Source: Syntrophomonadaceae bacterium
GTDB taxonomy: Bacteria > Bacillota > Syntrophomonadia > Syntrophomonadales > Syntrophomonadaceae
Assembly: GCA_012729835.1 (NCBI GenBank)
Contig: JAAYCK010000108.1
Span: 1-64,000, forward strand
Direction: 5' to 3'
DNA: 64,000 nt
Part shown: one piece after another, positions 1-64,000 of the stretch
How positions within the stretch are numbered: the stretch's first letter is position 1
How the letters are laid out: each line of letters starts with the position of its first letter
The notes under the pieces: generated by a model
Database searches by the model: none
What the model saw: the letters and a program-made list of their open reading frames with translations, nothing else
Told to the model about the DNA's origin: nothing
Translations under genes and position numbers: made by a program

Positions 1-16
1 GGAGGTGAAAACAATA

Positions 17-463
17 ATGGCAGACTACAATGAGATTATCAGCCAATACCAAGATCTACCCGGCGGCATAATTGAGGCTTACCATGCCATTCAGAAAGAA
101 TACAGCTATATACCCGAAGAAGCTGTGGCAGCGGCAGCAGCAGCCTTCAAGATGCCCAAGGCCAAGGCCTGGGGGGTAGCCACCTTCTATTCCTATCTGA
201 AGGTAGGGCCCCGCGGTAAGAACGTCATCCGTATCTGCGAGAGCGCTCCTTGCCACGTAGCCGGAGCTGATAAAGTCGTGGCTGCTCTGGAACGTGAACT
301 GGGAATCAAGATGGGCGAAACTACTCCTGACGGAAAGTTCTGTCTGGAACTGACCGAATGTGTTGGGCAGTGCCAGGCTACCCCGGTAATAACCATAAAC
401 AGCAAGCCATACGGCGATCTAACTGCAGAGAAGATCCCCGCCATCCTGGCGGAATACAAGTAA
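17..463 (+). CDS. NuoE/HndA-like [2Fe-2S] subunit
   Basis: Thioredoxin-fold [2Fe-2S] subunit of the NuoE family, which partners a NuoF flavoprotein in NAD-linked [FeFe]-hydrogenases, formate dehydrogenases or complex I. The four cluster cysteines are visible as CESAPC near residue 80 and ECVGQC near residue 120. I chose ATG 17 because GGAGGTG lies at 1-7; an upstream in-frame GTG at position 5 is part of that ribosome site. The length of 148 aa is normal. nuoF follows after a 114-base gap. The catalytic partner (hydrogenase or formate dehydrogenase) is not downstream, so it would have to lie upstream of the window or elsewhere. Confidence 0.93.
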   Translation: MADYNEIISQYQDLPGGIIEAYHAIQKEYSYIPEEAVAAAAAAFKMPKAKAWGVATFYSYLKVGPRGKNVIRICESAPCHVAGADKVVAALERELGIKMGETTPDGKFCLELTECVGQCQATPVITINSKPYGDLTAEKIPAILAEYK

Positions 464-488
464 GCAATTTTTAATTATGAATTCTTAA

Positions 489-551
489 TTTTGAATTAAG
501 GAGAGGAAAAGCGAGCTTTTCCCACCATAATTAATAATTTAAAATTCAAAA
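489..551. repeat. Nested AT-rich palindrome between nuoE and nuoF
   Basis: The outer arms TTTTGAATT (489-497) and AATTCAAAA (543-551) enclose an almost loopless inner palindrome, GGAAAAGC at 505-512 and GCTTTTCC at 515-522. It separates two genes that are normally tightly coupled. It may be a small dispersed repeat, an mRNA processing or stability hairpin, or a weak attenuator. No T-tract follows directly. Confidence 0.55.
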
Positions 552-577
552 CTATTTCTCGAAGGGAGGATAAATAA

Positions 578-1801
578 ATGGCAGAGGAAATGCGTATCGT
601 TTTGCGCAACCTAGGCAAAATAGATCCGCTGAATATCGATGAGTATATCAATGCCGGCGGCTATAAGTCTTTAGAAAAGGCTCGCGCGATGAGTCAGACC
701 GAAGTGATCGATGAAGTCAAGAAGTCTGGCCTCAGAGGCCGCGGCGGTGCTGGTTTCAATACCGGTATGAAATGGAGCTTTTCCTATGGCATCAAGACGG
801 ACCAGAAGTACGTGGTCTGCAATGCTGATGAAGGAGAGCCCGGAACCTACAAGGACCGTATCATCATGGAGAATGATCCCCAGAGCCTGCTGGAAGGCAT
901 GGCCATCTGCGGATATGCCATCGGGTCCAATCAGGGCTACATCTACTGCCGGGGTGAGTATCCCTATGTAGTGGAGAAGCTGAATAAGGCCATTGACCAG
1001 GCCAAGGCCAAGGGCGTACTGGGCGACTTCAATATCGAAGTACGCATGGGCGGCGGCGCTTATGTATGCGGTGAAGAAAGCGCCCTGATCGAATCCATCG
1101 AGGGCCATCGCGGTGAACCCCGCTTCAAACCGCCGTTCCCGCCGGTCATCGGCTTATGGGGAAAACCCACTATTGTTAACAACGTGGAGACCTTTGTCAA
1201 CATTCCGGCAATCTTAGAAAAGGGCGCTGACTGGTATAAAGCCATCGGAGCCAGTTCCTATCCCGGAACCAAGGTACTCACCCTGACTGGTGACGTCAAT
1301 AACCGCATATTTGTCGAAGTGCCTACCAATACCACCATCCGTCAAGTATTGGACGACTTTGGCGGCGGCGTAGCCGGCGGCAAAAAGGTTAAAGCGATCC
1401 AGATCGGCGGAACCTCCGGCGGTTTCATCCCCGAATCCCTGTTCGACACTCAGCTGGACTTCGATTCCATGTCGGCAATTGGCGCCACCCTGGGCTCCGG
1501 TGCCTTCTTTGTTATGGATGAGACCCGGGATATAGTCGATGTAGTAGACCGCATCATGAAGTTCTTTGAACATGAATCCTGCGGCAAGTGTACCCCCTGC
1601 CGGGAAGGTACGCACAGAATGCATGAGATGATGGAACGCCTGAACCATGGTCATGCCAAGGCTGGCGACCTGGACAATCTGGAAAGGCTGGGCACGGTTA
1701 TGACCAAGGCCTGCTTATGCGGCCTGGGCCAGGCAGCTCCGTCTCCGGTGCTCACTACTCTGAAGCACTTTAAACCGGAATACGCAGCCAAGTTAAACTA
1801 A
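578..1801 (+). CDS. NuoF/HndC-like NADH-binding FMN/[4Fe-4S] subunit
   Basis: NADH-binding flavoprotein that oxidises or reduces NAD(H) through FMN and one [4Fe-4S] cluster, working with the NuoE protein just upstream. Visible are the glycine-rich nucleotide site GRGGAGFNTGMKW near residue 50, the FMN-region motif NADEGEPGTYKDR near residue 85, the ESCGKCTPCREG cluster motif near residue 340, and the last cluster cysteine in ACLCGLGQ near residue 385. At 407 aa it has the core NuoF domains only. It lacks the N-terminal [2Fe-2S] domain and the C-terminal ferredoxin domain found in many HydB/HndC proteins. ATG 578 has GGGAGG upstream. A strong hairpin follows at 1963-1994, so the pair ends this operon. 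Confidence 0.95.
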   Translation: MAEEMRIVLRNLGKIDPLNIDEYINAGGYKSLEKARAMSQTEVIDEVKKSGLRGRGGAGFNTGMKWSFSYGIKTDQKYVVCNADEGEPGTYKDRIIMENDPQSLLEGMAICGYAIGSNQGYIYCRGEYPYVVEKLNKAIDQAKAKGVLGDFNIEVRMGGGAYVCGEESALIESIEGHRGEPRFKPPFPPVIGLWGKPTIVNNVETFVNIPAILEKGADWYKAIGASSYPGTKVLTLTGDVNNRIFVEVPTNTTIRQVLDDFGGGVAGGKKVKAIQIGGTSGGFIPESLFDTQLDFDSMSAIGATLGSGAFFVMDETRDIVDVVDRIMKFFEHESCGKCTPCREGTHRMHEMMERLNHGHAKAGDLDNLERLGTVMTKACLCGLGQAAPSPVLTTLKHFKPEYAAKLN

Positions 1802-1881
1802 TCAGGACTTATGACGGTTCGGTTATAAAAGGGTGTTTGAGGCTTTCCAGCCAAAAGTCTCAAGCAGCAGCGGCACAATTC

Positions 1882-1918
1882 ATCGATTATCCGTCTTGCT
1901 CTGGGACGGATAATCGAT
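1882..1918. repeat. 14-bp perfect inverted repeat
   Basis: The arms at 1882-1895 and 1905-1918 are perfect reverse complements (ATCGATTATCCGTC on the left) around a 9-base loop. It lies in the nuoF 3' region, about 80 bases after the stop. No T-run follows, so it is more likely an mRNA 3'-end stabiliser or protein-binding site than a factor-independent terminator. Confidence 0.6.
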
Positions 1919-1962
1919 AATACGCCAGATCGGGAAAATCGTCTGAAGATATTATTTATCAA

Positions 1963-1994
1963 AAGGGCCACCGACACAATGATCGGTGGCCCTT
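1963..1994. terminator. Bidirectional terminator between nuoF and the convergent gene
   Basis: A perfect 12-bp stem, AAGGGCCACCGA at 1963-1974 with its complement at 1983-1994, has an 8-base loop. It lies between convergent genes. The A-run at 1961-1964 gives a short U-tract for minus-strand transcription; the plus-strand T-run is weak. Confidence 0.75.
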
Positions 1995-2028
1995 GGTTAT
2001 TGCCATTAGTAACTTGTAGGAAAGCTGA

Positions 2029-2388
2029 TTACTGTTGATTAACCAGTATTTCCTCGATGGTAGTGATTATTTCACTCTGCATTATCCCGCCCGCGAATTT
2101 GGGTTCTCCGTTGATCACGGTAATGGGATAGGGATATCCCCTCTGCAGCACCTGACTCACTAAGGGATACTGGCTCAGGCCGGTCTCGTCGGCGTTGATA
2201 AACCGTACTTCAACTCTGTCTCCAAAGGACTGCTTGAGTTCATCACTCAATCGATCGCTCATCTCACGCATCTCTTCTACCGGGGTGGTTGAGCAATGAC
2301 CTGCTGAAGAACAGCAGCTGCACCCTCCGCCGCCGGGACTAGTTCCGCTCAAGACCTCTATCAATATGGTTTGCTGATTGTCAGACAT
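2029..2388 (-). CDS. Small Cys-rich thioredoxin-fold-like protein
   Basis: A 119-aa soluble protein with a cluster of cysteines near the N-terminus (CSCCSSAGHC, about residues 23-32) and a C-terminal stretch YPITVINGEPKFAGGI. The latter resembles the cis-Pro loop and last strand of small thioredoxin-like proteins such as the YuzD/DUF1462 group. That suggests disulfide or iron-sulfur chemistry, but the match is by eye and no function is known to me. ATG 2388 is chosen over an ATG five codons upstream because GGAGGTAATAGCC sits directly before it. It is convergent with nuoF and monocistronic. Confidence 0.65.
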   Translation of the reverse strand: MSDNQQTILIEVLSGTSPGGGGCSCCSSAGHCSTTPVEEMREMSDRLSDELKQSFGDRVEVRFINADETGLSQYPLVSQVLQRGYPYPITVINGEPKFAGGIMQSEIITTIEEILVNQQ

Positions 2389-2471
2389 GGCTATTACCTC
2401 CATTAATTATTGCATAGCGCATTAAATCATAATTAAATTGATAATATCAGGGTCTCACGCGATAATCAAGT

Positions 2472-2554
2472 ATTATTTATATTATTAACATAAGGAATTA
2501 TTGGCCGAATGTATTAATAGAGTTAGTGTTAGGCCATTCCTTAATATAAATAAT
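2472..2554. promoter_or_regulatory. Imperfect inverted repeat upstream of the importer operon
   Basis: Left arm 2472-2506 and right arm 2532-2554 share ATTATTTATATTA, AAGGAAT and GGCC in complementary order, with extra bases in the left arm. It lies about 40-120 bases before the likely promoter of the ABC importer. It could be a regulator-binding site or a degenerate repeat. Confidence 0.4.
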
Positions 2555-2594
2555 TGTCTGGAGTGAATGAAAAACAGATATCCGCACAAGACTA

Positions 2595-2623
2595 TTCTTA
2601 TTTTTTGTAATTATATTTATAAT
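2595..2623 (+). promoter_or_regulatory. Possible promoter of the importer/demethylation operon
   Basis: TATAAT at 2618-2623 lies 17 bases after a weak TTCTTA (2595-2600) and 34 bases before the chosen GTG start. The surrounding DNA is very AT-rich, so chance matches are likely. Confidence 0.4.
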
Positions 2624-2656
2624 AATAAAGAATAATTGTGGCAGGAGGCTTCCCCA

Positions 2657-3439
2657 GTGAAAACAAATGGACAGGCAGCGGTATTAAACCTATTCAATAT
2701 CAGCAAATCTTTCGGCAATATTCAAGCATTGGATCGGGTCAGCCTAGAGGTTTTCAGTGGACAGGTTCTGGCGCTGGTAGGGGATAACGGCGCCGGGAAA
2801 TCCACGCTTATAAAAATATTATCAGGAGTTTACGCAGCTGATGCGGGGGAGATAAGCATCAGGGGCCAGGTTTTCAAACACCTGACTCCGGCCCGGGCTA
2901 TGCAAAGCGGAATTACTACGGTCTACCAGGATCTGTCTTTGGTGAATGGTCGCGATGCGGTCAGTAATGTCTTTTTGGGCAAAGAACATCGCAAAGCGGG
3001 ATATTTCGTAGATCGCCGGCGCATGGAGAGAGAAACCCGGCACCTGCTCGATCGGCTTCATATTAATATTCCATCACTTAAAGTCCCGGTGGGCAGTCTG
3101 TCGGGGGGGCAGCGCCAGGCGCTGGCGGTGGCGCGTGCCATTCACCAAGGAGGGAAGATTATTGTTCTAGATGAACCGACTGCCGCTATGGGAATAAAAG
3201 AAAGCCAGCAGGTTATGGCCTTGATCAGCAACTTAAGGGAACAGGGCTATGCAGTAGTTTTGGTCAGTCATCATCTTCCGCAGGTTTTTGCCTTGGCCGA
3301 TCGCCTGTGCATCATGCGACATGGCAGCCTGGTGGCTGATCTGCCGACCGGGTCGACTAATTTAGAAGAGGTAGTTGCCTTAATGACAGGAATAAAGGCA
3401 GGCCTGCCAACCGAAGTCAGGAAGGTGGCGGGCAATTGA
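2657..3439 (+). CDS. Sugar/nucleoside ABC importer, ATPase (single-domain RbsA type)
   Basis: Cytoplasmic ATPase of a CUT2 (ribose/nucleoside) family importer. Walker A is GDNGAGKST, the signature is LSGGQRQ and Walker B is IIVLDEPTAAMG. Classical RbsA has two fused ATPase domains in about 500 aa; this 260-aa protein has one and presumably works as a homodimer, as in the FrcA-like subgroup. GTG 2657 is chosen because AGGAGG is at 2643-2648; an earlier in-frame GTG at 2636 has no ribosome site. The stop overlaps the permease start (TGATG). It is the first gene of the cluster. Confidence 0.92.
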   Translation: MKTNGQAAVLNLFNISKSFGNIQALDRVSLEVFSGQVLALVGDNGAGKSTLIKILSGVYAADAGEISIRGQVFKHLTPARAMQSGITTVYQDLSLVNGRDAVSNVFLGKEHRKAGYFVDRRRMERETRHLLDRLHINIPSLKVPVGSLSGGQRQALAVARAIHQGGKIIVLDEPTAAMGIKESQQVMALISNLREQGYAVVLVSHHLPQVFALADRLCIMRHGSLVADLPTGSTNLEEVVALMTGIKAGLPTEVRKVAGN

Positions 3440-4398
3440 TGTTTTGTTCAGGTAACTATAGACGATTTAGTACTCAGGGCCTGTTATTGCTGGCGTTATT
3501 AGGATTGATGATAATAATGTCGTTCAGCTCACCTTATTTTATGAAGTGGGATAACCTGCGAAATATCCTGGACCAAAGTACATTAAACATCCTGGTTGGT
3601 GTGGGGATGACCATGGTCATCTGTGCGGGGGGAATTGATCTTTCGGTGGGAGCAGTGGCAGCATTGGCCGGTGCGGTTATGGGGCTGGCCATGCACGCCG
3701 GTTATTCCGCTTACCTGGCAATTGCGGCAGGACTGATGGTCGCTGTTTTATCCGGGTTGGTAAACGGCGGGCTGACAGCATATCTTCGTATTACCCCCTT
3801 CATTGTTACCTTGGCCAGCTTGTCAATCATCCGGGGATTGACCCTGATCATCACCGGCGCGATTCCCATTTCCAGTTTTCCCAGTACGTTCACCGGGTTG
3901 GGCAGTGGTTCGCTGGGTATTTTCCCGGCACCCGTAGTGCTTACAGCGTTGGTGGCGGCAGCGGGAGCTGTTTTGTTGAATCTGACGCCGAGCGGTTATT
4001 ATTTTCAAGCCATGGGAGGAAACGAGGAAGCCCTCCGCCGCAGTGGCATCTCGGTCCCCCGATATAAAATACTGGTTTATGTACTCTCGGCCTGCTGCGC
4101 TGGTTTGGCCGGATTGGTATTAACCGCCCGCCTCAATTGTGCTGATCCGACTGCGGGCTATATGTTGGAGATGGACGCGATTGCCACAGCGGTGCTGGGC
4201 GGAACCAGCATGCGGGGCGGACAAGGGAGTATGGCCGGAACTGTGATCGCGGGGCTGCTGCTGGCGGTTCTTCGCAACGGGCTTACCATAAACAGCATAG
4301 CTTCTTACTATCAGCAGGTTCTGGTCGGGGTGATTATTCTGGCAGCGGTAGTGATCTCTGAACTGAGAAGCAAGCGAGTTGAGGAAGCAGCGCTGTAA
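3439..4398 (+). CDS. Sugar/nucleoside ABC importer, permease (RbsC type)
   Basis: Integral membrane permease of the CUT2 family with about nine hydrophobic segments and the family pattern GGIDLSVGAVAALAGAV near residue 70 and AVLGGTSMRGGQGS near residue 250. The length of 319 aa is typical. The ATG overlaps the ATPase stop, so translation is coupled. The matching lipoprotein is not adjacent but lies at 9813-10886, at the end of the same gene run. That suggests the intervening enzymes act on the imported substrate. Confidence 0.92.
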   Translation: MFCSGNYRRFSTQGLLLLALLGLMIIMSFSSPYFMKWDNLRNILDQSTLNILVGVGMTMVICAGGIDLSVGAVAALAGAVMGLAMHAGYSAYLAIAAGLMVAVLSGLVNGGLTAYLRITPFIVTLASLSIIRGLTLIITGAIPISSFPSTFTGLGSGSLGIFPAPVVLTALVAAAGAVLLNLTPSGYYFQAMGGNEEALRRSGISVPRYKILVYVLSACCAGLAGLVLTARLNCADPTAGYMLEMDAIATAVLGGTSMRGGQGSMAGTVIAGLLLAVLRNGLTINSIASYYQQVLVGVIILAAVVISELRSKRVEEAAL

Positions 4399-4421
4399 TT
4401 TTGAATGATGTGAGGAGCTTT

Positions 4422-5255
4422 ATGATTTTAACTCCTATTTATGTAGAAACTGCCTTGTTGGGCATGGGACTGCCTTCAATATCTGATCAGCAAATACGTG
4501 ATGGTTGGAAAACAAGATTAATTGATGCTGATATTTATTTGGTCTGGATGGAAACGGGTAAAGTCATGCTGGGGGACCTTTCCTGCTTCCTTTCAGTAAA
4601 AAACCGTCCGGAAATGCAGCGTATAGATGGTAATAAATTAAAAAGTGCACAAGAAAATCAAATAAGTGGATTTCTTACGGCTTCAGCCGTCATGCGTATC
4701 TCAAACGAATGCGGGGCGATAACCGTAACGGCTGGTATGGGCGGTATTAGAGGAGCCTATAAATCAGATGATCTGCATTGTTTGATTAATCTCCCGGTTG
4801 TTTTGATTGCTTCGGCGCCAAAGGATGTTTTGGGTCTGTCGGCTTCCCTGCAGTATCTGATTCAATCAGGTACCCGGGTAGCCGGATGGCAGACATCCCA
4901 ATGCGATGGGTTCCTGTTTGAGCACCCGCCAGTTGAAGTGCCAATTTTGAATAGGTTGACTGATGCGGACGTCAACAAACAAAATTCGGGCAGCCTGATT
5001 CTCAATCCCATTCCAGCCAGAGACCGGCTGCAGGATGAAAACATGTTGCAGGAAGCATTGAAAGAGGGAGTAGCCGCCGAAGAGCGGGGAGAATCGTTTC
5101 ACCCGGCGGTCAATGCCGCCCTGGATCGCTTAAGTAACGGCGTATCCTCGATGATACAATTACGAGCCTTGGTACAGAATATTAATCTCGCATTAAAGAT
5201 TCGCGAAAAAATGACTCTGACAAAGGATGATGAAGTCAATGATTCCGCCAGATGA
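4422..5255 (+). CDS. Divergent pseudouridine-5'-phosphate glycosidase (PsuG/IndA family)
   Basis: Known PsuG enzymes split pseudouridine 5'-phosphate into uracil and ribose 5-phosphate through a lysine Schiff base. By eye the family landmarks are present in order: IYVETALLGMGLP (acid/base Glu, residue 9), a lysine near residue 72, TASAVMRISNECGAI and TAGMGGIRG (family TVAATM and TGGIGGVHRG), aspartates at 116-117, SAPKDVLGLSASLQYL with the candidate Schiff-base Lys134, and LILNPIP near residue 195. Its 277 aa is slightly shorter than the family norm. I start at ATG 4422 after AGGAG; a TTG at 4401 is possible. Identity to classical PsuG looks low, so the aglycone may differ. The PfkB gene at 8848 could supply the phosphorylated substrate. 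Confidence 0.72.
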   Translation: MILTPIYVETALLGMGLPSISDQQIRDGWKTRLIDADIYLVWMETGKVMLGDLSCFLSVKNRPEMQRIDGNKLKSAQENQISGFLTASAVMRISNECGAITVTAGMGGIRGAYKSDDLHCLINLPVVLIASAPKDVLGLSASLQYLIQSGTRVAGWQTSQCDGFLFEHPPVEVPILNRLTDADVNKQNSGSLILNPIPARDRLQDENMLQEALKEGVAAEERGESFHPAVNAALDRLSNGVSSMIQLRALVQNINLALKIREKMTLTKDDEVNDSAR

Positions 5256-6285
5256 AATGACACCCCGGGAAAGAATGGATGCATTTAAAAAAGGCCTGCC
5301 CATTGATCGTATTCCCTGTGCTCCAATGGTGGGTGAACATGTCACTCGTATTATTGGGGTTCCGGTATCGGCGTACCTGCATTCGGTTGATTTAATGGTC
5401 GAAGCTCAGGCACAGGCTTTCCGTTATTACGGTTATGACGGGGTTGGACTGGGACCAGGTCATCACGGCCTGGCCGAGGCATTGGGAGCCCGCCTGCACT
5501 ATCCTGATGATGACCGGCCGCAGGTCATTGCGCCAGCCATAAGTGATTATTCTCAACTTGATGATTTGCAGCCAGTAGAGGTCGACCGTAATGAAAGGCT
5601 CTCCAGTTATCTTCAGGCTCTGGAGCGAATCCGCGACCGCATTGGTGATCGGGTTAAGGTTTCCACCGGAGTCGGAGGACCATTTACCGCAGCGGCCTTT
5701 GTCCGCGGAACGGATGATTTCCTGAAAGATCTTCGCCGGAATCCGGAAAAGGTGCATGACCTGATGCGGCTAACGACTGCCAGTATCCTCAACTATATGG
5801 ATGCTGCACACAAGAGAGGCTTCAGCTGCAGTCTTGGGGATCCGATAGCTTCGTCCACCGTAATCAGCCCGTCACATTTCCGGCAATTTGTGAAACCCTA
5901 TTTGATGCAAATTGTAGCCTGGGCAGTACAAAAAACGGGAAGTGCGCCTTCTTTGCACATTTGTGGTGATACAGTTCCCATCTGGATGGATATGGCTGAA
6001 ACCGGCGTTTCCAGCATTAGTGTTGACAATCAGGTTGATCTGGAGTCGATTAAAAACGCCATTGGCGACCGGGTTGCCCTCAAGGGTAATGTAGACCCGG
6101 TCGCAGTTATGCTGCATGGAACTCCCGACGAGGTTCGCCGGGCTGGCCGGAACTGCATTAAACAGGCGGGAGATTCGCCGGGTGGCTTTGTTCTGAGTTC
6201 GGGGTGCACTTTGGCATTGAACACTCCCCGGGGCAATGTGCAGGCGTTGATGGATGCTGCTCGCATGTACGGCAGGAAGATGTAG
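5239..6285 (+). CDS. MtaA/UroD-family corrinoid methyltransferase
   Basis: Uroporphyrinogen-decarboxylase-fold protein of the MtaA/MtbA/VanA-like methyltransferase group, which moves methyl groups to or from a cobamide protein. It starts with the family-typical MTPRERMDAFKKG. The zinc ligands are visible as LHICGD (His240, Cys242) and SSGC (Cys323). At 348 aa the length is standard. It overlaps the end of the psuG-like gene by 17 bases and sits 9 bases before the corrinoid-protein gene, which fits a matched pair. ATG codons at 5227 and 5230 are alternative starts. Whether it demethylates a substrate or transfers to an acceptor such as tetrahydrofolate cannot be read from sequence. Confidence 0.88.
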   Translation: MIPPDEMTPRERMDAFKKGLPIDRIPCAPMVGEHVTRIIGVPVSAYLHSVDLMVEAQAQAFRYYGYDGVGLGPGHHGLAEALGARLHYPDDDRPQVIAPAISDYSQLDDLQPVEVDRNERLSSYLQALERIRDRIGDRVKVSTGVGGPFTAAAFVRGTDDFLKDLRRNPEKVHDLMRLTTASILNYMDAAHKRGFSCSLGDPIASSTVISPSHFRQFVKPYLMQIVAWAVQKTGSAPSLHICGDTVPIWMDMAETGVSSISVDNQVDLESIKNAIGDRVALKGNVDPVAVMLHGTPDEVRRAGRNCIKQAGDSPGGFVLSSGCTLALNTPRGNVQALMDAARMYGRKM

Positions 6286-6294
6286 GAGGGCAAG

Positions 6295-6942
6295 ATGAAC
6301 AGCGAGATATTGGGACGCCTGGCTGCTGCGGTAAGAGACATGGATTCGGAAGCAGTAGTCGCGCTGGTTAATGATTCTTTAGAAATGGGAATCACACCGG
6401 TCGAAGTAATTCACGATGGTTTGGCCAGGGGGATGGAAGAAGCCGGAGTCTTATTCGAGAAAAAGGAATATTTCATACCGGAAATACTGCTGTGTTCTGA
6501 TGCCATGCAGGCTGGCCTGGCAGTTTTAGCGCCGCACCTTGTTCACGATGAAGGGAAAGAAGGCGAAACCATTGTTATCGGAGTGGTGGAAGGTGATATT
6601 CATGATATTGGTAAAAACCTGGTTAAAATGATGTTGGAAGTGGCCGGGTACCAGGTGATCGATCTGGGCCGGGATGTCCCCGCTCCGGCCTTCGTTGAGG
6701 CAGTACGGGAAACCCAGGCCCGCTTTGTCTGTCTGTCCACTCTGATGTCCACTACCATGAGGCAAATGGAAAATGTAATTGAGCAGTTGCTGGCTGAGAA
6801 ATTGCCCTATCAGCTTAAGATAATGGTGGGTGGCGGACCGGTATCCCAGGACTATGCTGATCGTATCGGAGCTTCCTATGCGGAAAATGCCATCGAAGCC
6901 GTAAAACTGATACGTTATCTGCAAAAAGAGAGCGGTCACTGA
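6295..6942 (+). CDS. Corrinoid (B12-binding) methyl-carrier protein
   Basis: MtaC/MtbC-type corrinoid protein of 215 aa. The N-terminal helical cap (about residues 1-88) is followed by the B12-binding Rossmann domain with the base-off signature GDIHDIGKN, His103 being the lower cobalt ligand. Further landmarks are the CLSTLMSTTMRQM segment and VGGGPVS. A good GGAGGGC ribosome site precedes ATG 6295. Its neighbour, the UroD-fold methyltransferase, is the expected partner. No MtaB-, MttB- or MtvB-like first methyltransferase is present, so the UroD-fold protein itself may be the substrate-specific demethylase. Confidence 0.94.
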   Translation: MNSEILGRLAAAVRDMDSEAVVALVNDSLEMGITPVEVIHDGLARGMEEAGVLFEKKEYFIPEILLCSDAMQAGLAVLAPHLVHDEGKEGETIVIGVVEGDIHDIGKNLVKMMLEVAGYQVIDLGRDVPAPAFVEAVRETQARFVCLSTLMSTTMRQMENVIEQLLAEKLPYQLKIMVGGGPVSQDYADRIGASYAENAIEAVKLIRYLQKESGH

Positions 6943-7055
6943 GCAAAAGGGCGGCAAATTTGAGTTGAGTAACAGGCATGGGATTCTGCCACTATCAAAC
7001 ATATATGCATAAGTGCTGCAGAAAAAATCATGTAGTGTTAAAACTTAGTTACTAC

Positions 7056-7080
7056 TAATCAAATAATAATTGATTATAAT
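7056..7080 (+). promoter_or_regulatory. Inverted repeat overlapping a TATAAT box
   Basis: TAATCAA (7056-7062) and TTGATTA (7070-7076) form a perfect inverted repeat with a 7-base spacer. It overlaps TATAAT at 7075-7080, 46 bases before the next gene. This is the only sizeable gap (184 bases) inside the cluster, so an internal regulated promoter is plausible. No good -35 box is visible. Confidence 0.4.
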
Positions 7081-7126
7081 ATATATGTTGATAAGTTATA
7101 TAAGTTTCATAGAAAGAAGGCTGTTT

Positions 7127-8269
7127 ATGGGTACTGGGGTGTTGGAGATATTTAATGAACTTCGTGAGAAAAACATAATGACTTTGAAAGCAGCTAAAGA
7201 GCAGGATGTAAAAGTGGTCGGCATTTATTGCACCTATGGCCCGCGGGAACTGGTACTGGCAGCGGGAGCCATCCCAGTCGGACTATGCGGTACCAGACAG
7301 GAACCTATCGCAGCTGCGGAGGTTCATCTGCCCCGCAACCTGTGTCCCCTTATCAAATCCTCTTATGGATTTGCCGTCAGTGATACCTGCCCCTATTTTC
7401 ACTTTTCCGATATGGTGATCGGGGAGACCACCTGTGATGGGAAAAAGAAAATGTTTGAACTTATGAAGCGCCTGAAACCTGTCCATATCATGCACCTGCC
7501 CCAGGTCCCCGATCAATCGGCCTCTCTGGAAATCTGGTATCAGGAAATGATTCGCTTAAAGCAGGTTTTAGAAGAGGCTTTCGCAGTCGAAATCACCGAT
7601 GAGGCCTTGCGGGAAGCGATCCATGTGGTCAACGAAGGAAATCGTGCGTTGAAAGACTTATTTGACTTGAATCAGGCCTGTCCGCCCCTGATTTCTGGAA
7701 TAGACATGATCAAGGTATCCTGGCAGTTGGGTTTTCATACTGACCGTTGGGCGAGGGTGACCATGCTGGACCAACTGGTTGCCGAACTCCGTGAGTCCGG
7801 CGGAACCCAATATGATATCAACCGGCCCAGGATCCTGCTTACCGGCACACCGGTGGGGATGGGCAGCGAAAAGGTGGTTGAGCTGGTAGAGGAGTGCGGA
7901 GGTTTGGTGGTAGCCATGGAGAACTGCGGAGGTTATAAGACGGTTGGTTTGCGTATCGATGAAAATGACCTTCGTGATCCATTGCTGTTGCTGGCGGAGA
8001 AATATCTGGCTATCCCCTGCTCGGTGATGTCGCCCAATACCAAACGCTTGGAGCTCCTGCGGAAAATGGCCGCCGATTTTAAGGTGGATGGGGTGATAGA
8101 TCTGACCTGGCAGGCTTGCCACACCTACAATATCGAGTCTTATCAAGTTGCGGAATTGATAAAAGATGAGCTGAATATTCCCTTTATTCAATTAGAGACC
8201 GATTATTCGTCCTCCGATCAGGAAATATTGAAGAATCGACTACAGGCCTTTCTGGAGATGTTGGATTAG
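7127..8269 (+). CDS. Double-cubane/2-hydroxyacyl-CoA dehydratase-like protein (HgdB family), copy 1
   Basis: HgdB/BcrC-family iron-sulfur protein, closest by eye to the stand-alone double-cubane cluster proteins, which carry out ATP-driven low-potential reductions with an activator ATPase. The cysteines lie in IYCTYGPRELVLAAGAIPVGLCG (near residue 40), NLCPLIKSS, SDTCPYF and GETTCDGKKK. These motifs are shared nearly word for word with the second copy at 12930-14204. ATG 7127 follows GAAGG and replaces an upstream AT-rich in-frame extension. No activator ATPase is encoded beside it; the one at 14285-15049 may serve both. It sits in a corrinoid cluster, so a role in reducing the cobamide or a substrate is conceivable. 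Confidence 0.85.
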   Translation: MGTGVLEIFNELREKNIMTLKAAKEQDVKVVGIYCTYGPRELVLAAGAIPVGLCGTRQEPIAAAEVHLPRNLCPLIKSSYGFAVSDTCPYFHFSDMVIGETTCDGKKKMFELMKRLKPVHIMHLPQVPDQSASLEIWYQEMIRLKQVLEEAFAVEITDEALREAIHVVNEGNRALKDLFDLNQACPPLISGIDMIKVSWQLGFHTDRWARVTMLDQLVAELRESGGTQYDINRPRILLTGTPVGMGSEKVVELVEECGGLVVAMENCGGYKTVGLRIDENDLRDPLLLLAEKYLAIPCSVMSPNTKRLELLRKMAADFKVDGVIDLTWQACHTYNIESYQVAELIKDELNIPFIQLETDYSSSDQEILKNRLQAFLEMLD

Positions 8270-8280
8270 GGGGAATCGAT

Positions 8281-8826
8281 TTGCTAAATCACGATCTGGT
8301 CCGGGAACAGACCCGCAGCATCTTGACGCAGCTCCTGGAAGCGGGGACCTGGCGAAAGGGTATGACCCTGGTGGTATCCTGCAGCATCGGCCGTGTGGAA
8401 GGCAGGCGCGAAGACAGCACGGGAGATCCCGAATTGGCCAGAGCGATCCTGGATACCCTTCGCTCCGTAATTTCACCTGATATAAATCTGGCAGTACAAT
8501 GCTGCGAACATCTGAACCGCGCATTGATTGTTGAACGGGAGTTTGCCGAAAACTGCAGACTTGAGCCAGTCACTGCCGTACCCGTACCGGAAGCTGGGGG
8601 GACTTTTGCCGCGCTGGCGTATAAAGAATATTTTAGTGATCCGGTCCTGGTGTCAGCGATTCAGGGCGATATGGGGATCGATATCGGTCTGACCATGATT
8701 GGCATGCACCTGAGACCGGTACCCAAACCCTTGCTGCTGGATACGGAGATGATAGGCGGAGCCCGGGTAGTAGCTGCCCGTTGCCGACCCCGCTTGATTG
8801 GCGGAGCCAGAGCACATTACGAGTGA
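8281..8826 (+). CDS. DUF436 (YwlG/TIGR01440) family protein
   Basis: Conserved protein of the DUF436 family, recognisable from QCCEHLNRALIVER near residue 70, AVPVPEAGG near residue 98, GDMGIDIGLTMIGMHL near residue 128 and the end RPRLIGGARAHYE. The family is widespread in Firmicutes and its biochemical role is unknown to me. It starts at TTG 8281, seven bases after AGGGGG, and is only 11 bases after the double-cubane gene. Its presence inside a catabolic operon, rather than in its usual housekeeping setting, is unusual and suggests a sugar- or nucleotide-related role. Confidence 0.9.
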   Translation: MLNHDLVREQTRSILTQLLEAGTWRKGMTLVVSCSIGRVEGRREDSTGDPELARAILDTLRSVISPDINLAVQCCEHLNRALIVEREFAENCRLEPVTAVPVPEAGGTFAALAYKEYFSDPVLVSAIQGDMGIDIGLTMIGMHLRPVPKPLLLDTEMIGGARVVAARCRPRLIGGARAHYE

Positions 8827-8847
8827 GCAAACAGGAGGAATCATAAA

Positions 8848-9780
8848 ATGGACGTATTGGGACTGGGAACCGCCGCCATGGATATTGTAATGCAGTGTGA
8901 TAGCTTGCCACGGGAAGACGGTTTCTCTTTTATTCATACCGAACAGTTGCTGCCGGGCGGAAGCTGTGCCAATGTACTGGTTACCCTGGCTAACCTGGGG
9001 ATTTCTGCTGGCATGATTGCCGCCATCGGTGATGATGGGTACGGAATAGCATTCCAGGCCGATCTGGATCAATGCGGGGTGGATACCCAGTTTTTAATTC
9101 AACGCAGCTTGGGAACCACTCTACATACCTTTATCACCGTCGAACCCACCGGTTCACGGGCCATTTTTGCGAATCTGGGCAACAGCCTCCTCAGTTTGTC
9201 AGCAGAAGAGGTATATCCGGCGATGACCGACGGAATCAAAGTGTTCTATACCGACATGTTTCCTGGGAAACCGGCCATAAAGATCGCTGAACACTGCAAA
9301 AAATCAGGTATTCCGGTGGTTTTTAACCTGGAGTGTTCGCCCTCCTTTATGAAGCTGTGTGGAGTTACCAGCGAAGAGCTTAACCATATGATCGGGCTTT
9401 GCGATCTGTTTATGACCGGCAAAGAAGCCCTGATGGAATTGACGGCTTTAGGCGATTTCCAGCAAGCAGCCCGGCGGCTGAATGAACGGCATAACCCGCC
9501 TTTAGGCATGGTCACCACCTGGGGCGAAGGGGGGGCCGTCTGGCTATGTGGAACAGAAGAAATCAAGGCTTCTATCTATAAAGTACCAGCCATCGATACG
9601 ACCGGAGCGGGAGACGCCTTTGCCGGTGGTTTGATATTTAGCTATTTCCTGCAAAAAGCCACTCCGGAGATCGCACTTGATTTTGCCAGCGGCTGTGCAG
9701 CTTTAAAATGTACGCAGTTGGGTCCGCGGTTGAAGGGGGGGGAGCATTCGGTAAGAGAGCTTATGGCTCAATACCGTTGA
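8848..9780 (+). CDS. PfkB-family carbohydrate/nucleoside kinase
   Basis: Ribokinase-like kinase of 310 aa. The N-terminal GGSCANVLVTLANLG motif near residue 35 and the C-terminal DTTGAGDAFAGGLIFSY motif with the catalytic Asp (near residue 256) mark the family. It would phosphorylate a sugar or nucleoside hydroxyl using ATP. PsuK, the pseudouridine kinase, belongs to this family, so kinase plus PsuG-like glycosidase in one cluster is the known logic of pseudouridine breakdown. Substrate identity cannot be read from the sequence. AGGAGG precedes ATG 8848, and the binding lipoprotein gene follows. Confidence 0.92.
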   Translation: MDVLGLGTAAMDIVMQCDSLPREDGFSFIHTEQLLPGGSCANVLVTLANLGISAGMIAAIGDDGYGIAFQADLDQCGVDTQFLIQRSLGTTLHTFITVEPTGSRAIFANLGNSLLSLSAEEVYPAMTDGIKVFYTDMFPGKPAIKIAEHCKKSGIPVVFNLECSPSFMKLCGVTSEELNHMIGLCDLFMTGKEALMELTALGDFQQAARRLNERHNPPLGMVTTWGEGGAVWLCGTEEIKASIYKVPAIDTTGAGDAFAGGLIFSYFLQKATPEIALDFASGCAALKCTQLGPRLKGGEHSVRELMAQYR

Positions 9781-9812
9781 TTATAGAATCAAATACCAAA
9801 AAGGGAGGAAAA

Positions 9813-10886
9813 GTGAAAGTGAAAAAAAGTTTAGTTGTCGTATTGGTTTTGGCCTTATTGGTCAGCGTGATCGGATGCGGTAAAAAGGTCGAGGCTCCCA
9901 AGGATAATGCCCCGAAGGCTACTCAGGAGCAAAAGGTCGTCAATAGCGCATTCAAAGATACCGAGGCTGCTCTGCTCAAATCGCTGGAGCCTCTGCCCAA
10001 GGCCTCCAAGGCTTACAAACTAGCTGCCCTGGAAATCACCTTGGCCAACCCCTTCTGGGTTACTGTCAAAGAGGGTTATGAAGCTGGCGCCAAAGAATAT
10101 GGCGTTACGATTGATGTAATGTCTGCTCCCAAGGAAGATGATGTCAATTCACAGCTGGAAACCATGAAAACCTTGGTCAATAAAGACTATGATGCCATTG
10201 CTATCTCTGCTATTACACCATTTAATCTGGTCCCCGGAGTGGCAGCGGCAACTGAGAAAAAGATCCCCGTCGTCGCCGTTGGTACCAGTGTAGACACGGA
10301 GGCCGCCAAAAAGGCTAACGCCAAGATTGCAGCGTTTATAACCTCCAATTTCGAGGATCAGGGTAAGATGGGTGCTGAGTTCATTATTGATAAGATCGGC
10401 ACCGGCAAGGTTGCCATCATTGAAGGATTACCCGGTGCTGCCCAGAGTGAAGCCCGAAAAACCGGGTCCAAGAAAGCCTTTGAAGCCGCGAAGGGAGTAG
10501 AGTTACTGCCGATTCAATCGGGTAATTGGGATCGCCAGAAGGCTTATGATCTTACCAAAAACCTACTGCAGGCCAATCCGGATCTGAAGGGCATATTCTG
10601 TGCCAATGATGTCATGGCTTTAGGTGCGGTTGAAGCACTCAAGGCCGCCGGCAAGAAAGATCAGGTAACTGTAGTTGGTGTAGACTTTATTGACGATGCT
10701 CGTCAATCCATCAAGAACGGTGAACTGGATGCGACCGTGGCGATGTCTCCCTATCTGTTCGGCAAGGGCGGCGTCATTCTGGCCTTGAAGGTATTGGAAG
10801 GCCAAACCGTTAAGGATGACATCTATTGGACTCCCATGGCGGTGGTTGACCGCGGCAATGTGGATACCTTTGAGGGATGGAAATAG
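9813..10886 (+). CDS. Substrate-binding lipoprotein of the CUT2 importer
   Basis: Periplasmic-binding-protein type I (RbsB-like) lipoprotein. A Lys-rich N-terminus, a hydrophobic stretch and the lipobox VIGC put the mature N-terminal cysteine near residue 20. The mature part shows ribose-binding features such as ITLANPFWVTVKEGYEAGAKEYG, a repeated Rossmann pattern and FCANDVMALGAVEALK. GTG 9813 follows GGGAGG; GTG 9819 is equally possible. It is encoded seven genes after the ATPase but in the same direction, completing the importer. A clear terminator follows at 10899-10934. Confidence 0.93.
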   Translation: MKVKKSLVVVLVLALLVSVIGCGKKVEAPKDNAPKATQEQKVVNSAFKDTEAALLKSLEPLPKASKAYKLAALEITLANPFWVTVKEGYEAGAKEYGVTIDVMSAPKEDDVNSQLETMKTLVNKDYDAIAISAITPFNLVPGVAAATEKKIPVVAVGTSVDTEAAKKANAKIAAFITSNFEDQGKMGAEFIIDKIGTGKVAIIEGLPGAAQSEARKTGSKKAFEAAKGVELLPIQSGNWDRQKAYDLTKNLLQANPDLKGIFCANDVMALGAVEALKAAGKKDQVTVVGVDFIDDARQSIKNGELDATVAMSPYLFGKGGVILALKVLEGQTVKDDIYWTPMAVVDRGNVDTFEGWK

Positions 10887-10898
10887 TATAATACGTGC

Positions 10899-10934
10899 AA
10901 AAGGCTGGTAACGCTTGGTTTACCGGCCTTTTTT
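10899..10934 (+). terminator. Rho-independent terminator after the binding lipoprotein
   Basis: AAGGCTGGTAA pairs with TTTACCGGCCTT (one mismatch) around a short loop and is followed by a run of T residues. It ends just before the ribosome site of the DUF362 gene, so that gene either is reached by read-through or has its own start. Confidence 0.85.
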
Positions 10935-10953
10935 GCCAGGTGAGGAAGCCATA

Positions 10954-12024
10954 ATGAGTACGGTATATTTTGTTGATTTTAACGGGCGTAAAGATGACAG
11001 TACCATGCATAAGATGGAGCGGCTATGTAATGCAAGCGGGCTGCAGCAGGTCATTGCTCCCGATGACCTGACTGCTGTAAAACTGCATTTCGGTGAACTT
11101 GGCAATACCCGCATGTTGAGGCCTCAGTTTGCCAAAGTTATGGTCAGGTTGATCAAGGAAGCCGGGGGACAGCCGTTTTTAACCGACTGTAACACGCTTT
11201 TCTACCGTGAACGTTTCGAGGGGGTGCGTCATCTGCAGACAGCTGCTTTCAATGGATTTGACCAGCTTGGCATCGGTGCACCAGTTATAATCGCTGATGG
11301 GTTAAAAGGCCTGGACTATAGGAGCGTAAAAGCCGGACCGACTCTTCCCGAGGCCCGGATCGGAGCAGCCATCTATGAAGCGGATGCGCTAGTAGTGCTT
11401 ACTCATTTTAAAGGTCATGATGATGTGGGATTCGGAGGCATTATAAAAAACCTTGGCACGGGAGCTATAGCCCGGTCGGGGAAGCAGATCATACATTCCC
11501 ACTTAAAAGCCAACATCGATAAGACACTGTGCAACTTTTGCGGCCAATGTCTTGGTGCTTGTTCCCAAAATGCCATTTATCAAGATAACACCGGATATAA
11601 TATATTGCCTGACCGGTGTAACCAATGTGGTCATTGTCTGGTATTATGCCCGCAAAGAGCCATACCAGTACAATGGGAACGAGATGATACAGAAATGCAA
11701 AAAAAACTGGTGGAATCATGCCAGGCCGTCCTGAAGAATAAAACGGATAAAGCGTTTTTTGTCTCCTTCCTAGTAGATATAACTGCCTACTGTGATTGCC
11801 GGTCGTGGAGTCCGCTGCCCATCATCAACGATATAGGCATCCTGGCCGGTACCGACCCGCTTTCCATTGAACAGGCCAGCTATGATTTGGTCTCACAGGA
11901 AATTGTGCAAAACCGTGCCGGCAAGGATTTACGGGATTTTACCGGGGTAGATGGATCCTTCATGCTGCAATATGCTGAAGAAACAGGTTTAGGAAGCAGA
12001 GAATATCAACTGGTTAGGGTATAG
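10954..12024 (+). CDS. DUF362 ferredoxin-type iron-sulfur protein
   Basis: DUF362 protein with an embedded bacterial-type ferredoxin. The N-terminal half contains VKLHFGELGNTRML and LTHFKGHDDVGFGGIIKNLG, landmarks of the DUF362 domain. Two [4Fe-4S] motifs, CNFCGQCLGAC near residue 193 and CNQCGHCLVLC near residue 220, follow. ATG 10954 is chosen after AGGTGAGG. The C-terminal part carries a third group of cysteines (YCDC). As the last gene of the cluster region it could pass electrons to the corrinoid or double-cubane proteins, but this is inference. DUF362 proteins have no single known reaction. Confidence 0.87.
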   Translation: MSTVYFVDFNGRKDDSTMHKMERLCNASGLQQVIAPDDLTAVKLHFGELGNTRMLRPQFAKVMVRLIKEAGGQPFLTDCNTLFYRERFEGVRHLQTAAFNGFDQLGIGAPVIIADGLKGLDYRSVKAGPTLPEARIGAAIYEADALVVLTHFKGHDDVGFGGIIKNLGTGAIARSGKQIIHSHLKANIDKTLCNFCGQCLGACSQNAIYQDNTGYNILPDRCNQCGHCLVLCPQRAIPVQWERDDTEMQKKLVESCQAVLKNKTDKAFFVSFLVDITAYCDCRSWSPLPIINDIGILAGTDPLSIEQASYDLVSQEIVQNRAGKDLRDFTGVDGSFMLQYAEETGLGSREYQLVRV

Positions 12025-12029
12025 ATATT

Positions 12030-12152
12030 ATGAGGTACAAGCGCTTACCTATAGTGGAACAGCCCGATTTTGACAATCCGGACGAACTGAAGCATAAAAT
12101 CGAAGTAAGAACGGCGGAATTCGTCGAAGATATTCTAGCTATGCTAAAGTGA
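12030..12152 (+). CDS. Possible 40-aa protein
   Basis: ATG 12030 to TGA 12152 encodes 40 residues, beginning MRYKRLPIVEQP and ending FVEDILAMLK, charged and likely helical at the C-terminus. It begins only 5 bases after the DUF362 stop, which suggests translational coupling. The ribosome site is poor. It could be a real small protein or the remnant of a longer gene. Confidence 0.4.
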   Translation: MRYKRLPIVEQPDFDNPDELKHKIEVRTAEFVEDILAMLK

Positions 12153-12220
12153 TGATTAGGTGATTCTTGATATTGTAGCAATTGGATTAACGCGCCAGCT
12201 CCTTATAAAATCCAAAAGCC

Positions 12221-12307
12221 CCCCTTATATGACGAAAAACAGAAACAACTGCTATTCTCAGCAAACTGGAGTGGCAGTTGTTTATGGCTCCTTTCCACAA
12301 TAAGGGG
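12221..12307. repeat. Nested stem-loop element
   Basis: The outer arms CCCCTTAT (12221-12228) and ATAAGGGG (12300-12307) enclose perfect 10-bp inner arms AAACAACTGC (12243-12252) and GCAGTTGTTT (12274-12283). It lies in the 507-base gene-free stretch 12153-12659 and could be a small RNA, a dispersed repeat or a terminator-like structure. Confidence 0.5.
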
Positions 12308-12475
12308 AGATAAATTCGTTTGCAAATTTACCCAATGGCTGGTCGCCGTGGCTTTTCAGCTTTAGGCTGCCAGCTTCGGAGCATATTAAGTTGTAATGTG
12401 CACAAAACCATTATAACATACATAACGAATAAATATATATAGTATGAAATAGTTTAATATATAAATTGTTCGGGC

Positions 12476-12536
12476 TGAATGCAGAACAGTCAGTTGCACG
12501 GAGATTAGTCTTGTGTAGTTAGCTGTTCTGCATTCA
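12476..12536. repeat. 14-bp perfect inverted repeat with 33-base loop
   Basis: TGAATGCAGAACAG (12476-12489) and its exact complement (12523-12536) flank a 33-base loop. It is in the same gene-free stretch as the nested stem-loop at 12221-12307. No open reading frame of convincing quality lies in it. Confidence 0.6.
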
Positions 12537-12586
12537 ACATAATATAACTTGGGTAGTTTTATAATACAATTCCTACTGATTAAAGA

Positions 12587-12622
12587 AAAACGGTCAACAG
12601 AACTGCATCCGTTGACCGTTAT
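12587..12622 (-). terminator. Terminator of the minus-strand double-cubane operon
   Basis: AACGGTCAAC (12589-12598) and GTTGACCGTT (12611-12620) form a 10-bp stem. On the minus strand it is followed by TTTTTCTTT, a proper U-tract. It sits 38 bases past the stop of the DUF3343 gene. Confidence 0.85.
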
Positions 12623-12659
12623 CGATTTGTTAAGCATAGTTGCTGATTATCCTAAATGC

Positions 12660-12920
12660 TCAAGTACTGCGATATTTCCACTCTTTCCTGGCCAGAGAGA
12701 CGATCTTAATAATCTCAATATTATTTTCCACAATGATCTGCCTGATCAGAGGAAGGTCACCTTCATCCACCATCAAGGAAATACCGCAGCTCTTACTGGC
12801 ATCTCGCGGAGTCGGAGAAATCATGGCTTTGATGTCCTGTCCGTCAAGTTCTTTCTTAAGACGCAACCCCATATGATGATTGGGAAATAATACATACCAA
12901 TCATAAGAACTATTATCCAG
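12660..12920 (-). CDS. DUF3343 protein with non-standard start
   Basis: Small protein matching the DUF3343 pattern: YDWYVLFPNHHMG, ISPTPRDASKSCG and an acidic C-terminal half ending in NNIEIIKIV. Family members often lie near 2-hydroxyacyl-CoA dehydratase-like or selenium/sulfur-trafficking genes, with a conserved cysteine suggested as carrier. The homology begins upstream of the first ATG (12872). No ATG, GTG or TTG exists between there and the stop of the preceding gene, so I place the start at CTG 12920, eight bases after GTAGG; this is uncertain. The reading frame is the same as that of the double-cubane gene, separated only by its TAG stop and three codons. Confidence 0.7.
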   Translation of the reverse strand: MDNSSYDWYVLFPNHHMGLRLKKELDGQDIKAMISPTPRDASKSCGISLMVDEGDLPLIRQIIVENNIEIIKIVSLARKEWKYRST

Positions 12921-12929
12921 CTTAAAAAC

Positions 12930-14204
12930 CTACTTCCTCAGCATCTCCAGAAAAGCTTCTACTCTGGTCCGCAGCTGTTCAAAATCCTGCTCGCTGTAAT
13001 CCGTCTCGATGTGCATTATGGGCTGATTACGCTCAGTCAATGCCTGTTTGACCTGATAACTCTCAGTAGAGTAAATGTTGCAGAATTGCAGATTGGTATC
13101 AATAATACCATCCACCTTGTATTCATCGGCCAGGCGGACTATATCGTCTATCCTGGCGGTATTAGGCGTGAAACAAGCACAATTGGTCTTCATATATCTT
13201 TCGGCCAGTGCCCGAATCTGACCATCCAAAGTAGTTGCTGACTCATCGACCAGGTTTTCGAAATAGCGGGTACCGGTACAGGATTCTTCAACCACGACTG
13301 CTGCACCGAGACTCTCTACAATATGATGCAGCTTCCAATTGGGTATGGCCATAGGCGTACCGCTTATCATGATACGCAGGGCATTATCCGGAAAAACACC
13401 GGACCCGCTATTGATCCGTTGCTCCAGTTCGTCAGCCAGGTTATTGGCCATCTCCGCCGCCCGCGCAGGATCATCGTAGAAGTTGATCTGGGTAACCAGG
13501 AGCGCGTCTTTGCCGCTGATGGGCACCGGCGAGGCTTTTCTGGCATTGTAAACCCGCTGCAAAGCCCTGCGCTTGTTGTTTATTAGTTTAATGGCTTCTC
13601 CCAGAGATTCGGCGGTAATTTTATTGCCGGTGACCTTTTCTACCACGGCGATGAAATCCTTTATTTCAGCTTCAAAGGCAGCGATGTCTCGGTCCCGTTT
13701 CATCTGCGGGATATCAATGATGTGGAAGGGGACTTCACCGGCCAGTATCTCCCAGGCTTTCTTCTTGCCGTCGCAGGTAGTCTCACCCACATACATATCA
13801 GGGATTAAGAAGAAGGGACAAGTCTTGTCCAAACGTGCTCCGACAGAAGCCTTGATGAGTGGACAAGTATTGGCCGGCAGAACTTTTTCTCCGCCGGATA
13901 CCCAGAACTGTGATCCTCCGCAAAGCCCTGCCGCAATTCCGCCGGCGGCAAAGACCACTTCATCTGGCACATATACGCAGAAGGTTCCGAACACCTTTCC
14001 GCCTTCTTTTTGATGTTGTATCATCTCTGCCGGCCTGACCCCGTGAATCTCGGATACCACAAAATCGTAGAAATCCATGCCTTTCGGACGATTCTGCTGG
14101 GTGAGGTAAACTCCTCCAAAAGCCTCGGGTAGTACCTCGCACAGAACGTCATGCTTCTCCAGGTCCATGCCCAGATCGGTCCACATTTGCTGGTAATCAG
14201 CCAT
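12930..14204 (-). CDS. Double-cubane/2-hydroxyacyl-CoA dehydratase-like protein, copy 2
   Basis: A 424-aa member of the HgdB-like family with the cysteines of the stand-alone double-cubane proteins: GTFCVYVPDEVVFAAGG, GLCGG, NTCPLIKAS, DKTCPFF and GETTCDGKKK (residues about 85-155). It has an N-terminal extension of about 70 residues compared with copy 1. It is 80 bases downstream of its activator ATPase gene and followed by DUF3343. Such pairs perform ATP-dependent electron transfer at very low potential. Candidate substrates include small unactivated molecules or other metalloproteins; none is evident. GGAGG precedes ATG 14204. Confidence 0.9.
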   Translation of the reverse strand: MADYQQMWTDLGMDLEKHDVLCEVLPEAFGGVYLTQQNRPKGMDFYDFVVSEIHGVRPAEMIQHQKEGGKVFGTFCVYVPDEVVFAAGGIAAGLCGGSQFWVSGGEKVLPANTCPLIKASVGARLDKTCPFFLIPDMYVGETTCDGKKKAWEILAGEVPFHIIDIPQMKRDRDIAAFEAEIKDFIAVVEKVTGNKITAESLGEAIKLINNKRRALQRVYNARKASPVPISGKDALLVTQINFYDDPARAAEMANNLADELEQRINSGSGVFPDNALRIMISGTPMAIPNWKLHHIVESLGAAVVVEESCTGTRYFENLVDESATTLDGQIRALAERYMKTNCACFTPNTARIDDIVRLADEYKVDGIIDTNLQFCNIYSTESYQVKQALTERNQPIMHIETDYSEQDFEQLRTRVEAFLEMLRK

Positions 14205-14284
14205 TTACAATTCCTCCTCTTCTGTACTGAATATTGCTTTCCGTAAACAACTTTGTTGCCGTGGTAAGCTTGTTACTAACCGGT

Positions 14285-15049
14285 CTAAACGTTTTCCAGT
14301 GCCAATAATGCAGCACCCAGAGCGCCGGTGTACTGGCACGCCTCCGAGACCATTACCGGAGCGCCCAATTCTTCTTCCAGGGCTCTTTTAACGCCTTGGT
14401 TTATGGCAACTCCGCCGGTAAAGGCAATAGGCTCCTTTATTCCTAAGCGTTTGGCCATAGCCGCTACCCGCTTGCCTACCGACTGATGAAGGCCGGCAAC
14501 GATTCCGCCTTTTGGGTTGCCTTTGGCCATCAAGCCGATTATTTCAGATTCAGCAAAAACCGTACACATGCTGCTGATAGGCAGCCTTTGCGCAGGATCT
14601 TCAGCTGCCCCCAACTCACTTACATCAAGGCCCAGCGCCGTAGCCATCACCTGCAAGAAGCGTCCCGTTCCGGCCGCGCATTTGTCATTCATGGAAAAAT
14701 CAACGACCTGGCCCCGCTCTCCGATGCGGATTACCTTGCTATCCTGGCCCCCGATATCGATGATGGTGCGTACTTCCGGAAGCAGTTCGGCGATTCCCCG
14801 GGCGTGACACTTTATCTCGGTGACAGTCTTATCGGCCTGGTCAAAGGCGACTCGACCATAACCAGTACCGAATATCCTGGTTACCCGTTGGCCTTCAATA
14901 CCCGACTGATGCAGAAGCTGTGCAATAACTGCATCACTGGCATCCCGGGGACTCCAGCCAGTGGGAAATATAGTTTTGTGCTGAACACCGTCGCTGATAA
15001 GTATGCCTTTGGTAGCGACAGAACCTATATCTACGCCAATAACAACCAC
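14285..15049 (-). CDS. Activator ATPase of the dehydratase/double-cubane system (HgdC-like)
   Basis: BadF/BcrA/HgdC-family ATPase of 254 aa with an ASKHA fold: GVDIGSVATK at the start, DIGGQDSKVI near residue 98 and FTGGVAINQGV near residue 212. The two cysteines that hold the intersubunit [4Fe-4S] cluster of the homodimer are visible in NDKCAAGTGRF and SSMCTVFAESE. It would reduce the HgdB-like partner with ATP hydrolysis. It is the first gene of the minus-strand operon and is the only activator in the window, so it may also serve the paralogue at 7127-8269. Confidence 0.93.
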   Translation of the reverse strand: MVVIGVDIGSVATKGILISDGVQHKTIFPTGWSPRDASDAVIAQLLHQSGIEGQRVTRIFGTGYGRVAFDQADKTVTEIKCHARGIAELLPEVRTIIDIGGQDSKVIRIGERGQVVDFSMNDKCAAGTGRFLQVMATALGLDVSELGAAEDPAQRLPISSMCTVFAESEIIGLMAKGNPKGGIVAGLHQSVGKRVAAMAKRLGIKEPIAFTGGVAINQGVKRALEEELGAPVMVSEACQYTGALGAALLALENV

Positions 15050-15427
15050 TAATACCCACTCCCAATCCAGCTTAGACCTTGGCGATTTTCAAGTAAATTT
15101 CCCATGTCTAATTTAACACAAAACAAATTATATTTAAAATAACTAATGGTTATATCAATATTTTATCTGTGCTGGTGGATCTATCCTGAGCATATGTGAT
15201 AGGATGGCTTCCTTTAATCAGTGGGCAGATCGCCTGGAACCTGAGTCTGTCGATTGATGAACCTTTTAATAGGTGACTCTCGTTGGTGATTCAGCTAATG
15301 TGACTAACTAAATGATCTGAATAGGCTTATAATAAAATGAGAATTATCTCAATGGGGGAGTAACAGCAGATGGGGAGTAATGAATCTCGCCTGCTTCCAG
15401 AAGAAAGGAATATAAAGGGGATAACAT
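15050..15427. other. Divergent intergenic region
   Basis: These 378 bases separate the minus-strand activator operon from the plus-strand NYN gene and should hold both promoters. AT-rich sequence at 15110-15170 lies upstream of the activator. TATAAT at 15329-15334 and a small palindrome TGAGA-ATTA-TCTCA just after it lie upstream of the NYN gene. I see no credible open reading frame or RNA gene. Confidence 0.5.
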
Positions 15428-16177
15428 ATGGCAAATGATCGAAGGATAGCGGTTTTGATCGATGCGGACAATGTATCGGATAAATACATAGGGCCAATAT
15501 TTGAAGAAATATCTAACCACGGAACGGCCACTTACAAGAGGATCTACGGGGATTGGACCAAACCGCAATTATCATCGTGGAAGACAGTGCTGCTTAATTA
15601 TTCGATTTCCCCGATCCAGCAATATGCCTATACTACGGGGAAAAATTCTACCGATGCCGCGTTAATAATCGATGCCATGGATATTCTCTATTCGAACAAT
15701 GTGGATGGGTTTTGCATTGTTTCGAGTGATAGTGATTTTACCAAGTTGGCTGCTCGTTTGCGGGAAGCTGGCATGTTTGTTATGGGTATGGGAGAAAAGA
15801 AGACGCCAGCGCCCTTTATAGCGGCCTGTGAGATGTTTAAGTATATGGAGGTTTTATCGGCCAACACCGCTAATAGCGAAGAAACCAGTTTTGAAGGAAA
15901 ATCGGAAAAGCCGGTGGCGCTTAAAGAGGGCATGGCCACTACCGAAGAACTGATTGAATCCCTGAAAATTATCATAACGAAGACGTCAGATGAGGATGGA
16001 TGGGCGTTTTTGGGCGAGGTGGGCAAACGGCTTAATAAGCGCTATCCTGATTTTGATACCCGGAATTATGGCTACGCCAAATTGACGCCGCTGATATCGT
16101 CTTTAAAGGCATTTGAGATACAATCGAGAAAAACCAGCAATCCTAATATAACTCATAAATATGTGAAGAATAAATGA
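15428..16177 (+). CDS. NYN-domain nuclease with C-terminal OST-HTH/LOTUS domain
   Basis: A 249-aa LabA/DUF88-type protein. The N-terminal NYN (PIN-like) domain has the acidic metal-binding residues in VLIDADNVSDKY (residues about 9-20), DAALIIDAMD and VSSDSDFTKLAARLREAG. The C-terminal part (about residues 165-245) has the LOTUS/OST-HTH pattern ending in ISSLKAFEI. This suggests a Mg-dependent RNase or RNA-binding protein. A ribosome site AAAGGGG precedes ATG 15428. It stands alone and its target RNA is unknown. Confidence 0.9.
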   Translation: MANDRRIAVLIDADNVSDKYIGPIFEEISNHGTATYKRIYGDWTKPQLSSWKTVLLNYSISPIQQYAYTTGKNSTDAALIIDAMDILYSNNVDGFCIVSSDSDFTKLAARLREAGMFVMGMGEKKTPAPFIAACEMFKYMEVLSANTANSEETSFEGKSEKPVALKEGMATTEELIESLKIIITKTSDEDGWAFLGEVGKRLNKRYPDFDTRNYGYAKLTPLISSLKAFEIQSRKTSNPNITHKYVKNK

Positions 16178-16260
16178 TATTTAGATTGTTTTCAAGGCTG
16201 ATAATACGCTAGACTGAGTTTATGACTAAAGGTGAAATTTAGGGAAAAGGAGTGTTGCTA

Positions 16261-16860
16261 ATGACTCATATTTTACCGGATTTGCCCTATGCCTATGATG
16301 CCCTGGAACCCTTTTATGATCAGGAGACAGTTAAACTGCACCATGATATGCACCACAAAGCCTATGTTGATGGGCTGAACGCCGCGGAAGGAAAATTGAC
16401 GGAAGCTATAGAAAAAGGCGATTTTGGCTTGATTAAACACATCGAAAGAGAATTGGCCTTCCATGGTTCAGGGCATATCCTGCACACCATGTTCTGGGAG
16501 AACATGAAACCGGGCGGGGGCGGCCCGGCCGATGGTGCGGTGGCAGCTTTGATCGATCGTGATTTCGGCTCCTTCGACAACTTTAAGAAGTTGTTTACCG
16601 CGTCTGCCGTAGCGGTCGAGGGCTCAGGCTGGGCCATACTGGCCTGCAACCCAATCTTCGAAAAGCTGGTGGTCCTGCAGGCGGAAAAACATCAGGATCT
16701 CACCCAGTGGGGCGCAGTGCCGCTGCTTATAGTCGACGTATGGGAGCACGCCTATTATCTGAAATACCAGAATAAACGTGCGGCCTGGATCGAAGCCTGG
16801 TGGAACCTGGTCAACTGGGATGATGTGAACCGGCGGGTAGCCTTGATGCAGAATAAATAA
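16261..16860 (+). CDS. Fe/Mn superoxide dismutase
   Basis: Cytoplasmic superoxide dismutase of 199 aa. The metal ligands are in LHHDMHHKAYVDGLN (first His), HILHTMFWENM (second His) and DVWEHAYYLKYQNKR (Asp and His). AKGAG-type ribosome site AAAAGGAG precedes ATG 16261, so the TTG nine bases upstream is not used. Metal choice (Fe, Mn or cambialistic) cannot be decided by eye. Its presence in an apparently strict anaerobe fits protection of oxygen-sensitive iron-sulfur enzymes. Confidence 0.96.
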   Translation: MTHILPDLPYAYDALEPFYDQETVKLHHDMHHKAYVDGLNAAEGKLTEAIEKGDFGLIKHIERELAFHGSGHILHTMFWENMKPGGGGPADGAVAALIDRDFGSFDNFKKLFTASAVAVEGSGWAILACNPIFEKLVVLQAEKHQDLTQWGAVPLLIVDVWEHAYYLKYQNKRAAWIEAWWNLVNWDDVNRRVALMQNK

Positions 16861-16925
16861 TTCTCCATGAGCGGGAGTACTGGTCGGGTGATCAGTTGGA
16901 TGGAAGCAACCCCAGACAAAACAAG

Positions 16926-17091
16926 ATTGCCGCGTCCCCGGCACTCAATAATAGTATCAGCTTATTAGAGCAGTGCATAATAGGTAGCCGTTTATATTTG
17001 GATTCTCTGAGTGCCGGGTCCTCGCAATGACCAGGCCGGGGCGCCGCGGGGCAATCCTTATGGTGTCATTGCGAGCGCAGCGCGGCAATCT
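16926..17091. repeat. Dispersed-repeat-like element with CATTGCGAG motifs
   Basis: Left arm near 16925-16947 (GATTGCCGCGTC then GGCACTCA) is the rough complement of 17008-17031 (TGAGTGCC then GTCCTCGCAATGAC). A second copy of the GTCATTGCGAG/GGCAATC motif follows at 17065-17091. This resembles the common intergenic CATTGCGAG...GCAATC repeats of many bacterial genomes. It fills most of the 312-base gap after the dismutase gene, and no gene is seen there. Confidence 0.55.
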
Positions 17092-17126
17092 TCCCCGTTC
17101 TCGCAGCATTGACACTTTGATAAGAC

Positions 17127-17163
17127 AAAAAACCGGCAGAGCTGTACGCTCTGCCGGTTTTTT
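17127..17163. terminator. Strong bidirectional terminator
   Basis: AAAAAACCGGCAGAGC (17127-17142) pairs with its complement starting at 17148 around the loop TGTAC, with A-runs on one side and T-runs on the other. It lies 9 bases past the stop of the minus-strand sigma-like fusion gene. Confidence 0.95.
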
Positions 17164-17172
17164 AGGGAAGGA

Positions 17173-18045
17173 CTATTTCAGGTTAATTGTCCAGTTGCCG
17201 TTCATTACGAAGGACGGCCAGGAGATGTCGATGTCATAGGCATCCGCTTCCTTGAAAAACTCAATGGTTACCACGGCGGTATCACCGTCAAAATTGGCAG
17301 AATACTTTTTAATGTCCGGGCCGTCCAGATGAAAACAAGTGATCTTGACATTCTTATCCGCTCCGGTGTTGAGCGCAAAGGTCAACTCGGCCGAGGTCGG
17401 AGAAAGTCGTTTTATGTTCTTGACTACTGCTTTCTGGGCGAATAAATCCACCTCTTGGCTGAGCACCTTTTCTCCATCCTTAGGAATATTGACGGTAAAG
17501 CGGTCAGCTACCTTTTTATAGGTTGCCATTAGGCCCGGCAGCTTAACTGTCAGTTTGCTGTCTTTAGATGCATCTATGTCAAAGGTAGTTATGGGCCAGG
17601 CCTTGGCATTATCCGGTTTGGTCAACTGGTATTTGGTCCCGGCTTGATCAGTGGCATAGATCGGCTCCGGAGGGGCGGGGCCCCCAGCAGTGACCATACC
17701 GTCTTTGCCCAGATTTTCAAAGTTCTTAGTGGCTTGCAGTTCTTGCGGCTTACCAAAGGCATCCAGGGCCTTTTTGCGTCGGTAGGTAAGCGCCTTATAT
17801 TTGGTGAGGATGAGCAGCCAGGTCCTGAAGCTGGCCTTTTCCTCGTCATAAGCGCCAATCTTCACCCAGGCATCGAGAAAAACGTCAGCCACGCATTCTT
17901 CGATGTCTTCCTTGCTGTGTGTCCCCGATAATATCTGGTAAGCCAGGCAGTAGGTTATCCTGCCGTATTTACTGATCATATACTCATAAGCCGAGGTATC
18001 TCGGTTTTTTATTCCCCGGACCAGTTCAACCTGCGAGTATTCCAA
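17173..18045 (-). CDS. Sigma-factor region 2 fused to an anti-sigma-like C-terminal domain
   Basis: Residues 1-95 are an ECF-type sigma region 2: LVRGIKNRDTSAYEYMISKYG, then EDIEECVADVFLDAWVKI and FRTWLLILTKYKALTYRRK. Region 4, needed to bind the -35 box, is absent. From about residue 125 to 290 the protein instead resembles the extracytoplasmic C-terminal domain of DUF4179/DUF5643 anti-sigma proteins (ITTFDIDA, KRLSPTSAELTFALNTG, ISWPSFVMNGNWTINLK). No transmembrane segment is seen. This looks like an in-frame deletion that joined a sigma gene to its downstream anti-sigma gene. TTG 18045 follows GGGAGGTG. It may be inactive or a new regulator. Confidence 0.8.
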   Translation of the reverse strand: MEYSQVELVRGIKNRDTSAYEYMISKYGRITYCLAYQILSGTHSKEDIEECVADVFLDAWVKIGAYDEEKASFRTWLLILTKYKALTYRRKKALDAFGKPQELQATKNFENLGKDGMVTAGGPAPPEPIYATDQAGTKYQLTKPDNAKAWPITTFDIDASKDSKLTVKLPGLMATYKKVADRFTVNIPKDGEKVLSQEVDLFAQKAVVKNIKRLSPTSAELTFALNTGADKNVKITCFHLDGPDIKKYSANFDGDTAVVTIEFFKEADAYDIDISWPSFVMNGNWTINLK

Positions 18046-18290
18046 TCTTTCACCTCCCTTCCCATCCCTTTCACCTATTACTACGTGTCGGGGATGGTAT
18101 ATCTCTTAATTGGATTTGAAAGTATGTAACAATGGCAGTTGCTATTGAAAGAGCATGTTGTGGGTAAACAACTAAGTATTCGTGAAAAATCCACGCTAAG
18201 GCTTGGAAGGCCCGCCCAGAATAAACGAAGTTATTAGATGGAGCTTGTCCGGCAGCCGTTAGAAAGACTGCAACATAAGGCTTAGCCCCC

Positions 18291-19415
18291 TTATAATTGT
18301 GCCAGTGCCCGGGTGAGGCCATCCAGGTTCAGGCACTCAAAAACCTGATCACAGTGTTTTTTATATGACTCCATGCTGGAATCGCCCTTTGCCCAGTCAT
18401 CCTCGGTCTCGGGAACCATCCAGTACACCTTGCGTACACGGCTCTTGATTTCTTTGAGCAGATCAGACCGGGAGGGGAACCAGTTGGTGCGCCCGTCACC
18501 GAAGATAAGCACAGTCGTACGCGGGGTCAGGCAGTCGCCGTATTTGGCGAGAAAGCTGGCCCAGGCGGCGCCGTAATCAGTATAACCGCTATCCCCTACT
18601 GTATCAGCGTTGAGCAGCACCTGGCTACGGAGATTGCTGAAGTTGGACTGCTTGAGTAGTGATGTGACCTCATCGGTCTGGTCTATGAAGGCAAAGCTCC
18701 TGACTTGGCGGAAAAATCTTTCCAGGGAATGCACCAGAGCCAGGGAAAAGAAGCTGTAGTGCAGGCAAGAATCAGACACATCGCACAGAGCCACTATCAC
18801 TGGTTTTTCCCTTTCTCTCTTGTTTACGAAGAGATTGAGGGGAACCCCGCCGGTGGAGAGGCTGTAGCGCATGGTGCGCCGATAATCCAATTGAGCATTT
18901 TGATTGCGGCGGCGCTTCTTGACCATGCGGGTGGCGAGGCGCCGGGCCAGCAGAGGGAAAACCGCTTCCATGCGCCGGATTTCCTCCCAGGTGGCCCCGT
19001 AGAAATCCTGAGTGATAGGATTCTTGAGCCGGGGAGACTGGTTGCGGCGTACCTGGCAAGCGTCGGGATTTCGTGAGAACTGTCCGGCTTCCAGCACCGA
19101 ACCGCTTTGACTGCCCGTTCCGTTGATCCGGTTCTGCAGACCATTTCGCAGGGCGTGTAATTCTCGATCACGGGCCGCCTGGTTCTGTTGCGAGAAATGG
19201 TAAAAGTGGCGTCCATAAATCTCCTCGAATACTGGCAGCCATGCGGCATCCTTCACCAGGGTGCTGGAGATGGCCGCATGAAAGGCTGGTTCGAGTGACC
19301 AGTCGACCAGCAGCAATGAACGAAAACAATCGTCCAGTTGGCTGGCCGCGATAGGAATGCCCGCCTGACGCAGATCATTTATAAAGGAGGTGAGGTCATC
19401 CAGCAGTGCTGCCAT
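18291..19415 (-). CDS. CoxE-like VWA-domain protein
   Basis: A 374-aa protein of the CoxE/DUF58-neighbour VWA class. The C-terminal half holds a von Willebrand A domain with a MIDAS-like DVSDS motif (ALCDVSDSCLHYS, near residue 215) and TTVLIFGDGRTNW near residue 300. Such proteins work with MoxR AAA ATPases as metal-insertion or complex-remodelling chaperones, for example in CO dehydrogenase or other Mo-enzyme maturation. It is one base after the MoxR gene, so the two form an operon. Confidence 0.88.
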   Translation of the reverse strand: MAALLDDLTSFINDLRQAGIPIAASQLDDCFRSLLLVDWSLEPAFHAAISSTLVKDAAWLPVFEEIYGRHFYHFSQQNQAARDRELHALRNGLQNRINGTGSQSGSVLEAGQFSRNPDACQVRRNQSPRLKNPITQDFYGATWEEIRRMEAVFPLLARRLATRMVKKRRRNQNAQLDYRRTMRYSLSTGGVPLNLFVNKREREKPVIVALCDVSDSCLHYSFFSLALVHSLERFFRQVRSFAFIDQTDEVTSLLKQSNFSNLRSQVLLNADTVGDSGYTDYGAAWASFLAKYGDCLTPRTTVLIFGDGRTNWFPSRSDLLKEIKSRVRKVYWMVPETEDDWAKGDSSMESYKKHCDQVFECLNLDGLTRALAQL

Positions 19416-19416
19416 A

Positions 19417-20292
19417 TCAAACCTCCTGTTCTTTTAAGACTATGTTCCGAGCTTTATCCAGGTCTTCACGGTATTTGAACAGTACATTGAGTGTCGTCAA
19501 CACAGCCTCTGCTTCCAGAGTTTCGAGGCCCATTAGGGTTAAGGCCATTCCCCAGTCGATCGCTTCCGCGATGCTGGGAGTCTTCTTGAGATCAAGCTCG
19601 CGGAAGCTACGCAGGGCCGCGGCCATTTGTCCGGCTAGCTCACTTTGGATGCCGGGAATCTTCAACTGCAGGATTCGGGTCTCCAGTTCCGGGTCAGGGA
19701 AATCTAGAAATAAATACAGGCAGCGCCGCTTTAAAGCCTCGGAGAGCTCGCGGCTGGCATTGGAGGTTATGAAGACCATGGGTATGCTGCGGGCACAGAC
19801 CGTACCCAGTTCGGGAATAGTGACCTGATACTCGGACAGCAGTTCCAGGAGCAGTGCTTCAAATTCCATATCCACTTTGTCGATCTCATCTATTAAAAGA
19901 ACACAGGGCTCCGGGCTGGTGATAGCCTGGAGGAGGGGCCGGGGCAGCAAGAACTCATCGGAGAAGACCTCGTGTTCTACTTCGGCTACATTCAGTTCGT
20001 GGCCGGCTACTGCCTGAATATGTAAAAGCTGTTTCTTATAGTTCCATTCGTACAAAGCTTTAGCTTCATCGATCCCTTCGTAGCATTGGAGGCGGATCAG
20101 GGGCCGATTGTAATATTCAGCGTAGGCCTGAGAAATCGCGGTTTTGCCTACGCCAGCCGGACCTTCCACCAGCACGGGTTTACCCAGCGCGGCCGCCAGG
20201 TACAGCACGGTAGCGGTAGGAGTATCACATATGTATCCGGTCTTCTCCAGCCCCTGCTGCAATTCTCTAAGATCGTTCTTCATATTGCTCAT
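19417..20292 (-). CDS. MoxR-family AAA ATPase (CoxD-like)
   Basis: AAA ATPase with Walker A GPAGVGKT near residue 44, Walker B VLLIDEIDK near residue 118 and the sensor-1 region FITSNASRE. ATG 20292 is supported by GGAGG nine bases upstream, so the in-frame extension to 20343, which would overlap the PadR gene, is not used. The length of 291 aa is typical. It lies between padR-like and coxE-like genes, 14 bases after the former. The client protein is not in the operon. Confidence 0.92.
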   Translation of the reverse strand: MSNMKNDLRELQQGLEKTGYICDTPTATVLYLAAALGKPVLVEGPAGVGKTAISQAYAEYYNRPLIRLQCYEGIDEAKALYEWNYKKQLLHIQAVAGHELNVAEVEHEVFSDEFLLPRPLLQAITSPEPCVLLIDEIDKVDMEFEALLLELLSEYQVTIPELGTVCARSIPMVFITSNASRELSEALKRRCLYLFLDFPDPELETRILQLKIPGIQSELAGQMAAALRSFRELDLKKTPSIAEAIDWGMALTLMGLETLEAEAVLTTLNVLFKYREDLDKARNIVLKEQEV

Positions 20293-20306
20293 TTGCTCCG
20301 GCCTCC

Positions 20307-20846
20307 TCACTGTTCTATCATTTCTTTCAGTTCCCGCAACCAATCAATGCGGAGTTCCTCGTTGCTGATCCCATACCGAATGATCGCGATGCGAAAACGG
20401 TCGACTCCCTTTTGCACCATGGATTGTTCAGCCAGACGATAGTTTTCCAGGCGCTGCTTAGCATTTTGCAGTTCCTGGTCGATACTGCCCAGGGCTTCTG
20501 GCGGGGTAAGATACTTAAAATAATTACATCTTTCCAAAAAGGGGTAGCGATTGAAGAAATCGAATTTCGGCTGGGCCGATTCTTCATCATTCAGCAACCA
20601 GGCCTTGAATTCGTCCAGCCCCGCACGAGTTACTGTTACCTTGCGGCGGGCAGTAGGAGTATCAGCATCTCCCGGCTCCCGAGTAGCCAGGCCTTCGGCT
20701 TCCAGCTTCTTCAAGGTTGAATAGAGCAGGCCTTCGTTTACCTCGGGGTCAGCCGGGTAAAAGTCGGAGTAGGCCTTTTTCATGATCGCATAGCCGTAAG
20801 ATGGGCTGTCCAATAGATAGCCCAGCATCATCTGTTTGAATCCCAT
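20307..20846 (-). CDS. PadR-family transcriptional regulator
   Basis: A 179-aa PadR regulator. The N-terminal winged helix is clear (LLDSPSYGYAIMKKA, EGLLYSTLKKLEAEGL, RRKVTVTRAGLDEFKAWL) and is followed by the helical Vir_act_alpha_C dimerisation domain. It is the first gene of the PadR-MoxR-CoxE operon. Two tandem palindromes at 20873-20906 overlap its promoter, a classic autoregulated arrangement. GAGGAGG precedes ATG 20846. The inducing ligand is unknown. Confidence 0.94.
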   Translation of the reverse strand: MGFKQMMLGYLLDSPSYGYAIMKKAYSDFYPADPEVNEGLLYSTLKKLEAEGLATREPGDADTPTARRKVTVTRAGLDEFKAWLLNDEESAQPKFDFFNRYPFLERCNYFKYLTPPEALGSIDQELQNAKQRLENYRLAEQSMVQKGVDRFRIAIIRYGISNEELRIDWLRELKEMIEQ

Positions 20847-20872
20847 CGTTCGTCCTCCTCGGGCAATTCATT

Positions 20873-20906
20873 ACCTTATTATTAAGGTATACCTTAGCGG
20901 TAAGGT
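20873..20906 (-). promoter_or_regulatory. Tandem PadR operators
   Basis: Two 16-bp palindromes, ACCTTA-TTAT-TAAGGT (20873-20888) and ACCTTA-GCGG-TAAGGT (20891-20906), are spaced 18 bp start to start. They sit between the minus-strand -35 box (TTGACT at 20907-20912) and the ribosome site, so a bound PadR protein would block RNA polymerase. Confidence 0.85.
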
Positions 20907-20912
20907 AGTCAA
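20884..20912 (-). promoter_or_regulatory. Promoter of the padR-moxR-coxE operon
   Basis: On the minus strand TTGACT (20912-20907) is followed after 17 bases by TACCTT (20889-20884). The spacer and -10 box are covered by the two palindromes. Confidence 0.65.
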
Positions 20913-21014
20913 GTTTTTAATTTGACCGCGAGCTTTTTTGTATGCAAATGATAGAAAAGGGCAAGAAGTGCTATAATATTAAACTAATAAGCCCTAAAAC
21001 AAGGAGGAATAGCA

Positions 21015-22760
21015 GTGACCAAGGACATGGGAACGGATTCAGTCAATATTGAAACGCCAAATGAGACACAAGACGCCGCTTTACCGGTGAACTTTGTTCA
21101 AAATATCATAAGCGAGGATCTGGCCCAGGGAAAAAACCAGGGTCGCGTTCACACGCGCTTTCCTCCCGAGCCCAATGGCTATCTGCATATCGGACATGCC
21201 AAATCCATCTGCCTGAACTTCGGGCTGGCTTTGGCTAATGGCGGCCTGTGCAACCTGCGTTTTGATGATACCAATCCCAGTAAAGAAGACCAGGAGTACG
21301 TGGATTCCATCATGGAAGATGTGCGCTGGCTGGGTTTTGACTGGGATGACCGGTTATTTTATGCTTCCGATTATTTTGAGCATCTCTATGAATATGCCAT
21401 CCAACTGATCAAAAAGGGCCAGGCCTTTGTTTGTGATCTCACTGCCCAGGAGATCCGTGATTATCGAGGTACACTGACCGAACCCGGCCAGGAGAGTCCC
21501 TACCGTAACCGCTCGGTAGAAGAGAATCTGGATCTCTTCACCCGTATGCGGGCGGGCGAGTTCCCCGACGGTTCACGGGTGCTGCGAGCCAAGATCGATA
21601 TGGCTTCGCCAAATCTCAATATGCGCGATCCGGTCATCTACCGGATACTTAGAGCCACCCATCATCGAACCGGCGACGATTGGTGCATTTATCCCATGTA
21701 TGATTATGCCCATCCCTTATCTGACGCTCTGGAGGAGATCACCCATTCGGTATGTACCTTAGAGTTCTCTGACCACCGTCCCCTGTATGACTGGTGTCTG
21801 GATGCGGTGGACTACTCAAAAGAGGCGCAGGGACGGCCGCAGCAGATCGAATTTGCCCGTTTGAATCTAAATTATACGGTGATGAGCAAGCGCAAGCTGA
21901 AGGAACTGGTCGATCAGAGGTATGTCAATGGCTGGGATGACCCGCGTATGCCGACCATCTCCGGTTTACGCCGGCGAGGCTATACTCCGGAAGCCATTCG
22001 TGACTTTGCGGATCGCATCGGTGTAGCCAAGCGCAACAGTATGGTAGATATCGGCTTGCTGGAGCATTGCATTCGCGAAGATCTTAATTTGCGGGCCTCG
22101 CGGGTGATGGCGGTACTGCAGCCGCTCAAGGTCACCATCAGCAATTACCCGGAGGGACAGGTGGAATGGCTGGATACCGATAATAATCCTGAAAATCCTG
22201 ACATGGGGACCCGAAAGATTCCTTTTGCCAAGGTGATATACATTGAACAGGAAGACTTTATGGAGGACCCGCCCAAGAAATTCTTCCGGTTGAAGCCGGA
22301 CGGCGAGATCCGTCTGAAGAGTGCCTATATCATCAGATGTGATGAAGTAATTAAGAATGCGGCCGGAGAGGTAGTGGAACTGCACTGCAGTTATGACCCG
22401 GAATCGAAGAGCGGCGGCGCCACCGCCGGGCGCAAGGTAAAGGGTACTTCGCACTGGGTCTCGGCCTCCCATGCGCTAGAGGCTGAGGTACGCATATATA
22501 ATCATCTGTTCATGACGGAGAATCCTGATGATGAGGAAGAGGGTACCGATTACAAGGCCAAGCTAAACCCGGATTCCTTGCAGTTGCTGACTGGATGCAA
22601 GGTGGAGCCGGAATTAGCCAAAGCTGTTCAAGGGGACCGCTTCCAATTCCTGCGCCAGGGCTATTTCAGTGTCGACCTGGATTCTACTCCGGAAAAACTA
22701 GTTTTCAATCGCATTGTATCCCTGCGTGACAGCTGGGCCAAAGTCGCCGGACAGAAGTAG
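21015..22760 (+). CDS. glnS: Glutaminyl-tRNA synthetase
   Basis: Class Ib synthetase of 581 aa that charges tRNA-Gln directly. The HIGH signature is in [15 protein letters not shown] (near residue 50) and the KMSKS loop is VMSKRK (near residue 297); RFDDTNP and GWDDPRMPT are also typical of GlnRS. The C-terminal anticodon-binding barrels are complete. GTG 21015 follows AAGGAGG. Many Firmicutes lack GlnRS and use GatCAB amidation, so this gene may have been acquired laterally, as in some other clostridia. No T-box leader is seen in the 100 bases upstream. Confidence 0.98.
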
Positions 22761-22782
22761 CAGGGGACGGGGGGAAGATTTT

Positions 22783-23010
22783 TTAAGCCACCGATAGACA
22801 CAGATTAGTAGTAAGAACGCCAAAATATTAAATGAATGAATAAACCGTGGTATATGAAATATTGTAGGGGCAAGATTGTTGCTAGCCAACCTTGCCCCTT
22901 GGTATTTGAGATGTTAATATATTGGGGTTAAAAAATCTGTGTTAATTCGTGTTAATCCCCCTCTGGGGACAACCCATGCACCCTGACGGGTGCCAATAAT
23001 GACGCTGTGG
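22783..23010. repeat. Intergenic repeat element (CACAGATT family), copy A
   Basis: The 339-base gap after glnS has GACACAGATTAG near 22796 and the complementary AAATCTGTGTTAAT near 22933, and between them a hairpin AGGGGCAAG/CTTGCCCCT (22866-22899). It ends in a 40-base segment (22970-23009) that recurs with 36/40 identity at 53653-53692. That segment carries a small hairpin, GCACCC-TGAC-GGGTGC. No gene is seen. Confidence 0.65.
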
Positions 23011-23099
23011 CAAATAAAAAATCCTTTATCTGTACTTAATTCGTCCTCCCCGCGCGTTTGCCTAAATAGGCTTGCTAGACTCAGGGGTCAAGGTTGGTC

Positions 23100-23462
23100 T
23101 TATTCGCTCAGTACCGCCTGGATAGATTGCAGTAATTTTTCTTCGGTAACTGGTTTGATTATGAAGTGTTTGGCACCATTCTTAAGTGATTGCAAAATCA
23201 ATTTCTTCTGATCCAGTGCGCTGATCACGATGATTCGGGCATCAGGATACTTTTCTACTATCTTGCAGATGGCATCACTGCCCGACAGCAAAGGCATGCT
23301 GATATCCATGGTGACGATGTCAGGTTTATGTTGTGCATACAGAGTAAAAGCTTGCTCTCCATTGGAAGCCTCTCCGACTATTTCATGACCAGCCCGGGTC
23401 AGGAGCATATTTAAACTTCTTCTCATTACTGTAGAGTCGTCAGCAATCAAAATTCGGGCCAT
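23100..23462 (-). CDS. CheY-like single-domain response regulator
   Basis: A 120-aa receiver with the acidic pocket IADDS, phospho-acceptor Asp in DIVTMDISMP and the lysine in FIIKPV. ATG 23462 follows GGGGAGGA. It starts 19 bases after the stop of the large membrane CheA-like kinase, so it is probably that kinase's phosphorylation target. No output domain is present. Confidence 0.94.
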   Translation of the reverse strand: MARILIADDSTVMRRSLNMLLTRAGHEIVGEASNGEQAFTLYAQHKPDIVTMDISMPLLSGSDAICKIVEKYPDARIIVISALDQKKLILQSLKNGAKHFIIKPVTEEKLLQSIQAVLSE

Positions 23463-23481
23463 TGAACATCCTCCCCACTGG

Positions 23482-26400
23482 TTAACGATCAAGCAAGGCA
23501 ATACCTACTGTAATGCGGTAATCGCCGGATTTCATACTAGTATAGGCTATCGGTGAATTTGGGTGCCTGAGAATAAAACCATGATTAGACACTATGACCG
23601 GGCTTTCCAGTGTGATAAGGTCTTTTATCTGTCCCCAGTTCTTCAGGGAAGCACCTATGATAATATTAGCACATTCAGCCAGTAGATCGGGATAAAGCTG
23701 ATTTTTCTCGGGTTCATCTATGTCGTCCATGACAAATACGCTTAGCATTTTTTCAATTAGCTTATCATTTAATGCGACAATTATCATAGCATCAATAGTT
23801 CCACGTATGGTCATAATGACGGTTGAGTCGCTCAGAAAGAGGGAGTCCGTGTCGCCTATCGCCGAAGATACCGGCTGCATGATCAAATCTGCCTGCTCCA
23901 TCATAAAGCTGCGGACACTATCACTTAGAGCATCGATAACGCTGTTGATACAAAAAGTGGGAGCGGGAACTTCTTGCTGGATCGGCAGTTCGAAAATGAA
24001 TTCACAACCTTGACCCGGATGGTTGACCACCTGTATGGTGCCATCCAGCTTGTCGCATTCAGTGCGGATGGCAGCCAGGCCTATTCCACGTCCGGATAGG
24101 ACGGTAACCTCTTCCCGGGTAGAAAACTGGTCGGCAAAGATAAGGGATAGAAGATCCTCGTCCGGGATTTCCTCCACCGGTTCACTTATCAGTCCATGGG
24201 CCAGGGCTTTGCCCCGTACCTTATCCAGATCAATCCCGGTTCCGTCGTCAGCAATGGCTAGACTAATATAATCAGTCGTGGCAGTAATCCGGCAAGATAT
24301 AGTGGCTGCCGGGTTCTTGCCCAGGGCCTGCCTTTCATCGGGGTCTTCTACACCATGGTCCAGGCTGTTGCGGAACACATGTACCAGCGACTTGGCAAAA
24401 TCCTTGTAATAATCGCCGTCGACTATCATGTCGTCACCTGTTATCACCACCGGATAAACTTGCTTGCCTAAACGAAGTGCCAGTTTGTCTATATAATCAG
24501 GATAAGATTTTAATAGATCCTTAAAGGATTTGTGCCGCAGGTTGCGGATACGCGGCAATAAGGCCTGACATTGCGCGGGGCTTAGGAGGCTGGATATCTC
24601 AGCTTCCAGTTCCCGCAGACTATCCTCATTTACCGCGCAGGTTCCCTTGCGCTGCATAAGGTCCTGGCCAGTCAAATCCCGGATAATGTCGAGGTCTTTC
24701 TCCAGATAGTGATACAGATCAAAGTCACGCATCAGGCGGAGGAAGTTGTCCAGGTTACTATACTCGTTACGATTTTGGGTTATTATTTCCTCCAACTGGT
24801 GCAGAGCTTCTACCACATGGTAAACATCGAACTGACTGAAGTTTCCTTTGAAAGTATGGATAGCACGCAGGGTTTCCGCCATTACACTACTTAGGTTTTT
24901 TTCCCGGAGAGCCAGTTCGGGCAGTTCACAAGTGATGAAGTAATCGAAGTCTTCTATACATTGCACCAGATCATTGTGATTGACGATGGATTTTACTACC
25001 ATAGAAAACATATTTCTTTCATCTACTAACTGCTTTTGCAGGGCTCTTTTCTCGGTTATATCAGTTAATATCACTAGAATAAATCCCGTTGTCTCACCTT
25101 GCTGGTCAGCCACCTTTTTATACTCCATGCTTATTTGTCGGTTATTAACCAGCGCTTCCTCGGGCAGGAGACTGAGATATAACCAGGATTTGTTGGGGTC
25201 GGACTCCCGCAAGACCCGGAAAAACACCTCATCCATAAAACTGGACTGTTCCGAATTATCCGGATATATCAGCGAAGAGAGCCTCTTGCCCACCGGCTCG
25301 CCTTTGAGGATCTCGATACACTCCCGGCTGAATTGCGGAAGTATGGAGAGATCCTCACCAAAGGACAGAAAACCCTGTCCCACATTATTGAAGAGGTTTT
25401 CCAATTGTAGATTGGTCTGGGCCAGGACGGTGTTGCTATAAGCCAGGCTTTGAGCCATGGCTTCCAATTCCGCATTCTGCCGCTCCAGTTTCTGGTTCTG
25501 CTCCTCCTGCATGATGGACGTTTCCTTAAGTTTCTCCATACTCTGCTTAAGGGCGTTTTCAGCTCGAACGCGCTCACTGATCTCATTCTGTAAAGCCTGA
25601 GTGGGCCGCAGATCACGGGCTACCAGTACCAAGCAGACCACATCTCCGAAATCATCAGCGATGGACGAAACCGCCAGGTGCACCGGTATACATTGATCAT
25701 CGCGAGTCTTCAACTCGGTCTCCTGTTGTAGAGATTCTGGCTGATGCTTCAGTTGATTCGCGATAGCCTTAAGCAGTTCAGGATCACCAGCTATATTGTC
25801 CACGCTACGGTAGAGCAAATTTTCCTTTTGAAATAGCAAGAGGTCTTCAACGCGGTGATTGATTTCAATTATTTTTCCCTTTAGGTCCACCATGATCATT
25901 AGGTCATCAATACTGCGCACGATCTCATTGGTGGCGACCACCGGGGACACGATCATCAGACGGTATTTGGTGATAGCAAACCAGAGGCCGTAAGCCCAGA
26001 TCAACCATAAGACGACCGGGATTTTCGGTATATCAGCGAAACCAATGACCGGCAGCAGAGACTCATTCAGAAAAGCCAGTAAAGTACCGGTAATCGTGCA
26101 GGTTGCAACAGTCCGGGCCAAGCGCTTTTCTCGGTTGAGAGGGGAAGCCTTGCCCCAGCGCCACACCAGCACAATGGCTAGAGTGATATAGGTCACATAG
26201 TAGAAGGTGAAGGCCCAATACCATAAGGTGTTACCAACATTAAGAGGACTCCAGCCGAAGCTGGCGTGAAACAGGGTGGTTGCCGTAACTCCATGGGTCA
26301 TCCCCATGACCATAAATATTAGCGGGGGGACGTAGAGCACGGGCCTAAATCTCGCAGCAGGGCGGGCTTGCTGTTTTTCGATCAGGACTAGCGTGAAGTG

Positions 26401-26640
26401 CAGCAGGACAGTAGGGCCCAAACACCAACCCGGTGCGGATAATCTAAACCATAGCCAGGCCTGTTCATAGGTTGGCGCTGGAAACATCATCGCGATGCAG
26501 AAGGCCCACCAGGCACAGGTCAGGCACAGAGCTACGAAAATCCGGTTAAGCCGGGTAGTAGGCTTGAGCCGCACTGCATATACAGCCAGATATATGTATA
26601 TTATGGCGGATAGCAGGGTTATTATCGAAACCGATCCCAT
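23482..26640 (-). CDS. Membrane CheA-like kinase with CheX-like C-terminus
   Basis: A 1052-aa protein. Residues 1-230 contain about seven hydrophobic segments like the 7TM sensor part of some histidine kinases. A PAS-type region (about 245-355), a coiled coil (about 355-420) and a second PAS-like region follow. Near residue 590 is an Hpt-like motif LRAIHTFKGNFSQF with candidate phospho-His. The ATPase is CheA-like rather than ordinary HATPase: HVFRNSLDHGVEDPDERQALGK, DDGTGIDLDKVR and LSGRGIGLAAI. The last 150 residues resemble the CheX/CheC phosphatase fold, although the E-x-x-N motif is only roughly visible (LLAECANIIIGAS). No CheW-like P5 domain is seen. Start ATG 26640 follows AAGGAG. Confidence 0.85.
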   Translation of the reverse strand: MGSVSIITLLSAIIYIYLAVYAVRLKPTTRLNRIFVALCLTCAWWAFCIAMMFPAPTYEQAWLWFRLSAPGWCLGPTVLLHFTLVLIEKQQARPAARFRPVLYVPPLIFMVMGMTHGVTATTLFHASFGWSPLNVGNTLWYWAFTFYYVTYITLAIVLVWRWGKASPLNREKRLARTVATCTITGTLLAFLNESLLPVIGFADIPKIPVVLWLIWAYGLWFAITKYRLMIVSPVVATNEIVRSIDDLMIMVDLKGKIIEINHRVEDLLLFQKENLLYRSVDNIAGDPELLKAIANQLKHQPESLQQETELKTRDDQCIPVHLAVSSIADDFGDVVCLVLVARDLRPTQALQNEISERVRAENALKQSMEKLKETSIMQEEQNQKLERQNAELEAMAQSLAYSNTVLAQTNLQLENLFNNVGQGFLSFGEDLSILPQFSRECIEILKGEPVGKRLSSLIYPDNSEQSSFMDEVFFRVLRESDPNKSWLYLSLLPEEALVNNRQISMEYKKVADQQGETTGFILVILTDITEKRALQKQLVDERNMFSMVVKSIVNHNDLVQCIEDFDYFITCELPELALREKNLSSVMAETLRAIHTFKGNFSQFDVYHVVEALHQLEEIITQNRNEYSNLDNFLRLMRDFDLYHYLEKDLDIIRDLTGQDLMQRKGTCAVNEDSLRELEAEISSLLSPAQCQALLPRIRNLRHKSFKDLLKSYPDYIDKLALRLGKQVYPVVITGDDMIVDGDYYKDFAKSLVHVFRNSLDHGVEDPDERQALGKNPAATISCRITATTDYISLAIADDGTGIDLDKVRGKALAHGLISEPVEEIPDEDLLSLIFADQFSTREEVTVLSGRGIGLAAIRTECDKLDGTIQVVNHPGQGCEFIFELPIQQEVPAPTFCINSVIDALSDSVRSFMMEQADLIMQPVSSAIGDTDSLFLSDSTVIMTIRGTIDAMIIVALNDKLIEKMLSVFVMDDIDEPEKNQLYPDLLAECANIIIGASLKNWGQIKDLITLESPVIVSNHGFILRHPNSPIAYTSMKSGDYRITVGIALLDR

Positions 26641-26744
26641 TTTATCTTAGTCTCCTTACCGCTTCTCGTGGAATATTCCGCATAATGATGTCGAATTCCT
26701 GCCGAAATATGGTACAGGTATATCTAATGAGAAATACAATTTTA

Positions 26745-27548
26745 TCAAGAAAGCTCTTGTCGCTGGCGATTCAACTTTTTGCGGGCTTCCGGTGAGTAGA
26801 CTGACATGCGGTATACGCGACGGGTCATTTGATTAGGTGGGCTTAACAGTTTGTTTTTCATATAAGCAAACAGCTCAGCGTTGTTGGCATCGGCGATGAT
26901 TCCGCCGTGGGCTAACAGCAGGGTGGATGCTTTTAGAGCAGCTGCTTTATCATACGATGCAGCCATCTGATCAGGAAAGAGTATCGGCAGGGGATGTCGA
27001 TGATCGCCGCGAACCTGACAGATCAGGTCGGCGACATACAAAAAACCCGATTGCTGATGAAAGAAGATAAGATCGTGCAAGGTATGTCCGGGAACATGCC
27101 AGGCCTGCCAGTCAGGAAATAAAGGCAACGGATCACCGTCATCCAGTAGATAATCCGGATTCAGGATACGTCGGTAGCTCAGACGCTGCCATTTACGATG
27201 CTTGTGCCGGGCCACGAAAAAAGCCATGCAACGATCAAGTAATTGCTGTAAGACTCCGCCGAACCCAGTATACCAGAGGTCTACCTGGTGATGAGCTGCT
27301 ATTGGTATGCCGTATTTCTGACGCAATACCGCCGCGCCGCCGCAATGATCCGGGTGCATATGGGAAATAGCGATAAGCCGGATATCCTGCAAAGGCCGTC
27401 TTAGAACCTGCAGGCAATAATTCTCGATCAACGGAATGTCATTATAACAGCCCGAATCAAGCAGGAGTATACCATCGGAATATTCCATAAGAAAAATACT
27501 TTCAATATATCCGTCTATTTGATGCATTTTGAAGGGGGCAGAGCTCAT
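26745..27548 (-). CDS. Metallo-beta-lactamase-fold hydrolase
   Basis: A 267-aa MBL-fold protein with the metal motif SHMHPDHCGG near residue 75, LLDSGCYND (strand and turn typical of the fold), WHVPGHTLHDLIFFH and LYVADLICQVRG. ATG 27548 is chosen after AAGGAG; the upstream 14-codon extension is dropped. The substrate is unknown: glyoxalase-, lactonase- or thioesterase-type enzymes all fit. It is downstream of the arsR-like promoter region but transcribed the other way. Confidence 0.88.
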   Translation of the reverse strand: MSSAPFKMHQIDGYIESIFLMEYSDGILLLDSGCYNDIPLIENYCLQVLRRPLQDIRLIAISHMHPDHCGGAAVLRQKYGIPIAAHHQVDLWYTGFGGVLQQLLDRCMAFFVARHKHRKWQRLSYRRILNPDYLLDDGDPLPLFPDWQAWHVPGHTLHDLIFFHQQSGFLYVADLICQVRGDHRHPLPILFPDQMAASYDKAAALKASTLLLAHGGIIADANNAELFAYMKNKLLSPPNQMTRRVYRMSVYSPEARKKLNRQRQELS

Positions 27549-27659
27549 AAGAAACGCTCCTTGCTTGAGGTAAGCAACCGGTCGGATCATATTCTAAGCT
27601 GGTGCTTCTTTTAATGATACTGCGTCAATTGATTTCCTGCAATTGGTGTTTTCTTATGC

Positions 27660-27688
27660 TTGACAATACGATATTCAATATTTAATAT
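27660..27688 (+). promoter_or_regulatory. Strong promoter of the metal-resistance operon
   Basis: TTGACA (27660-27665), a 17-base spacer and TAATAT (27683-27688) form a near-consensus sigma-A promoter, 45 bases before the regulator start. Confidence 0.88.
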
Positions 27689-27718
27689 AAACATATGAAT
27701 ATATGTTCATATGTTTAT
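27687..27718 (+). promoter_or_regulatory. ArsR/SmtB-type operator
   Basis: A perfect 13-bp inverted repeat (ATAAACATATGAA and its complement) with a 6-base spacer starts within the -10 box. It matches the ATATGAA-N6-TTCATAT type of site bound by CadC/SmtB repressors, so metal-free repressor would block transcription. Confidence 0.88.
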
Positions 27719-27732
27719 GCGGGGGTGTTAAA

Positions 27733-28092
27733 ATGATCGATGAGATGAATGAAATCTGTGCTGAGTGTTGCATCCATGAAGAGAAGGTGAAAGCCGTGCA
27801 GGCTGACATGCCAGGCATAGAAACCATATTTGCCTTGGCTGATACCTTTAAGACCCTCGGGGACCCCACCCGGCTCAAACTGTTATTTGCCCTGATGCAG
27901 CAGGAGCTATGTGTATGTGACCTGGCCGCTCTGATAGAAGTATCGGAATCCGCGGTATCACATCAATTGAGGGTCCTGCGCGGCCAGAAGCTGGTCCGCT
28001 TCCGGCGCGACGGCAAGAACCTTTATTATAGCCTGGATGATGATCATGTCCGGACCCTGTTTGCCCAGGGACTGGAACATGTGCGGGAATAA
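27733..28092 (+). CDS. CadC-like ArsR-family metal-sensing repressor
   Basis: A 119-aa winged-helix repressor. The recognition helix contains ELCVCDLAALIEVSESAVSHQLRVLRGQKLV; its CVC pair plus the N-terminal cysteines (EICAECCIHEE) form the alpha3N metal site of CadC-type Cd/Pb/Zn sensors. ATG 27733 is chosen. It is followed 30 bases later by a P-type ATPase gene, and a perfect operator overlaps its promoter, so it likely controls both genes. Confidence 0.92.
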   Translation: MIDEMNEICAECCIHEEKVKAVQADMPGIETIFALADTFKTLGDPTRLKLLFALMQQELCVCDLAALIEVSESAVSHQLRVLRGQKLVRFRRDGKNLYYSLDDDHVRTLFAQGLEHVRE

Positions 28093-28122
28093 GCTCACCA
28101 TTGGCCAAAGGAGATGGATTAT

Positions 28123-30477
28123 ATGCCTGGTATGCTGATAGACATGGATAAAATTTTGGAGAACGGTCTGATTCATATATATGGACTGGGTGATAGGGAT
28201 GCCGCACGGCAAGTTGAAGAGGCCGTGCAAGGGCTTGCAGGAGTAGCCGAAGCCCAACTGCTTATCGGGAGCGGGGAACTGTGTTTCAAATATAACCCGG
28301 CTTTGATCGATGTGCCCCGGGTAATCGAGCGAGTTAAGGGTTTGGGCTATGATATCCGCGACAACCTGAGCGTGGCCGGTCGGTCGGTAATACGACTGGA
28401 AGGACTGGACTGTGCTGATTGTGCTGCGAAACTGGAGAAAAGGATTGGTCAGGTTCCAGGGGTGATAGATGCCCGCGTCAATTTTGCTGCCGGCAAGCTC
28501 AACCTGGAACATTATGATGCATTGGCTGAGGTAATGGATGTGATTGAAGTAATGGGCTATCGGGGAGTACCTGACGGGAGGGCAGCTTATTCCGCAAAGA
28601 AGCCCTTCTGGAAAAGCAACCGTTATATGCAGTCGACCATGATATCTGGTGGCCTGCTGGTTTTAGCAGTGGGTTCGCAGCTGTTGCAGCTGGATGCGCT
28701 GATTTGGCAGACACTTTATATTCTGGTCGTCCTGTTGGGCGGCTATCTGCCTGCCCGAGCCGGGCTGTCCATTCTACTAAATGCCCGGGAAATAGATATG
28801 AATATTTTAATGATGGTAGCGGTGGTTGGAGCCCTGGGTCTGGGGGAATATCAAGAAGCTGCGGTGGTAGTGTTTCTCTTTGCCTTGGGCAATGCTATTC
28901 AGGCATATACCTTTGATCGCACGCGTAATTCTATCAGAGCGCTGATGGAGCTGGCTCCGGCCGAAGCTACTGTAAAGCGGGGAGAAGAGGAAGTTAAAGT
29001 GCCGGTGGAAGATATAGAGCCGGGTGAGATGGTGATTATTCGACCAGGCGAGCGTATAGCGGTAGACGGAGTGGTACTGCGCGGGCAGTCAGCGGTGAAC
29101 CAGGCGGCAATCACCGGCGAATCTGTTCCGATTGCCAAAGTTCCCGGAGACCAGGTTTTTGCTGGCACTATTAATGAAATGGGAGCGCTGGAGGTAGAGG
29201 TGACCAGTCTGGCGCGTGATAATACGGTCGCTCGCATCATTGAACTGGTAGAAGAAGCTGAAGGGGAGAAGGCACCGGCCGAACTACTAATAGACCGGTT
29301 TGCCCGCTACTATACCCCATTAGTCATGGGTGCAGCCTTACTGGTTGCGGTCCTGCCGCCATGGCTTTTGGGCCAGCCCTGGCATAAGTGGTTATATGAA
29401 GCCATGGGCATGTTGCTGGTGGCCTGTCCATGTGCCCTGGTGATATCGACACCGGTGGCTGTCGTGGCCGCTATCGGCAGCGCCGCCCGTCGGGGAGTCC
29501 TGATCAAAGGCGGCGTCTACCTGGAAAAGACCGGGCAGCTTAATGCGGTGGCCTTCGACAAGACCGGTACTTTAACCAGCGGCAAACCAGTAGTAAGTGA
29601 CATGATGCTGGCAGTTGACGGCAATCCCACAGATTACCTGGCGGTAGCTTCTGCCCTGGAAGCTCTTTCGGAACATCCGCTGGCACAGGCTATTGTGAGC
29701 TATGCGCGGGAGAAGGGTATTCCAAGTCGCTCGGTTGACGATTTTCAAGCTATACCCGGTCAAGGGGTTCAGGCCCGTCTTGAAGGAAAGCTGTACCTGA
29801 TGGGCAGTCCGGATTTCATAAGACAATACGGGGTAGATATGACTGGAATGGAGGCTATAGTAAGTCAGGCAGCCAGAGCAGCTCAGAGCGTCGCGTTGCT
29901 GGCTGATGAAACGCGCCTGCTGGCCGGGTTCGCCTTAGGCGACGTTCTGCGGAGGGATTCAACCGCTGCGGTCAGCGGGCTGCATAAAGCTGGTATACGG
30001 CATACTATCATGCTTACCGGTGACCATGAGGAAACCGCCCGGGCAATTGCCGCACAAACCGGGGTAGATGATTATCGGGCTGGGCTGCTGCCGCAGGATA
30101 AGGTGGCGGCGGTTCGGGAATTGTTGAAAGAGTATGGAAATGTAGCGATGGTGGGAGACGGTGTAAACGATGCACCGGCACTGGCCTTAGCCACCGTGGG
30201 TATTGCTATGGGTGCGGCTGGTACGGATGCTGCCCTGGAAACGGCTGATATAGCGCTGATGGGAGATGACCTGTCGCGCTTGGCCTATGTGATTAGACTG
30301 GGCAAGAAAACACTGAGGATCATCAAGCAGAACATAGCTTTTTCCCTGGTATTCAAAACAGCCATACTGCTGCTGGTCATCCCGGGTTGGCTGACTCTGT
30401 GGCTGGCGGTGATCGGTGATATGGGAACTACCTTGCTGGTGACCTTGAACGGACTCCGTCTCCTGCGGGTAAAATAA
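28123..30477 (+). CDS. cadA: Cd/Zn/Pb-exporting P-type ATPase (CadA-like)
   Basis: P1B-type ATPase of about 784 aa. Two heavy-metal domains lie at the N-terminus, but only the second (GLDCADC, near residue 92) keeps the CxxC pair; the first (IYGLGDRDAARQ) has lost it. The membrane core has ACPCALV (metal-binding CPC), phosphorylation motif DKTGTLTSG, actuator TGESVP and hinge VGDGVNDAPAL. This is the P1B-2 pattern for Zn, Cd and Pb export. ATG 28123 is spaced nine bases from AAGGAG, unlike ATG 28114 which touches it. It is co-transcribed with the CadC-like repressor. Confidence 0.94.
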   Translation: MPGMLIDMDKILENGLIHIYGLGDRDAARQVEEAVQGLAGVAEAQLLIGSGELCFKYNPALIDVPRVIERVKGLGYDIRDNLSVAGRSVIRLEGLDCADCAAKLEKRIGQVPGVIDARVNFAAGKLNLEHYDALAEVMDVIEVMGYRGVPDGRAAYSAKKPFWKSNRYMQSTMISGGLLVLAVGSQLLQLDALIWQTLYILVVLLGGYLPARAGLSILLNAREIDMNILMMVAVVGALGLGEYQEAAVVVFLFALGNAIQAYTFDRTRNSIRALMELAPAEATVKRGEEEVKVPVEDIEPGEMVIIRPGERIAVDGVVLRGQSAVNQAAITGESVPIAKVPGDQVFAGTINEMGALEVEVTSLARDNTVARIIELVEEAEGEKAPAELLIDRFARYYTPLVMGAALLVAVLPPWLLGQPWHKWLYEAMGMLLVACPCALVISTPVAVVAAIGSAARRGVLIKGGVYLEKTGQLNAVAFDKTGTLTSGKPVVSDMMLAVDGNPTDYLAVASALEALSEHPLAQAIVSYAREKGIPSRSVDDFQAIPGQGVQARLEGKLYLMGSPDFIRQYGVDMTGMEAIVSQAARAAQSVALLADETRLLAGFALGDVLRRDSTAAVSGLHKAGIRHTIMLTGDHEETARAIAAQTGVDDYRAGLLPQDKVAAVRELLKEYGNVAMVGDGVNDAPALALATVGIAMGAAGTDAALETADIALMGDDLSRLAYVIRLGKKTLRIIKQNIAFSLVFKTAILLLVIPGWLTLWLAVIGDMGTTLLVTLNGLRLLRVK

Positions 30478-30487
30478 GAAGCAAAAG

Positions 30488-30524
30488 ACGAGGTTAAGGG
30501 AGATTCTCTTGGCCTCGTTCTATT
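30488..30524. terminator. Bidirectional terminator between convergent cadA and regulator genes
   Basis: ACGAGG (30488-30493) pairs with CCTCGT (30513-30518), with a further inner stem (AAGGGAGA/TCTCTT). T-rich DNA follows on the plus strand, and AAAAG precedes it for the minus strand. It almost touches the stop of the minus-strand gene. Confidence 0.75.
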
Positions 30525-31485
30525 TTATTATCTTTCCGCAGTCCTTAAGGTCGTAGTCCCCCAGGCCGGAGAGTTCGTTTTGAAAGGCAGTAGAGGCCAG
30601 TATATCTAGAACCGCTTGTATGTGAGGCCGGGATACGGCCTCTTTTTTTATGACCAGATCATAGCTTTCCTGCTGCAGAGGGATGAAATCAATGCCGCGT
30701 ACTTGCAAGGCGGCTTTTTCGTGGCCCAGACCCACATCGGCTGTACCCCGCGCCACCACGCTGGCCACGGCCAGGTGTGACAACTCCTCGTAATTATAGC
30801 CCGTGATCTGCAGGCGATCAATGCCCCGCCGGAAAAGCTGCTCATCAAGTAAGACCCTGGCACCGGATCCCGGTTCGCGATTGACCATGGCAATATCCGT
30901 GCGGGCCAAGTCTTCCCAGGCTTTGATCTGCTTGGGGTTGCCGGCTGCTACCAAAAAACCGGCCATGCGATTTACCAGGTGGACCAGGATGGTCGGGATA
31001 CCCGGTACCAGACGCCGCACGAAGGGGGTATTATAGGTTCCGCTGTCTCCATCCCAGAGATGAACAGCCGCCAGGTCGGCACGATTGTTATAAAGAGATA
31101 GGAGGCCGGCGAAACTGCCCGTTTGCTGCCGCAGTACCCGGCAGCCCTGGGGATGACTTTCCAGGTGACGACCCAGAATATCCAGGATGGGATCCTGTCC
31201 GCAGATAACCAGACTGGCAGTAGCAGATCCCGGATCGACAGCCATGGTGGGGGTGATGGGTCCAGTTGTTCTGGAAGAGCCGGAATTCTGAGAGTCGACC
31301 GTCCGGTATTCCGGTTGTTTGCGGCTTTTCCGGTAGGTATCCAGGTCCCCGGCATCGATTCTGATCTTATTACCGATGCGATAGGCGGGAAGTTCACCGC
31401 GCTTCACCATTTCGTAAACCGTGTACTTGGTGATCTTTAATATGTTAGCTACCTCTTCCGGGGTCAGTGTAGTGTCATCTTTCAT
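30520..31485 (-). CDS. Molybdate/tungstate-responsive one-component regulator (HTH plus PBP-like domain)
   Basis: A 321-aa protein with an excisionase-type helix-turn-helix at residues 5-55 (LTPEEVANILKITKYTVYEMVKRGELPAYRIGNKIRI). It is joined by a linker to a periplasmic-binding-protein-like domain of the COG1910 type (VNREPGSGARVLLDEQL, GTADVGLG). This architecture is known from regulators of Mo/W transport, where the second domain senses oxyanion or cofactor. It is divergent from the modA-like gene with 161 bases between them, so it very probably controls that operon. Confidence 0.9.
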   Translation of the reverse strand: MKDDTTLTPEEVANILKITKYTVYEMVKRGELPAYRIGNKIRIDAGDLDTYRKSRKQPEYRTVDSQNSGSSRTTGPITPTMAVDPGSATASLVICGQDPILDILGRHLESHPQGCRVLRQQTGSFAGLLSLYNNRADLAAVHLWDGDSGTYNTPFVRRLVPGIPTILVHLVNRMAGFLVAAGNPKQIKAWEDLARTDIAMVNREPGSGARVLLDEQLFRRGIDRLQITGYNYEELSHLAVASVVARGTADVGLGHEKAALQVRGIDFIPLQQESYDLVIKKEAVSRPHIQAVLDILASTAFQNELSGLGDYDLKDCGKIIK

Positions 31486-31505
31486 TTGAGTTTACCCCCT
31501 AGCGT

Positions 31506-31534
31506 TTGACAAAAATTTTATCATATCCTACTAT
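31506..31534 (+). promoter_or_regulatory. Promoter of the molybdate/tungstate transport operon
   Basis: TTGACA (31506-31511), 17 bases, then TACTAT (31529-31534). A small inverted repeat ACTAT-N6-ATAGT (31530-31545) starts inside the -10 box and is a candidate regulator site. Confidence 0.7.
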
Positions 31535-31646
31535 TAATTTATAGTTGATTTCAGTTAGGTTTTGTTGGGGCAAATTGGTTTATGTCGAGTGGGGCGTGAT
31601 AACAAAAACTAATTGGAACAAAACGAACGGGATGAGGAGGATGAAC

Positions 31647-32696
31647 ATGAAGAAGAAGATGCAAAAGGTGCTGCCATTGATGCTGGTGATGTTGCTGGTA
31701 GTGGGGTTGTGCGGGAGCATCATGCCAGATGCTACTGCAAATGCCAAATCGGTAGCCACCATCAGTGCCGGCGGCCAGGGCGTGGTCAATGTCTATGCAT
31801 TGAACCTGCGTTCGGGACCGGGCATGGGCAACAAGGTGATTGGAGTCCTGAAAAAGGGCAGCGAGGTAACGATCAAGGCAGCCAAGGGCAATTGGTATCA
31901 GGTGCAGACAGCTGCCAACAAGAGCGGGTATGTTTATGGTGCTTATGTTAAAGCAATAAGCGCTCCAGTAGCAGTAGTCACTCCGCCCAAGAGTGATACG
32001 CGCAAACTGAAAGGCGCGCTGCTGGTATCGGCGGCGGCTAGTCTGACAGATGCCATGAATGACGTGGCCAAGGCCTATAATGCGGAGCAACCCGGAGTCA
32101 AAGTGACTTTCAACTTTGGTTCCTCCGGATCGCTGCAGCAGCAGATCGAACAGGGAGCACCGGCGGACATCTTTATTTCAGCCGCTGCCAAGCAGATGAA
32201 TGCTCTGGACGATAAAGGGCTGATCATCAAGGACACCAAGAAAAATCTATTGAAGAACCGCATGGTCCTGGTAGTACCTAAAGACTCGGCTTCTATCAAG
32301 AGTTTCACTGATCTGACCAAGGCCCAGGTCTTCGCGCTGGGTGAACCAGCATCGGTGCCGGCCGGGAAATATGGTCAGGAGCTGCTGAGCAAACTGGGAT
32401 TATGGAACAAAGTAAGTTCAAAAGCGGTCTATGCCAAGGATGTGCGTCAGGTTCTGGCCTATGTGGAGAGCGGCGATGCTGATGCCGGTATCGTTTACCG
32501 GACAGATGCCCTGATCTCGGACAAGGTCAAGGTGGCAGCCACTGCTGATGAAAGCCTGCATTCTCCGGTAGTATACCCGGCCGCGGTTATCAAGGCTACT
32601 AAAAACGAGGCCGTGGCACGCGACTTTGTAAAATTCCTCAACAGTGGTAAGGCGGATGCGGTATTTGAGAAGTATGGATTCACCGTGATTAAATAG
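31647..32696 (+). CDS. modA: ModA-type molybdate/tungstate-binding protein with N-terminal SH3b domain
   Basis: A 349-aa exported protein. A signal peptide (KKKMQKVLPLMLVMLLVVGL) is followed by a bacterial SH3 domain at about residues 40-100 (VYALNLRSGPGMGN, GNWYQV, SGYVYGAYV). The rest is a ModA-like solute-binding domain (LLVSAAASLTDAMNDVAKAY, FNFGSSGSLQQQIEQGAPADIFIS, YVESGDADAGIVYRTDA). ModA proteins normally lack SH3b; in a Gram-positive cell wall it could anchor the binding protein to peptidoglycan. No lipobox cysteine is obvious. ATG 31647 is spaced six bases from GGAGG. Confidence 0.92.
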   Translation: MKKKMQKVLPLMLVMLLVVGLCGSIMPDATANAKSVATISAGGQGVVNVYALNLRSGPGMGNKVIGVLKKGSEVTIKAAKGNWYQVQTAANKSGYVYGAYVKAISAPVAVVTPPKSDTRKLKGALLVSAAASLTDAMNDVAKAYNAEQPGVKVTFNFGSSGSLQQQIEQGAPADIFISAAAKQMNALDDKGLIIKDTKKNLLKNRMVLVVPKDSASIKSFTDLTKAQVFALGEPASVPAGKYGQELLSKLGLWNKVSSKAVYAKDVRQVLAYVESGDADAGIVYRTDALISDKVKVAATADESLHSPVVYPAAVIKATKNEAVARDFVKFLNSGKADAVFEKYGFTVIK

Positions 32697-32857
32697 CATG
32701 CCGTATATAAAGAGATCTGGTACATTAAGCGCCATTAGACCTTTCGGCAAGAGGCCAACTTTGGTAAAATTGAAGAACACTTACTTAAGTCAGCACCAGT
32801 TTGGTTTCGTCAGCTGGTGCTGGTTGTTGTATATTACTCTTAGAGGAGAAACATCTT

Positions 32858-33568
32858 ATGGACATGATGCCGGTTTGGATATCGATAAAAACTGCTCTGG
32901 CTGCCACCCTGATCACCTTTTTCCTGGGGCTGGCAGCAGCTCGTTATATGGCTGGCCGTGATTTCCGGGGCAAGAGCCTGGTAGACGGTTTTTTCATCCT
33001 GCCGCTAGTTTTGCCGCCTACCGTAGTCGGATTCGGTCTGCTCTGTCTCTTCGGGCGCAATGGCCCGGTAGGCCAGCTGCTTTTTGCCATGGGAAGGCCG
33101 GTGGTATTTTCCTGGTCGGCTACGGTAATTGCCTCGGCAGTGGTATCCTTTCCCTTGATGTATCAGGCGGCCCGGGCGGCTTTTGAACAGGTTGAGCCTA
33201 ATTTGGAGAATGCGGCCCGTACCCTGGGAGCTTCCGAGTGGCGGGTCTTCTGGCGGATTAGTGTGCCTTTGGCCTGGCCTGGCATCGCTGCCGGTGCGGT
33301 ATTGGCATTTGCCCGTTCCCTGGGCGAATTTGGGGCCACTTTGATGCTGGCCGGCAATATCCCGGGCAAAACCCAGACCATCCCGCTGGCCATCTACTTT
33401 GCGGTTGAAGCTGGCAAGGATGCCCTGGCCCTGAATTGGGTTCTGATGGTATTGTTCATCTCCTTTATCAGTCTAGTAGCCTTGAATCATTGGAAAAGGC
33501 GCCAGTATCATAATATGGCGTCAATAGTGGATTTTTTACCGGAGGAATCGACAGATGCTGGCAATTGA
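32858..33568 (+). CDS. modB: Molybdate/tungstate ABC permease
   Basis: ModB-type inner membrane permease of 236 aa with five or six hydrophobic segments and the EAA loop ARTLGASEWRVFWRISVPLAWPGI near residue 140. FARSLGEFGATLMLAGNIPGKTQTIPLAIY is characteristic of ModB/WtpB. ATG 32858 follows GAGGAG; the upstream extension is dropped. The stop overlaps the ATPase gene by 14 bases. A 161-base gap separates it from modA, possibly to allow a higher yield of binding protein. Confidence 0.93.
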   Translation: MDMMPVWISIKTALAATLITFFLGLAAARYMAGRDFRGKSLVDGFFILPLVLPPTVVGFGLLCLFGRNGPVGQLLFAMGRPVVFSWSATVIASAVVSFPLMYQAARAAFEQVEPNLENAARTLGASEWRVFWRISVPLAWPGIAAGAVLAFARSLGEFGATLMLAGNIPGKTQTIPLAIYFAVEAGKDALALNWVLMVLFISFISLVALNHWKRRQYHNMASIVDFLPEESTDAGN

Positions 33569-34631
33569 TATAAAAAAGCGGCTGCCTGAATTTAGATTGG
33601 AAGTGGCTATGAGACTGAACTATGAAATCATGGCTATTCTAGGGCCTTCTGGCTGTGGCAAGACCATGACCCTGAAATGCATCGCCGGATTGGAGAAGCC
33701 GGACGAAGGCCTGATTACTATAGATGATCGTACCTGGTTCGATTCCTGGCAGCATATCGATCTGCCGGCGAAAGAACGCCGGGCGGGCTTTGTGTTTCAG
33801 AACTACGCGCTGTTTCCGCATTTGAGTGTCTATGATAATGTAGCATTCGGCTTGCGCGGCCGCCCCTCTGCCGAGATCCAGGAACGGGTGAACAACATAC
33901 TCGCCAAACTGGGGATAATGAAATTAACTTCCCGTATGCCCAATCGCCTGTCGGGCGGACAGCAGCAGCGGGTAGCGCTGGCCCGGGCCCTGGCTGGTGA
34001 ACCCGAGGTACTGCTCCTCGATGAACCCTTTTCTGCCCTGGATAGTCTGGTTAAAAGTCGCTTGGAGGACGAATTGCTCAAATTGCAGGAGTACTATCAG
34101 GGACACGTACTCTATGTTACACACAACCTGGAGGAGGCCTACCGCCTGAGCTCACGGATGGCCGTTATCGAAGCCGGGCAGGTGCTGCAGCAGGGTGAAC
34201 GGCAGGATGTGATCCAACGGCCGGCCAACCGTCGGGTTGCGGTTTTGACCGGAGTCCGTAATCTGTTTTCCGGTGTGATCTGCTCGCTTGAAGATCACCG
34301 GGTACAGCTTGAGGTGGAAGAGTTGGGCAGCCTTTGGGTAGACCGTAAAGTGGATCAAGGGTTCAAGCTTGGGCAAAGGGTCACCGCCGGCATTCGTCCC
34401 GGTCATATCCGGTTGGGGAAAAGGGAAGCCTGCAATTCTGCAGTGGTGGCTGTCAGTGACTGTGTTGAAGAGGTCAGCGGGTGTACTTATCATTTACAGG
34501 CTTCAAATGGCCGTTCCCGTCTTAATCTGGAAACCAGCAGTGCAAACGCTGAACAAATACTCCGAGCGGGAGAAAAATGCGACATATACCTGCCGCCATC
34601 TCATTTGTTTATAATTGATGATAGCAAATGA
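33555..34631 (+). CDS. modC: Molybdate/tungstate ABC ATPase
   Basis: ATPase of 358 aa: Walker A GPSGCGKT, signature LSGGQQQRVALARALAG, Walker B VLLLDEPFSALD. A C-terminal extension from about residue 225 (QRVTAGIRPGHIRLG and following) has the TOBE/Mop-like fold expected for ModC, which can bind oxyanion and inhibit transport. GGAGG precedes ATG 33555, which overlaps modB. Whether molybdate or tungstate is preferred cannot be told from sequence. Confidence 0.94.
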   Translation: MLAIDIKKRLPEFRLEVAMRLNYEIMAILGPSGCGKTMTLKCIAGLEKPDEGLITIDDRTWFDSWQHIDLPAKERRAGFVFQNYALFPHLSVYDNVAFGLRGRPSAEIQERVNNILAKLGIMKLTSRMPNRLSGGQQQRVALARALAGEPEVLLLDEPFSALDSLVKSRLEDELLKLQEYYQGHVLYVTHNLEEAYRLSSRMAVIEAGQVLQQGERQDVIQRPANRRVAVLTGVRNLFSGVICSLEDHRVQLEVEELGSLWVDRKVDQGFKLGQRVTAGIRPGHIRLGKREACNSAVVAVSDCVEEVSGCTYHLQASNGRSRLNLETSSANAEQILRAGEKCDIYLPPSHLFIIDDSK

Positions 34632-34676
34632 GTTGGTTAGAAATTGATTTGATCATTTGATAGGAGGTGCTGGCAG

Positions 34677-35492
34677 ATGTTTGATCTGGATCCCGAACTC
34701 CTGCATACAGCGGCAGAAAAACTGGAGTCAGGGGAAGAAATTACTATCATAACTGTGCTCGCGGATACGATGGGACAAGCATGCCGGCGAGGAACTATGA
34801 TGATCCTGGACCAATACGGGGAGACCATAGGGGGCAGTATCGCAGAAGAATTCTCGGAGAACATTCGGCAGGAGGCGCTGAAATGCATGAGCCGCGGCGT
34901 GTCCAGGCATTTATCCCTGTGCTCGGAAGCGGGGACCATGGAACTTTTTATTAAGGTCATCACCAATAAGGATCAATTGATCATAATCGGGTCCGGCAAC
35001 CTGGTGCAGGACATCTACCATATCGCCTCGATCCTGGGCTATCATATCATTATTGTTGACAGCCACCCGGAAACGCTCAACCGGGAGAGATTTCCGTTAG
35101 CCGCCGAACTTCTGCTGGGTGACGTAGTTGAGCAATTGAATACTTGTAATATTGACGAAAAGACCAGCGTCATAATTGTTTCCCATCATCATGAGGCGGA
35201 TCAAGCTGCCCTGCTGGCAGTGGCTAACTCACCCGCCAGGTATATCGGGGTTTTGGGCAATAAACGCAAGGTCACGGCTCACTTCAGCCAACTGAACGCT
35301 CTGGGTATCTCAGAAGATCTTATGGATCGGGTGCACGTACCGATCGGATTGGATCTGGGCGGACAAAAGACCGCAGAAATAGCCCTGGCAGTGATGGCTG
35401 AGGTTCAGGCCGTTAAGTATGGACGCACGGGAGGCTTCCTTACCATAAAGGGAGTTACCCGGGGTGTCGAACGGCGGGAAGAGCTTTTCTAA
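34677..35492 (+). CDS. XdhC/CoxI-family molybdenum-cofactor insertion protein
   Basis: A 271-aa XdhC family member. The N-terminal XdhC_CoxI region (residues about 8-75) is followed by a Rossmann-type domain with IIIGSGNLVQDIYHIASILG near residue 100 and YIGVLGNKRKVTAHF near residue 182. LDLGGQKTAEIALAVMAEV near the end is the usual XdhC C-terminal motif. XdhC proteins protect or sulfurate Mo cofactor for enzymes of the xanthine-dehydrogenase type, though no such enzyme is in the window. AGGAGGTG precedes ATG 34677, 45 bases after modC, so it is likely in the same operon. Confidence 0.92.
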   Translation: MFDLDPELLHTAAEKLESGEEITIITVLADTMGQACRRGTMMILDQYGETIGGSIAEEFSENIRQEALKCMSRGVSRHLSLCSEAGTMELFIKVITNKDQLIIIGSGNLVQDIYHIASILGYHIIIVDSHPETLNRERFPLAAELLLGDVVEQLNTCNIDEKTSVIIVSHHHEADQAALLAVANSPARYIGVLGNKRKVTAHFSQLNALGISEDLMDRVHVPIGLDLGGQKTAEIALAVMAEVQAVKYGRTGGFLTIKGVTRGVERREELF

Positions 35493-35533
35493 TATTAAAC
35501 TAAACGGGTTCGGCTAAGGTAGCCCTTCTACGC

Positions 35534-36370
35534 TCAGGCTGCCTGACGGCCCCATTCGTGCGGTTCAAGCACAGCGTTGATCTCAGCACCCAGCAGGATT
35601 ATCATGCTGGAAAGATATAGCCAGAGCAGAAGCACGATAAAGGCTCCCAAACTGCCATAGGTGCGTGAATAATTGGCGAAATGGTTGACATAGTAGGCGA
35701 AGCCCCAGGAGGTGCCCACCCAACCCAGGGTGGAGAACAGCGATCCGGGGATGACTCGCTGCCAGGAGGTCTTCCGGTTCGGAGCATAACGATAAAAGAG
35801 GATGAAAACCAGGAACATGACCGACAGTGGAAGCAGATAGCGAAATAGGTTCCAACTCACATGGTACAATTCGCTGATCCCCAGATAAGAGAAAAACATT
35901 TCTCCCAGCTGTTGGCCGGCCACCAGCAGAGTCAGAGCCAGGATAATGACCAGCACCAGGCCGATGGTGAAAACGATAGATATTAAGGTGTGCTTCCAGA
36001 AGGGCCGGGATTCTTGCTCTGAGTAAGCCTTGTTCACTCCTCTGATTAAGGCATTGACTCCGGTTATCGCTGACCATAGAGTGAAAAGCAGACCGAAGGA
36101 TAACAGGGTGTGGCGGCGCGTTGCCATGGTCTGGGCCACTACGTCCTGTACCAGATCATAAGCATTGGCCGGGATCAGCTGGGACAGATCGTACAGGGCC
36201 AGGTCTCCAGTAAGCGGTGTAAAACTGAGCAGGGTGAGCAAAAAAATGATGAAGGGGAAAAAGGCCAGGATCAGATAGTAACTCATTTGGGCACCCAGAG
36301 CGGGGATTTCATGAGCACCAAACCTTCCGTAAAACTCCAGGGCCAGCATCACCCAGCGACCTTGTTTCAA
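35534..36370 (-). CDS. YihY/BrkB-family membrane protein
   Basis: Integral membrane protein of about 278 aa with six predicted hydrophobic helices. Typical family segments are PALGAQMSYYLILAFFPF, NKAYSEQESRPFWKH, LPLSVMFLVFILFYRYAPNRK and GSLGAFIVLLLWLYLSSMIILLGAEINA. TTG 36370 is favoured because GGGAGG lies seven bases upstream; GTG 36388 is an alternative. The family was once misnamed ribonuclease BN; its true function, perhaps transport, is unsettled. It interrupts two Mo/W-related loci and runs the opposite way. Confidence 0.9.
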   Translation of the reverse strand: MKQGRWVMLALEFYGRFGAHEIPALGAQMSYYLILAFFPFIIFLLTLLSFTPLTGDLALYDLSQLIPANAYDLVQDVVAQTMATRRHTLLSFGLLFTLWSAITGVNALIRGVNKAYSEQESRPFWKHTLISIVFTIGLVLVIILALTLLVAGQQLGEMFFSYLGISELYHVSWNLFRYLLPLSVMFLVFILFYRYAPNRKTSWQRVIPGSLFSTLGWVGTSWGFAYYVNHFANYSRTYGSLGAFIVLLLWLYLSSMIILLGAEINAVLEPHEWGRQAA

Positions 36371-36489
36371 GCCAGCACCTCCCAGCACGATTTCCTATAA
36401 TCTATCATATATTATCCAGTCCCCGGTAAAAAGACTGATTTTGTCGGCAGTCGGCTGCTGTCCAATCAAGGGAGCTTTCCAGTGCGTAA

Positions 36490-36517
36490 TTGGGCAAAAA
36501 CCGGGTATAATTATAAT
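36490..36517 (+). promoter_or_regulatory. Promoter of the Mo-storage-like operon
   Basis: TTGGGC (36490-36495), 16 bases, then TATAAT (36512-36517), 23 bases before the ATG at 36541. Confidence 0.6.
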
Positions 36518-36540
36518 AGATCATAGATAGGAGGATTGGG

Positions 36541-36762
36541 ATGATGAGTAAGACCAAGATATTTGTCAGAGAGAGACACCAGATCGAAGAGGGAGAAAAG
36601 ATGCCCCGTTTTGCTATTGTCGGAGTGGCGGGAAGCGACCTTAAGCTCTATGCCAAGCATATACGCAAGATGGAGTTGGAGGAGATTGCTAGACAGATAG
36701 GCGCCGAGATCGTTTATCTCAAGGCTGGCAAGGGCGATGAAGAGATCGAGGTAGCACCCTAA
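36541..36762 (+). CDS. Conserved-looking 73-aa protein, partner of the Mo-storage-like gene
   Basis: A small soluble protein with a charged N-terminus and a compact core (RFAIVGVAGSDLKLYAKHI, then ELEEIARQIGAEIVYLKAGKGDEE). I do not recognise a family. AGGAGG precedes ATG 36541, and the next gene begins 23 bases after its stop with its own good ribosome site. It is thus a real gene likely expressed with the amino-acid-kinase-fold protein. It could be a regulator or second subunit of it. Confidence 0.7.
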   Translation: MMSKTKIFVRERHQIEEGEKMPRFAIVGVAGSDLKLYAKHIRKMELEEIARQIGAEIVYLKAGKGDEEIEVAP

Positions 36763-36785
36763 AGAAATGTGGAAGGAGATAGGAC

Positions 36786-37619
36786 ATGCCGCTGATTCGG
36801 GAGAGGGATAGCAAGCGACTCCATGTAAAGAGCAAACTGATGGGAGAATCCCTGGTCGGCAAGGGCTTCCTGGCTTCCCTGGAATATGGGGAGCCTTTTC
36901 GCGCCTTGCCGGATGTCAACGTATTGAAGATCGGGGGCCAGAGTATCACCGATATTGGCGCTTCAGCAGTGTTGCCTATCATTAAGGAAGTAGTAGAAAA
37001 TGCTGCCCGGCATAAGATGATCCTGGCTACCGGGGGCGGCACCCGTTCCCGGCATGTCTACGCGGTGGCCATGGAACTGGGGATGCCGACCGGAGTGATC
37101 GCCAAACTGGGTCAGAGTGTATCTGAGCAGAATGCCTTAATGATATCCACGCTGCTTTCGCCATATGGCGGGATCAAGTTGGGACATGACGATATTTCCA
37201 AACTGGCAGCTTATTTTCGCCAGGGCTGCATCCCGGTCGTGCATGGCATGCCGCCCTACGGCTATTTCGAGCACCTGCCCCGCGAGGGAAGGCTGCCCCC
37301 CAACCGCACCGATGTAGGTACCTTTCTGCTGGCTGAAGTGATCGGCGCCAAACAATGTATCTTCGTCAAGGATGTCGATGGTTTGTATACGGACAACCCC
37401 AAGGTTGATCCCAATGCTGAGTTCATCAGCCGCATCGGAGCAGCAGAGTTGATCGAACGGGATCTGGAGGATCTGGTAGTGGAAAGGGCCTTGCTGGAGA
37501 TGATCATCAATGCCCGAAGTGTTAAGCAGATACAGATCGTAAATGGACTCAAGCCGGGCCTGCTGACTCGAGCGCTTGACGGTGAGCATGTGGGTACGAT
37601 CATTTATCAGGATGTTTAA
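36786..37619 (+). CDS. Molybdenum-storage-protein-like (MosA/MosB) amino-acid-kinase-fold protein
   Basis: A 277-aa protein closely resembling the Mo/W storage protein subunits of nitrogen fixers such as Azotobacter. Matching stretches are NVLKIGGQSITD (near residue 45), GGGTRSRHVYAVAMELGMPTG, GQSVSEQNALM, GMPPYGYFE, PPNRTDVGTFLLAEV, CIFVKDVDGLYTDNPK, and the C-terminal VKQIQIVNGLKPGLLTRAL followed by GEHVGTII. Those proteins form hexamers that pack polyoxomolybdate or -tungstate using ATP. Only one such gene is present, so it would be a homo-oligomer. A uridylate-kinase role is less likely given the storage-type motifs. It lies 2.2 kb after modABC. Confidence 0.85.
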   Translation: MPLIRERDSKRLHVKSKLMGESLVGKGFLASLEYGEPFRALPDVNVLKIGGQSITDIGASAVLPIIKEVVENAARHKMILATGGGTRSRHVYAVAMELGMPTGVIAKLGQSVSEQNALMISTLLSPYGGIKLGHDDISKLAAYFRQGCIPVVHGMPPYGYFEHLPREGRLPPNRTDVGTFLLAEVIGAKQCIFVKDVDGLYTDNPKVDPNAEFISRIGAAELIERDLEDLVVERALLEMIINARSVKQIQIVNGLKPGLLTRALDGEHVGTIIYQDV

Positions 37620-37695
37620 ATAATACCAGCGAATCCACCCCGACTTATATTAAGCACACTATCTTCGATAATAAGTATCTGTGGCGGAGTGGACA

Positions 37696-38754
37696 TCATA
37701 TTAGACCTTCGTCAGTGGCAGAATCACCTTTGAGGTTGGCGTATATAGCCTGAGGTATACGGCTCAAAGCCAATTGTTGCTCAACTGCGCCTATTTCATA
37801 AGCGCTTTTAGGCATGCCATAGACTACGCAGCTTTCCTCATTTTGCCCGATAGTTCGGGCCCCTTTCCGGCGCATGGCCAGAAGTCCCCGGGCTCCGTCT
37901 GTACCCATACCGGTTAAGATGATGCCGATCATATTGTTGGCATGATCAATACATGAGTTAAACAGTACATCGACCGATGGACAATGGCCATTGACTCGAT
38001 CGCCCGACCGGCATTCGATGGTAAAAACCCCGCTTTTTTTCTTTAAGCGCATATGGGCGTCTCCAGGAGCTATCAATACCCGGCCGGGCTTGACCCGGTC
38101 ACCATCCCGGGCTTCGATGACCTCCATCAGGCAGGTATTATTCAGGCGTTCGGCATACATGCGCGTAAAGACGGGAGGCATGTGTTGCACGATCAAGGTG
38201 CCAGGGATACTGCGAGGGAGCATCTTCAATATGTAGGAGATAGCCTCAGTGCCGCCGGTGGAAGCGCCGATCGCGATCATTGTCTCTTCCGACGCTGATC
38301 CGATCCGGTCGAGCACCCGCTGGTTGACTTCGCTTTTCCAGTGCCCGACCTTGGCCGTAGATGCTATCTTGATCTTTACTATAAGCTCTTTAATAAGGCT
38401 TTCCAGGCTAATACGATTATTAGCATCAGGTTTCACCACAAAATCAACTGCCCCGGCATGCAGGGCTTCAAAAACTTTAGTGCTCAAACCGCTGACCATT
38501 ATGGCCGGCAGCGGGTATTGCGGCATTAGCTTCTTCAGGAATTCGATACCGTCCATGCGCGGCATTTCTACATCCAGAGTAATAACATCGGGGCGGGTCT
38601 GGATGATCATATCGCGTGCTGAGTATGGGTCAGAGGCACAGCCGACTACCTCTATACCAGGGTCATTTCCTATCTCCCGAGCCAAGGATTCCCGGAAAAC
38701 CAGGGAATCGTCTACGATTAGAACCTTGATTTTCTTATTTTTCAGCAACCGCAT
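37696..38754 (-). CDS. cheB: CheB chemoreceptor methylesterase/deamidase
   Basis: A 352-aa protein: receiver domain (LIVDDS, VITLDVEMPRMDG, VVKP) followed by the CheB catalytic domain. The Ser-His-Asp triad is in GASTGGTE, VQHMPP and GMGTDGARG. It removes methyl groups from chemoreceptor glutamates when phosphorylated by CheA. It begins directly after the cheR stop and is the last gene of the cheY-A-W-mcp-R-B run. Confidence 0.97.
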   Translation of the reverse strand: MRLLKNKKIKVLIVDDSLVFRESLAREIGNDPGIEVVGCASDPYSARDMIIQTRPDVITLDVEMPRMDGIEFLKKLMPQYPLPAIMVSGLSTKVFEALHAGAVDFVVKPDANNRISLESLIKELIVKIKIASTAKVGHWKSEVNQRVLDRIGSASEETMIAIGASTGGTEAISYILKMLPRSIPGTLIVQHMPPVFTRMYAERLNNTCLMEVIEARDGDRVKPGRVLIAPGDAHMRLKKKSGVFTIECRSGDRVNGHCPSVDVLFNSCIDHANNMIGIILTGMGTDGARGLLAMRRKGARTIGQNEESCVVYGMPKSAYEIGAVEQQLALSRIPQAIYANLKGDSATDEGLI

Positions 38755-39570
38755 CTACCCCTTTTGATATACAGATGGCCTTATATAACGATAAGGGATA
38801 TCTTGCCGATTCAATGCTTCAGACAGTCCCACAAAAAAGTACCCTCCGTCGGCGGTAATATCATAAAAAGCATTGATTAATTTCTTTTTGGTACTGCTGT
38901 CAAAGTAGATCATTACATTTCGACAAAATATTATATGAAATTTTTTCTTAAAGGGGAAAGGTTGGTTCATCAGATTATAATATCTGAAAATAACTTCGTT
39001 CTTAATCTGCGGGACCACGGCCCGGCGCTCACTGTCCACTGCCTTAAAGTATCGGCGCTGCCAGGCTTCTGGGATATTATCCAGATCCCCCAGGTCATAT
39101 ATGCCGCGTTTAGCCTGTTCCAGTACCCTTGGCGAGATGTCGGTAGCCAGGATCCGGGTATCCCAGGCACTTTTATGAGCCCCGAAGTAGTCAGCGATGA
39201 GCATCGCCAGGGTATAGGCCTCCTGCCCGCTCGAACAACCGGCACTCCAGATGCGAAGGTCCAGGTCGGGGAGGTTTTTAATTATTTCAGGCAGAACCGT
39301 GGTTTTTACATAAGTAAAATGGATAGCTTCCCGCATAAAATAGGTGTGATTAGTGGTCAGGCGGCTGACCAGGGTCTGCAAGGCTTCCCCACTGGAATCG
39401 CTGGCCAGGTACTGCAGGAAGCTGGTGAAATCATGCATGCCTTTTTCCTGCAGTACCGATTGCAAGCGGGCGATTACCAAGTATTTTTTGGTATCGGGCA
39501 GGTTAATCCCGAAATTTTCTTTAATAAAAGCGGTCAGCATATCAAACTCTCGGTCACTTATGGTAAGCAT
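38755..39570 (-). CDS. cheR: CheR chemoreceptor methyltransferase
   Basis: A 271-aa SAM-dependent methyltransferase with the N-terminal helical CheR domain and the catalytic domain. RIWSAGCSSGQEAYTLAMLIAD near residue 105 and HIIFCRNVMIYFD near residue 213 are typical. It methylates glutamates on receptors such as the MCP encoded upstream. The ribosome site is weak, so translation may be coupled to the mcp gene, whose stop is 11 bases upstream. Confidence 0.97.
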   Translation of the reverse strand: MLTISDREFDMLTAFIKENFGINLPDTKKYLVIARLQSVLQEKGMHDFTSFLQYLASDSSGEALQTLVSRLTTNHTYFMREAIHFTYVKTTVLPEIIKNLPDLDLRIWSAGCSSGQEAYTLAMLIADYFGAHKSAWDTRILATDISPRVLEQAKRGIYDLGDLDNIPEAWQRRYFKAVDSERRAVVPQIKNEVIFRYYNLMNQPFPFKKKFHIIFCRNVMIYFDSSTKKKLINAFYDITADGGYFFVGLSEALNRQDIPYRYIRPSVYQKG

Positions 39571-39581
39571 GCTGGTGTGAG

Positions 39582-42092
39582 CTAATACTTACCGAATTCA
39601 TGATCATCCAGGGCTATTTGGATCTTTGGCATATTATTGGCCTGGACCCCGTGCTTTAGCTCCTGATCAGAAGTCGCCTCCCGCCTCTGCATCATTCGAG
39701 CAATTTCCGGATGGACATTGGGTAAGCTGGTGAAACCTGCTGTTTTCTTGAGCTTGAATCGGGCTATCCGGTTTTTCAGGAGATCAGCCTGACTGGCCAG
39801 TTGTTGTGAAGCCGCAGCACTTTCTTCCGAGATGGCGGTGTTCATCTGGATAACATCAGCGACCTGGGTGATTCCTTGATTGATCTGGGCAATGGCCGTT
39901 GCCTGATCATTTGATGCAAGCGCTATATCTGCTACCAAGTCGGTGACCTGTTTTACTCCGCTGACGATGTCACCCAAAGCCGAAGCGGTAGTACGGGCGA
40001 TCTGGGTGCCAGTATCTACTTTCTTAATGGAGCCTTCGATCATTATGGTGGTTTCCTTCGCGGCGTTGGCACTGCGGGCGGCCAGATTCCTCACCTCTTC
40101 GGCGACTACCGCAAACCCTTTGCCCTGCTGTCCGGCCCGGGCAGCTTCTACTGCTGCATTCAGGGCTAGAATGTTGGTCTGGAAGGCGATCTCGTCAATC
40201 ACTTTAATGATTTTGGAGATGTTGTTAGACGATTCATTGATCTCTTCCATAGCCCGCAGCATCTCCTGCATTTGCTCATTGCCTTCGCTGGCCTGAGCGG
40301 CAGCAGAGATGGCCAGATCATTGGCCTGGTTGGCCTTCAGTGCGTTCTGACGTGTCTGTGCTGCGATTTCAGTGATAGAAGCGCTAACCTGCTGAATAGA
40401 ACTGGCTTGTTCAGTAGCAGCCTGGGATAGGGCTTGACTGCCATCGGACACCTGGCCTGATCCCGAGGCTACCTGCTCACCAGCGCTGTTAATCTCGTCC
40501 ATGGTGCCATTGAAGGAGTTCAGTATATTATTGATGGCATCTTTCATAGCCACGAAGTCGCCTCTATAATCCTTAACTATTGATATGTCCAGGTTGCCAT
40601 GTGACATCTCCTGGAGCACGGAGGCGATCTCCTGTATATAACTGGACAGGGTTTCCAGGGTATCGTTCAGCGCATTTTTGATGGCGGCATGGCTTCCACG
40701 GTATTCACCTACCACTCTTTGCTGCAAGTTGCCCTGGGACATTTGGTAGAGTACCGCAGAGGCTTCATTTATCGGCTCAATAACCGCATCCAGGGTCTGG
40801 TTGACGCCTGCGACGATAACACGGAAATCACCCTGATGGCGGGATAGGTCAGCCCGGGTGTCGAGTTTGCCTTCCACAGCGGCCTGAGCCAGCATATTAG
40901 CATCGGTAATGAGCAGATTGACTGCATCGATACAGGTGTTGAGGTTGTTTATTATGGTATTGAAGTCGCCATGATATTCATCTGAGATTTTTGGCGGGAT
41001 ATTGCCCCGGGCAATACCGGCAATGTATTCTGCGGTTACATTGATAGGAGCCACCATGGCCTCGATCAGTCGGTTGACGGCGGCGATAAGCTGGCCCCAG
41101 GCTCCGGGGAAACTGGCTGCATTGCCGCGCACCTCCAGATTGCCCTGCTCGGTGGCTGCCCCCAGGGCCAGGAGCTCTTCGCTGGTTGCACTGATGGTAT
41201 CCAGCATGGCCTTGAGGCTTTGCCCCATTATATCCTGGTCGGACCTGACCTCGGCGCTTACGTTTATATTACCGGCCGCAATGTTCTGGGCCAGAGCGGC
41301 CTGAGCCTTGATATTATTCACCATCTGACTGAATGAATTCATGAGCACACCGATCTCATCGCGGGCATTGGATTCTACATTGACATCGATATTACCAACC
41401 GCCAATTGGTCAGCAGCAGTGACCAGTTGGTTGATAGGTCGGGTAATGACCCGGGAAATGAACACTCCCAGACCTAATGCCATGAGGATGCCGAGAGCAA
41501 TGAAGATTATCATCTCACGGGTGGCCTTAGCAGCAGTGGCTGCATTCTGAGCCGCCTGTTCTTTTGCCAACTCTTCATTGATCAATACCAGCTTATGAAT
41601 TGCCTGGCGTTCACTTTCCGCCGCTGCTAATTGTTTTTCATCGGTCAGGACAGCGGCTGCCGCATCATTATTACCTTGCTTGGCCAGATCTATCACCTGG
41701 TTCAAATAGTTTACATAGACCGTGCGGGTTTCCTGAAAGGCGGCCATAGCCTCCTTTTGTTCGTCAGTGGTAATAGTCTTGTTATAGCGTTCTACATTTT
41801 GATCCATGATTGCCCGGTTTTCCTGGATTTGCTGGTCAATTACCGCGGCTTTTTCCAGGTTGGGGGCTAAGGCTAGATCACGGGTGGCAGTCATGACATT
41901 TTCGAAATTAACTGCGATAGTACTGATATAATCCAGGGGGACCGTAGTCTTTTCATATAACTGGGTGTCAGCCTGGGTTATGGTATCGATGTTCTTTATA
42001 CCTACATAACCAACTAATCCTGTTACCAGGGCCACCAGGGTAAAGCCCAAAACAAGCTTTATTCCAATCCTCATGTTAGCAAACCACTTCAT
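39582..42092 (-). CDS. Methyl-accepting chemotaxis protein with poly-HAMP array
   Basis: An 836-aa receptor. A first TM ([21 protein letters not shown]), a 4HB_MCP-type ligand domain (about residues 32-190) and a second TM (near 193-213) come first. They lead into a HAMP ([17 protein letters not shown]) and at least three further HAMP-like units ([18 protein letters not shown]-type segments, [32 protein letters not shown]). The signalling hairpin is intact: [21 protein letters not shown]. The C-terminal tail lacks an NWETF pentapeptide. GAGGAGG precedes ATG 42092. Confidence 0.95.
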
Positions 42093-42127
42093 TATGCTAC
42101 CTCCTCTTTGATCACCCGTGCAGCTAA

Positions 42128-42634
42128 CTAGGCAATCTCCGAAAGCCGGGTGTATTCTTCACTGCCCAGGAGTTTCTCACAGTCCAGCAGGAGTTTTACT
42201 GCGTCACCTACTTTGCCGATTTTATGGATGTACTTTTGGTGGAATCCGGCCCGCCCATCTGGGGGGTCGACTATCTCTTCGTCGTTGATGTTGAGCACCT
42301 CCGTGACATTGTCAACGATCAGGCCTACCGACAAGTCGTTGATATCAACCACGATAATACAGGTGCGGTCGTTGTATTGACGAGCTTCCTTATTGAAACG
42401 GAGGTTGATATCCATCACGGGGATTATCTTTCCCCGCAGATTAATGATGCCCTTAATATAAATGGGCACCTCGGGCACCTCCGTGATCGACTGGATACCC
42501 CCGATGATTTCAGTGACATAGCGGATCTCTATGCCGTATTCTGCTTTTCCCATCATGAAGGTCAAGAACTTGCCTTTTTGAGTATCCTCTTCTGCTGCAA
42601 AGATATCTTCTTGCGCACTCCTCAATGGTTTCAC
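42128..42634 (-). CDS. cheW: CheW coupling protein
   Basis: A 168-aa CheW-domain protein ([53 protein letters not shown]) that couples receptor to CheA. The start is GTG 42634, or TTG 42625, which has AGAGGTG six bases upstream. It lies between cheA and mcp. Confidence 0.95.
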
Positions 42635-42667
42635 CTCTTTCCTGAATCCACTAATAATGAGTAATGT

Positions 42668-44722
42668 CTATAATTTCAACAGGCTGGAAACGTCCAGGAT
42701 CAAGCTAATACTGCCATCACCCAGCAAGGTGCAGCCCGAGATTCCTTTTATATTGCTGTTCTGAAGCTTGATATAGTTGGGGAGAGGTTTGATGACGACC
42801 TGTTGTTCGCCCAGCAGGGAATCAGCCAGTAAGCAAATAGTCTCGCCATTATGCTCAAGCTGCAGCACGATGCCATCGTTGATATTCCGGGCAGCGGGGT
42901 GAACATGGTAAAGTTGATAGAGGCGGAGCAGCGGATGGCACTTCCCCCGGATAAATATCATTTCATGGCCGTCGGGGTCACAGACCAGTTCATCCTCGGT
43001 TATTTGAAAGGCTTCACGGATGGAGTTTATCGGAATGGTGTAGCGGTTTCTACCGACTTGAATGGTCATACCGTCGATAATGGCCAGGGTTAGCGGGATC
43101 TTTAGCGAGATGGTCGTGCCCTGTCCGGGTATGCTGTCGATCAGAACGCTTCCTCCGATGGCCTGGATATTACGTATTACTACATCCATGCCCACCCCAC
43201 GTCCCGAGAATTGAGTGACTCCATCGCGGGTAGAGAAGCCGGGCAGGAATATAAAGGAAAAGATCTCCTTTTCACTGAGCTCAGCTTCGCTCTTATCGGT
43301 CAGACCGTGTTCCTGGGCCCGGGCCAGGATCTTGTATTTATCCAGTCCCCGTCCGTCATCCTTGACCTCGATCCATACGTCACCGCCGAAGTTTTTAGCT
43401 TCAATAGACAAATGGCCTTCGGGGCTCTTTCCTGCCGTTAACCTTTCTTCGGGGGTTTCCAGGCCATGATCAAGTGAGTTGCGTACCAGGTGCATCAGAG
43501 GATCTGATATCTGTTCGATAACATTTTTGTCTACTTCGGTATCGGCGCCGACCAGTTCAAGTTTGACCTTTTTTTGTATCTTATGGCTCATATCACGAAC
43601 CAGGCGGTTCATCTTCTGGAAGGTGTTGGCGAGTGAAACCATACGCAGGGCCATAGCGGTATCCTGCAGGTCATTGGTGATTTTTTTCAACTGGCGGGCT
43701 TCTTTATAAAAATTATCCAGGTTCAGGCCTTCCAGTTCAGGATTTTGGGTTACCATAGCCTGAACTATGACCAGTTCGGCAACCAGATCCATCAACCGGT
43801 CCAGTTTGGAGACACTTACATTAATCATGGATTGATGAATTGATGGTGAAGGTGAGTCAAATCGCTCTGGTGCAGGCGGGATGGTGGCGGCTGCCGGTCC
43901 TGGTCGTTCAGGCCGACAGCCGCGTGGTGACCCCCGATCGATTTCAGATTCCGGGGGGGCGGGGCTGAGTTGGAAGTGGTCTACGCAAGCGGATCTTTGA
44001 AAAAAGCTATCCAGGTATTCCTGGCTATGCGGGCTATTAAAGCTGATATAGAAACCTTCACTTCTTATCAATTCAATAGAAGCGTCACTGTCAGCTATAT
44101 CATCGGGATAGAATTTTATATTACCGGCTATTTCCTTAAGATTATGAACGATTAAAAATGCCCTGACGTTTTCCATCTGGCAACTCTCGCTGAAATGGAT
44201 CACTGCCTCGTAGCGGGGACCTCCTTCGGGCTGCGGACCCCGCTCACTGCTGCTGATGTAAAAGAGCGCTTTTTCTGATTCGGGAGAGGTGGCTGGTGGG
44301 GCTTGTTCTTCACTTTGTCTGCCCTTTAAGGCCGCTAAATAATCACTGGTCTTCTCGATCAAGCTCTGGGGATTCGAGCCGGATTCTTCTTCACTGTCAA
44401 TAAAAGCTACTTCGTTTTTTATAAAGTCTACGCACTCCAAAACCAGATCAGTAAGCGCGGGATGGTCGATGCCGATGCCGGGATGCTCCCTTAAATAATG
44501 AAATAGATCCTCTGCTGCATGAGCCAGAGAAGCGATATTGTCAAAGAGCATCATCGCAGCAGAGCCCTTTATGGTATGCATGATACGGAATATTTCGTTA
44601 ATAGAGGCATCCAGGTTGCTGCTTTTTTCACTGCTGATAAGTGATTGCTCTAAGTGTTCCAGTTGATTCAGGGTTTCAAAGATGAACATATCCAACATTG
44701 GTTCCCGCTTTGAATCGCTCAA
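42668..44722 (-). CDS. cheA: CheA chemotaxis histidine kinase
   Basis: A 684-aa CheA with P1 Hpt (phospho-His in IMHTIKGSAAMM), a P2-like region, P3 dimerisation helices (SVSKLDRLMDLVAELVIVQ), P4 ATPase (LVRNSLDHGLETPEERL, DDGRGLDKYK, FSGRGVGMDVV) and a P5 CheW-like domain. TTG 44722 is chosen because AAGGAGGTGA lies eight bases upstream; the ORF could extend to ATG 44752, but that start has no ribosome site. The P1 histidine and kinase residues are intact. It phosphorylates the CheY encoded just upstream and CheB downstream. Confidence 0.96.
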   Translation of the reverse strand: MSDSKREPMLDMFIFETLNQLEHLEQSLISSEKSSNLDASINEIFRIMHTIKGSAAMMLFDNIASLAHAAEDLFHYLREHPGIGIDHPALTDLVLECVDFIKNEVAFIDSEEESGSNPQSLIEKTSDYLAALKGRQSEEQAPPATSPESEKALFYISSSERGPQPEGGPRYEAVIHFSESCQMENVRAFLIVHNLKEIAGNIKFYPDDIADSDASIELIRSEGFYISFNSPHSQEYLDSFFQRSACVDHFQLSPAPPESEIDRGSPRGCRPERPGPAAATIPPAPERFDSPSPSIHQSMINVSVSKLDRLMDLVAELVIVQAMVTQNPELEGLNLDNFYKEARQLKKITNDLQDTAMALRMVSLANTFQKMNRLVRDMSHKIQKKVKLELVGADTEVDKNVIEQISDPLMHLVRNSLDHGLETPEERLTAGKSPEGHLSIEAKNFGGDVWIEVKDDGRGLDKYKILARAQEHGLTDKSEAELSEKEIFSFIFLPGFSTRDGVTQFSGRGVGMDVVIRNIQAIGGSVLIDSIPGQGTTISLKIPLTLAIIDGMTIQVGRNRYTIPINSIREAFQITEDELVCDPDGHEMIFIRGKCHPLLRLYQLYHVHPAARNINDGIVLQLEHNGETICLLADSLLGEQQVVIKPLPNYIKLQNSNIKGISGCTLLGDGSISLILDVSSLLKL

Positions 44723-44783
44723 CTTTATGCTCACCTCCTTGAAGTGATCCATTATATCTATTTGCTCTCTGCAAATTTATTGT

Positions 44784-44830
44784 AAAAAAGACGGGGAGCG
44801 AGATCCGTGGGCATTGGACCTGCGTCCCCG
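44784..44830 (-). terminator. Possible terminator between cheY and cheA
   Basis: On the minus strand CGGGGACG and CGCTCCCCG pair around a loop of about 30 bases and are followed by TCTTTTTTAC. It lies 25 bases past the cheY stop and could reduce read-through into cheA, giving more CheY than CheA. Confidence 0.5.
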
Positions 44831-44854
44831 CATATGCTGGGAAGGGGGCAAATC

Positions 44855-45211
44855 TTAGCTGATCTTACGCAGGGTTTCAACTATAAATGATTCCTGAAAA
44901 GGCTTGACGATAAAAGCTCTGGCCCCGGCCATTATTGCCTCCCGCACGCAGCTATCCTGACCCATAGCCGAGACTATCACTACGTTGGAATCGGGGTTGG
45001 AGGAATGAATTGCCCTGGTCGCGCTTATGCCATCCATATCAGGCATAGTAAGATCCATAGTCACAATGTCCGGCTGCAGTTTTTCATACATGGAAATAGC
45101 TTCTCGCCCATTACTGGCTTCTCCTACTACCTCGTATCCGTTCTTCTCCAGGATCAGACGGATAGTCTTTCGCATGAATATTGCATCATCAACAACGAGG
45201 ATTGTCTTCAT
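44855..45211 (-). CDS. cheY: CheY response regulator
   Basis: A 118-aa receiver with VVDDAIFMRK, the phospho-acceptor in DIVTMDLTMPDMDG and FIVKPFQES. ATG 45211 follows GGGGGG. It is the first gene of the chemosensory run and CheA's likely main target. No FliM- or flagellar gene is nearby, so it may control another output such as type IV pili. Confidence 0.96.
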   Translation of the reverse strand: MKTILVVDDAIFMRKTIRLILEKNGYEVVGEASNGREAISMYEKLQPDIVTMDLTMPDMDGISATRAIHSSNPDSNVVIVSAMGQDSCVREAIMAGARAFIVKPFQESFIVETLRKIS

Positions 45212-45506
45212 TAGGTAACCCCCCTTTAGGTGACCGGTTGAATCTGTGCCAGGTCGCTTGAATATGCTTGTGCACATATAATGCAATCTTCATGCCAGCA
45301 AATGCCAGAGCGGGTTGCCTGTCGCTGCAAAACCTTATACTAATCTCAAAGAAGGAAATTCTAAAATTACCCCGCAATCTAATATATGGCAGGAGAGGAA
45401 AAGTGTTACCCGGAGGGAAAAGTAAGGGAAAGGAAAATAGGTATTATGGAAGGAAACGTATAGTTCACAGGAAGATGTTCCAGTTTTGATCAAGCATACA
45501 ATTATG

Positions 45507-46979
45507 TTATACAATTTTGGGGTTAGTGTCTTTGCTCAGACGGTAGGAAAGGGAACGGAGAGACAGACCCAGGTACCTGGCAGTTTGGGTCTTATTGCCA
45601 TTATGCATCGCGAGGGCTTGCCGCAGGATGAAAGCGTTAAACTCCTCAAGAGGGAGGCGGTCGGGGGGGAGTTGGAAGTTGTGCCAATCCATTTGGGCGG
45701 CTGGCTCATCGTGGGAAAGAGATGTATTATTATTCCACATCATATTAAGGTGCGCCGGGCGCAGTTCCTGATCGTCATTCATCAGCACCACCCACTCTAT
45801 AGTATTCTTCAGTTCGCGTATGTTGCCCGCCCAAATATGCTTTACCAGCAGTGAGCCGGCTTCTTTGCTGATAGAGGTGAATGATTTACCCTTTTCCTGG
45901 CTGAATTTTCTCAAAAACATGGCGGCCAGTGGGATGATATCTTCCGGCCGTTGGTTCAAAGGCGGCAAATAAAGATGAGCAGTATTGAGCCTGAAATACA
46001 GGTCCCGACGAAATTCTCCTTGCTTGACCTTCTCCTTTATATCTACATTAGTAGCGCAGATTATGCGGACATTGGTTTTTTTCTTTTTTATGCCGCCAAC
46101 CCTATAGAATTCCTTCTCCTGAATCACCCGCAGGAGTTTTGCCTGGAGGCTGGGCGGTATTTCAGAGATTTCGTCCAGAAACAGGGTGCCGCCTTCCGCC
46201 ATTTCGAATTTACCCTTCTGGCCGCTGGAGAGACCGCCAGAGAAAGCTCCGCCTTCGTAACCGAACAGTTCACTTTCAAACAAAGTCGAGGACAGAGCGG
46301 CACAGTTGATATCGACAAAGGGCAGGCCGATATTCTGATCATGGTCACCATAATGTATGTAGCGCGCGATCATCTCTTTGCCGGTTCCGGTCCCTCCTTC
46401 GATAAGAACTGGAATGTTCCGGTCTTCGTAAAGTATCCGTGCCTGTTCATAGATAGATCGCATGGCTGGGGAGGAGACGACGATGTCGCCAATACCAACG
46501 ATTTTATAATAGGCTTGTTTGATGCGGGCGAGTTCTTCCCGGATGTCCAGGGTCTCGGCTGCAAGTACCTCGTTGAATTTATGAGTCAAGCGCTGGTTCT
46601 CGATCTTTAGAGACTGGTGTTCTGCCACACTGTCGATCAAAACCAATAATTCCTTGACATTGACCGGTTTGAGGATATAATCGTAGGCTCCGGCACGCAG
46701 AGCCTCAACTGCGCTCTCAACATCGGAAAATGCTGTAAATAACACGATGTCCGCGTTATGACCGGCCAAAGAAGAGCTGCGCAAACTGCGGAGCAATTGC
46801 AGCCCATCCATATTAGGCATCCGTATATCTGACAGGACCAGGTGAAATTCCTGGCCGGTGAATGCGGCCAGGGCTTCCTTGCCGTCACCGGTCTCTACTA
46901 CCGTATGCCCCCATTTCTCCAGGAACTTTGCTAAATAGTGTCGGCTATCCTGTTCATCATCTACTAAAAGGATATTCAT
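45507..46979 (-). CDS. NtrC-family response regulator with altered GAFTGA loop
   Basis: A 490-aa protein: receiver ([32 protein letters not shown]), AAA+ sigma54-interaction domain (Walker A GGTGTGKE, Walker [19 protein letters not shown]) and a Fis-type HTH ([18 protein letters not shown]). The sigma54-contacting GAFTGA loop reads GAFSGG here. The Thr to Ser and Ala to Gly changes could weaken or abolish sigma54 contact. ATG 46979 is preferred for spacing to AGGTG; ATG 46982 is adjacent. The kinases just upstream are candidate partners. Confidence 0.9.
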
Positions 46980-47083
46980 CATAACACCTGCCAAATAAAA
47001 AGTTGAGGCAACAGCCCCTAAACCTTCAATATGCAAATATCTCGCCAAATCAATCGGCCGTGACCATCTTCATTAACCGGGCT

Positions 47084-48585
47084 CTAATACTCAGCGCCCA
47101 TCACTGGCAGTATGAGGCGGAATGTGGCTCCACCCTGTTCATTGTTCGATATTTCCATACTTCCATCCATCGGCTGATGATCGATTGAACGATTGAAAGG
47201 CCCAGCCCCATATTACCTTCCTGTTTGGTGGTGAAGAAAGGATTCAGGATTTGCTCTTGGATCTCCTGGTCGATGCCGGTCGCGTTATCGGCGATCTCGA
47301 TGATCACCTGATCATCGCGCACTACGGTCTTGCACAGGATATACTTTTCTCGTCCACTGATCTGGTCAAATGCCTGCCTGGCATTGTCCAGCAGGTTGAT
47401 CAATACTTCTTCCAGGCGGTTGGCGTTTCCCTTTATGGGCGGAAGATTGGGCTGGGTATCCAAGCGGATAGAGATGCCGTGGCTGGATAGTTGACGGCCC
47501 ATCAAGTTAAGCGTGTTTTCCAGAACTGAATTAAGGCAACAGGGTTCGCTAGCTACCCCCTTGCCGCTAGAAGCAAAGGAGCGCATATGCTGTATTATAT
47601 CGGCGATCTTCCCGGCTTGCCCGGCTATCCCTCGATAATTTTCCAGAATCTCTTCTTCATCCAGTCGACCATAGGTTTCCATCCATAATATCGCACCTTC
47701 GGCAATAACCTTGATAGCGTTCAGGGGTTGGGCGATCTCGTGGACTACGCCGGCCGACATGGCGGGCAATGCGGCCAGACGGTTGAGCCGGGCATTAGTC
47801 TCCTGGATTTTTTGACGTTCCTGTTCCAGGCGTATCTGCTCACTTATATCCCTGGTTAGAACGATGTATTGCCGAAGACGGCCCGTCTCATCAATTATCG
47901 GGCTAATCGTGGCGTTGAACGAGGCGGTGGTAGCATCGGCCGCGGTTTTGTTGACTATTCCCTGCCAGTAGCCATTTTTATTGACGGTGGCCCGTATCTC
48001 ATCAACCATTGATTGTATAGCGAACTCGGAAAAGAGTACCTCAAATCTCTGATTGAGCAAATTTTCCGGAGGCAATCCGGTGATCTGCTTGGAGGCTTGA
48101 TTGGCCAATACTATTTTGCCATCCAGATTGACTACAATCAGGCCTTCGGTGATGCTATCGAAGACTAGAGTGGAAAGACGTTCGTGTTCGCGGGCCTTGA
48201 CTTCAGCCAGGGCCCTGAGTACGGCCGGCCCCAGTCGGTCCAGCCGGTTTTTCAGCACATAGTCAGTTGCGCCGCGTTTTAATGTTTCTATTGCGGTCTC
48301 TTCCCCCATGACCCCTGAAACAAAGATAAAGGGAATTCCGGGGAAGCAGGCGCAGGTCCTCTGCAAAGCCGTTAAGCCATCAAAATCCGGTAGCCAGTAA
48401 TCCGATATTACCAGATCCGGCCGTTTGTTTAATTGTTCGCAGAACTCGCGCTCTCCTTTTGCCCGGAATAGCGTAAAAGGAAGCTCAGTCTTTTTGAGTT
48501 CGCGAAGAATTAATTCGGCGTCATCATCATTATCCTCAAGGACTAGTATAAGAAGACCACTGCTATAGAATTGCCCCCTGGACAG
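47084..48585 (-). pseudogene. Frameshifted receiver-PAS-histidine kinase
   Basis: The frame from 48585 encodes a receiver (LILVLEDNDDDAELILREL, LVISDYWLPDFDG, TDYVLKNRL), a PAS domain and a HisKA/HATPase kinase (VVHEIAQPLNAIKVI, LLDNARQAF, ADNATGIDQ, MGLGLSIVQSII). Two defects are visible. No ATG, GTG or TTG exists before the middle of the receiver (first TTG at 48366), while a GTG at 48560 is one frame off. At the 3' end the normal kinase ending DGSMEISNNEQGGATFRLIL lies in another frame, reached by a one-base change near 47160-47175 and ending at TAG 47084. Either this is a decaying gene or the sequence has two indels. The unshifted frame stops at 47101. Confidence 0.8.
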
Positions 48586-50553
48586 TTATTTCTCCTTACT
48601 GGGCAGGCTGAAATAAAAAGTAGTGCCTACCCCGGGCTGGCTTTCTACCCATACCTTGCCGCCGTGACGATCAATAATCCGTTTCACGATAGCCAGGCCA
48701 ACGCCGCTGCCAGGAAAATCGGCCTCCCGATGCAGCCGCTTGAAAACACCGAAAAGACGGTGGGCAAATTTCATATCGAAACCTACTCCATTATCCTTCA
48801 CATAAAACATGATTTCGGGGCCGGCATCTTCCATGCAGCCAACCTGAATGCAGGCCTGGGAGTTTTGGGCGGTAAACTTAAGTGCGTTTGAAATCAAGTT
48901 GCTCCAGACCTGCTTGAGCATGGAGGGGTTTCCGCAAACTGTGGGCAAGGTCTCGATCTGTATTTCGATCTTGCGGCCGCTTTCGGACACCAATAATTCA
49001 GCGACTGCCTGATCTACCAGATGATTCATATCAACCCGGGTCTTCTCACCTGGACTGCGCATAGCCAGGGAGAAGTTCAGCAGGTCCTGGATGAGTTGCT
49101 CCATTTTCGTTACATTACGTATTATTATTTTCAGCAGACGAATGCCTTCTTCATCTAATTGTGATCCGTATTCCTCATTGAGGATCCTGGCAAATTCAGC
49201 GATAGCACGCAGCGGGGCCCGCAAATCATGACTGACGGTATAGGCATAGGCTTCGATCTCTTTGTTGATGCTCCTCAACTGGGCAGTACGTTCCATAACA
49301 CGCTGTTCCAAGTCATTGTTGAGCTGCTGGATGGTAGCGACCGAATTCTTCATTTCCGTGATATCCTGGAATATGGTCACAAAACATGAGTCAGGCAGGC
49401 TGTAGGCTGAAATATTGAACCAGCTATCGTAGTCCTTGATATACTGCTCGAAATGAATAGTATGCGAATTCTTTTCAATTCCTTCATAAAGCTCGAGCCA
49501 GGTTTTCACGTTTTCCTGGAAAGCGGGGATCAAGCTGCTCAAGGGCCGGTTAATAATTTGGCTGCGTTGGATGTTGATCAGGTGCTCGAAGGCCTCGTTG
49601 ACATCCAGGCATAGCATATCGCTAATAGCCCCGCCCTCGCCCCGTATCGCCTTATGGTAAATGACGGCGGTAGGCATATTCTGAAATAGCAGATGATAGC
49701 GCTGTTCACTATCCCACAGTGAGGCCTCGGCTTTAAGCTGGTTACTGATATCTTGAGCTATGGCGCCCAGCAACGGAGTATTACCCTCGCGGGATATCTT
49801 GAACTTAATTGTATTATAGAAGTGAGTTACTCCGGCAGTGTCATTAATAAGCTCGGTACCTTCCCAGTAGCCGGTTTTAAGGGCCTGTTGGTCATGCTCA
49901 ATCAGACTGGCTGCGGTTTCTGCTGGAAAAACATCCCGTGTAGAAAAACCGGTGTCGTTAATACCGGTTAGTTCTCGATAATAGCGATTGTTATACAGCG
50001 TTTCACTAAATTCATTATTGATGAAAACAACCGTCGGCACGTTTTCTATGAACAACGAAAACAGCTCTTGGCTCTCCTGCAGGGCTAGTTCGGCTTCTTT
50101 GCGCCGGGTTATATCGGTGAAAGTACATAAGATACGGTAGGGTTCACCATCAATATGACTATAGATAGGAACGGCATTACAAAGCAACCAGCGATATCGC
50201 TGATCACATTTGTTATAGAATCCAGCTGCTACATTGCGGACTTCTTCTTTGCGGCTCAGCGCCAGACGATGTGGTAATTGATCCACTGGAAAGGGTTCCC
50301 CGCTCTCGGACAATATCGGTGGATTATTGCCAGTAAATAATTTCATTTCATCCACACTAAGGCCGAGAATGTTTTGGGCAGCGAGGTTGGCGTCAATTAC
50401 GTTATAGTTTGCATCCAGATAGACTACACCGAGGGCTGCACTGTTCATAAGGGTTCGGTATTGATCCCTGAGAAAGCGCAGTTCTTCATCGGCGATGTTT
50501 CCCGAATCCGAAGCCTGCGGGGTCAAGGCGCCAGGCTGGCTTGAGTCATGCAA
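48586..50553 (-). CDS. PAS-containing soluble sensor histidine kinase
   Basis: A 655-aa cytoplasmic kinase with three PAS domains (about residues 30-155, 160-275, 285-410), a coiled linker, a HisKA domain (YAYTVSHDLRAPLRAIAEF) and HATPase (NLISNALKFT, DNGVGFDMK, GSGVGLAIVKRIIDRHGG). It has no membrane segment. It starts at TTG 50553 after AAGGGGG. The stop is directly followed by the frame of the receiver-kinase gene, so the genes form a signalling operon with the sigma54-type regulator. Confidence 0.93.
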   Translation of the reverse strand: MHDSSQPGALTPQASDSGNIADEELRFLRDQYRTLMNSAALGVVYLDANYNVIDANLAAQNILGLSVDEMKLFTGNNPPILSESGEPFPVDQLPHRLALSRKEEVRNVAAGFYNKCDQRYRWLLCNAVPIYSHIDGEPYRILCTFTDITRRKEAELALQESQELFSLFIENVPTVVFINNEFSETLYNNRYYRELTGINDTGFSTRDVFPAETAASLIEHDQQALKTGYWEGTELINDTAGVTHFYNTIKFKISREGNTPLLGAIAQDISNQLKAEASLWDSEQRYHLLFQNMPTAVIYHKAIRGEGGAISDMLCLDVNEAFEHLINIQRSQIINRPLSSLIPAFQENVKTWLELYEGIEKNSHTIHFEQYIKDYDSWFNISAYSLPDSCFVTIFQDITEMKNSVATIQQLNNDLEQRVMERTAQLRSINKEIEAYAYTVSHDLRAPLRAIAEFARILNEEYGSQLDEEGIRLLKIIIRNVTKMEQLIQDLLNFSLAMRSPGEKTRVDMNHLVDQAVAELLVSESGRKIEIQIETLPTVCGNPSMLKQVWSNLISNALKFTAQNSQACIQVGCMEDAGPEIMFYVKDNGVGFDMKFAHRLFGVFKRLHREADFPGSGVGLAIVKRIIDRHGGKVWVESQPGVGTTFYFSLPSKEK

Positions 50554-50707
50554 TCCAACATCCCCCTTCGAGCAATACCCCTAGTAAGGATTCTGGAGCT
50601 TATAATAATTTTAGCTATATAGCAGTGTCGTGCTGACAAAGTTTTACATGAAATAGATATATATAATAAATATAGCGAATTAGGGTTAAATTTACCAGCC
50701 ATATTTT

Positions 50708-51298
50708 TCAGCGAGACGGCTGTGATTCGAATGGACTCAGCATTTTGATGAGCAATTGACTAAGCTGTCCGGCAGCTTCTTCAAAGGTAAGTTGGTTTTC
50801 CAAAATGAAGGCGGGATTGAGGATTGCCTGAATCGAAGCGGTCATAATAGTAGTTAGGATCGGCAGGTTGATATGGCTGGATAGTCCCAGATAAGGATCC
50901 TGGGCTGACAGCAGGCCAATGACCTGTTTGATGCGCTCAATTCTGAGTTGGTCTATCTTTTGCCACAATTGGGGATAGTATTTCTCCAGATCATACATAC
51001 TGGCAGGATTAATTATGAAGCTGCCCTTGTCAGCCAGCAGTTCCAGCGCGCTCTTTAACAACAGGACCGGGTCGTTCTCCCGCAGCAGCAGATCATCTAT
51101 ATCAGCCAGGACTTCCGTGGTGAAAGCATCCAGGGTGGCCTCGATGATCGCCTCTTTGCTCCGATAGTAACGGTAAAGGGTTCGCTTGCTGATGCCGGCT
51201 TCCCGAGCCAATTCGTCAACGGTCAGGCGGTAAAAACCTCGCCGGGATGCCAGTTGCCGACAGGCCAGATCGATACGTTGCGGGATATTGGATTTCAT
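50708..51298 (-). CDS. TetR-family regulator
   Basis: A 196-aa TetR repressor with the N-terminal HTH (FYRLTVDELAREAGISKRTLYRYYRSKEAIIEA) and a helical ligand domain. ATG 51298 follows GGGGGT. It is the last gene of an exporter operon, 13 bases after the permease gene, and probably represses it. The ligand is likely an exported compound. Confidence 0.94.
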   Translation of the reverse strand: MKSNIPQRIDLACRQLASRRGFYRLTVDELAREAGISKRTLYRYYRSKEAIIEATLDAFTTEVLADIDDLLLRENDPVLLLKSALELLADKGSFIINPASMYDLEKYYPQLWQKIDQLRIERIKQVIGLLSAQDPYLGLSSHINLPILTTIMTASIQAILNPAFILENQLTFEEAAGQLSQLLIKMLSPFESQPSR

Positions 51299-51311
51299 TA
51301 TGCGCACCCCC

Positions 51312-52421
51312 TTAAGCGATCTGCTTACGGAATCTTAGTACGGAAACACTTAATACAACCAGAGTAAAAACCAGTAAGGCTGTGACTTGCCCGACCAGAT
51401 AGGGAAAGCCAATGCCCTTAAGCATGATGCCTCTAATGATGTCCAAATAATAGGTCAGGGGAATGACAAAGGTGATGTAATAGATGATCTTGGGCATGGC
51501 TGCCCGGGGAAATAGAAAGCCCGAGAGCATGATACTGGGCAGCATAACGAAAAACGACATCTGGAAGGCCTGCATCTGGTTTTCCGCGATGTTTGATATC
51601 ATCAAGCCCAGCCCCAGTGAGGCAGTGATGAAAAACAGGGTCAACAAATACAGCTCGACAATACTGCCCCGGATAGGAACGTGGAAAAATAGGGCTCCTA
51701 CCAGCAGAGCGACCGTGATCTGCAGATAACCCAGCACGATATAGGGAACGATCTTGCCAATCATGAGTTCATAGGGTTTTAGCGGTGTCACCATAAGCTG
51801 CTCCAGGGTGCCCTGTTCCCGTTCGCGTACTATGGCCACGGAAGTGATGATAACCATGGTCATAGTGACGATAATTCCTAATAATGCAGGCACCATAAAG
51901 TAAGCGGTTATCCCATCCGGATTGTACCAGGGTCGGACCCGGACGTCATAAGGCACTTGATCTAAGCTTATCTTCTGGAACAATACCTGTTGGGATTTGA
52001 TCAGCCCAATAGCATTAGCGGTGGCTACTGCCTGATTGGCCACCATGTTGTCGCTGGCATCGACCAGAACCTGCACCTGGGCAGAGTCACCACGCTTGAC
52101 TTGTCTGGTGAAATCAGGAGGTATTATGATACCCACCCGGGCGGTCCCGCGGTCAATGCTCTCGGTGACCTGATTGTAGCTGCCGGCGGCTGAGACTATA
52201 TCAAAGTAGCCGGATGCGGTAAAAGCGCCCAGCATGTCACGACTTTCATAGGAAAGCGACTGATCAAAGACCACCGTAGGTATATGCCGGACCTCAGTCT
52301 GGATGGCGTAGCCAAAGAGCAGCAGCTGGACCAGCGGGATCATGAAGATCAGGGCCAGGGTGGTACGGTCACGCCGCATTTGGAGATATTCCTTTTTCAT
52401 GATGGCTAGGATGCGATACAT
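51312..52421 (-). CDS. ABC-2 type exporter permease (YbhS/YhhJ-like)
   Basis: A 369-aa permease with an N-terminal TM, a large extracytoplasmic loop (about residues 45-170, VFDQSLSYESRDML) and five C-terminal TMs containing EREQGTLEQLMVTPLKPYELMIGKI, the ABC-2 hallmark. ATG 52421 follows CAGGTG and lies four bases after the ATPase stop. YbhFSR-type exporters usually have two permeases; only one is seen here, so it may act as a homodimer. Confidence 0.93.
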   Translation of the reverse strand: MYRILAIMKKEYLQMRRDRTTLALIFMIPLVQLLLFGYAIQTEVRHIPTVVFDQSLSYESRDMLGAFTASGYFDIVSAAGSYNQVTESIDRGTARVGIIIPPDFTRQVKRGDSAQVQVLVDASDNMVANQAVATANAIGLIKSQQVLFQKISLDQVPYDVRVRPWYNPDGITAYFMVPALLGIIVTMTMVIITSVAIVREREQGTLEQLMVTPLKPYELMIGKIVPYIVLGYLQITVALLVGALFFHVPIRGSIVELYLLTLFFITASLGLGLMISNIAENQMQAFQMSFFVMLPSIMLSGFLFPRAAMPKIIYYITFVIPLTYYLDIIRGIMLKGIGFPYLVGQVTALLVFTLVVLSVSVLRFRKQIA

Positions 52422-52425
52422 ACGG

Positions 52426-53337
52426 TCACCTGCTTTCTCGAGTTTTGGCCAGAGCGATAAATACATCCTCCAGGCTGGGAATAATAGGCTGAGCCTGCAC
52501 CCCGGTATACTGCTCCAGTGCGGTCTGGTCATTGACCTCACGGACCAGTACGTGCAGCATCAACCCGTGCAGGCTACATTCTTTTACATAGGGCAGGGCT
52601 TTAAGTCTTTCCAATTGGGACACAGGCTCTGGCAGTTCCAGTTCCACCATATGACCCTCCAAAACGTTGTTGCGAAGATAATCGGGGCTATCCAAAGCCA
52701 AGAGTCGTCCCTGATTAAAGAAAGCAATGCGGTCACAGCGTCCGGCTTCATCCATAAAGTGAGTAGAAACGATGACCGTTACCCCTTCCGAAGCCTTCTG
52801 CCGAATGATCTCAAAAAAGGCCCGGCGGCTGCTGGGGCTTACCCCACTGGTCGGTTCATCCAAAAAGAGAAGAGCTGGCCGGGATATAAGTGCGCAGCTC
52901 AAAGCCAGGCGCTGGCGGAACCCCCGGGACAGGGTTGCCACCTTATCGTTCTGTCGATGCACCAATTCGGCCAGCTCCAGCATCTCTTGCAGGCGCTGGT
53001 TCAGGCTATGGCCATTGATTCCATAGAGGCCCGCATAGAAACTGAGGTTCTCCAGCACGGTCAATTCAGAATACAGGCTGAATTTTTGTGACATATAACC
53101 GATATGGGCTTTGATATCATCACTTTGTTTGAGCAGGTCATAACCCAGCACATCAGCCTGTCCGGAAGTGGGTATCAATATCCCAGTCAGCATACGCATA
53201 GCGGTGGTCTTGCCAGCGCCATTCGGGCCTAAAAAAGCGCAAAGTTCTCCTTGCTCAATATCCATGCTTACCCGGTCTACCGCGGTAAAATCCCCAAAGC
53301 GCCGGGTTAGTTCTCTGGTACTTATTGCAACGGTCAA
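52426..53337 (-). CDS. ABC exporter ATPase, second copy
   Basis: A 303-aa ATPase: Walker A GPNGAGKT, signature LSRGFRQRLALSCAL, Walker B LLFLDEPTSGVSP. It starts at TTG 53337 after GAGGTG. In the related YbhF exporter two ATPase domains are fused; here they are two genes, separated by 374 bases holding a repeat element. Confidence 0.93.
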   Translation of the reverse strand: MTVAISTRELTRRFGDFTAVDRVSMDIEQGELCAFLGPNGAGKTTAMRMLTGILIPTSGQADVLGYDLLKQSDDIKAHIGYMSQKFSLYSELTVLENLSFYAGLYGINGHSLNQRLQEMLELAELVHRQNDKVATLSRGFRQRLALSCALISRPALLFLDEPTSGVSPSSRRAFFEIIRQKASEGVTVIVSTHFMDEAGRCDRIAFFNQGRLLALDSPDYLRNNVLEGHMVELELPEPVSQLERLKALPYVKECSLHGLMLHVLVREVNDQTALEQYTGVQAQPIIPSLEDVFIALAKTRESR

Positions 53338-53363
53338 AACAAATCACCTCGTTAAGGGGGACG

Positions 53364-53692
53364 ATTTAACACAGATACACACTGATGCCTTCGGCAACAC
53401 AGATGAACACGGATTTTCTAGGTAAGTGAATCAAAACTGTCTAATTCAAACAGTATATTTCGGTCTTTATGTTGTCTGATTTTACTAGCCAAAGCCCAAA
53501 TATCCAGAATGGATGAGGCCTATGCTTGTGTTATCCAGTTATTTAAGGACTTAATTATATAATCTGTGTTAAAAATAAAATCGCTATTAAAGCCATTAGT
53601 TTTGAAAATCTGTGTTTATCTGTGTATCATCTGTGTCTATCACTCCAGAGTGCAACCCATACACCCTAACGGGTGCTATTAATGACGCTGTG
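53364..53692. repeat. Intergenic repeat element (CACAGATT family), copy B
   Basis: The 374-base gap between the ATPase genes holds imperfect inverted arms at 53398-53418 and 53604-53624 (19 of 21 bases complementary). It also has several CACAGAT/ATCTGTG motifs and the 40-base segment (53653-53692) shared at 36/40 with 22970-23009. No gene is seen. It looks like a non-autonomous MITE-like element. Confidence 0.7.
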
Positions 53693-53711
53693 TTGAATTT
53701 TCTTACTAAAA

Positions 53712-54644
53712 TCAGCGTCCTTCTGCGTCTATTCGTTCCCTTGCGCTATCTCCCTTTGATTCAGCCAGGAAGATGAAGACATCTTCCATGGAGGGGATGG
53801 CGGATATAATTTCAGCGGAGAGCTTATGTGTTTTTAAGTAATCTTCTATAGCCGGGAGTCCTGCAACAGGGTCTTCCACCAGCAGCCGGTAGTAGTCGCC
53901 AAAGAAAGTGGCGTCCTGCACTGCGGCCAGGGAGTGAAACAGTGCCGGGTCTTTGACATCGACCCGGATATCCAGGAGGCGTCCCCCCAGGCGGCTCTTT
54001 AAGGCAGCAGGGCTGTCGACAGCTACTATTTCTCCTTGATTGATCAGGGCCACCTGGTGGCATAATTCGGCTTCATCCATGTAAGGGGTGGACATCAGGA
54101 TAGTCATACCCTGGCTGTTCAGATGGTAGAGTATTTGCCAGAAATCTTTACGCGATTCCGGGTCGACCCCATAAGTCGGCTCATCGAGCAGGAGAATGGC
54201 CGGCCGGGTTATCAGCGCTATAGAAAGCGAGAGTTTTTGTTTCATGCCGCCGGACAACTGTTTGGCTAAACGCGAGGTGAAAGGTGCCAGCCGGGTCATT
54301 TCAAGGATCTCGTCGGCTCTTTGTTGCACAGTGGCCCGGTCCAGATGATACATAGCAGCAAAGACATCTATGTTTTCCCTGACGGATAGATCGGGGTACA
54401 GGCTGAAACTCTGCGGCATATAACCTAGCTTTTCGTGGACGGCAGCAGTCCCTTTTATGCCATCCAGCCAAACTTCACCGCTATCGGGTATTATCAAGCC
54501 GCAGAGCATACGGATCAGGGTGGTTTTACCGGCACCGTCAGGCCCGACCAAGCCGCAAACCTTCCCGGCATCTACCTGCAGGCTGGCCTGCTTAACTGCC
54601 GTCAATTCTCCAAAATGCTTGGTTAGATTTTCACACCTGATCAT
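53712..54644 (-). CDS. ABC exporter ATPase, first copy
   Basis: A 310-aa ATPase: Walker A GPDGAGKT, signature LSGGMKQKLSLSIAL, Walker B LLLDEPTYGVDP. ATG 54644 follows AGGTGAGTTCT and is preferred to GTG 54653. The order HlyD-ATPase-ATPase-permease-TetR matches YbhG-F-S/R type efflux systems. Confidence 0.93.
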   Translation of the reverse strand: MIRCENLTKHFGELTAVKQASLQVDAGKVCGLVGPDGAGKTTLIRMLCGLIIPDSGEVWLDGIKGTAAVHEKLGYMPQSFSLYPDLSVRENIDVFAAMYHLDRATVQQRADEILEMTRLAPFTSRLAKQLSGGMKQKLSLSIALITRPAILLLDEPTYGVDPESRKDFWQILYHLNSQGMTILMSTPYMDEAELCHQVALINQGEIVAVDSPAALKSRLGGRLLDIRVDVKDPALFHSLAAVQDATFFGDYYRLLVEDPVAGLPAIEDYLKTHKLSAEIISAIPSMEDVFIFLAESKGDSARERIDAEGR

Positions 54645-54660
54645 AGAACTCACCTACTAA

Positions 54661-54856
54661 TGGACGCAAATAATATTAGACGCAGATTTACGCAGATCAA
54701 ATATGATTAACGCAGAATTTCTGTTATGTAGGGGCGGATCCCATATCCGCCCGGATAAAATATCATTTAAGATTAATAAGGAAACATGTGAAATTAATAA
54801 TCCTAACATAAAAGATCTGCGCAAATCATAAAAATTCTGCGTAAATCTGCGTCCAT
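54661..54856. repeat. MITE-like element with perfect terminal inverted repeats
   Basis: TGGACGC (54661-54667) and GCGTCCA (54850-54856) are at the ends. Inside are perfect 18-base inverted arms at 54679-54696 and 54836-54853 (GACGCAGATTTACGCAGA). A central hairpin GGGCGGAT/ATCCGCCC (from 54732) resembles the one in the 22.8 kb element. It occupies the HlyD-ATPase gap of the operon. Confidence 0.75.
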
Positions 54857-54872
54857 TTGGTTCCCCCTGCGG

Positions 54873-55859
54873 CTACTTGTTCCCTTCCCCAAACACCACA
54901 TCGGCTGGCATGCCCGGCTTTAGTTCGCCGCCCTTGTAATCAAGCTTGATCTTGACGGCAAATACCACATTGGCACGTTCTTTCTGGGTCTGTATCATCT
55001 TGGGCGTGTATTCGCCCTTATTGGCAATATTGATGATTCGGCCCTGATATTCTCGGTTGCTGCCACTGACGGTGATCTTTACCTGCTGATTTAGTTTGAT
55101 TCGGGGTAGATCATCAGTGGGGATATAGACCTTTATCCACAGATCTGACAGATCAGCCAGGCTGACTAAAGTAGCAGTAGCGGGAACAAACTCGCCGGTC
55201 TCGAAGTTTTTGGATATTATGGTTCCGGCATGGGGGGAATAAACCTGCAGATCGCTTACGGCACTCTCGGCGGCCTTAAGTGCTGCCCGGGAGCTTTCTA
55301 CATTGGCTGCAGCTGCTGCGATGGTCTGGGCGCGACTGCCCTCCTGAAGCAGACTGAGCTTGCTGTTGGCTATATCCAATTGACGGGCAGCATTATCACG
55401 GGCCAGTTGGACCTTCTCCAAATTTTCTGAGGAAAGGGCGCCGCTGTCTTTTAACTGCAGGGAACGGGTCAGGTTCGTTTCCGCCTGATCAAGGGCGTCC
55501 CGGGCAGATTCTACACTGATTTTTGCCTCGGCGATCTCCTGGCTGCGGGCACCGGATTGCAGATCCTTGAGTTGAGCTTCGTAAAACTTAAGGGTCATGG
55601 CGGCCTTTTCCCGCTGGGCCAGCAGATCTTCCCGCGATAGCTCAGCCACCAGCTGACCAGCCTTGATGAACTGACCTTCTTCGACCGGGAGACGATATAT
55701 AGTACCGCTGTTGCGAGTATTCAACTCAATGGTAGTCGCCTCAATAGTACCGCTAGCCTGAAGGGTGGTGCTTTTAGAACCGGCGTAATAACGGTAGCCA
55801 TAGTATGAAGCCAGCAGCAATACGAGAATGATGACTATCGGCCGAGCAACTTTTTTCAC
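54873..55859 (-). CDS. HlyD/RND-type membrane fusion protein
   Basis: A 328-aa exporter adaptor. An N-terminal TM anchor (VIILVLLLASYYGYRYY) is followed by a biotinyl-lipoyl-like domain (GTIEATTIELNTRNSGTI), a long helical hairpin rich in Ala/Glu (about residues 85-190) and the barrel (VYSPHAGTIISKNFETGEFV, VKITVSGSNREYQGRI). GTG 55859 is chosen because GGGGGGAT lies six bases upstream; the ORF could extend to 55898. It is the first gene of the exporter operon. Confidence 0.93.
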   Translation of the reverse strand: MKKVARPIVIILVLLLASYYGYRYYAGSKSTTLQASGTIEATTIELNTRNSGTIYRLPVEEGQFIKAGQLVAELSREDLLAQREKAAMTLKFYEAQLKDLQSGARSQEIAEAKISVESARDALDQAETNLTRSLQLKDSGALSSENLEKVQLARDNAARQLDIANSKLSLLQEGSRAQTIAAAAANVESSRAALKAAESAVSDLQVYSPHAGTIISKNFETGEFVPATATLVSLADLSDLWIKVYIPTDDLPRIKLNQQVKITVSGSNREYQGRIINIANKGEYTPKMIQTQKERANVVFAVKIKLDYKGGELKPGMPADVVFGEGNK

Positions 55860-55994
55860 TGATATCCCCCCATAACGAAGTTTTTCCATGTAAACCAAAT
55901 ATACTAAAACAGTATACCTGGTGATAAATTAATTGTAGCACCGATTTTATCATCTGCCAACAAGAATTCAATAGTAAGCGTCAGCTGTACCTAA

Positions 55995-56032
55995 CAAAAA
56001 AGCGCCATCCGCTTTTTCGGATGGTGCTTTTT
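55995..56032. terminator. Terminator after the SLH-transglutaminase gene
   Basis: AAAAAAGCGCCATCCG and CGGATGGTGCTTTTT pair around CTTTTT with one mismatch, flanked by A- and T-runs. It serves the minus-strand gene ending at 56067 and may also work on the plus strand. Confidence 0.9.
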
Positions 56033-56066
56033 CGTTAGCTTATTTATAACCCCGCTCGAGGTAGAT

Positions 56067-57743
56067 TTATCGGTATTCCAGGTCAAAGATTTTTATGATT
56101 CCCTGCTCCTCATTTATGCTGTAATGGTAATATGATACTTTTTTCGACGGGAATACTAGTGACCCGAGATCTCCGTAGTCAGCCCGGTTGAAGTTAGCAA
56201 TGCGGACATCGATGTTCTTTTCGCCCCGGTCTATGCAGGCCGACACATAATTGGCAAAAGCAGTGTAATTCTCGACATAGTAATGGTTGTAGACATGGTA
56301 GTTGTATTGCAGCGAGCTGCAGGATGGGTAATCATTACGGTTCCACCTGTGATCTAGCTTGATCTGGTCATCGCTCAAATTAAAATAGTCATAAACCAGG
56401 GCATCCCGGCCATCATTGAATTGCGGATCATCCCAGGTAGGATCAACATGATAGTAGCGGCCCTCGACCTTCACCAGGTTCCAGGCATGGCTTTCCCCGC
56501 GTGAATCGCCTTTGACCACCAGGCTGGTGAGTCCGGCTTTGCGGCAGAGTATGTTCATGGCTTCTGCATAACCCTGACACACCCCGCGACCCTTCAGGAG
56601 GACTCCGTAGGCGGTCCGTGAAGTCTCTGGTATAGTCCCCTTTTGATAGTTTTCATAATCATAGCGGCAGTTGTTGATAATATAGTCGTGCAGGATTATT
56701 TCCTTTTCATAGTCACTCTGGTTATTATTAATTAATGAATCAATTATTTTATCTCCCTTCTGGTTTAATTGTGCCAGTTGGGTCCAGGTGTAGCGATAAG
56801 CGAAGCTGACTTTCAAACGCTGAGCGTTTCCTTCATATCGCCATTCACTGATCAGGTTGATCAGGCCGGTATTATTTTCAATGGCTGATTGCGTCCGGTC
56901 TATTACCGTCTCAAAATCTTCCAGTGGATCACCTGGATAGTTTGTAAAACCAAGGGTTATTTGCGGCTGCAGATTTAACATGGCAAGCTCCAGAGCAGCC
57001 TGCAGATCACGGCTGCTGGATACATTGTACTGATTATTGTCATCTGGACTGGCGGTATTGGCAAAACTGGTTTGACTGAATACCGCTTGCCCGGGGTCAA
57101 TCAAACCATTTCTTTGGGCCGACGCCTCCGAAACTGCACGATCTTCGTAAACCAGCTTTTCGATCAGGGTTTTGTCCTGATTTTTCAAATTCATAGTCAG
57201 GGTTAGATAAGATATATTGACCATATCATCACGAATAAAGGTATGGGCGGCTATGGCGGCTGCCTGCTGCGCGGAAAGCATACCGAGCTGGCTGGCCTTC
57301 TCCAGAGAAGCATTGTAGTCAAAATCACCGGCTTGATCATTATAGCCCAGGGCGCGTAACACAAAAGTAGTATAAGCCTGGGCAGACAAGGGCTCACCCG
57401 GCGAGAAGGTGGAAGGGCTGCTGCCCTGCGTCAGAGAGAATTGATACATGTATCCGATATAGGGGCTGGCCCAGGCGGGAACATCGCGGAAAGGGTGCCG
57501 GTAATTCTGCTGCCGGGCCTGGTTTTCCTGGCCCAACAAGCGGACCAGCATGACCGCCCCTTCGGCCCGGGTTGGTTGGCGCTCCAGTTCAAAGCCATTT
57601 GCTCCGCCTTTTAAAAGACTCAGGCTGCTGAGGATTAGAGCCTTGTCCTGATGGTTGGGAGTGGCTAGAGTTATTACTGGCGAAGTGATAAGGGGCAAGG
57701 TGATTAATAGCACGAAGACGATCCATGCACGTAATGTTTTCAT
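56067..57743 (-). CDS. S-layer-homology protein with transglutaminase-like domain
   Basis: A 558-aa exported protein. A signal peptide (about residues 1-28) is followed by two or three SLH modules (about 35-200; FRDVPAWASPYIGYMYQFSLTQ, TFSPGEPLSAQAYTTFVLRALGY). A central region of unknown fold comes next, then a transglutaminase-like core with the Cys-His-Asp triad in GRGVCQGYAEAMNILCRKAG, ESHAWNLVKV and HVDPTWDDP (about residues 385-440). It likely sits in the cell wall and cuts or links peptide bonds. Start ATG 57743. Confidence 0.9.
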   Translation of the reverse strand: MKTLRAWIVFVLLITLPLITSPVITLATPNHQDKALILSSLSLLKGGANGFELERQPTRAEGAVMLVRLLGQENQARQQNYRHPFRDVPAWASPYIGYMYQFSLTQGSSPSTFSPGEPLSAQAYTTFVLRALGYNDQAGDFDYNASLEKASQLGMLSAQQAAAIAAHTFIRDDMVNISYLTLTMNLKNQDKTLIEKLVYEDRAVSEASAQRNGLIDPGQAVFSQTSFANTASPDDNNQYNVSSSRDLQAALELAMLNLQPQITLGFTNYPGDPLEDFETVIDRTQSAIENNTGLINLISEWRYEGNAQRLKVSFAYRYTWTQLAQLNQKGDKIIDSLINNNQSDYEKEIILHDYIINNCRYDYENYQKGTIPETSRTAYGVLLKGRGVCQGYAEAMNILCRKAGLTSLVVKGDSRGESHAWNLVKVEGRYYHVDPTWDDPQFNDGRDALVYDYFNLSDDQIKLDHRWNRNDYPSCSSLQYNYHVYNHYYVENYTAFANYVSACIDRGEKNIDVRIANFNRADYGDLGSLVFPSKKVSYYHYSINEEQGIIKIFDLEYR

Positions 57744-57850
57744 CGGTACCCTTCCTTGTCGTTAATTTGCTAATTTTACTCTGCAAGCGGGCTGATTCTT
57801 GTATAATTATATATGAAAAAACCAGTGTTTAATAGAAGTGAGGTATTACA

Positions 57851-58630
57851 GTGCAAATACATATACTAGCCAGCGGCAGCACCGGAAACGCTATTTATCT
57901 TAGTATGGGAGCAACCAGGATTTTAGTGGATGCTGGGATCAGCGCCCGCCGTATCGAGCAAGGTCTGGCTGGTATCGGGGTCAAAGCCAGTGATTTGGAT
58001 GCCGTTCTGATAACGCATGAACACAGTGACCATATCAAAGGACTGGAAGTCCTGACCCGGAAACATGAGTTGCCCATCTACACCCGGGAGCGGACCTGGG
58101 ATGCCATACCGGGGGGGCGAGAAAAACTTGCCGGCCGAAACTGGCAAGCGATTGACCAGGATTTCTCTATTGGGACGGTGGATATAAAAGCCTTTGGTAT
58201 TTCGCACGACGCTGCCGATCCGGTAGGATTTTGTTTTTATTATAAGCAGCACAAATGGGCGATAGTCACCGATCTGGGAACGGTTACGCCGGGGGTGGAG
58301 AAAGCACTTAGCGGTGCGGATCTGGCGGTAGTCGAGTCTAATCACGACCCGGATATGTTGAAAAACGGGCCTTATCCGCAATTTTTAAAACAACGTATCA
58401 TGAGCAAGCAAGGGCATTTATCCAATTTCGATACGGCAGCTCTGCTTTGCCGGATAGCCCATCTGAAGAGGATGCAGATCTTCCTCGCACACCTGAGCCA
58501 GCACAACAACCGTCCGCAGCTGGCCGAGCAAACGATAGCGGGAATCCTTGCCCAGCAGGGCTGCCGGGCCGGGGAGGATATCGTCCTGCACCGGACTCAC
58601 CCGGATGCCGCAGCAGGTGTCTCTTTTTAA
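57851..58630 (+). CDS. YycJ/WalJ-like metallo-beta-lactamase-fold hydrolase
   Basis: A 259-aa MBL-fold protein of the YycJ group (IHILASGSTGNAIYL, ITHEHSDHIKGLEVL, VTDLGTVTPGV, ESNHDPDMLKNGPYP, HLSQHNN). In Bacillus this family is linked to the WalRK cell-wall control system and may act as a 5'-exonuclease. No WalRK genes are next to it here. GTG 57851 follows GTGAGG. The HD-GYP gene begins 30 bases after. Confidence 0.93.
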   Translation: MQIHILASGSTGNAIYLSMGATRILVDAGISARRIEQGLAGIGVKASDLDAVLITHEHSDHIKGLEVLTRKHELPIYTRERTWDAIPGGREKLAGRNWQAIDQDFSIGTVDIKAFGISHDAADPVGFCFYYKQHKWAIVTDLGTVTPGVEKALSGADLAVVESNHDPDMLKNGPYPQFLKQRIMSKQGHLSNFDTAALLCRIAHLKRMQIFLAHLSQHNNRPQLAEQTIAGILAQQGCRAGEDIVLHRTHPDAAAGVSF

Positions 58631-58660
58631 GCAAAACCAAAGAAGGTGAGGATTAATAAC

Positions 58661-59863
58661 ATGAAACCCAGACAGATAATTCTGGTTGGTCTGGTTATAA
58701 CGGCCCTATGCGCTGCTCTGATACTAAGTGACTATGTTCCTACGCTGGTAGTGGCCCTATTTGCTTTGGGCTTGGGAATGGTTCTTTCCTATTATATTGC
58801 TCTGAGCCAGCAGAGAGGTAATCTGATCGGGGACATTGATACCCGGGACCGGATATGGGAGAAGATCCAGGCCCAGTGTGATACCCGAGCTGCCCTGCGC
58901 CAGTTGTGCATTTGGTCCAACTGGCTGGTGGGAGGGGAAGACTCCCTGTTATGGCTGGAAGGGCAGGGTATAATTGCGGAAACCAGCCCCGGCGGAGATG
59001 GTGAATGGACCACCCTGGCCGGAGGGATTGCATACGGATCACAGGTATTCCGGTTGGAAAAAGCTGAAGCCCTTAAAAAGCTGCCTGAGCTGACGCAACT
59101 GTCCTGGCAGGACCTGATGGTGGTAAACGATACCCTGACTGATGGCAGTCGATTGGTGCTATTTCTCATTAATCCGGAGCTAAAATCAGGCCAGGAGGAT
59201 ATGCTTTTTAGGCTTTTACACGATACCAAATACCTTTTGGAAAGGGATATAGCATCGCAAGAGGCTCATGTGCAATATAGAATGCTGGCAGGTATCGCAG
59301 TAAATGCGACCGAACCCGGAGAGTCTTTTCTTGACCATAGCAAAAGGGTACAGGAGCTGGCTCTGGCTCTGGGGCATCGTCTGCGCTTGCAGGAAGAGGA
59401 GATCAAGGTATTAGAATATGCAGCTCTGCTCCATGATATTGGCAAGGCCATGAACCCGGTCGATGATGAGCTTCAGGATGAACAAGCCAGTGAACTTGAA
59501 CCTTTGGAGTCTGGGCAAGCAGCTATTAATCGTGACCATGCCAGTCTGGGTGCCGGTCTTATTCCTGATTCGGGCCTGTGGCATGAAGTTCGAGAGGCCG
59601 TATTATATCACCATGAACGTTTTGATGGCAGCGGCTTTCCCCAGGGTCTGCCAAAGTACGATATTCCGTTGGCTGCCCGTATCATTGCCGTAGCCGATGT
59701 TTTTGACGCCTTGACCAAACTGGCTCCGGAGGAAGAACGACTGCATGCCCAGGCGGCAGTAGCAGTGATCAAACGCGCTACTGGCATCTGGTTCGATCCC
59801 CTGGTAGTGGTGGCTCTGGAGGAGATCGACTCCGCTGAATTAGCCGCTTTTATTAACTCCTAA
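58661..59863 (+). CDS. HD-GYP-type phosphodiesterase with N-terminal membrane anchor
   Basis: A 400-aa protein: two hydrophobic segments (about residues 5-50), a GAF-like region (about 60-200) and an HD domain with LLHDIGK near residue 260 and HHERFDGSGFPQGL near residue 325. The HD-GYP signature is GFP rather than GYP, a common variant. It probably hydrolyses cyclic di-GMP or a related nucleotide. ATG 58661 follows AAGGTGAGG. Confidence 0.9.
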   Translation: MKPRQIILVGLVITALCAALILSDYVPTLVVALFALGLGMVLSYYIALSQQRGNLIGDIDTRDRIWEKIQAQCDTRAALRQLCIWSNWLVGGEDSLLWLEGQGIIAETSPGGDGEWTTLAGGIAYGSQVFRLEKAEALKKLPELTQLSWQDLMVVNDTLTDGSRLVLFLINPELKSGQEDMLFRLLHDTKYLLERDIASQEAHVQYRMLAGIAVNATEPGESFLDHSKRVQELALALGHRLRLQEEEIKVLEYAALLHDIGKAMNPVDDELQDEQASELEPLESGQAAINRDHASLGAGLIPDSGLWHEVREAVLYHHERFDGSGFPQGLPKYDIPLAARIIAVADVFDALTKLAPEEERLHAQAAVAVIKRATGIWFDPLVVVALEEIDSAELAAFINS

Positions 59864-59878
59864 ACAAGCATCCATTCG

Positions 59879-61495
59879 TCATTTTATTATCAAAGTAACC
59901 TTCATAGCCACTCCAGCGCCGTCTACATCCAATTGGACCTGATCGGCGGCCTTAATATCAGAAAAAAGTGCACTCACCGGTTCTGCTTTATTAACCTTTT
60001 TATATACGCTGGCACTGGGATCGATACTAAAAATCTTATTTTTTTCCAGGGTTATCATACTGCTGCCGGATACGCTTTGTACCTTGCCGCTTACTTTCTT
60101 TAGAGCAGGCCGGTTGGTCACAACTATTTCCAGCGGTATTTCTCCGGCAACACTATCTGCTGGTACCTCTAAATAGCTGATTTTAACACTGTCTCCCCGA
60201 ATTACTGAGGTTGATTTACCGTCTTTATCTACGGTTCGGGCCCGGCTATAATTCATGAATTGAGTGGGAACCGTGTTTTTGCTTTTGCTGCTGCCGGATG
60301 ATTTTAAATAAAGGTATCTATTGTCGATCTTTTCCACCAGGCCGCTGGTACTCTTAACGTTCAGCACCACTAAGCGGGTAACCTTTTGATTGGCTAAATG
60401 CAGTTCCACGAAAGTGCCGGCTTTCAGAGCAGCTAAGCCTTTGTCGCTGGTTTTAGCAGAGCTTTCGATGTTTATGCCCCAATAAACGGGGATCTTTTGT
60501 TCACGGGCGTCTAGATCGTTGATTAAAATATAGCTTTCCTGGCCTACGGCTACCGATTTTATGGTTCCCCGAATGGTTTGCTCATTGGGTTCGTCAGTTC
60601 TTTTTTCCAGCAATATAATGCAGGCGGCTACGTTTTTGCTGTTGGTATAAACGCGAACCTTCCAATATAAAGCTTGTTCAATCGGACATGTGCTGCCTTC
60701 TTTAAAACAGATGCAATCGGGAGACAGTGCAATATTTTTTACCCCTTGGGGAGCAACTAGCTCAATTGTCTCTTTAGATTTGGCTTCGGTATGTTTTTTG
60801 ATCCATCCCTCCAGGACACGGCTGGATACAGATTTTATCCATTGTTTTTCTACCAGCTGCGCCAAGAGAGCAGCTGCTTCGCTTCTTTTCAAACTATTGT
60901 CGGGACGAAAGGTACTGTCGCCATATCCTGCCATAATACCCGCATTGGTAACTGCATAAACGTAGGGCAGTACATCTGGCGATACCTGCCCCAGGTCGTT
61001 GAAGGACGAACCCGTAACGGCTGCTCCCGAGGCCGGCAGACTTAGCATAAATAATCTCCCCAATAATACGGATATTTCAGCGCGACTGGCCGGAGCGTTA
61101 TATAAATATCCTGCCAGTTCGGTCTGGGTAAGAATTTTGTCCGCATAAGCCTTCTCCAGGTACACCTGGCCCCAGGGGACATTGGGAATGACGGTATTGG
61201 CTGGCAGGCTGGTTTTTTCATTCTTTGACTTACTTTTGGTGTCCGGATTGTAGCCGGCGGCCCGCATAAAAAGCACCAGTGCCTCCAACCGGGTTAGGTA
61301 TTGTTCGGGTTTAAACGAACCATCCGGATAACCGCTCAGCAGGTCAAGGGTTTTGGATTCATAAGCGCAACTGGCCGACCAGTGTCCGTTTAGGTCGGTA
61401 AACTGTGCGGCAATGACCGGAGGGCTGCCCAAGACCATGACAAAAAATATTAACAGAGAGATGGCTGTTGTATGATTCTTTGGGGTAGGCCGCAT
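59879..61495 (-). CDS. S-layer-homology surface protein
   Basis: A 538-aa exported protein with a signal peptide (about residues 1-30), three SLH modules (FTDLNGHWSASCAYESKTLDLL, AYADKILTQTELAGY, YAVTNAGIMAGYGDSTFRPD; about 30-220) and a C-terminal beta-rich region of unknown fold (repeats such as VSGSSMITLEKNKIF). The SLH modules bind secondary cell-wall polymer. ATG 61495 follows AAGGAG and sits four bases after the propeller gene's stop, so the two are co-translated. Confidence 0.9.
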   Translation of the reverse strand: MRPTPKNHTTAISLLIFFVMVLGSPPVIAAQFTDLNGHWSASCAYESKTLDLLSGYPDGSFKPEQYLTRLEALVLFMRAAGYNPDTKSKSKNEKTSLPANTVIPNVPWGQVYLEKAYADKILTQTELAGYLYNAPASRAEISVLLGRLFMLSLPASGAAVTGSSFNDLGQVSPDVLPYVYAVTNAGIMAGYGDSTFRPDNSLKRSEAAALLAQLVEKQWIKSVSSRVLEGWIKKHTEAKSKETIELVAPQGVKNIALSPDCICFKEGSTCPIEQALYWKVRVYTNSKNVAACIILLEKRTDEPNEQTIRGTIKSVAVGQESYILINDLDAREQKIPVYWGINIESSAKTSDKGLAALKAGTFVELHLANQKVTRLVVLNVKSTSGLVEKIDNRYLYLKSSGSSKSKNTVPTQFMNYSRARTVDKDGKSTSVIRGDSVKISYLEVPADSVAGEIPLEIVVTNRPALKKVSGKVQSVSGSSMITLEKNKIFSIDPSASVYKKVNKAEPVSALFSDIKAADQVQLDVDGAGVAMKVTLIIK

Positions 61496-61499
61496 ACCC

Positions 61500-62735
61500 T
61501 CATTCTCCTTTAGATGCGTTATCGTAAACATCCTTTATCTTAAACAGGTTACCCTTCTGCGTGCTGACATAGAGGTAACCGTCCTTAAGATAGGGTTGCG
61601 CTTCGATAGCTCCTTCCAGCTTCCTGGACCAGATCATACGCCCCTGGTTACTTATTGCCAGCAGGGTCTCATTACTGGTTCCGGCGTAGATTCGCTTTTT
61701 TTGTTCGTCAACGCAAGGAGCGGATACCAGGTCAAGCAAAGGATCGTCCCATAAAAGTGAGCCGTTAACGGTATTTATAGCATACAGATGATTAACGGTA
61801 GTGCAATATAATACTCCGTCGGAGCTTAAGACGGGTTTGCTTAAAGTATCATTTATTTTTAGGTTAGTCTGCCATAAAGGCCGTTTGCCATCCCGCTCAA
61901 TGCAGTAGATGGAGCCGGTATTAAGTTTACTGGCTTTTTTCCCGCCCCCGCTCTGTTGATTAGGTTTTACGGTTGTTGTCAAATAAACCTTGCCCTGGCC
62001 GTCCGGGTAAAGCCAGGCTGCCAGAATATCACCCAACCAAAAACTCCAGAGAATGACCCCCTGTTTATCAACCGCCTTTAACTGATATCGGCCCTTATTG
62101 TCCGCCATTATTACGTAAAAGGTATTAGAATCAGCAGCACAGGTTAAAAAGCTTCGCCCGGCCGGGCTATTCAAAAAATAGCGGTCAGCAGACTCCCAGG
62201 GAGACATAATCCAGGCAATGCCTCCATTGGTATTTAATGCATATAAGCCTTCAGCGACCGGTAAATATAGCAGGTCGGAACATCCTGCCAGTAAGGGAGT
62301 TTTAAGGCCTTTGGCCGTCGGGACTACCGCTAGATCCCAGCCATTGGCGCCGTTGACTTTTATTTCTCGCACCGAGCCCAGGCCGGGAGCAAATATTGAG
62401 GTGTCCCCGGGCCAAACCAGCGCCCCCCCTTTTCCCTGGCCGTTGCCTTTATTTTCCCATTTAACTATACCCTGTTCATCAATACAGAGTATTTTGTCGG
62501 CGAGGGATAATAGCATGGTATGGTTCGGCAAAAATACTATATCGGATGGGCTTTTTCCCAATCCGGAACGCTTCCATATTATTTGAGCGTTGGGCTGAGC
62601 CTTTTCTGCCAAACTGTTATAGTACTTGATATTGTCTGCGGCAAGTAATTTTAACGGCCAGCAGCCCATAAAGATAAGCAGAAAACAACCAGCCAGAATC
62701 ATGCAATTTTTTATTTGATAATTATTCCCTGGCAT
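61500..62735 (-). CDS. Exported PQQ-like beta-propeller protein
   Basis: A 411-aa protein with an N-terminal signal or lipobox-like stretch (ILAGCFLLIFMGC) and several WD40/PQQ-type blades, each like GIVKWENKGNG, GVILWSFWLG, GSLLWDDPLLD and GRMIWSRKLEG. Such proteins are scaffolds at the cell surface. ATG 62735 is spaced nine bases from GGAG. It is translated before the SLH protein that follows it in the same operon. Confidence 0.88.
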   Translation of the reverse strand: MPGNNYQIKNCMILAGCFLLIFMGCWPLKLLAADNIKYYNSLAEKAQPNAQIIWKRSGLGKSPSDIVFLPNHTMLLSLADKILCIDEQGIVKWENKGNGQGKGGALVWPGDTSIFAPGLGSVREIKVNGANGWDLAVVPTAKGLKTPLLAGCSDLLYLPVAEGLYALNTNGGIAWIMSPWESADRYFLNSPAGRSFLTCAADSNTFYVIMADNKGRYQLKAVDKQGVILWSFWLGDILAAWLYPDGQGKVYLTTTVKPNQQSGGGKKASKLNTGSIYCIERDGKRPLWQTNLKINDTLSKPVLSSDGVLYCTTVNHLYAINTVNGSLLWDDPLLDLVSAPCVDEQKKRIYAGTSNETLLAISNQGRMIWSRKLEGAIEAQPYLKDGYLYVSTQKGNLFKIKDVYDNASKGE

Positions 62736-62981
62736 GCTTATCATCTCCACTTTAAACCCTTACGCTTATTGTACCATTTTGGCAGCAGCTGTGAAGAAAC
62801 CAGGCAAATATAATGTCTAATCATCAAGCTGATGAGCATTGGCTGGCCATCGTCAAGGTACTATATGGCTTACCCCTGGTTATAAGATAAAATTGTCTGG
62901 CTCTTTTTACAAAGGAGCCCGCCAGAGGATAATCATGTTAAAATAGTTCTATATAAATTAAGCTAATTGGATGTGATTAAT

Positions 62982-64000
62982 GTGAGAAAGAATCTAATTT
63001 TAGGGTTAGCAGTTTTTCTCGGTGTTCTTATGGCTGCTGCCGTTTTTTACTATAATACTTTCATTGATCCTACTTCCTCTAAATCGGCGGAATTGAAAAG
63101 CCGGCAGGCGCATACCTTTCCTTCTCAACAGACCCTCTACCAGATGGGTCTTTATCTCGATCTTCCCAACCGTACCCTCTACGGCAATAATGCCATGCAT
63201 TTAGTAAACAACAGCGGACAAGCCATGGATGAATTGTGGCTAACGGCCTATCCCAATGCCTTTACATATGAGGATGACAGCCCGGCCTCCCCTTCCGCCT
63301 ATTATGATGGTTTCAATCCCGGAGGCATGGAATTCGACTATTTCAAGATAAACGGCAGGACAGTAGCTTATGAGACCCAGGGTATCGCCGTAAGGATACC
63401 CCTGCAGGAGTGCATAGAACCCGGACAACCGTTTAACCTGGAGGTTAAATATCGTACCCGTATCCCCCGGCTGGCCTACCGCTTTGGCAGCAAGGATGGT
63501 GTGTTTATGTTGTCCTATGCTTATCCCATGTTGAACGTACTGGATGCGAGCGGCTGGCATAAATCGTATAACTCTAAATATGGAGATCCCTTCTGCCTGG
63601 CCAGTGCCAATTATCTGGTTCGCCTCAACCTCCCCGATGGATACAACTTTGTTTCTCCGGGGGTAGTCACCGATGCTTTAGCCGAAGATAACGGGCGACA
63701 GTCCTTCTTAATCAAAGCGGAAAACATACGTGACTTTTCCCTGGTGGTAATGTATGATTACAAAGAAATAGGCCAACAAGTAGAGGCCACGAATGTCAAG
63801 TGCTACTTTCCAGCTGGCGTTGCCGGGCCCGGCAACGGTATTCTCCAGCAGAGTTATGAGATGCTCAGCTATTATTCCGATATTTTTGGTAGTACCTATC
63901 CCTTTTCGGATCTTAAGATAGTATTTGTTCCCATGAAGGGTGTTAACACTAGTGAGCATTCTGGTTTAATTTTTCTCAGCGACACTATGCTGGACTCCTT
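62982..64000 (+). CDS. M1-like metallopeptidase, N-terminal part (runs off the window)
   Basis: An open frame of 339 codons with no stop, starting at GTG 62982 (GTG 62973 is also possible). An N-terminal hydrophobic anchor (ILGLAVFLGVLMAAAVFYY) is followed by a beta-rich domain (MGLYLDLPNRTLYGNNAMHLVN, VRIPLQECIEPGQPFNLEV). Then YPFSDLKIVFVPMKGVNTSEHSGLIFLSD resembles the region before the HExxH site of M1 gluzincin peptidases; the site itself would be beyond the window end. Confidence 0.78.
   Translation, partial: MRKNLILGLAVFLGVLMAAAVFYYNTFIDPTSSKSAELKSRQAHTFPSQQTLYQMGLYLDLPNRTLYGNNAMHLVNNSGQAMDELWLTAYPNAFTYEDDSPASPSAYYDGFNPGGMEFDYFKINGRTVAYETQGIAVRIPLQECIEPGQPFNLEVKYRTRIPRLAYRFGSKDGVFMLSYAYPMLNVLDASGWHKSYNSKYGDPFCLASANYLVRLNLPDGYNFVSPGVVTDALAEDNGRQSFLIKAENIRDFSLVVMYDYKEIGQQVEATNVKCYFPAGVAGPGNGILQQSYEMLSYYSDIFGSTYPFSDLKIVFVPMKGVNTSEHSGLIFLSDTMLDS

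Follow-up and report, generated by a model that had tools for sequence, protein, structure and literature searches.

A conserved anaerobe gene cluster joining corrinoid methyl transfer to a PsuG-like enzyme, with a methylated selenosugar as candidate substrate

Animals excrete selenium chiefly as selenosugars, compounds that a bacterial Se-glycosyltransferase, SenB, also makes. No route for their breakdown is described in the papers that we searched, and nothing in our literature search joined either selenosugars or methylpseudouridine to a corrinoid. Among the closest described gene sets are those of Lin et al. (2015, PMC5322559), whose Table 1 gives partners of YedE, YedF, LysR_Se and DUF3343 that include subunits of 2-hydroxyglutaryl-CoA dehydratase and a CoA-enzyme activase. 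A His-Cys-Cys zinc site is the mark of S/Se-methyltransferases, whereas O-demethylases lose the Cys; a relative methylates selenide, and double-cubane-cluster proteins (DCCPs) have been provisionally tied to selenium (Kountz and Balskus 2023, PMC10418091).

Here we describe a gene cluster in a 64,000-nucleotide stretch of DNA from a Syntrophomonadaceae bacterium (the window) that combines parts of these systems with a sugar-type importer, a PsuG-like enzyme and a PfkB-family kinase. Our favoured explanation, to which we give about an even chance, is the salvage of a glycosidic or nucleoside-like compound bearing a methyl-chalcogen group, with methyl-seleno likelier than methyl-thio. The simplest candidate substrate is a methylated selenosugar.

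Layout and conservation of the cluster

Annotation and profile matches place ten genes on the forward strand at 2660–12024. A CUT2-type ABC importer ATPase with a single ATPase domain (2660–3439, start possibly at 2636; PF00005, 105 bits), nearest to the N-terminal half of YtfR/AraG/MglA/RbsA, is followed by a CUT2 permease (3436–4398; PF02653, 140 bits). Then come a PsuG-like enzyme of a distinct clade (4401–5255; PF04227), a UroD-fold corrinoid methyltransferase (5227–6285; PF01208, 252 bits; TIGR01463, 203 bits) and, adjoining the latter, its cognate corrinoid (methyl-carrier) protein (6295–6942; PF02310, B12-binding, and PF02607, B12-binding_2; TIGR02370, 206 bits). DCCP1, a double-cubane-cluster protein of the ATP-dependent reductase type (7070–8269; NF040772, 507 bits), precedes a DUF436/UPF0340 protein (8281–8826; PF04260, 196 bits; TIGR01440, 148 bits) and a PfkB-family kinase with an invariant GAGD motif (8848–9780; PF00294, 110 bits). 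The substrate-binding lipoprotein of the importer (9813–10886; PF13407, Peripla_BP_4, 198 bits; 1gub, 3.6e-60) is the ninth gene, apart from the ATPase and permease genes, and a DUF362 protein with two 4Fe-4S motifs (10915–12024; PF04015, 143 bits, plus Fer4) ends the cluster. Next door, on the reverse strand, DCCP2, a second double-cubane protein (12930–14204; NF040772, 495 bits), and its partner, a DCCP reductase/activase of the acyl-CoA dehydratase activase family (14285–15049; TIGR00241, 258 bits), belong to the same picture. The methyltransferase, corrinoid, DUF436, PfkB and DUF362/4Fe-4S matches all exceed their model cut-offs, as do both DCCPs (350 for NF040772). Every gene named in the preliminary description was recovered on the forward strand, at approximately the coordinates it gave.

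The nine-gene order ABC-permease-PsuG-like-methyltransferase-DCCP-DUF436-PfkB-binding protein-DUF362 also occurs in a second genome (G421) and in Moorella stamsii DSM 26217; the cluster proteins of these two are 44–77% identical to those of the window. Because Moorella stamsii and other families besides keep this order, the grouping is not due to chance. The preliminary description had named a lack of such conservation in relatives as grounds for giving up its proposal; the order is in fact kept. A 124-aa ORF upstream (2029–2403, reverse strand) was rejected as a conserved partner, since the similarly placed ORF at one related locus (L012) is unrelated.

Relatives of the cluster vary in content. 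Three clusters lack the PsuG-like gene and carry an Fe-alcohol dehydrogenase in its stead; there are also PsuG-like loci without the kinase, some of them without the methyltransferase as well. Corrinoid/methyltransferase/activase sets adjoin relatives at L018, L065 and L066, and a corrinoid/methyltransferase set adjoins L170. In the tree of PsuG-like proteins, the methyltransferase-linked members do not all form one clade. Thus, the link between PsuG-like and methyltransferase genes was made or broken on more than one occasion. A search with the PsuG-like protein alone found no related loci, and its aligned sequences diverge too far to yield patterns; the binding-protein alignment proved usable. 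A plasmid search returned canonical PsuG only.

The methyltransferase, the PsuG-like enzyme and substrate entry

The methyltransferase has a zinc triad, His243-Cys245-Cys326, that is present in the window and in 14 of 14 cluster homologues. This His-Cys-Cys site points, at the level of sequence, to an enzyme of the S/Se-methyl type. It could instead be an acceptor-side methyltransferase, because thiol methylation also uses His-Cys-Cys. O-methyl nucleosides and O-methyl inositols were set aside as substrates because the zinc site is wrong for them. The cluster methyltransferases fall nearly into a single group (97% SH-aLRT), which also takes in two others and is separate from methanogen MtaA.

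The family match of the PsuG-like protein is real yet partial and weak (57.9 bits to PF04227), and the NCBIfam psuG model does not match it. Its AF2 model (pLDDT 85.9) nevertheless has the PsuG fold: each of its 19 PDB matches (E ≤ 0.001) is to PsuG, TM1464 or AlnA, with TM scores of 0.72–0.79, and no other folds matched. In the clade alignment, the position of PsuG Glu31 is E16 (E or D across the clade), that of Lys166 is the invariant K141, and that of Asp149 is also kept. By contrast, in all 19 clade members the Asp145 and HRG (VHxG motif) positions are gone, their loop deleted, and Asn289 is replaced by an invariant Gln253; the clade has also gained an HPxxN motif. In PsuG, Glu31 and Lys166 are catalytic and Asp145 is the Mn site.

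The binding lipoprotein resembles allose-binding protein, whose pocket Lys, Asp and Gln are presumably sugar contacts; in the window these are Ile, Gly and Met. Its relatives have likewise lost the polar positions (to Ile, Gly and Met or Tyr), with Gln kept only at L070. Plain ribose or allose use was set aside because of these pocket changes. The kinase is nearest to ribokinase and ribose-1-phosphate kinase, and its score against the pseudouridine-kinase (PsuK) model, 28.7 bits, lies below the cut-off of 540.

Selenium links, a proposed route and its rivals

SelD is above cut-off in 23 of 23 cluster genomes. YedF is above cut-off in 15 of 15 PSUG-clade genomes, compared with 211 of 399 overall (hypergeometric 5.5e-5, or 4e-4 for 12 families, with ancestry only partly corrected for). 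The selenium trait is common among these anaerobes, which counts against a selenium reading. The window itself holds no selenium gene, the SelD and YedF of its genome being on other contigs, and most PSUG loci have none within 10 kb. One related locus (L048) is an HMM-verified selenium cluster with the order binding protein-PsuG-like-YedE-DCCP-activase-DCCP2-desulfurase (Sec lyase)-SelD-YedF, and YedF also lies near relatives at L016, L019, L077 and L078. The window's DCCP2 is 73% identical to DCCP2 of this selenium cluster and 91% to that of L019, its activase is 68% identical to the selenium-cluster activase, and DCCP1 shares 57–72% identity with DCCPs at related loci.

These features suggest a candidate route, in which substrate, reactions and order of steps are all putative. 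The CUT2 importer would take up the compound, and the UroD-fold enzyme would hold its Se (or S) on the His-Cys-Cys zinc and load the methyl group onto the corrinoid protein. The PsuG-like enzyme would open the sugar ring, Lys141 forming an imine at C1, and expel selenide or another aglycone as the leaving group; we know of no precedent for C-Se or C-S bond cleavage by a PsuG-type enzyme. The PfkB kinase would phosphorylate the sugar before or after cleavage. DCCP1, DCCP2, the activase and the ferredoxins may provide low-potential electrons, for Co(I) reactivation or for reduction of the Se/S species, and selenide that is retained would pass to SelD. The route leaves DUF436 and DUF362 unexplained, which counts against it, as do the PSUG loci that lack both kinase and methyltransferase. 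The complete version, in which methylated selenosugars or seleno-nucleosides gain their first catabolic route, running from a dedicated importer through corrinoid Se-demethylation and PsuG-fold, Lys-imine cleavage of a C-Se glycosidic bond to SelD, is a tentative and rather doubtful proposal.

Several rivals account for part of the same evidence. Sulfur chemistry is alike, and the His-Cys-Cys site suits sulfur equally, so the cluster might salvage a methylthio-nucleoside or methylthio-sugar (tRNA 2-methylthioadenosines, methylthioadenosine, methylthioribose), with DCCP acting in reductive desulfurisation. Homocysteine-biosynthesis genes lie immediately upstream of the Moorella cluster, an adenine deaminase gene adjoins the PsuG-like gene at L049/L051, and an ADP-ribosylglycohydrolase occurs with PfkB and the same binding-protein family at L056–L058, L070 and L071. 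These last neighbours hint at nucleosides, which also counts against our favoured explanation. However, a sulfur substrate leaves aside the consistent selenium trait and the YedE/SelD/YedF/DCCP neighbours, and methylthioribose lacks the free 5-OH for a ribokinase-type kinase; we consider the sulfur version unlikely. A less probable reading is that the cluster only feeds methyl groups from a methylated sugar derivative into the Wood-Ljungdahl pathway, the PsuG-like gene being an optional accessory. Acetogenic Moorella and Ca. Formimonas warabiya are among the hosts, and the versions with an Fe-alcohol dehydrogenase dispense with PsuG. Against this, the cluster has no tetrahydrofolate methyltransferase and no dedicated activase, just a single methyltransferase of this family occurs in the window genome, whose one RACo-type activase lies on another contig, and the DCCP and selenium links would go unexplained.

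The preliminary description had proposed that a methylated C-nucleoside, with N1-methylpseudouridine as one candidate, is imported, phosphorylated, cleaved at its glycosidic bond and demethylated; for N1- (or N3-) methylpseudouridine this would mean 5'-phosphorylation, C-glycosidic cleavage and loss of an N-methyl group. Its general scheme, with cleavage at C1 and corrinoid demethylation, agrees with the conserved synteny, the PsuG fold with its Glu and Lys, the kinase and the importer. N1-methylpseudouridine itself fits poorly: the methyltransferase has an S/Se-type zinc site, PsuG positions are lost or replaced, the kinase scores far from PsuK, PsuG-like gene and kinase are each absent at some loci, and the selenium pointers, in the genomes and in the neighbouring DCCP2-activase pair, are not predicted. 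We regard this substrate as very unlikely. Queuosine salvage was set aside, QueG-like genes occurring in a subset of relatives only and none in the window.

If methylated selenosugar salvage is correct, it would fill a missing step of the selenium cycle with an undescribed anaerobe route to selenium recovery, and the double-cubane proteins, so far enigmatic, would gain a function, as would DUF436. The PsuG fold would then do more than cleave C-C glycosides, and a new enzyme family would be represented by the PsuG-like clade. The sulfur version, too, would be a new salvage route.

Comparison with described systems

Type 1 mlp clusters (PMC10418091) resemble the window in pairing a corrinoid protein with a UroD-fold methyltransferase of the His-Cys-Cys kind, in having a DCCP, in their selenium-using anaerobe hosts and in lacking an H4folate methyltransferase. 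They are defined by at least Mlp2 and Mlp3, a corrinoid protein and an activase, and the window cluster falls outside that definition: it has one methyltransferase rather than Mlp2 plus Mlp3, and no activase within it. It adds the sugar-type importer, the PsuG-like enzyme, PfkB, DUF436 and DUF362, and its methyltransferases are a group of their own. The YedE/YedF/SelD/Sec lyase/DCCP/activase clusters (PMC5322559) contain a DCCP2 and activase closely related to those of the window, and the L048 example itself includes a PsuG-like gene and binding protein; the window, in contrast, lacks YedE, YedF and SelD and has the methyltransferase, kinase and importer. PsuK/PsuG catabolism (E. coli YeiC/YeiN, Arabidopsis PUKI/PUMY) likewise pairs a PfkB-family kinase with a PsuG-fold enzyme that has the conserved Glu and Lys. 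However, the window enzyme is ~30–40 residues shorter, lacks Asp145/HRG, has Gln for Asn289 and an extra HPxxN, and is accompanied by methyl-transfer genes and a kinase closer to ribokinase than to PsuK. Finally, the CUT2 ribose and allose operons (RbsABC, AlsABC) encode a binding protein, a permease and an ATPase that agree in fold and family with those of the window, and likewise have a ribokinase-family kinase, but the window ATPase is single-domain and the binding-pocket Lys, Asp and Gln are replaced.

Conservation of the cluster

The ten genes on the + strand at about 2660–12024, as read from the window, are assigned by Pfam and NCBIfam to an ABC ATPase, a permease, a PF04227 protein, a UroD-fold protein, a corrinoid protein, a double-cubane-cluster protein (DCCP; 507 bits, cut-off 350), DUF436, PfkB, a Peripla_BP_4 lipoprotein and a DUF362 protein with Fer4. 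These assignments bear out the gene list of the preliminary description, with two amendments: the ATPase of the importer has a single domain, and the PF04227 protein stands far from true PsuG (57.9 bits, a partial Pfam match; no match to the NCBIfam psuG model). Adjoining the cluster on the − strand are a second DCCP (DCCP2; 12930–14204, 495 bits) and an acyl-CoA-dehydratase-type activase (14285–15049, 258 bits). Upstream, 2029–2403 (− strand) encodes a 124-aa protein with a CSCCSSAGHC motif, which has no Pfam or NCBIfam match and is not conserved at that place in relatives. Elsewhere, as judged by eye, a single stretch (30520–37619) holds a molybdate-type ABC importer, an XdhC-like protein and a UMP-kinase-like protein that resembles molybdenum-storage subunits.

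With the window PsuG-like protein as query, a search of relatives separated its clade well (at least 118 bits, about 255–285 aa) from canonical PsuG (at most 52 bits). The clade is present in 8 of 63 genomes of the order and 14 of 399 of the phylum, with a fragmentary copy in a ninth and a fifteenth, respectively. The same CUT2 importer genes adjoin the PsuG-like gene in 20 of the 26 loci read. The window's nine-gene order ABC–permease–PsuG-like–methyltransferase–DCCP–DUF436–PfkB–binding protein–DUF362 is repeated in one relative's genome (G421) and in Moorella stamsii DSM 26217, the corrinoid gene being moved or absent there. Conservation of gene order had been proposed as a check; the order is kept in these two genomes, and therefore the cluster does not reflect chance. 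It is real and conserved and, as a unit, apparently undescribed. Moorella mulderi has its 3′ part, at a contig end. The DCCP is shortened in M. stamsii (191 aa, L063:7819–8394) and a Peptococcaceae MAG (157 aa, L067:8383–8856), with the remaining cluster intact. In Moorella, UPF0280-like, ferredoxin and HcyA homocysteine-biosynthesis genes lie immediately upstream (L046:12923–15320; L063:906–3303). A protein family (MKQYVVTPAAGKRLIGKGMA...) occurs 3′ of two clusters (L069:10430–11476, no Pfam or NCBIfam match; L018:15072–15875).

The PsuG-like gene is optional: ABC–permease–methyltransferase–DCCP–PfkB–binding protein occurs without it in Candidatus Formimonas warabiya and in two MAGs, one of Peptoclostridium and one of Peptococcaceae, and two of the three have an iron alcohol dehydrogenase. 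The steadiest partners in methyltransferase loci are importer, methyltransferase and PfkB; many PsuG-like genes have as company only the importer, or a QueG/RdhA-like ferredoxin protein and DCCP. A QueG/reductive-dehalogenase-like Fe-S protein, lacking a full QueG match, repeatedly adjoins the importer or PsuG-like gene (L013:78–779, L066:15594–16334, L068:6751–7530). In two families, adenine deaminase genes, recognized by eye, lie near or divergent to the PsuG-like locus (L049:1–2513, L051:4832–6619), one accompanied by a xanthine/uracil-type permease.

Properties of the proteins

The UroD-fold protein (METHYLTRANSFERASE) keeps His243, Cys245 and Cys326, the zinc ligands of MtaA, and these ligands are kept in 14 of 14 cluster homologues. 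According to Kountz and Balskus (PMC10418091), His-Cys-Cys in this superfamily marks S- or Se-methyltransferases, O-demethylases lack one or both Cys, a related enzyme methylates selenide, and DCCP genes in clusters of such methyltransferases point provisionally to selenium. The cluster methyltransferases all but make up a group of their own (97% SH-aLRT; two of its 16 rows are outsiders), which is distinct from methanogen MtaA and several neighboring methyltransferases. At E ≤ 1e-25, the UroD-fold protein is the only methyltransferase of its family in the window genome, which has one RACo-type activase, on a different contig.

Among solved structures, the only matches to an AlphaFold2 model of the PsuG-like protein (pLDDT 85.9, five sequences) are PsuG, AlnA and TM1464 (TM 0.72–0.79), which makes the protein PsuG in predicted fold. 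Like PsuG, the clade keeps the positions of the catalytic Lys166 (K141, invariant; the 4gim chain is PsuG K166A), Glu31 (E16; Asp in two members), Asp149 (D124) and Thr112 (T93), and by analogy imine chemistry is probable. Unlike PsuG, it has invariant Arg74 for Lys93 and Gln253 for Asn289, lacks the VHRG....D loop that includes the Mn ligand Asp145, and adds an invariant HPxxN motif (H234, P235, N238). A long, fully supported branch parts the clade from canonical PsuG, and the protein should not be classed as PsuG.

The binding protein is closest to the E. coli allose-binding protein (1gub, 3.6e-60). In alignment, the Asn, Phe, Trp, Arg and Asp contacts are kept across relatives, whereas the window has Ile, Gly and Met in place of Lys9, Asp91 and the C-terminal Gln, positions that are apolar or otherwise changed in relatives; the Gln position is Met in the cluster type and Tyr in the other type, with Gln in L070 only. 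A ligand that resembles a sugar on one side, other than a plain hexose or ribose, is therefore probable. Two relatives' loci without the methyltransferase (L070:4640–10948, L071:5807–11952) pair a CUT2 importer of the same binding-protein family with a GntR regulator, PfkB and ADP-ribosylglycohydrolase, a pairing that suggests a ribosyl or sugar part in the ligand; this gene set resembles E. coli yegTUVW.

Selenium and the candidate substrate

SelD exceeded its cut-off in 23 of 23 cluster genomes tested. For YedF the figure was 211 of the 399 genomes in the phylum sample versus 15 of 15 with the clade (hypergeometric 5.5e-5; 4e-4 collapsed to 12 families), an enrichment in which ancestry is only partly controlled. 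YedF also lies near relatives in four loci (L016, L019, L077, L078). Directly beside relatives lie corrinoid/methyltransferase/activase sets in three loci (L018, L065, L066) and a corrinoid/methyltransferase set in a fourth (L170).

In the pathway that we propose, every step of which is drawn from family chemistry, the CUT2 importer would take up the substrate, and the methyl group would pass from selenium (or sulfur) bound on zinc to the corrinoid protein. The sugar ring would be opened, with a Lys imine at C1 and loss of the aglycone or selenide, and the sugar would be phosphorylated; DCCP, activase and ferredoxins would be the electron source. The simplest substrate to make use of this kind of importer together with a methyl-Se demethylase, a C1-directed lyase and a selenide sink is a methylated selenosugar. 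The main rival is a methylthio nucleoside or sugar, which the S- or Se-type zinc site would equally suit. Methylpseudouridine, the substrate put forward in the preliminary description, is possible but fits worst: the UroD-fold enzyme has an S/Se-type His-Cys-Cys site, and to our knowledge none of the known N-demethylating corrinoid enzymes (MttB, MtbB, MtmB) is UroD-fold, so that N-demethylation here would be without precedent.

Relation to known systems

One relative's locus (L048, from G206, 8855–19030) is a complete selenium cluster in which genes for a CUT2 binding protein and a PsuG-like protein come first; YedE, DCCP, activase, DCCP2, a cysteine desulfurase family member, SelD and YedF follow, with YedE, SelD and YedF each exceeding cut-off. 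Partners of YedE/YedF/LysR_Se/DUF3343 include CoA-enzyme activase and 2-hydroxyglutaryl-CoA dehydratase subunits (Lin et al. 2015, PMC5322559 Table 1). With the L048 cluster the window shares a related DCCP2 (73% identical; 91% to that of L019) and activase (68%). Overall, the cluster is a variation on known kinds, the methyl-selenide corrinoid clusters and PsuG chemistry.

Follow-up and report, generated by a model that had tools for sequence, protein, structure and literature searches.

Is an open reading frame that joins part of an ECF sigma factor to part of an anti-sigma factor a new regulator, or is it what remains of an operon that has been lost? The question is raised by a reading frame in the genome of a Syntrophomonadaceae bacterium (GenBank assembly GCA_012729835.1), studied here in a stretch of 64,000 nucleotides (contig JAAYCK010000108.1, positions 1 to 64,000), hereafter called the window. 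The source genome (3.13 Mb, 99% complete, 186 contigs, 2.7% contamination) belongs to a family whose other members include Syntrophomonas. A first-pass annotation, made from the letters alone, had described the frame as ECF region 2 joined to a DUF4179-type sensor, considered it probably expressed, and offered two readings, either a decoy that binds core polymerase or an inert relic of an adjacent gene pair. We regard it as probable, and as the likeliest explanation, that the fusion was left by a deletion of about 1 kb in an ancestral operon and is a young, non-functional relic. The case illustrates one way in which a sigma/anti-sigma module under its own control may disappear: without region 4, the operon should no longer be transcribed from its own promoter, and what is left is a tidy in-frame hybrid that could be annotated, wrongly, as a new regulator.

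Structure of the fused gene

The frame lies at 17173..18045 on the minus strand, exactly where the first-pass annotation had placed it, and encodes 290 aa from a TTG start. Its start, ribosome site and terminator are intact, as had also been stated: the ribosome binding site, AGGGAGGT, is located at 18052..18059 (minus), with AGGGAGG 7 nt 5' of the TTG, and a terminator-like palindrome with A and T runs at its flanks, recognised in the sequence and as an opposite-strand self-match, occupies 17127..17163 (minus), the inverted repeat with its T-run beginning about 10 nt past the stop. Beyond this palindrome the window carries a dispersed intergenic repeat (16923-17119), which consists of a unit of about 109 bp (16923-17031) and a neighbour (approximately 17020-17119). 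The rest of the genome contains dozens of copies of these repeats, many of them 85-92% identical, and the first unit has inverted ends (CCCCGGCACTC / GAGTGCCGGG), resembling MITE or REP elements.

The sigma half comprises codons 1-92 (17770..18045, minus) and corresponds to ECF region 2. The HMM searches that had been proposed for both halves returned Pfam Sigma70_r2 at residues 24-93 (E 7e-10), the sole Pfam match in the fusion, and nothing significant for the C-terminal half in Pfam or NCBIfam. In the alignment, conservation of sigma region 2 is complete and takes in the 2.2 segment DIEECVADVFLDAW, and sigma homology stops at about codon 92; region 4, which is present in the intact relative G030, has no Pfam match in the fusion. 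Codon-level comparison with intact pairs places the junction at codons 93-94 (GCC CTG; 17764..17769, minus). The remainder (17176..17766, minus) aligns with the C-terminal ~197 residues of the partner anti-sigma factor, i.e. with its distal extracytoplasmic part. The fusion has no Pfam match to DUF4179 and no strong hydrophobic span, whereas intact partners possess one, their only one, at about residues 56-79; the absence of region 4 and of the membrane anchor is thereby confirmed. Searches of PDB sequences matched sigma region 2 only, with no convincing hit for the anti-sigma profile, and fold searches with two models (the fusion, whose sigma half was modelled unreliably, and the G030 anti-sigma) gave no significant match. 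Finally, no RNA element was found in an Rfam search and no relative of the fusion in IMG/VR.

Probable origin from an overlapping gene pair

Intact neighbours in related genomes, which the first-pass annotation had suggested looking for, were found as overlapping sigma/anti-sigma pairs in four genomes of the same family (G020, G030, G041, G053) and also in Sporotomaculum, Aneurinibacillus, Maledivibacter, G065 and G210. In these pairs an ECF sigma gene (product 181-189 aa) and an anti-sigma gene (product 438-455 aa) overlap, and both halves of the fusion are homologous to the two adjacent genes. Within the family, the N-terminal half is 66-74% identical to the adjoining sigma, and the C-terminal half matches the last ~200 residues of the anti-sigmas with E values of 1e-59 to 2e-69 and 51-58% identity, so that its kinship with anti-sigma factors holds. 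Over the seven pairs that remain when the two distant ones (G065 and G210) are left out, identity is 71-78% for residues 1-92 and 44-59% for residues 94-290, similar to the values among the intact proteins themselves (66-86% for the sigmas, 42-69% for the anti-sigmas). At the junction the fusion reads YRRKK(A)LDAFGKP, where sigma genes have YRRKKRL and anti-sigmas MKLSAFGQP, perhaps with a short microhomology, CTGGA.

In G030, the two stretches that match the fusion are about 1 kb apart, and what lies between them is missing from the source genome. A full anti-sigma query of the G030 type against the whole assembly recovered only residues 248-447, within the fusion, and a full sigma query recovered the fusion plus other ECF sigmas, the latter at no more than 28% identity; region 4, the N-terminal sigma-binding helices, the membrane anchor and the DUF4179-like segment were not found anywhere in the assembly. 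Both flanking pieces thus stand in the order of the intact operon with the middle gone from the genome, the pattern expected of a deletion relic.

The ancestral state would have been a two-gene operon, in which the ECF sigma gene overlapped the gene of a single-pass membrane anti-sigma factor. A deletion of about 1 kb would have started where sigma region 2 ends and reached approximately residue 252 of the anti-sigma, leaving the frame open by chance. The resulting hybrid could presumably not act as a sigma factor, for region 4, needed for the -35 box, is missing, nor as a membrane sensor, as it would lack the anchor and the sigma-binding helices and its sensor part would be left in the cytoplasm. 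The operon was probably positively autoregulated, and its promoter would then have fallen silent once region 4 was lost. The signalling module itself is most likely dispensable.

No second fusion of this kind was found among 63 genomes of the same order or 399 of the same phylum. In G044, the sole other genome of the genus examined, the operon is absent and only sodA is shared with the neighbourhood in the window, so that this genome offers no empty site for comparison. The intact pairs themselves (L024, L021, L022, L025) occupy differing neighbourhoods across genera, none of them adjoining sodA as the fusion does, an indication that the module is mobile, between sites or between genomes.

Extent of the probable deletion

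In the structural model of the intact G030 anti-sigma (mean pLDDT 77, with low confidence at 65-97), three short helices precede the hydrophobic span, and a helix (75-86) and then beta strands follow it. Residues 34-145 resemble curated DUF4179 anti-sigmas in profile-profile comparison (E 4.6e-5, probability 68.5%), and direct Pfam DUF4179 matches of the intact anti-sigmas fall under the cut-off. In RsiV, the membrane span and the amphipathic helices lie inside DUF4179 (PMC6066255). The surviving tail starts at residue 252 of 447 (G030 numbering), in the third predicted strand (250-255), after strands 224-233 and 236-245, which follow a low-confidence linker. The break on the anti-sigma side would consequently fall inside a predicted beta domain and does not look like a domain boundary in the model; that on the sigma side coincides with the end of region 2. 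As judged from the alignments, the fusion has kept distal sensor sequence, past the deleted DUF4179-like segment. The DUF4179 label of the first-pass annotation was hence right in part: the tail does match anti-sigmas and the label fits the ancestral partner, but the DUF4179-like segment itself is among the deleted parts.

Repeated loss in relatives

Three relatives have lost the same operon and left its promoter behind as an orphan copy. G042 is syntenic with the intact G041, and its flanks are 99% and 96% identical to it; the promoter and ~77 codons are kept, followed by DNA from beyond the anti-sigma gene, and the result is an 82-aa remnant (L023, 7310-7609). In the single-contig genome G043 the promoter is retained (L075, 6570-6598) and both genes are gone; its breakpoints differ from those of G042 at both ends, and the two deletions are not nested. 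Similarly, G031 retains the promoter and a 39-aa remnant (L076, about 780-1045). With the window, four losses have left a promoter, and since the deletions in the three relatives are separate, the module is repeatedly discarded in the family. Random deletions within the pair would stay in frame once in about three cases, and one in-frame scar among four is therefore unremarkable. One operon repeatedly lost in a family that includes Syntrophomonas, with the promoter as a marker, forms a small natural series for the decay of ECF systems.

These losses also bear on the possibility that the fusion is an assembly or strain artefact, in which most cells would carry the intact pair and the contig would represent a mis-join or a minority variant. 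The fragmentation and contamination of the assembly would allow for this, and an intact pair would likewise show both halves conserved. Against it, the missing ~1 kb occurs nowhere else in a 99% complete assembly, the junction lies in mid-contig and lacks a long repeat, and relatives have true deletions of the very same operon, one of them in the single-contig G043. We consider an artefact unlikely.

Promoter-like motif and expression

Upstream of the fused gene, at 18107-18079 on the minus strand, the window carries an exact copy of a promoter-like motif, AAGAGA-N16-CGTAGTA, which is common to the intact pairs and to the remnants in the three relatives. It occurs exactly upstream of the pairs in G020, G030, G041, G053, G065, G210, Sporotomaculum and Aneurinibacillus, and with one change upstream of that in Maledivibacter. 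Nine of 63 genomes of the same order contain the exact motif, and in eight of them it marks the sigma operon or its remnant; since a control with the pattern reversed yields about as many matches, which are scattered, the motif convinces by where it occurs and not by how often. The match in G028, with no sigma remnant downstream, was taken as chance. Six genomes (L024, L021, L022, L025, L032, L033) have their only exact copy at the sigma operon itself, which could mean that the sigma has few targets outside its own operon, or that its other targets have looser motifs.

Autoregulation applies, according to one review, to about 55% of the ECFs whose regulons have been predicted and to the majority of ECF operons (PMC8103513). 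Because this is the general rule, the motif is probably the sigma's own promoter, and it provides a testable promoter prediction for the group. Region 4 of an ECF sigma reads the -35 box, and the fusion, being devoid of region 4, should be unable to use the promoter that it has retained. A search upstream of the fused gene for a sigma-A promoter gave no good candidate, and the single weak match falls inside the gene. With a promoter that looks region 4-dependent and none for sigma-A upstream, expression of the fusion appears doubtful, and we cannot follow the first-pass annotation in calling it probable.

Selection and the age of the fusion

Codon branch models yield omega values on the window branch of 0.06 (sigma half; background 0.13) and 0.24 (tail; background 0.26), which are rough because the branches are long and synonymous changes are near saturation. 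With omega fixed at 1 the fit worsens by 12.5 log units for the sigma half and 6.8 for the tail, and positions that the other sequences conserve show no excess of changes in the window. When a neutral phase was placed at the tip of the branch (total length ~2.5 substitutions per codon), the summed log-likelihood changed by -0.9, -1.9 and -4.2 at 0.05, 0.10 and 0.20 substitutions per codon, i.e. a neutral phase longer than about 0.1 (~4% of the branch) fits worse. At a neutral divergence of 0.1 per site, the chance of meeting no stop codon is 4%.

Purifying selection thus extends along the branch without a relaxed tail, which is compatible with a very recent deletion or with constraint. This, together with the undamaged frame, promoter motif and halves, is what speaks against a relic; if the gene is dead, the deletion must be recent, since neither half is damaged and no relaxation is seen. 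From the lack of relaxed evolution it follows that the deletion either dates from about the final 4% of the branch or left a hybrid under constraint, and we favour the former. Old scars are erased, so that a scar still visible will usually be young, like that of G042; this tendency, combined with the lack of a second fusion, favours a recent, non-functional relic.

Constraint would imply that the hybrid is under selection as a chimera of region 2 and sensor, as a decoy or as a region 2 subunit acting together with another region 4 protein at the AAGAGA-N16-CGTAGTA promoter; either role would require expression, and selection after the fusion, and we judge such a chimera quite improbable. A functional decoy could bind core RNA polymerase through region 2 or capture another anti-sigma, damping other sigmas, with the beta-rich tail stabilising the region 2 domain. 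The fully conserved region 2 with its 2.2 segment, the intact frame and the unrelaxed codon models agree with this; a young dead gene, however, would look identical, the fusion occurs in one genome only, its tail is a truncated extracytoplasmic domain, and its likely promoter needs the lost sigma. Literature searches on pseudogenised ECF pairs and on dominant negatives lacking region 4 returned nothing relevant. A core-polymerase decoy is without positive support and very unlikely, while the other half of the original proposal, a relic, is supported by the intact overlapping pairs of relatives and the absence of the missing pieces. That the hybrid might be the region 2 subunit of a two-part sigma with a separate region 4 protein, in analogy to RsoA-SigO, is the least probable reading, for although split sigma factors exist (PMC8103513) and region 2 and the promoter motif are retained, the sigma of this family is otherwise a one-piece protein and the fused tail would have no role in such a scheme.

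Comparison with known systems

Among known pairs of an ECF sigma and a DUF4179 anti-sigma are SigV-RsiV of B. subtilis and BAS1627 of B. anthracis (PDB 3FBQ). The ancestral partner of the relic would have resembled these in its short N-terminal helices, single membrane span, following helix and extracytoplasmic part, and resembles DUF4179 anti-sigmas in the profile of residues 34-145. It differs in a Pfam DUF4179 score under the cut-off, and the window differs further in lacking the DUF4179-like part, with the distal part alone joined to sigma region 2. As in ECF41 and ECF56 (PMC3426412, PMC7730460), an ECF sigma carries a C-terminal extension; those groups, however, retain region 4 in addition to a SnoaL-like domain, whereas in the fusion region 4 is replaced. 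With RsoA of the RsoA-SigO system of B. subtilis (PMC8103513) the fusion shares a sigma region 2 without region 4, but RsoA is dedicated to its partner SigO, and nothing like the extra anti-sigma tail belongs to that system. Further counterparts are the remnants in G042, G043 and G031, where the motif of the same operon was likewise kept, while the sigma was lost in part and the anti-sigma largely or wholly. Unlike those scars, which have left short reading frames or none, the scar in the window is in frame and encodes a hybrid of 290 aa.
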